Below are positions 1 through 38,041 of a stretch of 38,041 nucleotides of DNA, piece after piece. The DNA comes from Clostridia bacterium. GTDB lineage: Bacteria; Bacillota; Clostridia; Oscillospirales; CAG-272. The notes under the pieces are model-generated. The model saw only the letters and a list, made by a program, of their open reading frames with translations, searched no databases and was not told the DNA's origin. The stretch lies in the NCBI GenBank assembly GCA_017407225.1, contig JAFQWY010000325.1, positions 1 through 38,041 of the forward strand, written 5' to 3'. How positions within the stretch are numbered: position 1 is the stretch's first letter; each line of letters starts with the position of its first letter. The position numbers and the translations under genes were made by a program.

Positions 1-757
1 CACCGCGAACAACATGGGTGGTCCGCATGAGGTGGTCGTCAACCGCGTGTGCGAAGTGGTAGGTGGGGATGCCGTCGGACTTGAGAAGAACGTGGTCGAT
101 ATCGTTTTCGGTGATGGTCAGCTTGCCCTTGACAAGGTCATCGAACTTGAACTGGTTTTCGATGCTGCCGGTGCTTCTGAAACGAAGAACCCAGGGATTG
201 CCGGCATCCAGCTGTGCCTGAATGTCTTCCACGGGACGGTCACGCCACATTGCGTACTTGCCGTAGTAGCCGGTGGTTTCCTTGTTGGCTTCCTGCTGTT
301 CACGCATTGCCGCCAGTTCTTCTTCGGTGCAGAAGCAGGGGTATGCCATGCCTTCGGTCACAAGCTTCTTTGCATAAACATGGTAGATTGCCGCACGCTG
401 ACGCTGACGGTAGGGACCGTAGTCACCTGCATCGCCGTCAATGGTAGCGCCTTCATCGAAGGAAATGCCGTAGTGCCTGAGAGTGTTGATCAGAACTTCA
501 ACCGCGCCGGGAACTTCACGCTTTGCGTCGGTATCTTCCACGCGAAGGAACAGTATGCCGTTTGACTGATGAGCCATTCTTTCGGCGGTCAGACCCTGGA
601 CCAGATTGCCGAGGTGAACAAATCCGGTGGGGGACGGTGCCATACGGGTAACGATTGCGCCTTCGGGAAGGGTACGGACGGGGAATCTTTCTTCCAGTGC
701 TTCCGGTGTGTCGGTGACATCGGGGAACAGAAGATCCGCAAGAGCTTTATAATCCAT
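1..757 (-). CDS. gltX: glutamate-tRNA ligase, 5' part (runs off the left edge)
   Basis: Class I aminoacyl-tRNA synthetase that charges tRNA-Glu with glutamate in the cytoplasm. The gene reads leftward from ATG at 757, with GGAG at 765-768 as ribosome binding site, and 252 codons are visible before the window ends. After an N-terminal extension of about 38 residues comes PSPTGFVHLGN (about 42-52), the HIGH-type ATP-binding signature of GluRS. Later parts also fit: FLRVEDTDAKREVPGA (about 70-85), YGPYRQRQR and DHVLLKSDGIPTYHFAHAVDDH, the latter matching the conserved DxxLLKSDGxPTYHLAxVVDDH block of GluRS/GlnRS. The KMSKS motif and anticodon-binding domain lie outside the window. The N-terminal extension resembles the longer clostridial GluRS form. 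Identification is secure; whether it also charges tRNA-Gln cannot be judged. Confidence 0.95.
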   Translation of the reverse strand, partial: MDYKALADLLFPDVTDTPEALEERFPVRTLPEGAIVTRMAPSPTGFVHLGNLVQGLTAERMAHQSNGILFLRVEDTDAKREVPGAVEVLINTLRHYGISFDEGATIDGDAGDYGPYRQRQRAAIYHVYAKKLVTEGMAYPCFCTEEELAAMREQQEANKETTGYYGKYAMWRDRPVEDIQAQLDAGNPWVLRFRSTGSIENQFKFDDLVKGKLTITENDIDHVLLKSDGIPTYHFAHAVDDHLMRTTHVVRG

Positions 758-962
758 TGTTAGTCTCCAATCATGAAAATTGTACAGATATCTTTATTAT
801 AATAAGGTATTATACCACAGTTTTTCCCTTCCGTCTATATGTATATTCCCTATTTTTTGCGTTTTCCGGCAGATTTGTTTCGGCTGAATGAACACGGATT
901 CCCGCAGCAGGGTTCTCTTCTCCGTCACGATGTAAATTATTTTTACTTTCCGGTGAAATCCG

Positions 963-991
963 TTGATTTTTTCTGCGTAATATGATAGAAT
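963..991 (+). promoter_or_regulatory. sigma-A-type promoter for the DivIVA-like gene
   Basis: TTGATT at 963-968 and TAGAAT at 986-991 are separated by exactly 17 bases and lie 37 bases before the start codon at 1028. Confidence 0.6.
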
Positions 992-1027
992 TATTACATA
1001 AAATTGTTGAACTGCCGGAGGTATGGT

Positions 1028-2305
1028 ATGAATAACGGCGCAAAATCTTTCCGCAGTGCGCTTGGCGGCTACAACCGCGAAGACGTAAACGGATATATCA
1101 AAGAAACCGATCTGAAACACGCGGCCGAACTGGAAGAAATGAAGAAGGCTCTGGACGAAGCAAAAGCGGAATCTGCGGGATACGCGGCATCGGTTCAGGC
1201 GGCTGTTCTGGAGCGCGATGCGGCAAGAGAACGGGCACACGCAGACATGATCGCCGCGGCAGAGCTGACCCGCGCAAAGGACGTCGAGATTGCGGAGCTG
1301 ACCAAGCGGCTGAATCTGCTGAAAGCCGAAACCGAAGCCCAGGCCAATGTGATCAGCTCTCTCAGAGAAGAAAAATCCGCGCTTTCCGCTCAGGTTGATG
1401 CGGGCAGAGAAGCTGCGGAAAAAGCACAGAAAGAAGCGGAAGAAAAACTCCGTGCGGTCCGTGCCGAATACGAAACAAAGCTCGCCGAAGCGGGTGAACA
1501 GCAGGAAGCCGTTCTGGCTCTGCGTGCGGAGAATGAAGCTCTCACGGGCACCCTGAATCAGGCTGTCAACGAAGCTGTACAGCTGCGTGAATCCGCTGAA
1601 GGACTGAATGGCAGAATCGCAGATCTGGAATCTCAGCTCAGCAGTGCGCTGGAGGAAGTGGTTAAAAAAAACGCTGAACTGACTGCCAGGGACGAGGAAA
1701 TCGCCGCTCTCACCGCCGCTCACGAACAGGCGCTGGATCAGTGCGTCCATAAAGCCCTGGGAGATGTGTCCGATCGTGGCAGCGATGCATATAAGCTGGA
1801 GATGTATGACAAAGTGAGCGCACAGCTGGGAGATATCCTCATCGGTGCAAACCGGAATGCGGATGAAATCATCACAGCGGCGCAGGAGGAAGCGGAACAG
1901 CTCCGTGCGGATACCGCTCTCGAGTGCGAACAGAAGCGCGCGGAATGCGATGCCTCGGTCAGCCGTACCAGAATGGAAGTGGAAGAAGAAGCGGCCTACA
2001 TCCGTGAACGGCTCTCAGCCGCTGCCGGCGATCTTCTGTGCGGTGTCAGCTCCGATCTTCACACCAGTACCGAAAACTGCATCCGGGAACTGGCCGCCTG
2101 TGTAGAGGATATGCAGTATGAAATCAAAGCTCTTCTGGCGCGTCTCACAAACAGATCTTCGGAAATGAACGACCGGATTGCCTATTACCAGACCTGCGTT
2201 TCCGACGGCGTCAGCGAAAAGCTCGCGGAAATGGACAGTAAATACGGAATCCGCCCCCTTCAGATTTCCGGCGGTACGGACGGTGATACCGATGTCAAAT
2301 CCTGA
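1028..2305 (+). CDS. DivIVA-like coiled-coil protein
   Basis: A 425-residue, highly charged protein. The N-terminus (FRSALGGYNREDVNGYI, about 8-24) resembles the membrane-binding N-terminal segment of DivIVA/GpsB-family cell-division and polarity proteins. Residues about 25-240 are a long, Ala/Glu/Lys-rich heptad-like coiled coil with no predicted membrane segment. A second helical segment follows (about 260-400), which includes the KLEMYDKVSAQLGDILIGA and NADEIITAAQEEAEQ stretches also typical of DivIVA C-terminal halves. The start at ATG 1028 is preferred because GGAGG ends at 1021, six bases upstream; a TTG 24 bases earlier has no such site. The last 14 bases overlap the XRE regulator, implying co-translation. 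The likely role is scaffolding at septum, pole or spore-forming membrane; this is inference from the family, and the precise partner is unknown. Confidence 0.7.
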   Translation: MNNGAKSFRSALGGYNREDVNGYIKETDLKHAAELEEMKKALDEAKAESAGYAASVQAAVLERDAARERAHADMIAAAELTRAKDVEIAELTKRLNLLKAETEAQANVISSLREEKSALSAQVDAGREAAEKAQKEAEEKLRAVRAEYETKLAEAGEQQEAVLALRAENEALTGTLNQAVNEAVQLRESAEGLNGRIADLESQLSSALEEVVKKNAELTARDEEIAALTAAHEQALDQCVHKALGDVSDRGSDAYKLEMYDKVSAQLGDILIGANRNADEIITAAQEEAEQLRADTALECEQKRAECDASVSRTRMEVEEEAAYIRERLSAAAGDLLCGVSSDLHTSTENCIRELAACVEDMQYEIKALLARLTNRSSEMNDRIAYYQTCVSDGVSEKLAEMDSKYGIRPLQISGGTDGDTDVKS

Positions 2306-3173
2306 CAAGAAGCTGGGAGAAAAAATCCGTCATCTCCGTCTGCAGCTGGGAATCACGCAGCGGGATCTGGCCGGAGATAAAATCACCCGGAATATGCTGA
2401 GTCTGATTGAGAGCGGTACGGCTTCCCCGTCCGTTTCCACCCTTGTATACATCGCCGAACGTCTGGAGACCCCTGCCGGCTACTTCTTCACCTCCACCGA
2501 AGAGGACGAGGGACGATTCCTGAAAATGAATATCCTCGGGCAGCTGAAGGAATGCTTCCGGGCCAAAAAATACCGGGAATGCGAAGAAATCTGCGCAGAA
2601 CTTCCGCCCTACGCCTTTGACGATGAACTGTCCTATATGCTGGCCGTTTCCTTCCTCGGAACCGCCTGCGAATTTGCCTCCGCACTGAATCTGCGCTCCG
2701 CTATGACGGATCTGGACAAAGCACAGCAGTACGCCGAACATTCCCTGTACGTGGAAGAGCATTTTCAGCAGGCCATCCGTTTTTACCGGGAATTGTTCCG
2801 CTCGGTATGTTCCGACCAGATTCCCGATATCCTCTGTGACCAGGAAGTCTCGGGCGTATATGTCTCCCAGTCCGTGATCCAGTATTTCCGGACACTCCGC
2901 AGACTCCATGCCGGAGAAGCGGTAATCCCGGAGTTTGTCCGCGGCTCCTATCACGACAAGCACATCTCCGCTCTGATCATGCTGCGGGAAGACCGGATCA
3001 GCGATGCCCAGAAACGGCTCAGAGAGCTTTCCCTGGACTCCTCGCTTCCCTATTATATGCAGTACCGGGTTCTCACCGATCTGGAGGAAGCGGCAAACAC
3101 TACCGGCGATTTTCGTCTGGCATACAGCTCGGCGCGTCGGAAGCTGGAATTTATTGACAGATTTAAAATATAA
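2292..3173 (+). CDS. XRE-family regulator with helical (TPR-like) C-terminal domain
   Basis: A 293-residue protein. Residues about 5-63 form a Cro/C1-type helix-turn-helix: KIRHLRLQLGITQRDLAG, then NMLSLIESGTASPSVSTLV, the classic Q-x-x-LA and S-x-IE-x-G-x-x-xPS signature. The remaining ~225 residues are helical with repeated A/L/Y/E spacing (for example CFRAKKYRECEEICAEL), resembling the TPR-type ligand- or peptide-sensing region of RRNPP/XRE fusions. The ATG at 2292 lies inside the 3' end of the DivIVA-like gene (14-base overlap), so the two are probably translationally coupled. A strong hairpin terminator follows directly. DNA binding is well supported; targets and signal are unknown. Confidence 0.8.
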   Translation: MSNPDKKLGEKIRHLRLQLGITQRDLAGDKITRNMLSLIESGTASPSVSTLVYIAERLETPAGYFFTSTEEDEGRFLKMNILGQLKECFRAKKYRECEEICAELPPYAFDDELSYMLAVSFLGTACEFASALNLRSAMTDLDKAQQYAEHSLYVEEHFQQAIRFYRELFRSVCSDQIPDILCDQEVSGVYVSQSVIQYFRTLRRLHAGEAVIPEFVRGSYHDKHISALIMLREDRISDAQKRLRELSLDSSLPYYMQYRVLTDLEEAANTTGDFRLAYSSARRKLEFIDRFKI

Positions 3174-3179
3174 TACAAA

Positions 3180-3225
3180 AACACCGTTTACCGTGGTCTC
3201 AGCCATGATAAACGGTGTTCTTTTT
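3180..3225. terminator. bidirectional intrinsic terminator
   Basis: AACACCGTTTA (3180-3190) pairs with TAAACGGTGTT (3209-3219). CTTTTTCTT follows on the plus strand and an A-run precedes on the minus-strand side, so it can end both the XRE operon and the convergent decarboxylase operon. Confidence 0.85.
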
Positions 3226-3226
3226 C

Positions 3227-3847
3227 TTATTTGACCGCTGAGCGGTAGCCGCTGAACCGCATGGATTCGATGATCTGGAATCCGCAGGCGCTCTTTGACT
3301 TACGGTTCAGATTGGATATGTGAACCGCGATGGTTTCATCCGTCATTCTGCCGTCGCTGCAGCAGTACTTCCGGATCATTTCCGGCGGAATGAATCTGCG
3401 GCTTCTGTCGGACATCAGATACTTGAAAATCATATACTCCGCTTTGGTCGGCTCGATTTGCGCACCGCGGATTTCCATAAAGTCCTCCGCAAAGAAGGCG
3501 TCGGGTGAACCGAACACACCGAACGGTGTTACAGCGGATTCATCCATCCCGTTCTGCTTCAGCAGCTGTTTCCGGATCTGTCCCGGAAGCAGGTTCTCAT
3601 CAGCAAGAGCACTGGCATTCAGAGCGGAATTCACAAATCCGCCGCCCAGAACAATGGCATGGATATGATCCATCGGAGTCTGACGGACAGTATTCAGCGC
3701 ATCCGTAAATGTGACAATCAGACTTGCCGGCAGACAGCTCCGGTAATCGGAAATCGGGGCTGCCGCACAGGGACAACCCATGCGGAACAGCTTATCCCGG
3801 ATCACCGACGCCCTTTCCGACAGGGTGCGGTCACAGATGAGAATCAT
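3227..3847 (-). CDS. response-regulator-like protein with OmpR/PhoB-type winged helix
   Basis: A 206-residue protein. The C-terminal ~95 residues match the OmpR/PhoB effector fold: IEPTKAEYMIFKYLM (first helix), FIPPEMIRKYC, MTDETIAVHISNLNRKSK (recognition helix) and a final beta hairpin IIESMRFSGYRSAVK. The N-terminal ~110 residues are receiver-sized, starting MILICDRT like a receiver beta-1, but I see no clear phospho-acceptor Asp in a hydrophobic beta-3 context; it may be a degenerate, phosphorylation-independent receiver. No histidine kinase gene is adjacent. The start codon lies only 3 bases after the stop of the oadA-type gene and has no obvious ribosome binding site, so translation may depend on the upstream gene. 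It is the last gene of the decarboxylase operon. Confidence 0.65.
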   Translation of the reverse strand: MILICDRTLSERASVIRDKLFRMGCPCAAAPISDYRSCLPASLIVTFTDALNTVRQTPMDHIHAIVLGGGFVNSALNASALADENLLPGQIRKQLLKQNGMDESAVTPFGVFGSPDAFFAEDFMEIRGAQIEPTKAEYMIFKYLMSDRSRRFIPPEMIRKYCCSDGRMTDETIAVHISNLNRKSKSACGFQIIESMRFSGYRSAVK

Positions 3848-3850
3848 GAA

Positions 3851-5248
3851 TCAGACAGAGTGCACGCCCAGCTTGGGGTCGGCTGCGTCTGCGTCCAGAT
3901 TGTACTTCTTGGCCTTGCGGTATTCGAAGAACTTTTCGGCAACCTGTTCGAACAGAGCGTAGGACAGTACATCTTCTTCCTGTTCTTCCCAGGGCTTAAC
4001 CTTTTCGCGGAGCTTGTCAAGTTCGGGGGCAAGCTTGTCTGCGGGACGGCAGGTGATGGGCTCTTCATCGCCGATGATCTTCTTGCGGAATTCGGGAGAG
4101 ATTTCTGCGGGGCACTTGCCGTAGTCGCCGCGGATCATACCCTTGAATTCCTTGGAAACCAGCTTGTAGCGTTCACCTGCGATTACGTTCAGAACCGCCT
4201 GGGTACCTACGATCTGGGAGGTGGGAGTTACCAGCGGAGGATAACCTGCGTCCGCACGTACTCTCGGAACTTCTTCCAGAACTTCGGGGAGCTTGTCGCT
4301 CTTGCCCTGCTGCTTCAGCTGGGATACCAGGTTGGACAGCATGCCGCCGGGAACCTGATACAGCAGGCAGTTTACGTCTACCTTCAGCACCTTGGGATCC
4401 ATCAGGCCGGAAGCCAGATATTCGTCACGTCTGGGAGTGAAGTGCTTGCAGATCTTGTCGAGCTGAGCCATGTCAAGACCGGTGTCGTATTCGGTACCCT
4501 GAAGGGTTGCAACGATTGCTTCGGTGGGAGCCTGGGAAGTACCCATCGCCATGGGGGAGATGGCAGTGTCAACGATGTCAACGCCTGCTTCGATCGCCTT
4601 GAGGATGGTCATGGAAGCCAGACCGGTGGTGTAGTGGGTATGGAGCTGCAGGGGGATCTTTACCTTGGACTTGAGTGTCTTCACCAGATCGTACGCGGTG
4701 TAAGGAGTGAGAAGACCGGACATATCCTTGATGCAGATGGAGTCAGCGCCCATTTCTTCCAGTTCCTTCGCATACTGAGCGAGGGATTCGGAGGAGTGCA
4801 CGGGGCTGATGGTATAGGAAATCGCAGCCTGAACGTGGCCGCCTTCCTTCTTGGTTGCGTTGATGGCAGTCTTCAGGTTTCTTGCGTCGTTGAGCGCGTC
4901 GAAGATTCTGAGGATGTCGATACCGTTGGCGATGGACTTCTGTACGAAGTATTCAACAACGTCGTCCGCGTAGTGACGGTAGCCGAGGATGTTCTGACCG
5001 CGGAACAGCATCTGGAGCTTGGTGTTCTTAGCGGCAGCACGGATCTTGCGGAGTCTTTCCCACGGGTCTTCGTTCAGGAAACGCATGCAGGAGTCGAAGG
5101 TAGCGCCGCCCCATGCTTCCAGGGAGTGGTAGCCGACCTTATCCATTTCTTCCAGAATGGGAAGCATTTCTTCCGTGGTCATTCTGGTGGCGATCAGGGA
5201 CTGGTGCGCGTCACGGAGCACGGTTTCGGTAATTTTTACTTTAGCCAT
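3851..5248 (-). CDS. oadA: oxaloacetate decarboxylase alpha / pyruvate carboxylase subunit B-type carboxyltransferase (no biotin domain)
   Basis: A 465-residue DRE-TIM metallolyase. It transfers CO2 between oxaloacetate/pyruvate and carboxybiotin. Visible signatures are TVLRDAHQSL (residues 9-18), the metal-binding LHTHYTTG (about 202-209), the catalytic-lysine region CIKDMSG (about 171-177), and the conserved VPGGMLSNL in the C-terminal conserved carboxylase domain. Usual OadA proteins run to about 590 residues with a C-terminal biotinyl domain; here that domain is absent, and the biotin carrier is encoded separately in the same operon. The protein ends after the conserved domain with a short tail. 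It is separated from the beta subunit gene by 42 bases. Direction (decarboxylation, or transcarboxylation with the methylmalonyl-CoA subunit) cannot be told from sequence. Confidence 0.9.
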   Translation of the reverse strand: MAKVKITETVLRDAHQSLIATRMTTEEMLPILEEMDKVGYHSLEAWGGATFDSCMRFLNEDPWERLRKIRAAAKNTKLQMLFRGQNILGYRHYADDVVEYFVQKSIANGIDILRIFDALNDARNLKTAINATKKEGGHVQAAISYTISPVHSSESLAQYAKELEEMGADSICIKDMSGLLTPYTAYDLVKTLKSKVKIPLQLHTHYTTGLASMTILKAIEAGVDIVDTAISPMAMGTSQAPTEAIVATLQGTEYDTGLDMAQLDKICKHFTPRRDEYLASGLMDPKVLKVDVNCLLYQVPGGMLSNLVSQLKQQGKSDKLPEVLEEVPRVRADAGYPPLVTPTSQIVGTQAVLNVIAGERYKLVSKEFKGMIRGDYGKCPAEISPEFRKKIIGDEEPITCRPADKLAPELDKLREKVKPWEEQEEDVLSYALFEQVAEKFFEYRKAKKYNLDADAADPKLGVHSV

Positions 5249-5290
5249 ATATGATAAGATTCCTTTCGTGATATTGATATGTATTCCCTA

Positions 5291-6478
5291 TTACGCGAAG
5301 TAGGACAGGAATACGCCTGCCGCAACGGCGGAACCGATAACACCGGCCACATTGGGACCCATTGCGTGCATGAGAAGGAAGTTGGAGGGGTTTTCCTTCT
5401 GACCGACTACCTGTGCAACACGCGCCGCCATGGGAACAGCGGATACACCTGCGGAGCCGATGAGAGGATTGATCTTGCCCTTGGTAACGAAGCACATGAA
5501 CTTGCCGAGCAGCAGACCGCCGCAGGTAGAGATACAGAATGCAGTCAGACCGAGGACGATGATCTTGATGGTGCTGAATGCGAGGAAGTTGTCGGCGTTC
5601 GCGGTCGCACCAACGGATACGCCGAGGAAGATGGTAACAATGTTCATCAGCTCGTTCTGAACGGTCTTGGAGAGACGGTCGGTAACGCCGCTGACGTTGA
5701 GAAGGTTACCCAGCATCAGGAAGCCTACCAGCGGAGCCGCGTCGGGAACGATGATGCTGACGACCACGGTAACGATGATCGGGAAGAGAACCTTTTCCTT
5801 CTGGGATACAGAACGGAGGTTGGTCATCACGATGGCACGTTCTTTTTTGGTGGTAATCAGTCTCATAAACGGAGGCTGGATAATCGGGATCAGAGCCATG
5901 TAGCTGTACGCAGCAATGGCAATTGCACCCAAAAGCTCGGGAGCAAGAGTCTTGGTAACCAGAATTGCCGTAGGACCGTCAGCGCCGCCGATGATGCCGA
6001 TGGAAGCAGCCTGTTCGGGAGTAAAGCCAAGGAACAGAGCGCCGATGAAGGCAACGAATACGCCCAGCTGAGCGGCCGCGCCAAGCATCAGGGACTTGGG
6101 ATTGGCGATCAGTGCGGAGAAGTCGGTCATGGCACCTACGCCCAGGAAGATCAGGGACGGATAGATACCCAGCTTGACACCCAAGTACAGGAAGTCAATC
6201 AGGTTGCCATTTTCGATGATTTCCTGAAGAACGATATTGGTGCCGCCTTCTTTGATAAACAGATTCATATGGAACAGATCTGCGCCGGGGAGGTTCGCCA
6301 GAAGCATACCGAATGCGATGGGGAGAAGGAGCAGGGGTTCAAACTTGCGGACAATGGCAAGATAGAACAGCGCGCCGATGATCACATACATCGCAAGGGT
6401 TTTCACCAGGAGAATCGGATCGGAGAAAAGGATCGGAAGCCCTGTTGATTCATATAAAGATGTAAAGAAAGTAGTCAA
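5291..6478 (-). CDS. oadB: Na+-transporting decarboxylase beta subunit
   Basis: A 395-residue integral membrane protein with about ten hydrophobic segments. This is the OadB/MmdB/GcdB subunit, which decarboxylates carboxybiotin and exports Na+. The key signature GIIGGADGPTAI is present (Asp about residue 167, equivalent to the essential sodium-site aspartate of characterised OadB), as are NLLNVSGVTDRL and the C-terminal GSAGVSAVPMAARV block. Start: TTG at 6476-6478 has AAGGAG eight bases upstream; the in-frame GTG at 6487 overlaps the Shine-Dalgarno and is unlikely. Fifty bases separate it from the biotin carrier gene. Length and motifs are normal for the family. Confidence 0.95.
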   Translation of the reverse strand: MTTFFTSLYESTGLPILFSDPILLVKTLAMYVIIGALFYLAIVRKFEPLLLLPIAFGMLLANLPGADLFHMNLFIKEGGTNIVLQEIIENGNLIDFLYLGVKLGIYPSLIFLGVGAMTDFSALIANPKSLMLGAAAQLGVFVAFIGALFLGFTPEQAASIGIIGGADGPTAILVTKTLAPELLGAIAIAAYSYMALIPIIQPPFMRLITTKKERAIVMTNLRSVSQKEKVLFPIIVTVVVSIIVPDAAPLVGFLMLGNLLNVSGVTDRLSKTVQNELMNIVTIFLGVSVGATANADNFLAFSTIKIIVLGLTAFCISTCGGLLLGKFMCFVTKGKINPLIGSAGVSAVPMAARVAQVVGQKENPSNFLLMHAMGPNVAGVIGSAVAAGVFLSYFA

Positions 6479-6527
6479 ATCGATCACTCCTTAATATTCT
6501 GATTGGTCGGAAGAATATCGTGAGTGA

Positions 6528-6929
6528 TTAACCGAGGGTGATGATGACGTCGCCGGAGTTGACGCTTGCGCCCTGAGCGGCTTCGATGGACTTGACGGTG
6601 CCGCCTTCAGCAGCGAAGATTTCGTTTTCCATCTTCATTGCTTCCAGGATGCATACCAGATCGCCGGACTTGATGGTGTCGCCGACCTTGACATTGAGCT
6701 TGAGAATGGTGCCGGGCATGGGAGCGGTTACCTTGATGGAGCCTGCTGCACCGGAGGGAGCTGCCTTGGGAGCCTGAGCGGGTGCTGCTGCAGGTGCGGG
6801 AGCCGCTGCGGGTGCGGGTGCTGCTGCAGGTGCTGCGGGTGCTGCTGCCACGGGAGCGGATACTGCGCCCGCTTCTTCAACGAGAACTTCATAGGTTACA
6901 CCGTTAACGGTTACGTTATACTTTTTCAT
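6528..6929 (-). CDS. mmdC: biotin carboxyl carrier protein of the decarboxylase
   Basis: A 133-residue protein. The N-terminal ~25 residues (KKYNVTVNGVTYEVLVEE) form the typical lead-in, followed by an Ala/Pro-rich flexible linker (about residues 22-61) and a C-terminal biotinyl domain of about 70 residues. The biotinylation motif EAMKMENE is present, with the acceptor Lys at about residue 99. It carries CO2 from the carboxyltransferase subunits to the membrane beta subunit. The start at ATG 6929 is chosen because GGAGG (6935-6939) lies five bases upstream; the in-frame GTG at 6941 overlaps that site. The low-complexity linker accounts for the GCTGCTGCAGGTGC-type nucleotide repeats here. Confidence 0.95.
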   Translation of the reverse strand: MKKYNVTVNGVTYEVLVEEAGAVSAPVAAAPAAPAAAPAPAAAPAPAAAPAQAPKAAPSGAAGSIKVTAPMPGTILKLNVKVGDTIKSGDLVCILEAMKMENEIFAAEGGTVKSIEAAQGASVNSGDVIITLG

Positions 6930-6967
6930 TTGTGCCTCCACAATTATTTATGATAGTAGGTTCGGAA

Positions 6968-7378
6968 TCAGTCTTCGTTTGCGCCGGTCCAGCTCTTTCT
7001 GCCGGATTTGCGCTTGAAGGAAACGACACGGTAAGGCAGGCCGGAGAGACCTTCTTCCGCACGGTATGCTTCGATGGCTGCGGTGATTGCCGCGATCAGT
7101 GCGCCGTCGTCGGTCTGAGCCGGTACGGTCGCAGGTGCGGGAGCCGGTTCGGGCTTGGGTTCTTCAGCCTTCTTCACGGGAGCTGCGGGCTTTTCTGCGG
7201 GAGCCGGCTTCTTTTCCGCGGTACCGGAGAACACACTGAACAGTGCGATGATACCCCAAAGAATTGCCAGAACCAGGAACACGGTGCCCATGCCGCGGAG
7301 AAGCATTTCACCGGACAGGGACAGTTTCTGAGTGAGGTCCAGTTTTTCTGCGGTAAGGAATAAAGGTAAATAATTCAT
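6968..7378 (-). CDS. mmdD: decarboxylase gamma/delta subunit (OadG/MmdD family)
   Basis: A 136-residue small membrane protein. One transmembrane helix (about residues 28-50, MLLRGMGTVFLVLAILWGI) is followed by a Lys/Pro/Ala/Glu-rich cytoplasmic linker and a C-terminal helix ending in FKRKSGRKSW. This is the layout of the subunit that anchors the carboxyltransferase and carrier to the membrane-bound beta subunit. ATG 7378 is preceded by GGAGGG. It lies 15 bases after mmdA and 38 bases before the carrier gene, in the order mmdA-mmdD-mmdC-mmdB seen for methylmalonyl-CoA decarboxylases. Sequence conservation in this family is low, so the call rests on architecture and position. Confidence 0.85.
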   Translation of the reverse strand: MNYLPLFLTAEKLDLTQKLSLSGEMLLRGMGTVFLVLAILWGIIALFSVFSGTAEKKPAPAEKPAAPVKKAEEPKPEPAPAPATVPAQTDDGALIAAITAAIEAYRAEEGLSGLPYRVVSFKRKSGRKSWTGANED

Positions 7379-7393
7379 AGCGCCCTCCTTCGA

Positions 7394-8878
7394 TTAAAGA
7401 GGAAGGTTTGCATGACGTCTCTTGGGTGCGTATGCTGCCTTTGCGGAGAGCATCATAACAGCGGATGCCAGTCTCTGACGCACTTCAGCGGATTCGATGA
7501 TGTCGTCCACTTCACCTGCGCGTGCAGCTTCCATGACGTTTGCTTCGGTTGCATTCCACTTTGCTTCCAGATCTTCTCTGCTCATGTCCTTGGAGATCTG
7601 ATCGTTCCAGAGGAGAGCAACAGCGGACTTGGCGGTCATGCAGGAGATCTTTGCGGAATCGAGCGCAAATACGATATCTGCGCCGATGGACTTGGAGCCG
7701 AGAACGGAGAATACGGAACCGTATGCCGCACCGGAAACCAGAGTGATGAGCGGAACCTTTGCCTGAGCGTATGCACCTGCCAGACGGCCGATTTCAGCGC
7801 TGTAGGGGTTCTTTTCTTCGTCGCCGCAGACTGCGAAGCCTTCGGAGTCAACGAGAGTGATTACGGGAATTGCGAAGCAGTCGCAGAAGCTGATGAACTT
7901 TGCTGCCTTGCGCGCTGCCTTGGAGGTAAGTCTGCCTTCGTTTTCCGCATGGTTGGTGCCTACGATACCGCAGACAGCGCCGCCCAGGGAAACAAGACCG
8001 GTGGTCAGGGACTTTGCGTATTCGCCGCCCAGTTCGATGTAAGCCGCGTCATCTGCGAATGCAGCGATGAGAGCCTTCATATCACCGGATGCGTATGCGG
8101 AAGTGTCAGCCAGACGGTTGACTTCATCGTTGGTCAGAACTTCAACACCGCCTTCTTCGTTGTTGGAGGGCAGGTAAGAAAGCAGCTGACGTGCAGCGCC
8201 CAGAGCTTCTGCGTCGGTCTTTGCGGTGATGGAAACCACGCCGGACTCAACGGAATCTTCTGTAGTACCGCCGCCTACCACGAAAGGAGGATTGATGCTG
8301 ATCTTGGAGTTTTCGGTTGCGATCACGAAATCGAACATGGATGCGGCAACTGCGGAAGCACCCTGTGCGATGCCGGGAACGATTGCGATCTGGGGAATGA
8401 TGCCGGATGCGGATGCAGCAGCCTTCATGATCATGCCGTAGCCCGCCAGAGCGCGTACGCCTTCGGGAAGGTATGCGCCTGCGCTGTCGAAGATTCCCAC
8501 GATGGGACAGCCGTTTTCAACAGCCAGCTTGTATACCGCGCAGATCTTCTTTGCAGCAGCTTCGCTTACGGAACCCTTGGTTCTGTTCATATCCTGGGAG
8601 AACGCGTAAACCAGACAGCCGTTCACGGAACCGTAACCGGTGATCACGCTTTCCAGCTCATCGGGAGTTTCTCCGTCAAATTCGCTGATCCGGCGCATGG
8701 TATACGCACCGGTCTCGGTGAAGGTACCTTCGTCAAACAGTGCGGTGATCCGTTCTCTTGCGGTCAGCACACCGTCTTTTCCGGACTTCTCATTCTTCAT
8801 GAGCAGTTCGCGGAATGCCGCAGCAGTCTGGGGTACATCATTGTTCCGCATACCGCTGCCAATCATTGTCTTTGCCAT
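7394..8878 (-). CDS. mmdA: methylmalonyl-CoA decarboxylase alpha / acyl-CoA carboxyltransferase
   Basis: A 494-residue carboxyltransferase of the crotonase-like AccA/AccD superfamily. It moves CO2 from an acyl-CoA (methylmalonyl-CoA by operon context) to biotin. Both halves are visible: the N-half with LTARERITALFDEGTF, DMNRTKGSVSEAAAKKI and FDSAGAYLPEGVRALAG (oxyanion region), and the C-half with GIVGTNHAENEG, SFCDCFAIPVITLVDSEGF and VSGAAYGSVFS. Family members are usually 510-520 residues, so it is slightly short but complete. It is the first gene of the operon: ATG 8878 has GGAGG five bases upstream, and an AT-rich promoter region precedes it. Substrate could instead be glutaconyl- or malonyl-CoA; methylmalonyl-CoA is favoured by the neighbours. 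Confidence 0.88.
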   Translation of the reverse strand: MAKTMIGSGMRNNDVPQTAAAFRELLMKNEKSGKDGVLTARERITALFDEGTFTETGAYTMRRISEFDGETPDELESVITGYGSVNGCLVYAFSQDMNRTKGSVSEAAAKKICAVYKLAVENGCPIVGIFDSAGAYLPEGVRALAGYGMIMKAAASASGIIPQIAIVPGIAQGASAVAASMFDFVIATENSKISINPPFVVGGGTTEDSVESGVVSITAKTDAEALGAARQLLSYLPSNNEEGGVEVLTNDEVNRLADTSAYASGDMKALIAAFADDAAYIELGGEYAKSLTTGLVSLGGAVCGIVGTNHAENEGRLTSKAARKAAKFISFCDCFAIPVITLVDSEGFAVCGDEEKNPYSAEIGRLAGAYAQAKVPLITLVSGAAYGSVFSVLGSKSIGADIVFALDSAKISCMTAKSAVALLWNDQISKDMSREDLEAKWNATEANVMEAARAGEVDDIIESAEVRQRLASAVMMLSAKAAYAPKRRHANLPL

Positions 8879-9097
8879 ATATCCTCCATAATAAGTATAA
8901 TAGTATTATCGTTTGAGATATAACGCTGGTTCGGGATAAAATGATAAAATTTAATCCATTCTACCCCATCATATTTATGATATCGCAATTTACGCCGAAT
9001 ATCAAGTCATTCCGAAAATATTAATAGAAAATTCATATTTTAACCGACAAGACTACATGATATTCATTTATACTAAGAAAAAACGACAGGAGTACTT
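8879..9097. promoter_or_regulatory. divergent promoter region between mmdA and the amidohydrolase gene
   Basis: This is 219 bases of AT-rich DNA. On the minus strand a TATTATACT-like -10 lies close to mmdA. On the plus strand TATACT at about 9069-9074 precedes the amidohydrolase. Neither has a clear consensus -35. No gene, RNA or riboswitch-like structure is recognised. Confidence 0.45.
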
Positions 9098-9904
9098 ATG
9101 CTGATAGACTTTCATACCCACGCTTTCCCCGACAAGATTGCTCAGCGCGCCCTTTCTTCCCTTGCGGCACGGGTCAACTGTACACCGCTGACGGACGGAA
9201 CGGTTTCAGGGCTTCTCGAAAAAATGAACGAATGGTCCGTTGACCGCGCTGTGGTCTGCAACATTGCCACCAATCCGAAGCAGACCGTGAACGTAAACAA
9301 CTTTGCCATGGAAACCAATTCCCTTCACGGGGACAGGCTTACCGCCCTCGGCAGCGTCAATCCCGGTTATGACGATATTCCCGGTGAACTGAATCGGATT
9401 GCCGGCACCGGAATTCCCGGCATTAAAATTCATCCGGAATACATGGGACATACTGTGGACGATCCGGTCTTTGATACGATTTTCGAGCTCGCGGCCGAGC
9501 TGGATCTGTTCGTCATCACCCATGCCGGTTTTGATGCATATTCCCCCTCCCGGATATTCGCCAATCCTGATGCCATTCTGCGCCGTCTGAGACGTTCGCC
9601 TAAAACCAAGTTTGTCTGTGCACATTGGGGTTCCAATATGATGTGGCATGAAACTTACGGCAAGCTGCTGGGGGAAGAGCTCTGGATCGACACTTCGCTG
9701 TGCGTATTTTCGGCACTTGACAAAAACTTCGCCGTAAAAATGCTGAACAAACACGACAGCAGCAGGATCCTCTTCGCCCGCGACTGTCCCTGGGATTCCT
9801 CATCCGAAACATTTATCTACATGGATTCCCTCCCCATTTCCGATGACTTCAAAGACAAGATTTTTTATGCAAACGCCGAATATCTGCTGAAAACACAGCA
9901 TTGA
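9098..9904 (+). CDS. amidohydrolase-2 family metal-dependent hydrolase/decarboxylase
   Basis: A 268-residue TIM-barrel protein. The metal-site series of the amidohydrolase_2 family is visible in order: FHTHAF (H-x-H at residues 5-7), GIKIHPEY (about 110-117), ITHAGF (about 139-144), CAHWGSNM (about 171-178) and a late RDCPW aspartate (about 227-231). Family members hydrolyse or decarboxylate small cyclic or aromatic acids, and the substrate here is unknown. It is a single-gene unit: an AGGAG site precedes ATG 9098 and a hairpin terminator follows. It is divergent from the decarboxylase operon, but I see no evidence that the two share a pathway. Confidence 0.8.
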   Translation: MLIDFHTHAFPDKIAQRALSSLAARVNCTPLTDGTVSGLLEKMNEWSVDRAVVCNIATNPKQTVNVNNFAMETNSLHGDRLTALGSVNPGYDDIPGELNRIAGTGIPGIKIHPEYMGHTVDDPVFDTIFELAAELDLFVITHAGFDAYSPSRIFANPDAILRRLRRSPKTKFVCAHWGSNMMWHETYGKLLGEELWIDTSLCVFSALDKNFAVKMLNKHDSSRILFARDCPWDSSSETFIYMDSLPISDDFKDKIFYANAEYLLKTQH

Positions 9905-9928
9905 TTTCGTCAGTTGCCTAAAACCATC

Positions 9929-9970
9929 AAAAAACCGCCGTATGCATTTCTGCAAACAGCGGTTTTTGTT
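9929..9970. terminator. intrinsic terminator between convergent genes
   Basis: AAAAACCGC (9930-9938) pairs with GCGGTTTTT (9959-9967) across a ~20-base loop. The A- and T-runs on both sides make it usable in either direction, ending the amidohydrolase and the XpaC-like gene. Confidence 0.85.
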
Positions 9971-11227
9971 TTACTCGGGTTCGGAAGAGTCTGCGGCAGC
10001 GGCTCCGCCGTTGAAGTCATCGGAAATCACATCACTGTATGCATCCGCGATGGTCTTCAGGTCGAAATCGCTTTTGCCGTTCAGTCCGTCTTTGGCCATC
10101 ATCTTTTCCAGTACAGTGATATCTGCCGAGATGTCGATGGATTCATTGCGGAAGAGCTGATCCACCTGCTGTTCAAAGCCGACGGTCAGCAGATCCATGA
10201 TCCGCTCGATGTTTTCCTTGGACTTCTTCATATTCTCCCCGGCTACCCCAACCCGTTCAATCCGGCTGTAGGATTCCAGAAGCTTCAGGGTCGTGGGCAG
10301 GTAGTAATTGAGAAAGGTCCGTATCTGCGGCATTGCCTCGGGGTGATCGGTGACATACTCAAAGATATTGCGGGTATGCTCTTCAATAATATCGATTTTT
10401 TCGGAGATTATCCTGTCTTCGATTTCATCGTTGAGCCGGCGGATCTGACGGAGTATGGAATTGAAATTATCTTCATCGGAGGATTCCTCAGCGGGCTGAG
10501 CCTCGGATTTGCCTTCTTCACCGTTCTTTTTTTCCTGTCTGAGCAGTTCCCCGTACACGGTGCGGTAATCAAAGCCTTCCGGTTCATCCGGCTCCGCATC
10601 GATATACCGCATGAAATTGTTTGTTCCCATGTCGATATACGCGCTGTCCCCGAATTCCCCTCGGTCAATCATATACTGCACATCCTTCCGGGTCTGCTTG
10701 AGGCTTTTCCCTGCTGCGGAGGCAAGTCTGCGGAGATTCAGGCTCTTTTTATTACCGATCATGGCGCGGATTCTGGCCAGACGGGTTTCACGGTCTCTGA
10801 TTACCTTGGATCCGAGGAAGCATCCTCCGGCTGCAAGGACAACCGGAATACCGTATACCAGAAGTCTGAGAACGGAATCCCAGAAATTCACTCCGTACAT
10901 CGCCGCCGCACTGTATGCGGACATACCGCCGAAGATTGCCGCCAAAACGCCCAGAATATTCAGCAGCCTCGCAGATGCGGGTCCTTTCTTTTTGGCATTC
11001 GCCTTTCTTGTCGAAGCGGGATTTTCGGCAGACGCCTTATAGTCACGGGAGGCTGTGGTGTCGTAGGGAGTTTCCCGCCAGTTGGGATTTTCCTTCTTTT
11101 CCGCCGGTTTCGAAGGGTCGGAGATGCATCGCAGAATGGTCAGCACCACTCCAACGGGCCAGTACACAATATATGCAAGCACGATGAGCGGAATCGGAAT
11201 ATTGAAATTATGATTTTGCCTTGCCAA
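9971..11227 (-). CDS. XpaC-like membrane protein (5-bromo-4-chloroindolyl phosphate hydrolysis family)
   Basis: A 418-residue protein. A short N-terminal hydrophobic segment (about residues 9-32) is followed by a charged linker and two adjacent hydrophobic segments (about 87-135). A cytoplasmic region then contains KSLNLRRLASAAGKSL and a DVQYMIDRGEFGDSAYID wing-like segment. The C-terminal third has the XpaC hallmark: IRRLNDEIEDRIISEKID, then TRNIFEYVTDHPEAMPQIR and FLNYYLPTTLKLLESY. In related genomes such proteins often accompany TelA-type proteins; none is seen here. Translation starts at TTG 11227, with GGAG about 11 bases upstream; no better in-frame start exists. It follows the sugar isomerase gene by 66 bases on the same strand, so it may be its downstream partner. 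Biochemical role is unknown. Confidence 0.75.
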   Translation of the reverse strand: MARQNHNFNIPIPLIVLAYIVYWPVGVVLTILRCISDPSKPAEKKENPNWRETPYDTTASRDYKASAENPASTRKANAKKKGPASARLLNILGVLAAIFGGMSAYSAAAMYGVNFWDSVLRLLVYGIPVVLAAGGCFLGSKVIRDRETRLARIRAMIGNKKSLNLRRLASAAGKSLKQTRKDVQYMIDRGEFGDSAYIDMGTNNFMRYIDAEPDEPEGFDYRTVYGELLRQEKKNGEEGKSEAQPAEESSDEDNFNSILRQIRRLNDEIEDRIISEKIDIIEEHTRNIFEYVTDHPEAMPQIRTFLNYYLPTTLKLLESYSRIERVGVAGENMKKSKENIERIMDLLTVGFEQQVDQLFRNESIDISADITVLEKMMAKDGLNGKSDFDLKTIADAYSDVISDDFNGGAAAADSSEPE

Positions 11228-11293
11228 GATACGATGCTCTCCTTATATCAATGATGTTTTTATGCGTTTGTCTTTCGGCGTATGCCTGTTGTT

Positions 11294-12022
11294 TCAGAGT
11301 TCGGGATCCAGTACGCGGAGGTAGTCGATGCAGCGTTCTACTTCTTCCTTGCCGGTGGGATCGCAGCCTTCGCTTTCCACAACGATGTCCAGACCCATTT
11401 CGATAGCCTTTTCACGGACTGCAGCAACGGGAGCGCCGCCCTGACCGAGGGAGTAACCATGACCTTCGGGAGTACCGTCCTTGAGGTGAACCATCTTTAC
11501 GCGGCTTCCAAGTCTTTCCAGAGTCGCGACGGGATCCAGCTTTGCAACATATGCCCAGTAGGTATCCAGTTCGAAGAATACATCGCAGCGTTCTTCCAGT
11601 TCCTTGTGGATGTAGTAGCCTTCAGCCTGTTCGTAAAATTCGTGGGAGTGGTTGTGGTAACCAAGTTCGATGCCGTGTTCTCTCAGCCTGGGAGCGATTT
11701 CATTGCACTGTGCGATGAAGGTGTCCAGCTTTTCCTTTGTGCTGAGGTCGTGGCCGGGGATAATGTACTTGGTGTTGCCGATGGTCTTGTGATACTTCAC
11801 GGTGTTGTCGAAATCGTTCAAAAGATCGCCCAGACCGCTGTGGGTACCGACGCATACCAGGTTGTACTTCAGAAGCATATCGCGGACATCCTCAGCGGAG
11901 TGGCCGAAGAAGCCTGCAAATTCTACAGTTCTGTAGCCCATTTCGGAAACTGCGCGGAGTGCGCTCTCCAGATCCTTGCCGGTCATGTCGCGGAGGCTGT
12001 ACATCTGAATACCGTATTTCAT
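11294..12022 (-). CDS. sugar phosphate isomerase/epimerase (AP endonuclease-2 TIM barrel)
   Basis: A 242-residue protein of the xylose-isomerase-like TIM-barrel family. Signatures are YGIQMYSLRDM at the N-terminus, MGYRTVEFAGFFG, GYHNHSHEF (about residues 119-127, metal-binding His and Glu), FFELDTYWA (about 148-156), VKMVHLKDG (about 174-182) and a final VVESEGCDP (about 213-221), giving the usual E/D/H/E metal set. Similar proteins act as sugar epimerases or keto-sugar isomerases, often beside Gfo/Idh dehydrogenases. Substrate is unknown. A well-formed promoter (12071-12099) reads into it. Confidence 0.85.
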   Translation of the reverse strand: MKYGIQMYSLRDMTGKDLESALRAVSEMGYRTVEFAGFFGHSAEDVRDMLLKYNLVCVGTHSGLGDLLNDFDNTVKYHKTIGNTKYIIPGHDLSTKEKLDTFIAQCNEIAPRLREHGIELGYHNHSHEFYEQAEGYYIHKELEERCDVFFELDTYWAYVAKLDPVATLERLGSRVKMVHLKDGTPEGHGYSLGQGGAPVAAVREKAIEMGLDIVVESEGCDPTGKEEVERCIDYLRVLDPEL

Positions 12023-12070
12023 AGTTTTTCCCTTTCTTTTGTATAATTATTGGAATAAAGCGTTTGTTAT

Positions 12071-12099
12071 ATTATAAAAGAATCCGCCGCTGTTTTCAA
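12071..12099 (-). promoter_or_regulatory. sigma-A-type promoter of the sugar isomerase gene
   Basis: On the minus strand TTGAAA (12099-12094) and TATAAT (12076-12071) are 17 bases apart, about 50 bases before the start codon at 12022. Confidence 0.75.
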
Positions 12100-12129
12100 G
12101 ATATTTCGCAAAATTTAAGGAAATCTTCA

Positions 12130-12876
12130 TCAACTTCTCATCCACAGCTGCAGTCTTCCCTGTTTTTCCGATTTCATGAGTACGCCGCGGTTCTCCAGCA
12201 CCTTCATGCATCCTCTGCCGATCCGTTCATCCCGCCCGATGGCTTTACAGAATTCCCCGGCAGAAAACTGTTCCGGAAGAACCTCCGGGATCAGTCCGCG
12301 GTAATCTTCGTCGCTGTGCAGAATATGCATACCGATCAGATCCACCGGAACTCTCTCATACCGGTTGGAGCCGCGCTTCCTGTCCTTGCTCCAGCCGTCA
12401 AGCATCCGGTATTCGTCTATTTCCATCATGGGAGAAATTACGGTCAGATTCTCGTTTTTGACATAAGGCAAAATCCTTACAAGCTCAAACAGCGTATCAT
12501 AGACATTTGCCTTTTTCGGGGATTTTTTCCGCGGCGTGATTTCACTTGTTTCCGGATCAATCCAGGACACATATTTCCGGGCCGCCAGCGGATAAACCAG
12601 ATTCACCCGGAACTGCGGCAGATACGCAGCAAGTTTCGGCCCGAGACCGGAAAAACCGGAAGTTTCAATTTCGGTTATGATCCCATCGCGGCAAATGTCG
12701 GCAATGAACCCGTTCACTTTGATTTCGTGGAATTCCGGATTTTCCTCAAAATATTTTTTCAGGATAATGTGCAGTTTTTTCTCTTTGTAGGTACCGATAT
12801 TATACCGCTCATGCCCTTCCAGCGTACTGCTGTAAATGATATTGTAAAACCTTGCCCGGTTGATTTCCATCGTCAT
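12130..12876 (-). CDS. conserved clostridial protein of unknown function, possible PD-(D/E)XK nuclease fold with C-terminal winged helix
   Basis: A 248-residue protein with no assigned function. The N-terminal part carries NIGTYKEKKLHIILKKYF (about residues 26-43), then VNGFIADI and IITEIETSGF (about 53-75). The spacing E-K-x-LH / D / E-x-E resembles PD-(D/E)XK nuclease-like proteins, though this fold call is inference. VVYPLAARKYVSWID-like sequence and RKKSPKKANVYD follow, then GWSKDRKRGSNRYERVPVDL. The last ~50 residues (FSAGEFCKAIGRDERIGRGC) look like a winged helix. I recognise this as a widespread clostridial family without a known role. The ATG overlaps the stop of the BlaI-type gene (ATGA), so the pair is translationally coupled. 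Confidence 0.6.
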   Translation of the reverse strand: MTMEINRARFYNIIYSSTLEGHERYNIGTYKEKKLHIILKKYFEENPEFHEIKVNGFIADICRDGIITEIETSGFSGLGPKLAAYLPQFRVNLVYPLAARKYVSWIDPETSEITPRKKSPKKANVYDTLFELVRILPYVKNENLTVISPMMEIDEYRMLDGWSKDRKRGSNRYERVPVDLIGMHILHSDEDYRGLIPEVLPEQFSAGEFCKAIGRDERIGRGCMKVLENRGVLMKSEKQGRLQLWMRS

Positions 12877-13298
12877 TTTCTGTTTTTCAGCCAGATGAGC
12901 AGCTCATCAATGTCGCTGTCGCCGAATTCCCTGTCCGCAAACAGTGCATCCAGCATCCTGACAAAGGAACCTCCGTGACAGGTATCCACAAATCTTCTGG
13001 TAATCTGGTTCACATAAAGACTGCGGTCGGCAGCCGGAAGGTAGTATCGTTCCTTTCCGTTTTTGTATGACAGCAGAAAGCCTCTGTTCTCCAGTCTCGC
13101 CAGAAATGAAATCAGCGTGGGGGCTTTCCAGCCTCTGCGTTTCCCGATTTTCTCCATGAGCGCCGAGGTTGTCACCGGCGGCTCCAGTTCCCACACAGCA
13201 AGCATAATATCCATTTCCGCATCCGGAAGTTTCACCGAATAGTCCACTTCCCCTTTCATTCGTTCCAGCTGCTGCATAATATCATTCTGTTCCGTCAT
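12873..13298 (-). CDS. BlaI/MecI/CopY-family transcriptional repressor
   Basis: A 141-residue winged-helix protein. The family core is visible: LPDAEMDIMLAVWELEPPVTT (about residues 24-44, typical L-x-x-x-E-x-x-I-M-x-x-x-W), SALMEKIGKRRGWKAPTLIS (about 45-64, recognition helix with W-K-x-x-T-x), then RLENRGFLLSYKNGKERYY (wing) and a C-terminal dimerisation helix. The start at ATG 13298 has GGAGTG seven bases upstream; an upstream ATG at 13397 has no ribosome binding site and lies before the promoter. The usual partner is a BlaR1/MecR1 sensor protease, which is absent. Instead it is coupled to a conserved unknown gene. The 16-base palindrome on its own promoter suggests autorepression. Confidence 0.85.
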   Translation of the reverse strand: MTEQNDIMQQLERMKGEVDYSVKLPDAEMDIMLAVWELEPPVTTSALMEKIGKRRGWKAPTLISFLARLENRGFLLSYKNGKERYYLPAADRSLYVNQITRRFVDTCHGGSFVRMLDALFADREFGDSDIDELLIWLKNRK

Positions 13299-13328
13299 CC
13301 GCGTCACTCCTTCGTACCGAAAATGATT

Positions 13329-13367
13329 TATAATATATATTATACGGTTGCCTAACTCTTTTGTCAA
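13329..13367 (-). promoter_or_regulatory. promoter plus candidate operator of the BlaI-type gene
   Basis: On the minus strand TTGACA (13367-13362), 17 bases, TATAAT (13344-13339). The -10 is the edge of a perfect 16-base palindrome TATAATATATATTATA (13329-13344), well placed for autorepression. The palindrome is AT-only, so chance cannot be excluded. Confidence 0.65.
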
Positions 13368-13494
13368 GTAATTTCGGCGTTTTTCTAAAATATTCACATC
13401 TTCTTAAAATTCATCCGGCATTCACTTATTTAAATCTATTTATTTAAGAATCTCTTTTTTCTTTAAAAATCTGCCCATGATTTTTAAAAGCATA

Positions 13495-13523
13495 TTGACA
13501 TATGAATAATAATTGTGTATAAT
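13495..13523 (+). promoter_or_regulatory. consensus sigma-A promoter of the ROK-manA operon
   Basis: TTGACA (13495-13500), a 17-base spacer and TATAAT (13518-13523): a perfect match to the vegetative consensus. Confidence 0.9.
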
Positions 13524-13539
13524 ATCACTATATAAAGAA

Positions 13540-13578
13540 GATAAAAAATACACTGCTGTGCATCCTTCACAGCGGAGG
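13540..13578 (+). promoter_or_regulatory. 5' leader hairpin abutting the ribosome binding site (copy 1)
   Basis: GATAAAAAATACACTGCTG (13540-13558) leads into a stem GCTGTG (13555-13560) / CACAGC (13568-13573) with loop CATCCTT, immediately followed by GGAGG (13574-13578). A near-identical arrangement with a compensated stem lies at 29037-29076. Function is unknown; control of translation is plausible. Confidence 0.5.
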
Positions 13579-13586
13579 GGTTTTTC

Positions 13587-14642
13587 ATGAACAACAACAT
13601 CAGCCTGAAGAGTATCAAATACGAAAGTATCAAGGCGATTTTCACATCGATCGCTGATGCGGAAAAAATCAGCCGAGCCGCTATTTCCGGTCTGACCGAT
13701 CTGAGTCTGGTCACAGTCGGTAAGATTGCAGATGCTCTTCTTGATATGAATGTCATCAGCCAGATCAAGGAAATCCGTCCTCAGGCAGGACGCCGCGCCG
13801 GTCTTCTCAGCGTAAATGAAAACAAATTCACCGTTATTTTTGACCTGACTTCCCGGGATTTTCATTACACGGTACTGAATCTGAGGCTTTGCCTGATGGA
13901 ACGCTCCATGTATACCTACGACAAGGAGATTTCTTATGAGGAAAATCTGAACCGTTTTTTATCGGCAATCTCCGAGGAACTGCGGCAGAAATATGATTTT
14001 TCCGACTGCTACGGCATCGGGGTATCCGTTCCGGGCGCATACAATGCACAGACCGGAAAAATATGCACCAGAAGAATTCCCGAACTGCGGACTCTTTCTC
14101 TCAGCGAGATGATCGGCAGATATTTTCCCGGAACTCCCGTTCTCATTGACTCCCACATCAACGCTTCCGCAAAGTCCAATGTGCGGAGAGTGGAAGACTA
14201 TAACGAAAAGAACATCATCTATTATTACGTCAGCCCCCGTTTTGTCTGCGGTGTCTACATCGTCAACGGTGAGTTGATTCTGGGCCGTGAAAACCACGCC
14301 TGCGATTTCGGATATCTGGTGGATTCCACCGGTGTCTCCTGCGAAGAACGGCTGAGCCAGTGCACCACGGAAGACGAATACCTGGCCATTCTCTCCCGTT
14401 CGGTTTATAATATTATCCGCGCATTCAATCCCCATGAGATCATCATCGAATGCGACCTTCCCATCCAGCGCGATGATCTGGCGGAATGTGTCCGGAGCAT
14501 CATTCTGCAGAATTACCGCATCAACGAAAGCGATCTTCCTTCCATGCGCCGCGCAAGATGCAAATTCCGCAACTCTCACCGCGGTCTGGCCATCGGACTT
14601 CGTGAGATGTGGCTGGAATCCCTTGTTTTTGCAAATCACTGA
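13587..14642 (+). CDS. ROK-family transcriptional regulator (kinase-like fold)
   Basis: A 351-residue protein. The N-terminal ~75 residues form a winged helix (KISRAAISGLTDLSLVTVGKI, about 27-46) as in NagC/XylR-type repressors, followed by an ROK actin-like fold: FTVIFDLTSRDFHYTVLNL, CYGIGVSVPGAYNAQTG (about 147-163) and TPVLIDSHINASAKSN. The usual ROK zinc motif CxCGxxGCxE is not intact; only a GVSCEERLSQC stretch occupies that place, and the glycine-rich sugar-kinase signatures are weak. It is therefore probably a regulator rather than a kinase. It is transcribed with manA, 32 bases downstream, from a consensus promoter with a structured leader. The likely ligand is a mannose-pathway sugar, by context only. 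Confidence 0.8.
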   Translation: MNNNISLKSIKYESIKAIFTSIADAEKISRAAISGLTDLSLVTVGKIADALLDMNVISQIKEIRPQAGRRAGLLSVNENKFTVIFDLTSRDFHYTVLNLRLCLMERSMYTYDKEISYEENLNRFLSAISEELRQKYDFSDCYGIGVSVPGAYNAQTGKICTRRIPELRTLSLSEMIGRYFPGTPVLIDSHINASAKSNVRRVEDYNEKNIIYYYVSPRFVCGVYIVNGELILGRENHACDFGYLVDSTGVSCEERLSQCTTEDEYLAILSRSVYNIIRAFNPHEIIIECDLPIQRDDLAECVRSIILQNYRINESDLPSMRRARCKFRNSHRGLAIGLREMWLESLVFANH

Positions 14643-14674
14643 CATCAAAACTGTATCACTGACCGGAGGTAACT

Positions 14675-15652
14675 ATGCCCAACTATCCCCTTCTTCTTCG
14701 TCCCGTATCCAAAGAAATCATCTGGGGCGGCTCCAGACTGAAAGATGACTACGGAAAAACCGCACCTTTTGAAAAAATCGCGGAATCCTGGGAACTGACC
14801 GTCCGTCCGGATGAAAAGAACATTATCGCCAACGGCAAGTACGCCGGCATGACGCTGGAGCGTTTTATTGCTTCCGACCGTGCCCGGATCATGGGTACCA
14901 ACGGTGCGAAATATGACCGCTTCCCGCTGCTCATCAAGTTTATCGATGCGGCGGATAAGCTGTCCATTCAGGTGCATCCCGACAACGATTACGCCATCGC
15001 AAAGGAAGGCGAGCTGGGCAAGACGGAAATGTGGTACATCATGGACTGTGAACCGGGCGCAAAGCTGGTTTACGGTCTGAAGGAAGACTGTACGGCAGAA
15101 GATTTTGCGCAGGCGGTTAAGGATAACCGTACGGAAGAATTGCTGAATTTCGTTCCCGTGCAGAAGGGTGAAGTTTACTTCATTCCCGCAGGTCAGGTTC
15201 ACGCCATCGGCGCCGGTATCCTGATTGCGGAAATCCAGCAGAATTCCAATGTAACCTACCGGGTTTACGACTACAACCGTCCGGGTGCAGACGGCAAGCC
15301 CCGTCAGCTGCACACCGAAAAGGCAATCGATGTGGTACAGGTTCGCTCCGAAGACGAAATCGATGCACTCCGGTTCTCTCAGAAGAAACCTGAAGGAAAT
15401 TACGAAGTTCTTGCGTCCTGCGACTACTTCACCACCCGCAAATACGTCACCGACTCCGACAATGTGGCTGTATTCCATGCTCACAAGACCAGCTTCCTTT
15501 CCCTGCTGATTCTGGAAGCGGAAGATGCCGTTCTGTCCAACGGTGTGGAAGAATTCCACCTGAGAAAGGGTGACAGCTACTTCCTGCCTGCAGGTACCGG
15601 CGAATACATTATCACAGGCAAGTCCGAGTTCCTCACCACCTGCATCAACTGA
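14675..15652 (+). CDS. manA: mannose-6-phosphate isomerase, class I
   Basis: A 325-residue cupin enzyme interconverting mannose-6-phosphate and fructose-6-phosphate. Zinc ligands of short bacterial ManA are visible: LSIQVHPDNDYA (about residues 94-105, Gln and His), GKTEMWYI (about 112-119, Glu) and PAGQVHAIGAGILIAEIQQ (about 171-189, His), then the catalytic-region SNVTYRVYDYNR. The N-terminus PLLLRPVSKEIIWGGSRL is typical. CCGGAGG precedes ATG 14675. It is second in an operon with the ROK regulator and is closed by a terminator. Confidence 0.95.
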   Translation: MPNYPLLLRPVSKEIIWGGSRLKDDYGKTAPFEKIAESWELTVRPDEKNIIANGKYAGMTLERFIASDRARIMGTNGAKYDRFPLLIKFIDAADKLSIQVHPDNDYAIAKEGELGKTEMWYIMDCEPGAKLVYGLKEDCTAEDFAQAVKDNRTEELLNFVPVQKGEVYFIPAGQVHAIGAGILIAEIQQNSNVTYRVYDYNRPGADGKPRQLHTEKAIDVVQVRSEDEIDALRFSQKKPEGNYEVLASCDYFTTRKYVTDSDNVAVFHAHKTSFLSLLILEAEDAVLSNGVEEFHLRKGDSYFLPAGTGEYIITGKSEFLTTCIN

Positions 15653-15658
15653 ATCCCC

Positions 15659-15688
15659 AACGCCGTGTCACACCGATGCGGCGTTTTC
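15659..15688 (+). terminator. terminator of the ROK-manA operon
   Basis: AACGCCG (15659-15665) pairs with CGGCGTT (15679-15685), followed by TT. Confidence 0.75.
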
Positions 15689-15704
15689 GATTGCGGAAAG
15701 ATAA

Positions 15705-15749
15705 AACGCTGTATCCCCGGTGTCATGCCTGAGATACAGCGTTCTTTTA
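15705..15749. terminator. second terminator, serving the convergent DUF6807 operon
   Basis: AACGCTGTATC (15705-15715) pairs with GATACAGCGTT (15733-15743). CTTTTATT follows on the plus strand, and TTTTATC follows the stem on the minus strand. Confidence 0.8.
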
Positions 15750-16814
15750 TTACATCTTCGGATTCATGGTGTACAGCACGAATCTGTCCGCCAGCTCGTC
15801 GCGGGTCATTTCCCGTCTGCGGAACAGGATCCGGTAGCGGTAGGTGATGCTTTCCCCGGATTTCAGAGTATAGCCGCCCTTGAAATACAGGTTGTTTGCC
15901 GCAAACAGACCATAGGAGCGGATATGCCATGCGGTGGGAAACCGTTCGTTCTTTTCGTTGTCGAACACGGTCACGCCCATGACGCCCACACCTTCGGGAC
16001 TGCCAACATAGTCGCACCATGCGGCACTGCGGCTCCAGCATTCCTTCTCACCGATGCCGCCCCAGGAATTGGACAGAGTTCCGGTGCCGATGTCTTCCCG
16101 GAGCGCGTCCACCAGACGGATACCGAGAGGACCGGCTTCCTTGGTGGGACCGAATACCACATCGCCGAATTCCGCTGTGAAGGTGATCTCCACATCCAGT
16201 GCGCGGCATTCGTCGGTCTGGTTGTATACGGTATATCTGGTGCTTTCTTTCATCAGAGGCTTGCCGTCATGGTCGGTCCAGCGGTTGTTGGCGGTAAAGG
16301 TACCGTATGCCGCGGAGGAAACCACATCGGTGACGGATTCATTGCGGATAATGCCGCAGTTTGCCGGTTCGTTCCAGCAGTCCACGCCGTTCACATCCCC
16401 GATTGCAATGATGAGGGAGCGCTGATGAACGTGTTCCCTGGTGGTCAGATCCAGTCTGGTGAAAGGATTGCCGCTGTCATCGGTAATCTGACCGAAGTAG
16501 GGCTTATAGATGGCGGGATCGTATACATAATCGGAGAAATGCGCGCCGCTGACGGATACGCTGATTCTGTGCTCGCCGGGAATTTCCGCAATCTCAACGG
16601 GGGCAATGGGGTCTTCCCCGGCGGTCAGTGTCATTTCACTTCCCTTTTCACCGGTCAGGATTGCGATCACGCCGTCTTTATAGGGGGATGCCGGGAAAAC
16701 CTGATCTGCGCAGCGGAGGGAGGTGATGCCCGTGCAGTTTCCATCGCACTTGAGGTACACAGGTTCCGCGATCAGATTCCGGATGGGGGTATATTTGATG
16801 GTCATTTCAGTCAT
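15750..16814 (-). CDS. DUF6807 (PmoA-like) family protein
   Basis: A 354-residue beta-rich protein that I place in the DUF6807 family (annotated in places as methane oxygenase PmoA-like, a name not informative here). Features are YKPYFGQITDDSGNPFTRL (about residues 107-125), the conserved EHVHQRSLIIAIGDVNGVDCW (about 130-150) with its His, then WTDHDGKPLMKE and FGPTKEAGPLGIRL. Members usually occur beside sugar isomerases and Gfo/Idh dehydrogenases in carbohydrate clusters. The start at ATG 16814 has GAGG five bases upstream; an upstream in-frame ATG at 16895 lies inside the preceding gene. Third gene of a three-gene operon with 11-12 base gaps. Enzymatic role unknown. Confidence 0.75.
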   Translation of the reverse strand: MTEMTIKYTPIRNLIAEPVYLKCDGNCTGITSLRCADQVFPASPYKDGVIAILTGEKGSEMTLTAGEDPIAPVEIAEIPGEHRISVSVSGAHFSDYVYDPAIYKPYFGQITDDSGNPFTRLDLTTREHVHQRSLIIAIGDVNGVDCWNEPANCGIIRNESVTDVVSSAAYGTFTANNRWTDHDGKPLMKESTRYTVYNQTDECRALDVEITFTAEFGDVVFGPTKEAGPLGIRLVDALREDIGTGTLSNSWGGIGEKECWSRSAAWCDYVGSPEGVGVMGVTVFDNEKNERFPTAWHIRSYGLFAANNLYFKGGYTLKSGESITYRYRILFRRREMTRDELADRFVLYTMNPKM

Positions 16815-16825
16815 GTCAGCCTCAC

Positions 16826-17665
16826 TTACGCGAAAATCTCTTTCAGATATGCCAGAGCTTCCACAGCTTCCGTTTTGAAATCCTTGAAGCCGCATTCCAC
16901 GGACACTGCTCCGTTATAGCCTCCGCGGATCAGTTCCTTCGCAAAGGTCTTGTTGTATTCCGGATCCTTGCTGTCAGCCGCGCCGGGTCTGGTACGGTTG
17001 GGTGCTTCCGCGATATGGCAGTGATAAGTCAGATCCAGATTGGGCACGATGCAGTCCAGGGAAGTTCCTTCTTCCGCCATGTGGAAAACGTCGTACAGCA
17101 GGCGGATGCCGGGATTGTTCAGCTCACGGACGACTGCCGCTGTCTCGGGTACGGTCACGAATACGTTTGTTTCGGCCTTGCGGAGAGGTTCGATCACAAT
17201 GGTCAGCTCCCGCTTCATCGCTTCTTCTGCCATGATGCCGAGGAATTCGTACAGTGCCGCACGGCTCTTCTCTTCCCCGACTTCACTGCGGATGGATCTT
17301 GCGCCGCCGCTTCCGAATACCGCATATTTCACGCCCAGTGCCTGCATGATATCGAACAGCTTTACGATGTGCGCCTTGTATGCTTCCCGGTCGGCATCGG
17401 GATCCGCCAGTCTCCACTGCCACGGGAACAGGCTGTTGACAGCCACCAGCTTCAGGGAGCTTTTTTTGTTTTCTTCGATGAGATAAGCGATTTCTTCATC
17501 CTTCAGTCCGGTCAGCATGCCGCCGGCACATTCGGTGCAGTCGTAGCCGCAGTCCAGGAGATAACGGCACTTGATAACGATCTGCTCCGCCGGAGATTCC
17601 GGTACGGATGCAACGCCTTCCGGCATGAGGGAACCGCCGGGGATACAACAGGAAAATTGAATCAT
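16826..17665 (-). CDS. sugar phosphate isomerase/epimerase (TIM barrel)
   Basis: A 279-residue protein of the AP endonuclease-2 TIM-barrel superfamily. Signatures are CGYDCTECAGGMLTGL near the N-terminus, KYAVFGSGGARSIRS (about 113-127), LTIVIEPLRKAETN (about 155-168; metal-binding Glu and Asn), IRLLYDVFHMAEEG (about 187-200; Asp and His), YHCHIAEAPNRTRPG (about 216-230; His) and GAVSVECGF (about 251-259; Glu). The E-D-H-E metal set is complete. GGAGG precedes ATG 17665. It sits between an SGNH esterase and a DUF6807 gene, so it probably acts on a sugar released by them; substrate unknown. Confidence 0.85.
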   Translation of the reverse strand: MIQFSCCIPGGSLMPEGVASVPESPAEQIVIKCRYLLDCGYDCTECAGGMLTGLKDEEIAYLIEENKKSSLKLVAVNSLFPWQWRLADPDADREAYKAHIVKLFDIMQALGVKYAVFGSGGARSIRSEVGEEKSRAALYEFLGIMAEEAMKRELTIVIEPLRKAETNVFVTVPETAAVVRELNNPGIRLLYDVFHMAEEGTSLDCIVPNLDLTYHCHIAEAPNRTRPGAADSKDPEYNKTFAKELIRGGYNGAVSVECGFKDFKTEAVEALAYLKEIFA

Positions 17666-17677
17666 AACAACCTCCGA

Positions 17678-18334
17678 TCAGATAAAGCTTCTGTCCATAC
17701 CGATGGCCTTGATGAATTCTCTGGCAATAATCAGGCTTCCGATATTGCCGGGATGAACTCTGTCCCACGCGATATAAGAAGAATGGCGGTACTGGAGATA
17801 ATCGTCAAACGCCTTCTGAAGATTTACATAATAGCAGTGGTATTTTTTCGCAATCTCACCGCAGATCCGGATGTATTCGTCGGTCATCTTACGCATGGGA
17901 TCTTCCCGGCAGGGTTCCATATAGAAGGGGGACATGACAATCACGCCCTTCACCAGAGGCAGGGTTCTCTCGAGCATTTCACTGAGATTCGCTCTGTATT
18001 CGTCGGGATATACATGGGAAGAGATGATTCCGGGGCTGTCAAACTGACGCCAGATATCGTTGATGCCGATCATCACGCTGACCCAGTCCGGCTTGAGATT
18101 CATAACATCTTCCTGCCAGCGGTTCTTCAGTCCGCGGCTTGTGTCTCCGCTGGTTCCGGTGTTGGAGATCCACAGCTTCCAGTCGGGATATACCACATTC
18201 AGGATGTTTTCCACCTGTCTTACATATCCGTTGCCCACACCTGCGTGCAGACCTTCCCCCACCGGTCGTCCGCGACCTGCATCCGTTGTGGAGTCGCCTG
18301 TAAATACAATTCTGTCGCCATCAGCAAGCAGCAT
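17678..18334 (-). CDS. SGNH/GDSL-family esterase
   Basis: A 218-residue intracellular hydrolase; no signal peptide is seen. Block I is IVFTGDSTTDAG (about residues 9-20; nucleophile Ser), block II is NTGTSGDTS (Gly), block III is MIGINDIW (Asn) and block V is WDRVHPGNIG (Asp and His), giving the full Ser-Asp-His set. Enzymes of this type usually remove acetyl groups from sugars or oligosaccharides. The start at ATG 18334 is preferred because GGAGG (18341-18345) is six bases upstream; an in-frame ATG at 18379 lacks one. First gene of the three-gene operon. Confidence 0.85.
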   Translation of the reverse strand: MLLADGDRIVFTGDSTTDAGRGRPVGEGLHAGVGNGYVRQVENILNVVYPDWKLWISNTGTSGDTSRGLKNRWQEDVMNLKPDWVSVMIGINDIWRQFDSPGIISSHVYPDEYRANLSEMLERTLPLVKGVIVMSPFYMEPCREDPMRKMTDEYIRICGEIAKKYHCYYVNLQKAFDDYLQYRHSSYIAWDRVHPGNIGSLIIAREFIKAIGMDRSFI

Positions 18335-18389
18335 AAGAAACCTCCGAATTATGTATGAAATTTTGTTCGGTTTTATCAATCACACCAAT

Positions 18390-18417
18390 ATTATATCACA
18401 TTTACAGCGGATTACAA
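18390..18417 (-). promoter_or_regulatory. promoter of the SGNH-isomerase-DUF6807 operon
   Basis: On the minus strand TTGTAA (18417-18412), a 16-base spacer and TATAAT (18395-18390), about 55 bases before ATG 18334. Confidence 0.65.
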
Positions 18418-18562
18418 TATCTCACCGGAAAATTCATCATATTTTTTGTCCGCCGTCCTGCTATTTAGGCATTCATCTGAAATCATTTCTGTGCATATTG
18501 ATTTAGTTTATCAAAACAACTATTCTCGGACATTCCCTTAATACCGGCGAAAAATCCCGTGG

Positions 18563-18616
18563 TATGATACTGTTGTCCTGAGGCAAACCGCCAATCATGA
18601 CAGGACGGACTTTTTT
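18563..18616 (+). promoter_or_regulatory. -10 element and attenuator-like hairpin upstream of the DUF6514 gene
   Basis: TATGAT (18563-18568) is a plausible -10. Just after it, GTCCTG (18575-18580) can pair with CAGGAC (18601-18606), extended by G-U pairs, followed by ACTTTTTT. This resembles an early terminator before the gene. The stem is short and the loop is 20 bases, so the assignment is weak. Confidence 0.35.
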
Positions 18617-18637
18617 CAGGAAAGGAATGATAATCCA

Positions 18638-18907
18638 ATGAACGACCCACAGCACCCGATCAAGACCAGCTCCGTAAGCATCTGCGGAATGCACCTGCAC
18701 TACTTTCTCTACGAAACCGAACTGCCATCGCAGAACAGAAAATCCTATTCCATACAGATCCGCAAGGAATCCTTTGACGACAGTGAAGAGGCATGGGCCT
18801 ATGACATCACCAGTCTGCATCCCCGTGCTGTGGAAATCTACCGGCTCATTGTCAGCGGCACGGTCACTCCCTGCACCTTAACGGATATTCTGGAGGATCT
18901 GCTGTAA
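18638..18907 (+). CDS. DUF6514 family small protein
   Basis: An 89-residue soluble protein. The order of elements fits the DUF6514 family of Clostridia: a beta-rich N-terminal half (HYFLYETEL, SYSIQIRKES), ITSLHPRAVEIYRLIVSG (about residues 59-76), and the characteristic C-terminus TVTPCTLTDILEDLL (about 75-89). No catalytic motif is evident and the function of the family is unknown. The Shine-Dalgarno AGGAAAGG is about a dozen bases upstream. It stands alone between divergent SGNH and downstream comEC genes. Confidence 0.7.
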   Translation: MNDPQHPIKTSSVSICGMHLHYFLYETELPSQNRKSYSIQIRKESFDDSEEAWAYDITSLHPRAVEIYRLIVSGTVTPCTLTDILEDLL

Positions 18908-19003
18908 AATTCTCATACATACAGAAAATTTACCGGATCGGACTGGTAATTCACGCAGAAATGTGCTATAGTTGCCATATTACGACACAGGGAGGCACAT
19001 GCC

Positions 19004-21274
19004 ATGCATCTGATCCGGGAAAATCCGATAACCGCAATGCTTTTTGCGTTTTTCCTGTCCTCCTGCGCGTTTTCCTACATCCCTCTCCCGCTGAAACTTC
19101 TGTGCATCGGGGCGGCACTGCTGTGCTTTGTCCTGCTGCTGTTCCCTGCGGACAAACGGAAAACTTCCCACTACCCCTGGCTTCTTGTCTGCGGTGCCTG
19201 TGCCGCTGCAGGAATCTGGTCTTCCACTGCATATCTGTACGCGGAGCATCTGGATTCCTTTTCCGGCTGCGAAACAGAAGTGACACTGCAGATCACGGAA
19301 AGCGAATACCAGCTCTCCTACGCCGCAGGGTATATTGCCCGGGTTGAGGAATCCGACATCCTGCCGGAATCCGTAAAAATCCGGCTGTATACTCCCATGA
19401 CCGCACTGGAAGAAGGCTCCGTCCTGAAAGGCACTGTGTCGCTTCTTTCGATCAGTGAAAACAGCGGCTCCTTTGACGGGCGCTCCTATTATCTGCCCGA
19501 TAAGGTAATGCTGCAGGCGGAGGATATTTCCCTCTCCCATGTGGATACTCTGCCATCCTTTTCCGTGTCTTCCCTGTTCCGTCAAATCCGTCAGCGTCTG
19601 ACCGCCATGATTCTTGCCCATACCTCACCGGAGGCCGGCGGGCTTGCGTCAGCGGTTCTGCTGGGGGACAGGGATCATCTGGAAGATGCCATGGAACGGG
19701 ATTTCAGGCGGCTGGGCATCACGCATCTGCTGGTAGTCAGCGGCACCCATTTCTCCGTTCTGGTGTCCATGGCTGATACGGGACTGAAACGGTTCCGCAT
19801 TCCGCCGAAGCTCCGCTGCTGCATCAGTATGGGGATCATTCTCCTGATCATGCTTCTGACCGGGCTGACCCCGTCGGTAGTACGGGCCGGAATCATGCAT
19901 CTGATGGCACAGCTTTCCCTGCTTCTGGTGCGGAAAAGCAATCTGATTCACTCCTTTGCTTTCTCCGGTGCACTGATGGTACTGATCAATCCCTATGCCG
20001 CAATGGACTGCGGTCTTCAGCTTTCCTTTGCAGCCGCCTCCTGCTGTATTCTGTTCCAGATTTACAAAGGTTCTCTCTACCGGTTCATCCGGATAAAGAC
20101 GGGAATCCGGCTGGCAGATCTTCCGCTGATCGCCATTCCCGAAGCGATTGCCTGCACATGCATGGTGTCCCTGAGTACCCTGCCGCTGATCTGGCTGTAT
20201 TTCGGCGAGGTTTCCCTGTTCTCCATCCCGGCCAACCTGATTTTCACGCCGCTGATTTCACTGCTCATGCTGTTCACGGCAGCATATCTGATTCTCTATC
20301 CCCTGTATCTGCTGATTCTTCCCATGGCGGCTGTTCTCAGCGGATTCTGTGCTCTGCTCGGGAATCTGGCAGAGTTCCTTGCACGCCCCGACTGGGTAAT
20401 GATTCCGGTCAATTACCGGTTCAGTGTGTTCTTCCTCCTGCCGATGACCGTGATGTTTCTCCTGATCCCCTTTGTCCGGCGGCGGATGAAAGTGCGGCTT
20501 GCCGTATCGTCCCTGCTGACCGGCGTTCTGTTTTTCTCCGTCGTGGGAATCATCGGTGCGGCGGATCGGCCGTATGTCTCTTTCTCCTATCTTTCCGACA
20601 GAAAAAACGACGGATTCGTTCTGAAATCCGACGGAAGAATCCTGCTTTGCGAAAGCTCGGATGCCTCTTTCGGCTTCTCCGGCCTGCTGACGGATGAAAT
20701 GTCGGAACTGCATGCCTGCGAGATCGACACACTGCTGCTGACACATTACCACAACAAGCACGTTCAGCTGGTCAACCGGCTCAGCGAGCGTGAAATTCTG
20801 CGGAATCTGGTGCTGCCGGAACCGACAGATGAACGCGAGACTGATATTTACCGCTCTCTCTGCGAAAACGCCGCACTGCACCGTGTCCGTGTAACCACAC
20901 TGGAGACGGGCGCTGCCTTTGATTTCTGCGGTGTGGCCGTCACACTGTTTGAACGGGCGTATCTGTCCCGCTCATCCCATCCGGTTACGGCCGTATCGCT
21001 GGAACTGAACGGTGACAGGCTGACCATGGTATCTTCATCTTTCAATCAGTCCGTGCCGGAAATCACATCCGCCCTGGAATCATCGGAGTATCTGATCTTC
21101 GGCGGACATTCCCCCGTATACAAAAAGACCTTCGGTTTGTCTTTCAGCGAAAAACCGAAGGCCATGGTGGTACACAGCGATGCGTATTCATTTATGGATG
21201 AGGAGCTGAAGCTGATTGCAGATTCGGTCCGCGTCCCGGCACCGTTCAGACTCCGGGTACGCCGGAACGGATAA
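19004..21274 (+). CDS. comEC: ComEC/Rec2-type DNA-uptake channel protein
   Basis: A 756-residue polytopic membrane protein. N-terminal helices surround an OB-fold-like segment (about 80-170). The competence domain follows, with LASAVLLGDRDHLEDAMERDF (about 212-232, a variant of the conserved GDR region) and GITHLLVVSGTHFSVLV (about 235-251), and many transmembrane segments to about residue 515. The C-terminal ~240 residues align with the metallo-beta-lactamase-like domain, but its first motif reads LLLTHYHNKHVQLV (about 577-590), with Lys in place of the usual Asp of H-x-H/D-x-D-H, so nuclease activity may be reduced or lost. In competent bacteria ComEC moves single-stranded DNA across the membrane. 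GGGAGG precedes ATG 19004. Confidence 0.88.
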   Translation: MHLIRENPITAMLFAFFLSSCAFSYIPLPLKLLCIGAALLCFVLLLFPADKRKTSHYPWLLVCGACAAAGIWSSTAYLYAEHLDSFSGCETEVTLQITESEYQLSYAAGYIARVEESDILPESVKIRLYTPMTALEEGSVLKGTVSLLSISENSGSFDGRSYYLPDKVMLQAEDISLSHVDTLPSFSVSSLFRQIRQRLTAMILAHTSPEAGGLASAVLLGDRDHLEDAMERDFRRLGITHLLVVSGTHFSVLVSMADTGLKRFRIPPKLRCCISMGIILLIMLLTGLTPSVVRAGIMHLMAQLSLLLVRKSNLIHSFAFSGALMVLINPYAAMDCGLQLSFAAASCCILFQIYKGSLYRFIRIKTGIRLADLPLIAIPEAIACTCMVSLSTLPLIWLYFGEVSLFSIPANLIFTPLISLLMLFTAAYLILYPLYLLILPMAAVLSGFCALLGNLAEFLARPDWVMIPVNYRFSVFFLLPMTVMFLLIPFVRRRMKVRLAVSSLLTGVLFFSVVGIIGAADRPYVSFSYLSDRKNDGFVLKSDGRILLCESSDASFGFSGLLTDEMSELHACEIDTLLLTHYHNKHVQLVNRLSEREILRNLVLPEPTDERETDIYRSLCENAALHRVRVTTLETGAAFDFCGVAVTLFERAYLSRSSHPVTAVSLELNGDRLTMVSSSFNQSVPEITSALESSEYLIFGGHSPVYKKTFGLSFSEKPKAMVVHSDAYSFMDEELKLIADSVRVPAPFRLRVRRNG

Positions 21275-21284
21275 GCAGGGGAAT

Positions 21285-21728
21285 TTACGCCTGATACTCC
21301 CTCGCCCTTGCCTGTGCCATTTCGTCGCACCGTTCATTGTAGGGATGTCCTGCGTGTCCTTTGACCCAGACAAACTTCACGGAATGCAGACTGCAGAGGT
21401 TCAGAAGTTCATCCCACAGCTCCGGATTCTGTGCAGGACTGTTGTCCGCTCTTTTCCATCCCTTCCGTTTCCATGATGCCGCCCATCCCTTGGACATTCC
21501 GTCGCAGAGGTATTTGGAATCGGAGGTCATGATAACGTCGCAGGGCTGCTTCAGCGCTCTCAGAGCCATGATGGCCGCTGTCAGTTCCATGCGGTTGTTG
21601 GTGGTATTTGCATCTCCGCCGGACAGTTCCTTTTCCACTCCGTTCCAGCAGAGGATCGCGCCCCAGCCCCCGGGACCGGGATTGTTCAGACAGGATCCGT
21701 CCGTGTATATCTCAACCTGTTTTCTCAT
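21285..21728 (-). CDS. rnhA: ribonuclease HI
   Basis: A 147-residue enzyme that cuts RNA in RNA-DNA hybrids. The four acidic catalytic residues are present in their motifs: VEIYTDGSC (Asp about 10), [13 protein letters not shown] (Glu about 48), [10 protein letters not shown] (Asp about 70) and NERCDEMAQ (Asp about 135), with [10 protein letters not shown] carrying the conserved His loop. ATG 21728 is chosen as start (GGAG at 21740-21743); the in-frame GTG at 21740 overlaps that site. It is convergent with comEC, the stop codons being 10 bases apart with no clear terminator between. Confidence 0.95.
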
Positions 21729-21877
21729 TGTTTCGAGCACTCCAGAAATTCATTTTTGACATAACATTATACCATAATCCCCAGCCCAATGCAAGGATAT
21801 TCTGTCGGGAACTGAAAAATCACCGTATTTTCCCCCACCGGCAGCATACAGCCCTGTAACCCGGACGGGGATTTTGT

Positions 21878-21885
21878 CATATACT
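21878..21885 (+). promoter_or_regulatory. possible mother-cell sigma (SigE/SigK-type) -10 of the cotJ operon
   Basis: CATATACT (21878-21885) matches CATAnnnT, the -10 pattern of sporulation mother-cell sigma factors, 62 bases before cotJA. No convincing -35 is seen, so this is tentative. Confidence 0.3.
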
Positions 21886-21946
21886 CACCATTGAGGATGC
21901 CAAAAGGCTGAATCGACCAATGAATCATCGGAGGAATTCTATCAAG

Positions 21947-22366
21947 ATGGAAAACAGAAATCAAAGCAATTCCCCCCGCGACCGGATCGACGATGCGCTT
22001 CTGATCCGGCTGCTGAATGAAGAAGAACCCATGCCGGAATATACCTGTACCGGTGAACGCCGGAATCCCGCAGGCTCCTGCAGATCTTCACGCAGCACCG
22101 CAGGAAGAAGCGGCAGATATGATTCCCATGAACACCGGAATTCCGGCTGCGGATGTGAAGCTGCACGCGAACGCAGGGATTCCGACTGCGGATGTGCGGA
22201 TCTCCGTACACTTCGAGGATATCCGCTTGCCATGGTATACGCCCCGGATCACGAATGGGATGACATGTATGATGAAGAGGAAGCTCTGAGCCGCGGTACG
22301 CTGTTCCGTCCGCTGGATCTCCCCTTCTATCCCGGAAAATGCGGCGGCAGCTGCGGATGCAGATAA
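21947..22366 (+). CDS. cotJA: spore coat-associated protein CotJA, with an Arg/Cys/Gly-rich N-terminal extension
   Basis: A 139-residue protein. The C-terminal ~50 residues carry the CotJA core: YPLAMVYAPDHEWDDMYDEE (about 92-111), then ALSRGTLFRPLDLPFYPGK and a CGGSCGCR tail. Typical CotJA is much shorter; here the first ~85 residues are an extra hydrophilic region rich in Arg, Ser, Gly and Cys, including two NSGCGCEAARERR / DSDCGCADLR repeats (about 65-87), plausible for disulfide or metal cross-linking in the coat. GGAGG (21930-21934) precedes ATG 21947 by 12 bases. First gene of cotJABC; cotJB follows after 10 bases. Confidence 0.85.
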   Translation: MENRNQSNSPRDRIDDALLIRLLNEEEPMPEYTCTGERRNPAGSCRSSRSTAGRSGRYDSHEHRNSGCGCEAARERRDSDCGCADLRTLRGYPLAMVYAPDHEWDDMYDEEEALSRGTLFRPLDLPFYPGKCGGSCGCR

Positions 22367-22376
22367 GGAGAACAGG

Positions 22377-22643
22377 ATGAACGATCAGAAAAAACTGCAC
22401 AGAATGATCCAGAATTACGCCTTCGCCCTCCAGGAAACGGTGCTGTATCTGGATACCCACCCTCACTGCCGTCAGGCTCTGCAGTATTACAGAAAAATCC
22501 GCGACAAGCTGCTTGAGGCAACCCGGATGTATGAGGAGCATTACGGTCAGCTTACCGTCACCGGAGGAACTTCCTGCGACAGCTGGCGATGGGTGGAAGA
22601 AGCATGGCCGTGGGAGCCCGAATGCCGTCAGAAAGGAGACTGA
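22377..22643 (+). CDS. cotJB: spore coat protein CotJB
   Basis: An 88-residue protein matching CotJB throughout: FALQETVLYLDTHPHCRQAL (about 16-35), YYRKIRDKLLEATRMYEEHY and the conserved C-terminus DSWRWVEEAWPWE (about 68-80). CotJB assembles with CotJA and CotJC in the inner coat. AGGAG precedes ATG 22377, and it ends 3 bases before cotJC. Intact and of normal length. Confidence 0.95.
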   Translation: MNDQKKLHRMIQNYAFALQETVLYLDTHPHCRQALQYYRKIRDKLLEATRMYEEHYGQLTVTGGTSCDSWRWVEEAWPWEPECRQKGD

Positions 22644-22646
22644 ACC

Positions 22647-22837
22647 ATGTGGATTTACGAAAAGAAGCTCCAGTATCCGGTGAACATCAAGAATCCCAAT
22701 CCCGGACTGGCGAAACTGATCATCTCCCAGCTCGGCGGACCCGACGGTGAACTGGGTGCCTCCATGCGCTATCTGAATCAGCGGTATTCCATGCCCTACA
22801 GAGAAGTCACGGGTATCCTGACCGATGTAGGTACAGA
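22647..22837 (+). pseudogene. cotJC: cotJC 5' part (manganese catalase-like spore coat protein), interrupted by an intervening element
   Basis: Codons 1-63 of cotJC: WIYEKKLQYPVNIKNPNPG, then GGPDGELGASMRYLNQRYSM with the first metal-ligand Glu (residue 35), then LTDVGTE. Homology stops at the GGTACAGA core (22830-22837). The open frame runs on only through about 24 unrelated codons to a stop at 22910. AGGAG precedes ATG 22647. In CotJC the next residues should be E-x-x-H; they appear, in the same frame, at 28005-28016 after the second GGTACAGA copy. Without excision this half cannot form the dimetal site. It is probably a reversibly interrupted gene rather than a dead one, although the 3' end has a second defect (see the 3' part). 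Confidence 0.9.
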
Positions 22838-22854
22838 AGGCACAGGACTGCACA
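22826..22854 (+). repeat. left attachment site (attL): core GGTACAGA plus inner arm
   Basis: Core 22830-22837. The gene-side half reads TGTA and, with GG and TACA, makes TGTA-GG-TACA (22826-22835). The inner arm ACTGCACA lies at 22847-22854 and is the inverse of TGTGCAGT at the right end. GG at 22830-22831 is the likely crossover dinucleotide. Confidence 0.8.
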
Positions 22855-22857
22855 GCT

Positions 22858-24366
22858 TCAGTCATCAGACCACCGGAATTCCCATACCGTCTCCAGTTCG
22901 CACAGTTTGACCGTAACCCGTCCGTCCCCGTATACTGTAATCCGCTCCACCAGATTCTGCCAGAAACCGGTGCTGTCGGTTTTTCCGGCGAGAATCTCCC
23001 GGGCTGTCCGCTGCAGGTGCTCCTCATTCCGTTCCTCTTCGGATGCGGAGAGGTTTTCCAGCCGCTTCTGCAGATTTTCCGCCTCCTGACGGTATCGTTC
23101 CCGGACTCCGTCAAGCTCCGCTTCTGATATGGTTCCGCAGAGAAAAGCCTCCAGTGCCCTCTCCCTCTTTTCGCGGATCCGCTCCAGAGAACGGGTGACT
23201 GCAGCTTTCTCCCGCCCGGTGCCCGAATCCGCCAGCACCTCCCGGATCATTGCATCCCGGTCAAATTCCAGGGACTCCAGCACCGTTCTCAGCATCTCCA
23301 TGGCACAGTCATCCCTCAGCATCCGTCCTACGCTGCAGCCCTGTCTGCTTCCGGTATCACCACCCCTTCCTTCGTATGCCGCCGTACTGCATCCCCATCT
23401 CCGGTAGAATGTTCCGTCCTTCCGCTGTCTGATCCGCGAGATGAAGCGTCCGCCGCACTCACCGCACAGAATTTTTCCCGATAAAGGGTATCTTTGGGAA
23501 GGTGACACCGTGCCGCTGCTCTTTCGGCTCAGACGCTGTTCTTCCGCAGCATTCCACAGTTCCCGGCTGACAATGGGCTCATGATGATTCCGGATGACAA
23601 TCAGGGATTCGGCAGACGGATTGGCTGTCTTTCTGTGAGTCAGATAATCGGGGGTACAGGTCTTTTTCTGGATCAGATCCCCAGCGTATTTTTCGTTTTT
23701 CAGAATTTTCAGAACCGTTCCGGCTGTCCATCGGGTATTCCCAGCAGAAGTGCGGATCCCGGCTTCTTCCAGCTCCCGTGCAATGGCGGATGCTCCTTTT
23801 TTTTCATGAACATATGCCTCGAAAATCCGCTTCACCGTTTCCGCTCCGTCAGGTTCAACAGTGATTTTTCCGTTCCGGACTTCATATCCCAGCAGAGAGT
23901 GGCCGAATACCACGCCCCGTTCCATCTGCCGGGTCTGTCCCCACGTCACTCTCGCGGAGGTTTTCCGGCTTTCCTCCTGGGCAAGGGAGGCCATAATGGA
24001 CAGCCGCAGTTCCGCATCGGGATCCAGTGTGCTGATTCCGTCGGTCAGAAACACCACGCCGACACCGAGACGTTTCAATTCCCTGGTACAGGAAATGGTG
24101 TCCAGAATATTCCGCGAAAACCGGCTGACCTCCTTTGTCAGAATCAGGTCAAAGCATCCCCTGCGTGCATCCTCCATCATCCGGTTGAACTGCACCCGTT
24201 TCTGAGTGGATGTCCCCGTAATGCCGCTGTCCGCATAGATTCCGTACAGGCTCCATTCCGGCTGTCTGCCGATATATTCACGGAAATATCTCTGCTGTGC
24301 TTCAAAGGAATTGGCCTGATCCGTGTGGTCCGTGGAAACCCGGCAGTATCCCGCCGCCCGGATCAT
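22858..24366 (-). CDS. large serine recombinase (site-specific integrase/excisionase)
   Basis: A 502-residue recombinase. Resolvase domain about residues 1-150: AAGYCRVSTD carries the catalytic Ser (residue 11), and FDLILTKEVSRFSRN and LRLSIMASLAQEESRKTS follow. Recombinase domain: FGHSLLGYEV, RIFEAYVHEKKGASAIAREL and WTAGTVLKILKNEKYAG. Zinc ribbon: CGECGGRF with later GCS and GCSVGR cysteines. A C-terminal coiled coil (about 395-460) is typical of large serine integrases. Its stop codon lies 20 bases from the att core, and it reads toward the 5' half of cotJC. The ATG (24366) overlaps the stop of the 48-aa gene. It is the obvious enzyme for insertion and excision of the element. All visible motifs are intact, arguing that it is active. 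Confidence 0.93.
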   Translation of the reverse strand: MIRAAGYCRVSTDHTDQANSFEAQQRYFREYIGRQPEWSLYGIYADSGITGTSTQKRVQFNRMMEDARRGCFDLILTKEVSRFSRNILDTISCTRELKRLGVGVVFLTDGISTLDPDAELRLSIMASLAQEESRKTSARVTWGQTRQMERGVVFGHSLLGYEVRNGKITVEPDGAETVKRIFEAYVHEKKGASAIARELEEAGIRTSAGNTRWTAGTVLKILKNEKYAGDLIQKKTCTPDYLTHRKTANPSAESLIVIRNHHEPIVSRELWNAAEEQRLSRKSSGTVSPSQRYPLSGKILCGECGGRFISRIRQRKDGTFYRRWGCSTAAYEGRGGDTGSRQGCSVGRMLRDDCAMEMLRTVLESLEFDRDAMIREVLADSGTGREKAAVTRSLERIREKRERALEAFLCGTISEAELDGVRERYRQEAENLQKRLENLSASEEERNEEHLQRTAREILAGKTDSTGFWQNLVERITVYGDGRVTVKLCELETVWEFRWSDD

Positions 24367-24509
24367 GTTTTTTTCTCCGCCGCCGTTTTTCGTACCGTTT
24401 CGTCCAGTGCAGATTTCAGAGCCCGCCGGTACAAGCGCAGGAAGCCTTCTATCTTTCCGTCCGGCGGATTTTTGCCGTGTTCCACCCGTATCAGTTTGAG
24501 TTTTCTCAT
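24363..24509 (-). CDS. 48-residue basic protein coupled to the recombinase; candidate directionality factor
   Basis: Reads MRKLKLIRVEHGKNPPDGK, then EGFLRLYRRALKSALDETV and a Lys-rich end. It has a strong ribosome binding site (GGAGGG, six bases before ATG 24509), and its TGA overlaps the recombinase ATG (ATGA), so the two are translationally coupled. The protein is small, basic and mostly helical, with no recognised domain. Small genes next to serine integrases often encode excision directionality factors; that role here is a guess from size and position. It could equally be a leader that sets recombinase translation. Confidence 0.6.
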   Translation of the reverse strand: MRKLKLIRVEHGKNPPDGKIEGFLRLYRRALKSALDETVRKTAAEKKT

Positions 24510-24562
24510 GCAAAGCCCTCCGTTCCTCCTTCATTCCTATGAAAAACCGAAGCCTTACATGA

Positions 24563-24598
24563 CAAAAACAGCGGCAGGACCGTGATCCCGACCGCTGT
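24563..24598 (-). terminator. terminator of the Crp/Fnr-type gene
   Basis: On the minus strand ACAGCGG (24598-24592) pairs with CCGCTGT (24574-24568), followed by TTTTGTC. It separates the Crp gene from the recombinase operon. Confidence 0.75.
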
Positions 24599-24604
24599 GT
24601 GATG

Positions 24605-25264
24605 CTATAACAGGATAAACTCGTTTTTGTCGCTCTCCAGAATCCCCTCTTTCCGCAGCTTGCTGATTTCAGCCGACAGTCCGCTCCGGTCGACCTCCAG
24701 AAAATCCGCCAGTTCCTGACGGTCAAAAGGAATCTCAAACCGGTTCCCCCCGGCTTTCTTCGCCTGAAACATCAGGTAGGTCAGCAGTTTATCCCGTGTG
24801 GTACGCTTGGAGATGATCTCGATTTTCTGATGGAACAGGATTGTTTTTGTGGCAAGATCCTTCATCAGATTGAAGATCAGCTGCTGATGAAATCCGCAGT
24901 GATTGCTGCAGGTATGCAGAATATGACTGCAGTCGATGAGCATGATTTCACAGGGCTCGTTTGCAATCACCGTGACGGGAATTGACGGTGTTTCCGCACA
25001 GGCGAACGCTTCCCCGAATACCTCTGCGGTACCGGCTTCCGTCAGAATGCTCCGGTTTCCGTAATAGTCGATTCTTATGATCTGAACGGAGCCGGCCAGC
25101 ACAATTCCGATGTATCTGGCAGGATTCCCCTCGGCGATGACGGTGTATTTTTTATCGAAGGACTCCACCCTTGCCCCCAGACACACCAGCATCCGGAACA
25201 GATCGTCTTCTTCAATCCCATCAAACAGAGGGCACTCCTGCAAAATTTTCTGATATTTTTTCAT
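24605..25264 (-). CDS. Crp/Fnr-family transcriptional regulator
   Basis: A 219-residue protein. The N-terminal cyclic-nucleotide-binding-type beta roll (about 15-125) includes YTVIAEGNPARYIGIVLAGS and EVFGEAFACAETPSIPVTV. A long dimerisation helix and a C-terminal winged helix follow: TRDKLLTYLMFQAKK, FDRQELADFLEVDRSGLSAE (recognition helix, about 178-197) and KLRKEGILE. The phosphate-binding residues of cAMP-type Crp are not evident. Several cysteines occur (for example DCSHILHTCSNHC), so redox or metal sensing is possible but unproven. It is divergent from ferritin, with a perfect palindrome between them, and probably controls both. GAGG precedes ATG 25264. Confidence 0.88.
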   Translation of the reverse strand: MKKYQKILQECPLFDGIEEDDLFRMLVCLGARVESFDKKYTVIAEGNPARYIGIVLAGSVQIIRIDYYGNRSILTEAGTAEVFGEAFACAETPSIPVTVIANEPCEIMLIDCSHILHTCSNHCGFHQQLIFNLMKDLATKTILFHQKIEIISKRTTRDKLLTYLMFQAKKAGGNRFEIPFDRQELADFLEVDRSGLSAEISKLRKEGILESDKNEFILL

Positions 25265-25278
25265 AATTTTCCTCAGTT

Positions 25279-25294
25279 TGTTGAAAATTCAACA
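25279..25294. promoter_or_regulatory. palindromic operator between the crp-type and ferritin genes
   Basis: TGTTGAAAATTCAACA is an inverted repeat with 7-base arms (TGTTGAA / TTCAACA). It lies 15 bases before the regulator start codon and just upstream of the ferritin -10 (TATACT 25311-25316 or TATAAT 25316-25321). Size and arm spacing fit a Crp/Fnr-family dimer site. Confidence 0.7.
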
Positions 25295-25368
25295 GATTTT
25301 TCAGAATTATTATACTATAATAGGATCAGAAAATCAAGAACCAAATTCACTCATACATGGAGGTTTCT

Positions 25369-25881
25369 ATGCTTAACACAAAGGTACACGAGCTTCTCAA
25401 CAGCCAGATCAACAAGGAATTCTACTCCGCATACCTGTATCTGGAATTCTCCAACTATTTCAAGGCAAAGGGCCTGGACGGATTCGCAAACTGGTACATG
25501 ATTCAGGCGCAGGAAGAAAGAGATCACGCAATTCTGTTCTATCAGTATCTGCAGAATAACAACATGCCCATCACCCTGGAAGCCATCGGCAAGCCCGAAA
25601 CCGGTTTTGAAGACAGCATGGCAGTTCTCAAGGCAGGCCTGAAGCATGAGCTTTACGTAACCTCCCTCATCAACGATATTTACGCAGCCGCTTATGAAGT
25701 AAAGGATTTCCGCACCATGCAGTTCCTCGACTGGTTCGTTAAGGAACAGGGCGAAGAAGAAACCAACGCAAACGATCTGATTTCCAAGATGGAGCTGTTC
25801 GGCTCCGATCAGAGAAGTCTGTATATGCTCAACCAGGAGCTGGGAACCCGGGTTTACACCGCTCCTTCCCTCGTACTCTGA
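25369..25881 (+). CDS. ftnA: ferritin (iron storage, ferroxidase type)
   Basis: A 170-residue four-helix-bundle protein. Ferroxidase-centre residues are visible: NKEFYSAYLYLEFSNYF (Glu about 17), MIQAQEERDHAILFYQYL (about 45-62, E-x-x-H), and the later helix with LDWFVKEQGEEETNA (about 122-136). Length matches bacterial non-haem ferritin, with no haem-ligand Met in the BFR position that I can identify. The start at ATG 25369 follows GGAGG by five bases; an in-frame ATG at 25357 overlaps the ribosome binding site. It is probably co-transcribed with the Bfd-like gene 30 bases downstream and controlled by the divergent Crp/Fnr-type regulator. It lies inside the cotJC element. Confidence 0.95.
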   Translation: MLNTKVHELLNSQINKEFYSAYLYLEFSNYFKAKGLDGFANWYMIQAQEERDHAILFYQYLQNNNMPITLEAIGKPETGFEDSMAVLKAGLKHELYVTSLINDIYAAAYEVKDFRTMQFLDWFVKEQGEEETNANDLISKMELFGSDQRSLYMLNQELGTRVYTAPSLVL

Positions 25882-25911
25882 ACCATTCCATAAACCGTAC
25901 AGGAGGCTGTC

Positions 25912-26121
25912 ATGCAGGAAAACTACACTGTCTGTAAGTGCAAAAAGGTAACCTACAGTGATATCGCGGACGCGCTTCACAAGATGCAGAAGCTCAGCGA
26001 TGTTCTGGATGCGTTCGAAGATGTGAAAAAAGTCACCCACTGCTCCACCGGATGCGGCGGCTGTCACGACAAGGTGATCGACATCATCTCAAAAATCATG
26101 ATGGGTCACGAAGATAAATAA
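25912..26121 (+). CDS. Bfd-like [2Fe-2S]-binding protein
   Basis: A 69-residue protein with the BFD/(2Fe-2S)-binding domain cysteine pattern: VCKCKKVTY (C-x-C at about residues 8-10) and CSTGCGGC (about 44-51; C-x4-C spacing with an extra Cys). In other bacteria Bfd donates electrons to release iron from bacterioferritin; here it is directly downstream of a ferritin gene, suggesting a matching role with this ferritin. GGAGG precedes ATG 25912. A hairpin terminator follows. Confidence 0.85.
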   Translation: MQENYTVCKCKKVTYSDIADALHKMQKLSDVLDAFEDVKKVTHCSTGCGGCHDKVIDIISKIMMGHEDK

Positions 26122-26129
26122 ACGATGAA

Positions 26130-26173
26130 AATACCTCCTTTCCCGTCGATCCGGCGGGTCGGGAGGTATTCTT
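26130..26173. terminator. bidirectional terminator after the ferritin-bfd unit
   Basis: AATACCTCC (26130-26138) pairs with GGAGGTATT (26162-26170), with further CCCG/CGGG pairing inside. It separates this unit from the convergent MBL gene. Confidence 0.8.
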
Positions 26174-26174
26174 G

Positions 26175-26798
26175 TTACAGCTTGAATTCCACCCGGATTC
26201 CGGCATCCACAAGGGATGCAAAAACCTCGCCGTCTCCGGGATCCCCCGCAAGAGTTCCGTAATGGGTGGGAATGACGCAGGCAGGCTTCATTTTGTTGAC
26301 CAGTGCGGCGGCTTCTTCCGGATTCATGGTGTAGGTTCCGCCGATGGGAAGCATGGCAATCCCGCACTGAACTTCAGCGGCTTCGGAAGTGGCATCCATG
26401 TCGCCGCCGATATAGATCCGGACACCGTGCACCGTAATGACGTAACCCAGCCAGCCGTTCTTCTTCGGATGCATGGGCTTGTTCGTGTTGTAGGAGGGTA
26501 CCGCTTCCACGGGAATTCCTCCCACAATTTTCGTCTCTCCCGGTGTCATGGTGATGATATCCTTCAGTCCTGCGCCGGCCGCATCCTGCTTCATGGATTC
26601 CGGCATCACGTAAACCGTACCGGGCCGGGCGATTTTTCCGATGTCTTCCGGTGAAAAATGGTCGAAATGGGAGTGAGTGATAAAAACAATGTCCCCGTCA
26701 TGGGGTTCGTTTTCCACCCGGAAAGGATCGATGTACAGAATTTTCTCCGCCTCAATGCGGATACTGCTGTGGGTGTTGACAGTAATTCTCTCGGTCAT
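26175..26798 (-). CDS. metallo-beta-lactamase-fold hydrolase (UlaG-like)
   Basis: A 207-residue MBL-fold protein. Motif 2 FITHSHFDHFSPEDI (about residues 39-53) holds the H-x-H-x-D-H set. YIGGDMD (about 129-135; Asp) and IPTHYGTLAGDP (about 180-191; His) supply the remaining ligands. The short length and the N-terminal THSSIRIEAEKILYIDPF are typical of UlaG-like hydrolases rather than nucleases. Third gene of the DUF2200-SDR-MBL operon, 27 bases after the SDR. Substrate unknown. Confidence 0.85.
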   Translation of the reverse strand: MTERITVNTHSSIRIEAEKILYIDPFRVENEPHDGDIVFITHSHFDHFSPEDIGKIARPGTVYVMPESMKQDAAGAGLKDIITMTPGETKIVGGIPVEAVPSYNTNKPMHPKKNGWLGYVITVHGVRIYIGGDMDATSEAAEVQCGIAMLPIGGTYTMNPEEAAALVNKMKPACVIPTHYGTLAGDPGDGEVFASLVDAGIRVEFKL

Positions 26799-26825
26799 GG
26801 CGTATTCCTTTCATTTTATAATATA

Positions 26826-27539
26826 TCATTTCCGGTCGTCATAGGTCCATCCGCAGTCGTTGTGATAGATCATGAGCTTTGTCATGCCGCCGTCGATGCA
26901 GATGTTTTCCCCCGTGATGAAGCCTGCTTTGTCAGACGCAAGATACAGCACCATATTGGCAATATCCATGGGATTCCCTACCCGGCCCGCAGGCTGCTGG
27001 GAGGCATCGGGACCTTCATATACCGTATATGCCGTGTCAATCCATCCGGGAGAGATGGAGTTTACACGGATTTTTCCGCTGAAGCTGACTGCCATGGCAT
27101 GGGTCAGTGCGGCAATTCCTCCTTTCGCCGCCGTATAGCTTTCTGTCTGGGGCTGACTCATCCGGTCGCGGCTGGAGGAAATATTGATAATACTGCCACC
27201 CGGGGAAAAATAAGGTGCGAACAGCTTTGAGAGATAGAAAGGTGCTGTCACACCGACTGCCAGAGCATACTGGAATTCCTCATAGGTGCATCGGTCGATT
27301 CCTCTCATGATGGGCAGTGCATTGTTCACCAGCACGTCGATGTGCCCTTCTTTTTCGATCACCTGTGCCGCAAAATCCTCCATGGTCACCTTTTCGGCGA
27401 TATCTCCGATGTAGAAATGGTCTCCGTCGGCTCTGTCGATCACATACACCCGTGCGCCGTTTTCACGGAACTGCTCCGCGATGCATTTTCCGATCCCGTT
27501 TGCACCGCCGGTCACTGCAACTACTTTATTCCGAAACAT
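26826..27539 (-). CDS. short-chain dehydrogenase/reductase (SDR)
   Basis: A 237-residue classical SDR. Rossmann cofactor motif VVAVTGGANGIGKCIAEQF (TGGxxGIG, about residues 7-25), VLVNNA (about 69-74), catalytic Ser region INISSSRD (about 118-125), SYTAAKGGI (about 134-142, Y-x-x-x-K) and NSISPGWIDT (about 159-168). The acidic residue in VYVIDRADGD after beta-2 suggests NAD preference. The gene abuts DUF2200 directly upstream with no gap. Substrate unknown. Confidence 0.9.
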   Translation of the reverse strand: MFRNKVVAVTGGANGIGKCIAEQFRENGARVYVIDRADGDHFYIGDIAEKVTMEDFAAQVIEKEGHIDVLVNNALPIMRGIDRCTYEEFQYALAVGVTAPFYLSKLFAPYFSPGGSIINISSSRDRMSQPQTESYTAAKGGIAALTHAMAVSFSGKIRVNSISPGWIDTAYTVYEGPDASQQPAGRVGNPMDIANMVLYLASDKAGFITGENICIDGGMTKLMIYHNDCGWTYDDRK

Positions 27540-27896
27540 TCATTTTCCCCTTTCCAGAATCTTTTCCATTGTTTTCCCCTTAGCCAGCTCGTCCACCAGT
27601 TTGTCCAGATACCGGATTTCCAGCATCAGCGGATCCTCAATGCTCTCAAGCTTTACGCCGCATACCGAGCCTTTGATCAGCCGCCGCTTTTCATTGGGAG
27701 CCGGCATATTCCGGAAGAAATCACCGTAGGTGAGATCGCCTGTCAGAAATGACTCTATTTCATCGGCGGTATATCCGGTCAGCCAGCAGGTAAGCTCCAG
27801 CACCTCCGCCCGGGTTCTGGATTTTTTCTCCGCCTTGGCAATCAGAAGCGGAAATACTCCGGCAAACGGCATATTATAGATCTTTTCGTTCGGCAT
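27540..27896 (-). CDS. DUF2200 family protein
   Basis: A 118-residue protein matching DUF2200 from end to end: KIYNMPFAGVFPLLIAKAEK (about 5-24), RAEVLELTCWLTGYTADEIE, IKGSVCGVKLESIEDPLM (about 76-93), and the C-terminal YLDKLVDELAKGKTMEKIL. Function of the family is unknown. GGAGG lies seven bases before ATG 27896. An upstream in-frame ATG at 28043 would cross the att site and lies within cotJC, so it is rejected. First gene of an operon with SDR and MBL genes. Confidence 0.88.
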   Translation of the reverse strand: MPNEKIYNMPFAGVFPLLIAKAEKKSRTRAEVLELTCWLTGYTADEIESFLTGDLTYGDFFRNMPAPNEKRRLIKGSVCGVKLESIEDPLMLEIRYLDKLVDELAKGKTMEKILERGK

Positions 27897-27927
27897 CCGT
27901 TGTCCCTCCCTCTCTGTTGATACCATC

Positions 27928-27956
27928 AGTATACCACAGATATCCCTGTATTGCAA
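27928..27956 (-). promoter_or_regulatory. promoter of the DUF2200-SDR-MBL operon
   Basis: On the minus strand TTGCAA (27956-27951), a 17-base spacer and TATACT (27933-27928), 31 bases before ATG 27896. It lies wholly inside the element. Confidence 0.7.
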
Positions 27957-27971
27957 TAGCGGAACGGGGAT

Positions 27972-28003
27972 TGTGCAGTTCATTGTGAGCCTGTCGGTAC
28001 AGA
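27972..28003 (+). repeat. right attachment site (attR): core GGTACAGA plus inner arm
   Basis: Core 27996-28003, with TGTC immediately before it. The inner arm TGTGCAGT (27972-27979) is the inverse of ACTGCACA at the left end. Distances from the GG crossover to the arms are 16 bases here and 15 bases on the left. Confidence 0.8.
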
Positions 28004-28340
28004 GGAACTTGCACATCTCGAGATGGTTGCCGCCATCATTCATCAGCTGACCCGGAATCTTTCCGAGGATGATATCAAAAAATCAGGATTCGATGTCTAC
28101 TTCGTGGATCACACCACGGGAGTCTATCCGGTATCCGCTGCAGGTGTCCCCTTTGACATCAAATATATCGGAGTCAAAGGAGATGTCATCGCCGATCTGA
28201 ACGAAGATCTGGCTGCCGAGCAGAAGGCGCGTGTCACCTACGACAATCTGCTCCGCCTCATCGACGACCCGGATGTATGCGATCCCATCAAGTTCCTGCG
28301 CGAGCGTGAAGTGGTGCATTACCAGCGTTTCGGTGAAGCG
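27996..28340 (+). pseudogene. cotJC: cotJC 3' part, with its own extreme 3' end lost
   Basis: Continues the 5' part in frame: GTEELAHLEM (E65, H68 in the joined numbering), DVYFVDHTTGVYPVSAAGVP, DLNEDLAAEQKARVTYDNLL (E136) and FLREREVVHYQRFGEA (H169). All five manganese-catalase ligands (E35, E65, H68, E136, H169) are present after joining. Homology ends at Ala176 (28340); the expected last 15-25 residues are missing. The frame stays open through unrelated sequence to TAA at 28698-28700, giving a 295-residue joined product with a ~119-residue foreign tail. A terminator-like hairpin (28569-28605) lies within that tail, so a terminated transcript would lack a stop codon. Whether the joined protein works is therefore uncertain. 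Confidence 0.88.
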
Positions 28341-28568
28341 AACCGGACGAAGTTAAGTGGATTTTCCGCTGAAAATGGGAATACATGCGATATCATCGCC
28401 GGTATATTTCTCGTGGACGATTTCACTTTTCTGACCGACGTGCAGATTCTGAGATACACAGAAGCGTTCGGTCCCATGTTCTTAAAAAGTTACAGTTACG
28501 GGCAGAAAATTTCCGCAAAATCTTCCGGGAAGATTATTCCTGCGCGGCTGATTGACGGCAAACCCAAG

Positions 28569-28605
28569 AGTACAGGAACATCGCGGAAATGTCCTGTACT
28601 TTTTA
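28569..28605 (+). terminator. intrinsic terminator downstream of cotJC 3' part
   Basis: AGTACAGG-A-ACAT pairs with ATGT-CCTGTACT (28569-28600) with one bulged base, followed by TTTTTATA. Confidence 0.8.
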
Positions 28606-28624
28606 TATGGTTTCGCTTTATTCA

Positions 28625-28900
28625 GTTTCAGCCGATTTGTATCGCAGCCATGGCAAACGGATCGAGAGTGAGCGTGACTTTCCCACCGACGCCCGCATAA
28701 TCGGAGAGGTTGTGTCCGAAAGTGTCGGACGAGAAGTCAATCCGGATAGAGTCGGGATCTATGTTGAAAAGTTCACCCAGGTGTACAGGATATAACGGGA
28801 CAGGGATTCGCCGTTCGGCATGTTCTTTTCGGTCCATGGGAAAGCGGAAATTTCCCATCTGCCCCCGTGGATGCGTAGATTGATTTCGGTCTTGTTGAGC
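28625..28900 (-). pseudogene. frameshifted C-terminal remnant of an unidentified protein
   Basis: On the minus strand one frame reads NKTEINLRIHGGRWEISAFP and continues to RYILYTWVNFST before a stop. The neighbouring frame then continues protein-like as PVHLGELFNIDPDSIRIDFS, GHNLSDYAGVGGKVTLTLDP and ends FAMAAIQIG. The composition is that of a beta-rich C-terminal domain, as in glycoside hydrolases, cut by a frameshift and lacking its 5' part. I do not recognise the family. Confidence 0.4.
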
Positions 28901-29004
28901 CGGTTTTCATCAGCTTTCTTCTCTTCCTGTAATAAAGTATCCCCTGCCGTTCTTCTTTATTTTTTGTAATAATCCCTGAAATCGACTAAAGAATACAAAC
29001 AGGA

Positions 29005-29033
29005 TTGACATTTTTCGCCGCAGAGTGTACAAT
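29005..29033 (+). promoter_or_regulatory. sigma-A promoter of the Gfo/Idh gene
   Basis: TTGACA (29005-29010), 17 bases, TACAAT (29028-29033). Confidence 0.85.
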
Positions 29034-29036
29034 GTA

Positions 29037-29076
29037 GATAAAAAACACACTGCTGCTGCATCCAGCAGAACGGAGG
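29037..29076 (+). promoter_or_regulatory. 5' leader hairpin abutting the ribosome binding site (copy 2)
   Basis: GATAAAAAACACACTGCTG (29037-29055) differs by one base from the leader at 13540-13558. The stem is CTGCTG (29053-29058) / CAGCAG (29063-29068) with loop CATC, followed by GGAGG (29072-29076). The stem sequence differs from copy 1 but still pairs. Confidence 0.5.
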
Positions 29077-29081
29077 TTATT

Positions 29082-30152
29082 ATGGCATACAAACTCGGCA
29101 TCATCGGTTACGGCGGCATGGCGGGAGGATATCACATTGGCACGGTACGGCGTGAAGACATTCCTTTTGAACCCGCTGCGGCTTTCGACATTGATCCCGC
29201 ACGTCTTGCGGAGGCGGAAAAGGCGGGATTGAAAGCATACAGCAATCTTGACGACTTCCTTGCACATGAGGGCGGATATGATCTCGTTCTCGTTGCAACG
29301 CCGAACAATTATCACTGCGAAATGGCATGCCGTACAATGGAAGCAGGATTCAACGTCATGTCCGAAAAGCCGGTGGCTATATCCTCGGATGAGCTTCAGA
29401 AGATGATCGACACGTCCGAAAAGTGCGGAAAACTGTTCACAGTCCACCAGAACCGCCGCTGGGACCGCGATTTTGTCATGATCAGGCAGGCGATCGCAGA
29501 AGGTGCTGTCGGCAAGCCCTACATGATTGAATCCCGGATTCAGTCTCCCAACGGCAATGGCGATATGTACAACTGGCGCGGCATGAAGGACCACGGCGGC
29601 GGCATGCTCCTCGACTGGGGTGTACACCTGCTTGACCAGCTGCTCTGGCTCATCAAGGAACCTGTCAAATCCGTCTCTGCCAATGTCTTCCCTCTCTGGT
29701 CGGAGGAAGTGGACGACTACTCCAAGGTTATCATCACCTTCGAAAGCGGTCTCGTCGCGCAGATGGAAGTTGTGACCTACTCTCCCATTGCACTTCCCCG
29801 CTGGATGGTTTACGGTGACCGCGGTGCGATGACAATGCAGGACGCAGGCGACGCCAAAATCAAGGTCCGCCGCATCAAAAAGGACGAAAACGTTGTCATC
29901 GACGTTCCGGCGTATGTTGACCACAGGATGATCACCCGCAAACAGAAGCGTCACTTCATCGAAGAATTTGAGGAATTTGAAGCACCTGAAACTGTGCCGA
30001 ACAACGACTGGGGCTCGGTTTACAAGAATCTCGCAGGTGTTCTCGCCGGTACGGAAGAGCTGATTGTCAAGCCCGCCGAAGTGATGCGTACATTCCGTGT
30101 CATTGAAGCCGCATTCAAGTCCGCAGAAGAAGGTGTGACCGTACGGTTCTGA
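29082..30152 (+). CDS. Gfo/Idh/MocA-family NAD(P)-dependent dehydrogenase
   Basis: A 356-residue oxidoreductase. N-terminal Rossmann fold with LGIIGYGGMAGGYH (about residues 4-17; GxGxxG-like), LVLVATPNNYH (about 70-80), and the family signature MSEKPVAISSDEL (about 96-108), where E-K-P carries the catalytic lysine. The C-terminal alpha/beta domain contains GGGMLLDWGVHLLDQLLWL (about 179-197), with the conserved D-x-x-x-H. Members oxidise or reduce sugars and inositols; substrate is unknown. ATG 29082 has GGAGG five bases upstream. It is likely the head of a transcription unit that once included the following ABC exporter. Confidence 0.9.
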   Translation: MAYKLGIIGYGGMAGGYHIGTVRREDIPFEPAAAFDIDPARLAEAEKAGLKAYSNLDDFLAHEGGYDLVLVATPNNYHCEMACRTMEAGFNVMSEKPVAISSDELQKMIDTSEKCGKLFTVHQNRRWDRDFVMIRQAIAEGAVGKPYMIESRIQSPNGNGDMYNWRGMKDHGGGMLLDWGVHLLDQLLWLIKEPVKSVSANVFPLWSEEVDDYSKVIITFESGLVAQMEVVTYSPIALPRWMVYGDRGAMTMQDAGDAKIKVRRIKKDENVVIDVPAYVDHRMITRKQKRHFIEEFEEFEAPETVPNNDWGSVYKNLAGVLAGTEELIVKPAEVMRTFRVIEAAFKSAEEGVTVRF

Positions 30153-30201
30153 TTGAAGCCGCCGGTACAGTCCGATTTCAACAGGAAAGGACGGGACTCC
30201 C

Positions 30202-31638
30202 ATGTTCCTTTTCGATCACCTGCAGATGCTTCCGTTCACGTATTACGACAGCCGCCCCCACGGCAAGATTCTCGTCCGCGTGGTCAACTACGTCAACAAC
30301 GTCTCCGACTCGCTCACAAACGGTCTTGTCAATGCGATTCTCGAGCTTCTGAACATCTTCTTCATCGCGGGCTACATGTTCTCGATCAATGTTCAGCTCT
30401 CGCTCATCATTCTCTCGGGCATGCCGCTTCTTCTGGTGTTCGTGTTCCTTCTGAAAAACGCACAGAAGAAGGCGAATTTTGCCTACAACAACAAGAACTC
30501 CAACCTGACCGCGTACACTTGCGAAGCCATCGAAGGCGTCAAGGTTTCGCAGATCTTCCGGCGGCAGGACGAGAACCAGAAGATTTACGACGATCTGAAC
30601 CACCAGTATCAGAAGGCGTGGTACAAGATGGCGTATCTCAACAACATCATGGCTCCCGTCACGGAAAACCTGAAGCAGTGGGTGCTGTGTCTGGTTTACA
30701 TCGCGGGCATCCTGTGGGTCTCTCCGTCCATTGAAATCGGCGTCCTCATCGCGATGGCAACGTATGCCTCCAAGTTCTGGCAGCCGGTCATCAGCCTTGC
30801 GAACATCTACAACAATCTGCTCAAGACCATGTCCTATCTCGAGCGCATCTTCCAGACCATCGACGAGCCGATTGATATCGGGGATGCACCGGATGCCAAG
30901 CCCCTTCCCGACATGCAGGGCAAGGTTGAATTCAAAGATGTCCGCTTCGCTTACGAAAAGGACTACTACGTGCTCAACGGCGTCGATCTCACTGTGGAAA
31001 AGGGTCAGCGCATCGCCCTCGTCGGTCCGACAGGTTCCGGCAAATCCACCATCGTCAACCTCATCAGCCGCTTCTACGATGTAACCGAAGGCAGTCTCCT
31101 GATCGACGGCGTGGATATTCACGACATCACGCTCAACTCGCTCCGTTCCCAGATGGGCATCATGCTTCAGGACAGCTTCATTTTCACCGGAACGATTGCG
31201 GACAACATCCGCTACGGCAAGCTGGATGCGACCGATGAGGAAATCCGTGCCGCAGCAAAAGCAGTCTGTGCCGATGAATTCATCTCCGAGATGGAGGACG
31301 GCTACAACACCCATGTCACCGAGCGCGGCGGAATGCTTTCACAGGGTCAGCGTCAGCTCCTTGCGTTTGCGCGCACGATGGTTTCCGATCCCGCGATTCT
31401 GATTCTGGACGAAGCCACTTCTTCAATCGATGCGAAAACCGAAAAGCTCCTCCAGCAGGGCATCGAAAATCTCATGGAAAACCGGACATCGTTCGTCATC
31501 GCGCACCGCCTCTCCACCATCCGCAGCTGTGATAAAATCCTGTATATCGACGGCGGCAAAATCGTGGAATCCGGCACACACGACGAACTGATGGCGAAAA
31601 AGGGACACTACTACCGTCTCAGCACGGCACAGAGCTGA
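30202..31638 (+). pseudogene. ABC exporter (permease-ATPase fusion), N-terminally truncated
   Basis: A 478-residue open frame. The C-terminal ATPase is complete: Walker A VGPTGSGKST (about 274-283), Q-loop GIMLQDSFIFTG, signature LSQGQRQLLAFAR, Walker B ILILDEATSSID and switch IAHRLST. The membrane half starts abruptly at MFLFDHLQMLPFTYYDSRPH, which corresponds to about residue 110-120 of normal 580-620-residue exporters, so the first two transmembrane helices are missing. An AGGAAAGGA lies near ATG 30202, so a product may still be made, but it would lack part of the channel. Only 49 bases separate it from the Gfo/Idh gene, placing the deletion there. The heterodimer partner usual for this family is not present. 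Confidence 0.8.
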
Positions 31639-31658
31639 GTTTTTCAAGAGGAAATCCT

Positions 31659-31709
31659 ATGTATTTCAATGCTGAAACATATCAGCTGATTTCGGACTAC
31701 TCTCTCTGA
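31659..31709 (+). pseudogene. truncated 5' end of a lost gene (16 codons)
   Basis: ATG 31659 is preceded by AGAGGAAA at a normal distance, and reads MYFNAETYQLISDYSL then TGA. It follows the ABC exporter by 20 bases as an operon member would. The sequence after it is unrelated, so it is probably the stump of a gene cut by the rearrangement that left the IS remnant. Confidence 0.4.
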
Positions 31710-31769
31710 TGTGCTTTACATCCAAGTGCGGGTTTTCCATACTGCAATCCACTCTCTGTTCATACCAAA

Positions 31770-31816
31770 ACGACCGGGTCATCCTTTTTGGGGACAGCCC
31801 GGTCGTCCTGTTTTTG
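31770..31816. terminator. strong bidirectional terminator
   Basis: ACGACCGGG (31770-31778) pairs with CCCGGTCGT (31798-31806), with further pairing inside. CCTGTTTTTG follows on the plus strand and TTTTGG on the minus strand. Confidence 0.8.
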
Positions 31817-31829
31817 TGCAACTACGCTT

Positions 31830-32213
31830 ATGACGATAAATTACCATATATTTTATCTGTGCTTTCCCATCCTTCCTGTGAGCAAAAGAAAATCCCGCAT
31901 CAGCTTGTTTTCCATTTCCAACTGTCTGATCAAGGCATCTTTTCCGGCCATTTTTATCGAAGATCCGAACATCTGTCATCTTCGGTAACGACAGTTTTTT
32001 TGCGGGACGCCCCCTTTCGGGGATTGCTATTCCTGCTTCCAGGTTTCGCTGGCGTTCATTATATGCACAGAAGAATTCCTTGATTTGCTGCTTGCTATAT
32101 CCTGACACCTCACCCATTTCTCGATGTGTATGCCCTTGCTTTTTCATTTCCAGCAATTCTTTTTCAAACTGCATTACTCTCTTGGCATAGAAACGCCCTC
32201 CTATGTTTTTCAT
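31830..32213 (-). mobile_element. IS3-family insertion sequence remnant (orfA frameshifted, orfB stump)
   Basis: The reading begins GGRFYAKRVMQFEKELLEMK, then QGHTHREMGEVSGYSKQQI (helix-turn-helix) and ERGRPAKK, the typical start of an IS3-group OrfA. After DVRIFDK the frame is lost. The adjacent frame continues MAGKDALIRQLEMENKLMRD and FLLLTGRMGKHR, the leucine-zipper end of OrfA. A following KYMVIYRHK is the start of an OrfB, cut after a few codons. No catalytic DDE region remains, so it is dead. The first bases on the minus strand beyond the gene (TGGGCACAGC, about 32240) may be the original terminus; the other end is lost. Confidence 0.75.
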
Positions 32214-32304
32214 TATACTATAGGAAGTTTTGCTGTGCCCAGAAAATACCGGCGCATAAAGCACTACGAGAAAGAAAACAAATAGCAGAAAAGCCTCATA
32301 AAAA

Positions 32305-33147
32305 TCAATTTCTGTTCGATGATGCTGTCCGTTCCCGGTATTCGCCGGGGGTCATCCCGGTCAGACGCCTGAACATGACGATGAAGGAAGAAGCCTGTGT
32401 GAATCCGCATCGTTCCGCAAGCTCTGAGACGGGAACCCCTTCCATGAGCCACGTTTTTGCCAGAGATATCCGAACCGCTGTGATATATTCATGCAGGGAC
32501 AGGTTGGTGACAAGGCGGAAATCGCTGTACAGCTTCGTTCTGCTGACAAAGAAAATCTCCGACAGATTATCTACGGTAAGATTCTCCGATATGTGATTGA
32601 CAATATAATACATGACGTCCTGTATGTACGGCTGTGTGCTGATGTGCTTGAAGAGGACTTTATCGGAAAGATCGCTCACTTTCCCGAAAATCGCAGCCAG
32701 AAGCCCGATGGAGGTGTGGTTCATCAGATTGCTGTCCGCGGTCTGATACTGCTCGTTCAGAAGATCCAGAAGAGGGCGGAACGTGCCTAACTGCTCATCC
32801 GTGACAGGAATAATATATTCGTTCACATTGTGGAAATTGCCCATGGATATGATCCCGTCGTACACGGTAAAGAGATAGGGGTTGATATCCAGCTTATACC
32901 GGATATAGGTATCACTGCATAATGTATTTGAGGAATGCAATGTAAACGGTGCGCGGTATACGATATACGGTGTATTGGTTTCATATACATGACCGCTGAT
33001 GGAATGTCGGATCGGGATATGGGAGAAATTGAACATCAGCTCATGATGTGTATGCATATGCTCCGCATTCATCGCAAAACCGTTCGTTTTCACTTCCGCG
33101 ATTCTCCAGGTATCCACTAAATAAATCCAATATGACATATCCAGCAT
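32305..33147 (-). CDS. AraC-family transcriptional regulator
   Basis: A 280-residue protein. The N-terminal cupin-like sensor has HMHTHHELMFNFSH (about residues 30-43) and a beta-rich region to about 120. The C-terminal ~100 residues hold the two AraC helix-turn-helix units: LTVDNLSEIFFVSRTKLYSD (about 190-209) and VSELAERCGFTQASSFIVMF (about 239-258), then RRLTGMTPGEYRE. It is complete. It is divergent from the solute-binding protein gene, with direct repeats in the shared promoter region, as expected for control of a sugar-uptake operon. The sugar is unknown; neighbouring genes suggest a plant or host polysaccharide breakdown product. Confidence 0.9.
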   Translation of the reverse strand: MLDMSYWIYLVDTWRIAEVKTNGFAMNAEHMHTHHELMFNFSHIPIRHSISGHVYETNTPYIVYRAPFTLHSSNTLCSDTYIRYKLDINPYLFTVYDGIISMGNFHNVNEYIIPVTDEQLGTFRPLLDLLNEQYQTADSNLMNHTSIGLLAAIFGKVSDLSDKVLFKHISTQPYIQDVMYYIVNHISENLTVDNLSEIFFVSRTKLYSDFRLVTNLSLHEYITAVRISLAKTWLMEGVPVSELAERCGFTQASSFIVMFRRLTGMTPGEYRERTASSNRN

Positions 33148-33205
33148 AGGACGCTTTTCTCCCGTAAAAATGTACGAATTCTATATTGATTATACCATAT
33201 AACTT

Positions 33206-33258
33206 ACATTATGTAAACACTTGCCGATGGATTTTTGGTATAATACACTATGTAAACA
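33206..33258 (+). promoter_or_regulatory. solute-binding protein promoter with 14-base direct repeats (candidate AraC sites)
   Basis: ACAyTATGTAAACA occurs at 33206-33219 and 33245-33258, 39 bases apart, flanking a -10 TATAAT (33239-33244) that lacks a good -35. The first copy also overlaps the near-palindrome TTACATTATGTAA (33204-33216). A weak -35 with flanking repeats fits an activator-dependent promoter under the divergent AraC gene. Confidence 0.5.
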
Positions 33259-33272
33259 AGGAGAAAGTCAGC

Positions 33273-33846
33273 CTGAAGAGAAACCTGACGCTTGTTCTCG
33301 CCTTTTTGATGCTTCTCACATCCTGCGCTCCGGCATCGCAGACAGAACCGGAAGAAACCAAGAAAACCCAGAGCACCCAGGACACCACGGAAACCCAGAA
33401 TCCGGAAACTGTACCCGAAGAGACTGTCCCCGAGGAAACCGAACCTCCCATTCCCGCTGATAAGCTTCCGGATGATCTGAACTTCGACGGAGCAACCTTC
33501 CAGACGATCTCCCGCCTGAAGTCGCACTATCACGGTGAGATGTTTATTTTTGAATCCACCGGTGAATCCCTCAACGACGCGCGCTGCAACGCCACAAACA
33601 AGGTTGCAGACCGGCTCAATATTGTCCCGAAGGAAGACTATTACGGACTGATCGACTATTCCGACAATGACCTGCCCCGCACCTATCTGCTCGCCGGCGA
33701 CACAACCTACGATCTGTACAACGGCCGTGCCTCCTCCATTGTCACCTATGCATCGGAACATTACCTCCAAGCTGGCAGCCAAGCACAAGATTTGGCAGAG
33801 CAAGCTGGACTCCATGAACGCAGGATTCGGAAAAACCGAAGAATAA
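33273..33846 (+). pseudogene. extracellular solute-binding lipoprotein gene with a large internal deletion
   Basis: The N-terminal part reads KRNLTLVLAFLMLLTSCAP, a signal peptide with lipobox LLTSC, then a Thr/Glu/Pro-rich linker and the start of a family-1-type binding protein (DLNFDGATFQTISRLK, LNDARCNATNKVADRLNI, TTYDLYNGRASSIVTYASEH). At about 33763 the homology jumps into another frame, which reads SKLAAKHKIWQSKLDSMN and ends GFGKTEE with TAA at 33844-33846, the typical C-terminus of such proteins. About 350 internal residues are thus missing and the frame is shifted. The only start well placed after AAGGAG (33258-33263) is CTG at 33273; no ATG, GTG or TTG fits. Almost certainly non-functional. 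Confidence 0.75.
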
Positions 33847-33902
33847 GTTTCCGGAATCTGCAAAAGATCGAAACCGACTCAGAACGGACAAGGAGGATTC
33901 AC

Positions 33903-34655
33903 GTGATTGATTTTGAACGGCTGGACTTGTTTGAAGAATATACCGATGAAAAAACAGGAGTCAGGAGCTATATCCTGAACGAAAAACCTGCGGAATACGT
34001 GCAGAGCTTTTATTTCACCAATCAGTCCCTCTCGGATGATCAGAAATATCTGTGGATGTACTGCTTCTATCCGCCGCTGCGCCATCATTCTCTGGGCGTT
34101 GTAAGTCTGGATCCCGAGAATCCCTTTGTCCGTGTTTTCAAAGAGGCAGTCGTTCATGCTGCCACCCCACTGGTTGCACCGGAAGGAGGCAGGGTATACT
34201 TTGTGGATGGCTATACCGATGCGGCACAGATCTGCACCATTGATGTAAACGGAAACATCGAGTTGTCTGCACGGATGGATCCGGGCTGCATCGGCAAAAA
34301 AGCGATCAGCCGCTTCGGAACCCATCTGTCCATTTCCGCTGACGGCAGGTATATGCTCGTGGACGGTATGTTCAGCACCTTCGGCTTTGCCGCACTTGTG
34401 GATATGGAAACCCGCGAGTTCAAGGTCATCAACGAGTACGAGGGAATGCACAATCACGGACAGTTCTCACCGGTTCATCCCAAGCTGTTCCTGCTGGATC
34501 AGGATACCTCCATCAACCCGATTACAGAGTACCATCTCGATCCGCATCCCCAGTTCACGAGGGACGGCAGATACATTGTCTGCACAACGACGGTAAGAGG
34601 CGGAGTCGATATTTCAGTCACACCCGTGGATCAGCTTGTTGCGCTGACACAATGA
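33903..34655 (+). CDS. oligogalacturonate lyase-like / beta-propeller protein, shorter than its family
   Basis: A 250-residue protein starting at GTG 33903, with AGGAGG six bases upstream. Blade-like repeats are visible: SLSDDQKYLWMYCFYPP, GGRVYFVDGYTDAAQICTID, HLSISADGRYMLVDGMFS and TRDGRYIVCTTTVRGGVDIS. The pattern, and INPIT before a HLDPHPQF stretch, recall PL22-type oligogalacturonate lyases, but those are usually near 390 residues. The jump from SINPIT to HLDPHPQF may mark an internal in-frame deletion of roughly 130 residues, so activity is doubtful. If the family call is right it points to pectin breakdown. The stop overlaps an ATG in the next gene. Confidence 0.5.
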   Translation: MIDFERLDLFEEYTDEKTGVRSYILNEKPAEYVQSFYFTNQSLSDDQKYLWMYCFYPPLRHHSLGVVSLDPENPFVRVFKEAVVHAATPLVAPEGGRVYFVDGYTDAAQICTIDVNGNIELSARMDPGCIGKKAISRFGTHLSISADGRYMLVDGMFSTFGFAALVDMETREFKVINEYEGMHNHGQFSPVHPKLFLLDQDTSINPITEYHLDPHPQFTRDGRYIVCTTTVRGGVDISVTPVDQLVALTQ

Positions 34656-34702
34656 ATCCGAACAACAGAAAATTTCACCTTGTCATGAGAGGAGACCTGA
34701 AA

Positions 34703-36166
34703 ATGAATTACATTCCAACCACAGCATCGGAAACCGGCAGTTATCTCTGTACATGGGACCGTCAGGGCTTTGTGGCATCCAAGTACAAATTCACCGGCGG
34801 TGCCAATATGCGCGATGCACTGACCCCGGAGTATCTGTTCGGCGAGGAAGAAAACTACCACTGGCTCCCGCGCGAATACCGGAGCGGACTCTATTTTCTG
34901 CTTGACGACGGTTGGGATACGCCGCCGCACACGGAAAACAACAGCCACATCAGACCGTTCGGTGCGGTTGACCCTCATCCCGACAAATTCGGATCACTGG
35001 GCAGAACCCCCACGGAACGGCTTACTGCACTGAATAAGCTGGCGCAGGAGTGGGGCTATATCGGTCTCGGTCTGTGGATTTCACCCCAGATGTACATGGA
35101 AGACCGCAAGGTGGGCGCAGAGGAAGCACGGGAATACTGGATCGAGCGCGCCGTCCGATGTCAGGAAGCCGGTGTGCGGTACTGGAAGGTTGACTGGGGT
35201 ATGCATGATCACGAAGTGGACTACCGGCGTATGCTCACAGAGGTTGTCAGAGAGTATGCACCCGATCTCGCCGTGGAACACACCTATGTCCAGCAGCCGC
35301 TGAGTGATCTGATCCAACGAGAAAACCGTGTACGGGAATCCCGCGAGCTGCTTGCCTTCAGCGATTTCTTCCGAACCTACGACATCATGTGGCCGTTTAC
35401 CGATATCACAACCCTTTCCCGCATCCACGAGCTGCTTTCCGATCCCCTGCCCTTTGAGCTTGGAGCAAAAGGTATTCTGAGTACCGAGGAGCAGCAGTTT
35501 ATCGCGGCCGGACTTGGCTGTGCCATCGGCATCATGAATCCTGCTGTTGAGACCCGTGCGGTTCTTCGCTGGCAGCGGATTGCCCCTCCGTTCGGTGCTG
35601 CAGAGTCGGATTACAGATGCTCCGGCGAAATGCTGACCGACAGCTATGACTATCCGAAAAATCCTGTCAGATGGGTTCACACCGGCGGCAGGGTAATCAG
35701 CGAAACAGCGCCTGCGGTAATGGCACGCGGATGTGCTCTGCCGGCTGTTGAACCGATCGGTCAGGAAAAGCCCTATGTCCTCGCATCCCGCAATCCGCAC
35801 ACAGGCGCATACGCAATCGCATCCATCCGCCGCAATATCGCCCCCAATCCGATGACGATTGTTCCGGCTGACGTAACATGGGAGCTGGAAGACATGGATG
35901 CATTCGTCGGCGTGTTCGGCTATTTCGAAAGCCTGACACTGGTTTATCCCGAAGTGCTGCCCGCCGATTGCCGTATTTTCGCACAGAATCTGATGGACGA
36001 CGAGGCGCAGGATATTACGGATCAGGTTCAGACCGACGGCAGCCGTCTGACGCTTCCCGCCCGTACGCTCATGCAGATCGGTGCGTGCAATTTTGCCTAT
36101 CCCAACATGGGCGGACGGAAAATGACCGATCCCATGCTGCTGATCAGACTTGAAACAAATACCTGA
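34703..36166 (+). CDS. alpha-galactosidase-like glycoside hydrolase (TIM barrel)
   Basis: A 487-residue protein without signal peptide. A central barrel has LYFLLDDGWDTPP (about 65-77), WGYIGLGLWISPQMY (about 117-131) and VRYWKVDWGMHDHE (about 158-171); the K-V-D-W-G element resembles the catalytic K-x-D of clan GH-D (GH27/GH36) enzymes. RELLAFSDFFRTYDIMWPFT follows, and a beta-sandwich C-terminal domain ends near LTLPARTLMQIG. The start at ATG 34703 has GGAG eight bases upstream; an in-frame ATG at 34652 overlaps the previous stop but has no such site. Substrate is unknown; the context is carbohydrate use. Family assignment is by motif only. Confidence 0.6.
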   Translation: MNYIPTTASETGSYLCTWDRQGFVASKYKFTGGANMRDALTPEYLFGEEENYHWLPREYRSGLYFLLDDGWDTPPHTENNSHIRPFGAVDPHPDKFGSLGRTPTERLTALNKLAQEWGYIGLGLWISPQMYMEDRKVGAEEAREYWIERAVRCQEAGVRYWKVDWGMHDHEVDYRRMLTEVVREYAPDLAVEHTYVQQPLSDLIQRENRVRESRELLAFSDFFRTYDIMWPFTDITTLSRIHELLSDPLPFELGAKGILSTEEQQFIAAGLGCAIGIMNPAVETRAVLRWQRIAPPFGAAESDYRCSGEMLTDSYDYPKNPVRWVHTGGRVISETAPAVMARGCALPAVEPIGQEKPYVLASRNPHTGAYAIASIRRNIAPNPMTIVPADVTWELEDMDAFVGVFGYFESLTLVYPEVLPADCRIFAQNLMDDEAQDITDQVQTDGSRLTLPARTLMQIGACNFAYPNMGGRKMTDPMLLIRLETNT

Positions 36167-36216
36167 TTGTATGAACCGCTGTACCAACAGTGTTTACTGC
36201 AGTCCACCGCAATGCA

Positions 36217-36272
36217 AAACGGAACTCTCCTGCTGCAAAACAGCTCGGCAGGAAAGTTCCGTTTGTGTTTTT
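36217..36272 (+). terminator. intrinsic terminator of the glycoside hydrolase operon
   Basis: AAACGGAACT pairs with AGTTCCGTTT, and inner CCTGC pairs with GCAGG. GTGTTTTTC follows. Confidence 0.8.
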
Positions 36273-36437
36273 CAAATCGATTCTCCGCAGCCGGTCACAG
36301 TTCTGCCATAGGATTACCGGCTTCCGTTATGCTTCAGAAACTGTGTAACAGCTTCTCATCCTCATTGGTTTTCACGGTACGGACAGCCGCAGAATACTCC
36401 GCAATACCCGAAAGAAAAAATGTTTACAATTCCCCTG

Positions 36438-36479
36438 TTGACAAATACGGCGCTGAACAATATAATGATGAACAGTTCA
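36438..36479 (+). promoter_or_regulatory. consensus promoter and candidate MarR operator
   Basis: TTGACA (36438-36443), 17 bases, TATAAT (36461-36466). The near-palindrome TGAACAGTTCA (36469-36479) covers the expected start of transcription, a usual position for MarR autorepression. Confidence 0.8.
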
Positions 36480-36504
36480 GATTTGAAATATCGGAGAATA
36501 ATGT

Positions 36505-36966
36505 ATGATTACCATTCAGGACATGAACGGTTATGCCAGAAAAATCGCACTTGCCTATGAAAAGGCTCTGCTTCCTCTGGCAAAAGAGATGGAAATGCCG
36601 CATACAGCAGTCAGTATCCTGCTTTTCATTGCCAATAACCCGGATTACGCCACTGCGAAGGATATCTGCGCTCTTCGGGGTCTCAAGCCTCCGATTGTAT
36701 CCGCGCATGTGGAACGGCTGGTGCAGGAGGGGTACATTGAGCGGCATGCCGTTCCCGGGGATCGCCGGAAGGATGCTCTTCTCTGCACCGCGAAAGCATC
36801 CGGAATCATTGAAGCGGGTCGGAAACGTCAGATTGCATTTGCCGAAGCGATTCTTTCCGGCATCAGCGAACAGGACCGTACCGTTATGGCACAATGCTTC
36901 CATGCGATGAACGAAAATATTGACAAGCTTATCAGAGAAAACAACCGGGGAGGCCTGGAATTATGA
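36505..36966 (+). CDS. MarR-family transcriptional regulator
   Basis: A 153-residue winged-helix protein. N-terminal dimerisation helices, then HTAVSILLFIANNPDYATAK (about residues 33-52), DICALRGLKPPIVSAHVERL (about 53-72, recognition helix) and the wing GYIERHAVPGDRRKDALLCT (about 76-95), with the conserved D-R-R. It overlaps the MATE exporter gene by 4 bases (ATGA), so it probably represses the pair in the absence of an inducing compound. Confidence 0.92.
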   Translation: MITIQDMNGYARKIALAYEKALLPLAKEMEMPHTAVSILLFIANNPDYATAKDICALRGLKPPIVSAHVERLVQEGYIERHAVPGDRRKDALLCTAKASGIIEAGRKRQIAFAEAILSGISEQDRTVMAQCFHAMNENIDKLIRENNRGGLEL

Positions 36967-38041
36967 CAAATCAAAAAGAAATGCTCGGAACGGCACCGGT
37001 GGGCAGACTGATGTTCCGTCTGGCACTGCCTGCGGTAATTGCCCAGCTGATCAATATGCTCTACAATATTGTTGACCGTATCTACATCGGACATATGCCC
37101 GGAACCGGCGATCTCGCACTGACCGGTGTGGGAGTATGCATGCCCATCATCATGATCGTATCTGCCTTTGCCGCACTTGTCAGTTCGGGCGGTGCGCCGA
37201 GAGCCTCCATATTCATGGGGAAAAAGGATATGGACAGTGCTGAAAAAACGCTGGGCGGCTGCTTCGGTCTGCAGATCCTCATTTCCGTGATTCTGACAGC
37301 CGTGCTCCTGATCTGGAACCGCAGTCTTCTTCTCATGTTCGGCGCAAGCGAAAACACCATCGGATATGCGGTTGATTACATGAGCGTCTACGCAATCGGT
37401 ACGATTTTTGTTCAGCTTACACTCGGCATGAATGCTTTTGTGACGGCGCAGGGATTTACCCAAATCTCCATGATTTCGGTCATTGTCGGAGCGGTTTCCA
37501 ACATCATTCTTGACCCCATTTTCATCTATGGACTCGATATGGGCGTCAGGGGCGCTGCTCTGGCAACAATTCTTTCCCAGGCACTTTCCTGTGTATGGGT
37601 GGTTTCCTTTCTGTGCGGAAAACGGACACTTCTGCGTCTGAAGCCGAAAAATCTGATCCCTTCCGCAAGACTGGTTCTTCCCTGTATCGCTCTCGGTTCG
37701 GCGGCGTTCATCATGCAGGCCAGTGAAAGCGTAATCGCGGTCTGTTTCAATTCCTCCCTGCTCGAATACGGCGGCGATATTGCCGTGGGAGCCATGACCA
37801 TTCTGACCAGTGTCATGCAGTTTGCCATGCTCCCGCTGACGGGAATTGCACAGGGCGCACAGCCGATTTCCAGCTATAACTACGGCGCAAAAAATGCGGA
37901 TCGGGTGAAGAAAACCTTCCGGCTTCTGCTGATCTCCTGTCTGACGTATTCACTCACGCTGTGGGCTGCTGTGATGCTGTTCCCGAAAGCATTTGTTTCG
38001 ATCTTTACGCCCGATGCGGCACTGATCGACTTTGCGGCAAA
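36963..38041 (+). CDS. MATE-family multidrug exporter (runs off the right edge)
   Basis: The first 359 residues of a polytopic membrane protein. Family signatures are PVGRLMFRLALPAVIAQLIN (about residues 11-30), LYNIVDRIYIGHMPGTGDLA, LVSSGGAPRASIFMGKKDMD (about 77-96), SNIILDPIFIYGLDMGVRGA (about 179-198) and AQGAQPISSYNYGA (about 297-310). MATE proteins of about 450 residues export cationic compounds by Na+ or H+ antiport; around nine of twelve helices are visible. It is translationally coupled to the MarR gene upstream, a common efflux-regulator pairing. Confidence 0.93.
   Translation, partial: MTNQKEMLGTAPVGRLMFRLALPAVIAQLINMLYNIVDRIYIGHMPGTGDLALTGVGVCMPIIMIVSAFAALVSSGGAPRASIFMGKKDMDSAEKTLGGCFGLQILISVILTAVLLIWNRSLLLMFGASENTIGYAVDYMSVYAIGTIFVQLTLGMNAFVTAQGFTQISMISVIVGAVSNIILDPIFIYGLDMGVRGAALATILSQALSCVWVVSFLCGKRTLLRLKPKNLIPSARLVLPCIALGSAAFIMQASESVIAVCFNSSLLEYGGDIAVGAMTILTSVMQFAMLPLTGIAQGAQPISSYNYGAKNADRVKKTFRLLLISCLTYSLTLWAAVMLFPKAFVSIFTPDAALIDFAA

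Follow-up and report, generated by a model that had tools for sequence, protein, structure and literature searches.

Recurrent interruption of the spore-coat gene cotJC in Clostridia by apparently skin-like, site-specific elements

Sequence comparison strongly supports a skin-like, site-specific element within the spore-coat gene cotJC of a bacterium from the Clostridia (Oscillospirales, CAG-272). The support comes from the anatomy of the attachment (att) sites, from a clade of large serine recombinases (LSR) located nearly always at cotJC, from near full-length cotJC genes in relatives, and from selection on both halves of the gene. The window, i.e. the whole stretch of DNA analyzed, comprises the 38,041 nt of contig JAFQWY010000325.1 (assembly GCA_017407225.1), and its case does not stand alone but belongs to a pattern that extends across the order. 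Very likely, these elements are of the skin type, and their excision in the mother cell, with a small protein acting as directionality factor, would rebuild cotJC. The recurrence, the four sites, the several LSR lineages and the multiple elements per gene are new here, and no description of a splitting and rejoining of cotJC was found in literature titles and abstracts among the matches listed.

The cotJC gene is a manganese-catalase-type coat gene placed after cotJA (21920..22366, plus strand; Pfam CotJA), which heads the coat operon, and cotJB (22377..22643, plus strand; Pfam CotJB, E=4.6e-27). The cotJ genes are expressed in the mother cell, and SpoIVA is present in the genome. As expected for a skin-type element, the interrupted gene is thus a sporulation gene. 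Its first piece with codons 1-61 (22647..22829, plus strand) and its second piece with codons 62-176 (27996..28340, plus strand) both align with full-length orthologues from relatives, and ORF reading together with this alignment bears out the break after codon 61 and the resumption at 27996 proposed in the first-pass annotation. Each border carries an exact copy of the repeat GGTACAGA, the left one at 22830..22837 (plus strand) with the inferred crossover dinucleotide GG at 22830-22831, which corresponds to the GG of codon 62 in mapped ends, and the right one at 27996..28003 (plus strand) with GG at 27996-27997, as at other right ends. The two copies lie 5,166 bp apart, and joining the flanks yields, as had been claimed for the removal of this block, an in-frame sequence, LTDVGTEELAHLEM; it has no stop through codon 176. 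The att ends thus share a core and the frame is restored on joining, but only up to codon 176, where a second break follows. Exactly two occurrences of GGTACAGA exist in the window, with a chance mean of 0.57 and at least two occurrences in 8 of 100 shuffles. The repeat by itself is therefore weak evidence, and the case rests on the comparison with relatives.

Inside the element, an LSR of 502 aa (22858..24366, minus strand) shows the Pfam domains Resolvase (7.2e-30), Recombinase (1.7e-24) and zinc ribbon (5.8e-6), as scanned on the longer open frame, and was aligned with five LSRs of relatives. Its stop codon lies 20 bp inside the left GGTACAGA copy; both this position, typical for skin-type elements, and the domains found agree with the earlier reading. 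The intervening stretch (22838..22857, strand undefined) is the element-side att arm, which repeats the arm to the left of 27996 in inverted and imperfect form, with a best arm match of 11/14. The start of the recombinase gene is overlapped by an ORF of 48 aa (24363..24509, minus strand), a candidate recombination directionality factor (RDF). The cargo identified by Pfam consists of a Crp/Fnr-type regulator (24605..25264, minus strand), a ferritin (25357..25881, plus strand; 2.1e-35), a BFD-like [2Fe-2S] protein (25912..26121, plus strand), a metallo-beta-lactamase-fold protein (26175..26798, minus strand), an SDR oxidoreductase (26826..27539, minus strand) and a DUF2200 protein (27540..27896, minus strand; 1.5e-42), the start of which was inferred from the Pfam match as the open frame extends to 28043. 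Iron storage and metabolic genes are thus present as first described, and the Pfam scan detected no phage structural or replication families in seven element ORFs.

The att arms form inverted repeats around the GG, with a mean best 14-nt match of 11.2 compared with 7.9 for shuffled arms (18 loci). The GG of codon 62 is kept at all 69 left and all 31 right mapped ends. The whole GGTACAGA repeat was ruled out as crossover, since left copies elsewhere read GGTAGAGA, GGTAGTGA, GGTATATC and others while the GG is constant, and the GG was chosen for this reason. At one locus (L045) with an LSR of another lineage, the break lacks the GG at codon 62, so that the GG rule is confined to the LSR clade of the window.

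Among relatives, the best 80 LSR homologues kept from named genomes were accompanied by a cotJC match in the fetched locus in 75 cases, mostly broken at the codon of the window; the other five loci were without a match, and at some other LSR loci (e.g. L139, L140, L143, L145 and L162) cotJC is distant or differently arranged. A search for a common insertion site, suggested earlier, thus led to relatives with a break at the identical codon beside an LSR of one clade. Uninterrupted genes, which the first-pass annotation had likewise proposed to look for and whose complete absence it had named among the grounds for refutation, also exist: 85 of the 139 classified cotJC orthologues in the order are near full-length, while 54 are truncated, 52 of them at four positions. 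In all 16 genomes behind 16 LSR loci chosen by us, the orthologue was found solely in pieces, with three or more pieces in five genomes; Lachnospiraceae bacterium 3-2 carries three collinear pieces on one scaffold and Intestinibacillus massiliensis four pieces on one contig. For LSR loci of the codon-136 site, 12 of the best 13 lie beside cotJC. The recurrence of interruptions at a few shared sites in many relatives suggests that an intact gene is assembled only at spore formation. Distances between LSRs correlate with those of CotJC at r=0.17 for the N-terminal part (9 of 2000 permutations as high) and r=0.52 for the C-terminal part (0 of 2000). This weak to moderate correlation indicates that the elements also move horizontally, and a simple vertical inheritance is unsupported. 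We regard it as reasonably likely that cotJC of gut Clostridia is multiply spliced at the DNA level, with at least four sites at or near active-site codons used by different LSR lineages with different candidate directionality proteins, and that genomes carrying two or three elements would have to remove every one of them within a single mother cell to make CotJC.

The window itself seems to contain part of such a combination. Past codon 176 (28340), the cotJC frame enters unrelated sequence, and the missing C-terminus turned up on another contig of this genome, C156. The second break lies at codons 174-176 with the sequence GGTGAAGCG (28332..28340, plus strand), the partner of which, GGCGATGCG, precedes the C-terminus on C156. 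A second, larger intervening region thus begins in the window and runs off its end (28341..38041, strand undefined), and its other end probably lies on C156, where a different serine recombinase is encoded. A frameshifted or naturally different C-terminus was ruled out by the end on C156 and by similar breaks in relatives. At a distance of about 1.9 kb from the end of cotJC, the divergent second LSR is oriented away from the gene, which we counted against our explanation. The second break escaped the first-pass annotation. Excision of the 5,166-bp element alone would leave cotJC incomplete, so the claim that it restores the gene holds for codons 1-176, which are brought in frame, and fails for the C-terminus on C156. 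Likewise, the proposed match to developmentally excised elements stands for the site-specific, skin-like anatomy, but one excision would not give a complete gene; with a second element carrying an LSR of another lineage at codons 174-176, two excisions would be required.

A protein of about 60 aa is encoded upstream of the LSR at 78 of 86 loci (77 of 85 without the duplicate locus L034, which equals L151). The ORF in the window is a short and divergent member of this family, and its product had no match in Pfam or PHROGs. When small proteins of this kind were used in profile searches (eight in Pfam and PHROGs, four in NCBIfam), no family was matched convincingly, and the lowest E-value was 0.0085 for a PHROG of unknown function. 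The small protein is a candidate RDF. A CATA motif precedes its start by 25-36 nt at 52 of 75 loci, or at 42 of 62 after removal of redundant ones, compared with 32 of 409 other ORFs from those loci, which may point to mother-cell control of the unit of small protein and LSR. The promoter-like sequence TCATGTA-N14-CATA of the window (24538..24562, minus strand), whose CATA is placed 32 nt ahead of the small ORF, fits the family pattern in position but is a chance-level match, since its score is 9.4 and on average 37.8 of 75 shuffled sequences reach 9 and 19.1 of 75 reach 9.5. In a crude search supplied with 12 site-3, 7 site-4 and 4 site-1 loci, a small ORF with CATA was found before the LSR in 4 of 11, 3 of 6 and 0 of 4 loci with a readable LSR frame, respectively. 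In view of these mixed results, the promoter claim is restricted to the codon-62 clade.

In the model that we infer, which comprises excision, the control of its direction, the timing in the mother cell, what the small protein does and the catalase or coat function of CotJC, the 5,166-bp block would have been inserted by its own LSR into the conserved codons 62-64. In the vegetative line, the element would stay integrated and cotJC interrupted. During sporulation, mother-cell sigma factors would turn on the unit of small protein and LSR, the small protein would act as RDF, and the LSR would use the GG to recombine attL with attR. The excised circle would be lost with the dying mother cell, where an in-frame cotJC remains, and the spore would retain the element.

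The strongest alternative is that plain mobile elements, i.e. prophages or their remnants, use a conserved gene as attB and leave cotJC inactivated and dispensable. The breaks are indeed patchy within the genus, some genomes (e.g. G034, G036 and G056) show a single cotJC fragment by incompleteness or real loss, and cotJC-like matches occur at 11 of 80 viral-contig loci, eight of them with at least 50% identity; one att-circle pattern searched in viral contigs gave no match. Excision is so far inferred, and a convergence of LSRs on one gene has a precedent in the available part of a published report (PMC10083194). Against this, substitution rates indicate purifying selection on the split halves. 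For the detached C-half, dN and dS at loci with similar cargo are 0.000 and 0.427 (L103-L107) or 0.008 and 0.387 (L132-L104); the pair L127-L151, for which cargo was not compared, gives 0.000 and 0.191. The median dN/dS of the C-half is alike in split (0.178) and full-length copies (0.176). Small elements furthermore show no phage genes, by Pfam scan in the window or by eye in relatives, and a developmental-type promoter motif is conserved. We therefore consider inactivation by plain mobile elements unlikely.

A reversible vegetative on/off switching of cotJC, i.e. phase variation in place of developmental excision, is quite unlikely. It could draw on the element yin in yabG of Clostridium botulinum V73, for which integrated and excised forms are described within one culture every time it was sampled (PMC10747680, available part), but the CATA motif ahead of the unit of small protein and LSR hints at mother-cell control, and the rejoined cotJC junction is absent from the genome assembly, a result that also counts against our own explanation. 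It is very improbable that the pieces act as separate polypeptides without rejoining. Internal in-frame ATG codons do exist in the second piece, which also has a long open frame, but the break sites differ between genomes and lie at or near codons for metal ligands, which we take to be E35, E65/H68, E136 and H169. An assembly artefact of the metagenome bin, with its 375 contigs and 5.72% contamination, is hardly credible given identical breaks in named isolates and on long scaffolds (Lachnospiraceae bacterium 3-2, Intestinibacillus massiliensis).

Under the preferred reading of skin-type elements, the cotJC loci supply naturally occurring recombinases together with their att sites and candidate directionality factors. 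If excision is confirmed, the retention of such elements, their tie to mother-cell development and the direction of excision become testable by comparison. Annotation may label cotJC as broken or absent in spore formers which are able to rebuild it.

Excision elements in the cyanobacterial genes fdxN and nifD (XisF) follow a terminal-cell excision logic in heterocyst genes. Within NCBIfam, the window LSR matches XisF, the recombinase of the fdxN element, best, but at 112.4 bits it stays far below the curated cut-off of 375 bits and by this measure is not of that family, and the genes concerned are heterocyst genes instead of spore genes. In the available parts of the reports, each sporulation gene-intervening element is an individual case from Bacillus, Geobacillus or one of a few species of the Clostridium type; in contrast, a single coat gene is here repeatedly interrupted in commensal gut Clostridia, where elements of different recombinase lineages, sometimes more than one per gene, occupy fixed sites. 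Gin in gerE of Bacillus cereus ATCC10987 is a non-phage element with the serine recombinase GirC and the 42-aa factor GirX and is rearranged during sporulation (PMC5595907), but according to the accessible text it has 28.6 kb, three recombinases and another target gene. As proposed for cotJC, excision of SPbeta from spsM, with the LSR SprA and SprB as likely RDF (PMC4191935), of vfbin from spoVFB and of vrin from spoVR rebuilds a sporulation gene; unlike the cotJC element, these are prophages or prophage-like, and multiple elements per gene are not mentioned in the excerpts available for them. The LSR element yin also targets a coat-related sporulation gene, but is described as prophage-like and as confined to a single strain. 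In Clostridioides difficile R20291, the prophage phi027 is integrated and excises spontaneously, its attR lies beside the CotJC homologue CDR20291_1465 (cotG), and its influence on spores is discussed (PMC11222575, PMC12122855); set beside our elements by description, it is portrayed in the available passages as adjoining the gene, without an account of splitting or rejoining. A further parallel is skin in sigK of Bacillus subtilis and C. difficile, which shares with the window an internal serine recombinase, a split mother-cell gene and short att repeats, and in C. difficile, as far as the accessible text describes it, combines the LSR CD1231 with the small 72-aa RDF CD1234 (PMC5025042). Skin targets a sigma factor, whereas the element of the window, with 5 kb and no phage genes seen, targets a coat enzyme gene, and the cotJC elements differ from skin by the small protein directly upstream of the LSR and by the presence of several elements per gene.

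Pfam places cotJA (21920-22366) and cotJB (22377-22643) upstream of cotJC, a spore-coat gene of the manganese-catalase type. As the first-pass annotation had read it, cotJC is split after codon 61: codons 1-61 occupy 22647-22829 and the reading frame is picked up again at 27996. One copy of GGTACAGA lies at each break, with no further copy anywhere in the window. The annotation had also claimed that joining the copies restores an in-frame gene, and this holds through codon 176 only: the joined frame reads LTDVGTEELAHLEM and is stop-free up to that codon, but the C-terminus lies elsewhere, on contig C156 of the same genome. The serine recombinase reported beside the left break is indeed found 3' of it in convergent orientation (22858-24366, minus strand); Pfam assigns it Resolvase, Recombinase and zinc-ribbon domains. 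The cargo of the element comprises a Crp/Fnr-type regulator, a ferritin, a BFD-type protein, an MBL-fold protein, an SDR and a DUF2200 protein.

Past codon 176, the window sequence diverges from full-length cotJC orthologues. With the C-terminus from a relative as query, the missing end was located on C156, where GGCGATGCG (window equivalent GGTGAAGCG) precedes ALRTAQDHMDSRNFYGYNPAFDRSMPNWKHNK and a stop codon. A second large serine recombinase (LSR) of different lineage lies about 1.9 kb beyond the cotJC end. It is oriented away from that end, unlike the same-group loci L276 and L278-L280, and an insertion or inversion may therefore have occurred there. In the window genome, cotJC is in three pieces, the second intervening region being only partly visible where the contigs end. 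Judged by eye from translations, the window part of this region (28341-38041) carries ordinary chromosomal-looking genes of Gfo/Idh-like, ABC transporter, AraC-like regulator, alpha-galactosidase-like and MATE-like types.

The joined protein matched 46 of 59 related genomes, which gave near full-length genes as well as fragments broken at the same codons. Of 197 genomes sampled across the order, which is that of Pseudoflavonifractor (Oscillospirales in GTDB; family Oscillospiraceae in NCBI), 161 matched, and those whose best match among the matches listed had at least 55% identity were classified (139 genomes; those with short fragments only, e.g. G033, are absent). The first-pass annotation had proposed to seek uninterrupted cotJC in relatives: among the matches listed for the 139, 85 are near full length and 54 truncated, a truncation count that may include some cuts at contig ends. 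Four intervals, chosen post hoc with the data already seen, take in 52 of the 54 truncated matches (match start at codon 20-30 or 50-63, match end at 137-141 or 175-182), and for the last of these natural C-terminal divergence could look alike. Two breaks fall within one match in seven cases of the order sample, and some genomes yielded a single fragment (e.g. G034, G036, G056).

Six LSRs were aligned for the codon-62 site; five come from loci with this break, the sixth (L085) from a genome in which only the C-part is found. A scan of named genomes with this alignment gave at least 570 confirmed stretches, and 75 of the best 80 loci, which were retained, contain a cotJC match. Sixteen genomes were hand-chosen from these 80; all 16 hold the cotJC orthologue in pieces only, five of them in at least three, and two additionally carry a distant paralogue (36-37% identity). 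Three pieces lie on a single scaffold in Lachnospiraceae bacterium 3-2, and four collinear pieces on one contig in Intestinibacillus massiliensis (locus L145; contig C34, 195.6-271.2 kb), which implies three elements. In the set of 86 loci (the best 80 and the six starting loci, L034 duplicating L151), no more than 500 bp separates the N-fragment from the LSR 3' end in 48 of 68 cases, the others being several kb off or in another arrangement (L139, L140, L143, L145, L162). Whole elements within fetched loci span 3.4-9.7 kb, a range favouring small ones as loci reach about 21 kb at most; the spacing of the pieces in the 16 chosen genomes points to elements as long as roughly 43 kb. By eye, the cargo of relatives' elements is mostly metabolic-looking, the Pfam scan covering the window element alone. 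In many loci (L093-L171) the LSR frame extends about 42 bp antisense into cotJC, so that its last codons would change on excision. In L033, L037 and L045 the LSRs at or close to the codon-62 break are of other lineages; the one in L033 (genome G023) is so divergent that a search with a single sequence missed it and only an iterated profile picked it up. Among 80 viral-contig loci, 11 have a cotJC-like match, eight at 50% identity or more, and some relatives may therefore be prophages.

Serine-integrase attP sites with a 2-bp crossover are expected to carry inverted-repeat arms around the dinucleotide, and the attachment sites here show this layout. The codon-62 GG is kept at all mapped ends (69/69 left, 31/31 right) despite differences in the rest of the copy, and where both ends are available (18 loci) the arms of the element form inverted repeats about it, as in L151 (GTCATTTTGACCCTTCTGTA-GG-TACAGAAGGGTCAAAATGA). 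The best 14-nt arm match averages 11.2 versus 7.9 for shuffled arms (top shuffle mean 8.6); the window scores 11, and the weakest loci, L113 (7) and L114, L129 and L137 (9), are at or near shuffle level.

A protein of about 60 aa is encoded immediately upstream of the LSR in 78 of 86 loci, frequently with stop/start overlap; it is absent in five, and three are too close to the locus edge. In 52 of 75 loci CATA, the -10 core of sigma-E and sigma-K promoters, stands 25-36 nt ahead of the start of this protein, with starts assigned by script and doubtful in a few (L140, L143, L164, L166), versus 32 of 409 control ORFs with a ribosome-site-like motif from the same loci. Among the 256 tetramers CATA ranks first in this stretch, with 42 of 62 non-redundant loci. 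The looser CATA...GAGG occurs upstream in 48 of 80 cotJC-linked loci and, in viral LSR loci, in 7 of 11 with a cotJC match versus 6 of 66 without. The sigma-E-like two-box score is 10 or higher in 37 of 75 loci versus a mean of 7.1 in shuffles; the window, at 9.4, does no better than chance.

Separate alignments were built for the LSRs of the codon-136, codon-175 and codon-30 breaks. Searching the order sample gave 23 loci for the codon-136 group, 16 with a cotJC match; the nine top-ranking loci all have one, as do 12 of the top 13, L275 in tenth place lacking it. For the codon-175 group there were 52 matches; 30 of them were fetched, and 11 of the 30 have a cotJC match; for the window genome's own member, cotJC falls outside the short fetched locus. 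The tie between LSR and cotJC is strong for the codon-62 group and close codon-136 members and partial for the codon-175 group. In L075 (about 3120-3700; genome G015), the codon-175 site holds a roughly 0.4-kb insert that lacks any recombinase gene; it adjoins a codon-136 element and may be non-autonomous or decayed. Distinct small ORFs, some with CATA, lie upstream of codon-136 (L254, L257, L258, L260) and codon-175 (L276-L280) recombinases and are perhaps lineage-specific directionality factors.

The strongest evidence for selection on the split gene is the C-half of two locus pairs with similar cargo, L103-L107 (dN 0.000, dS 0.427) and L132-L104 (dN 0.008, dS 0.387); L127-L151 gave dN 0.000 and dS 0.191. 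Median dN/dS of split versus full-length genes was 0.178 (79 pairs) versus 0.176 (43 pairs) for the C-half and 0.187 (353) versus 0.206 (52) for the N-half, from non-independent pairs with dS below 1.5 and a split set that also holds fragments cut at fetched-locus ends and perhaps recent insertions. The correlation between LSR and CotJC distances is weak to moderate, pointing to part inheritance and part transfer of the elements.

In the best account, for which we infer excision, its timing and protein function, the LSR and the small protein would excise the element in the mother cell. SpoIVA is present in the window genome, which suits a spore former. We take codons E35, E65, H68, E136 and H169 to specify the di-manganese ligands by analogy with known manganese catalases; the breaks lie at or near them, which would fit recombinases choosing the most conserved DNA.

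In the portions of the literature searched, no description of cotJC splitting and rejoining was found. The same portions describe intervening elements in sigK, spsM, spoVFB, spoVR, gerE and yabG, and convergence of several LSRs on single genes (PMC10083194). They also place the C. difficile prophage phi027 beside a CotJC homologue (PMC11222575, PMC12122855), and prophage contact with this gene family is therefore already published. What is new relative to these systems is that the interruption recurs across the order, at four sites, through several LSR lineages and at times with several elements in one gene, together with the family of small proteins.
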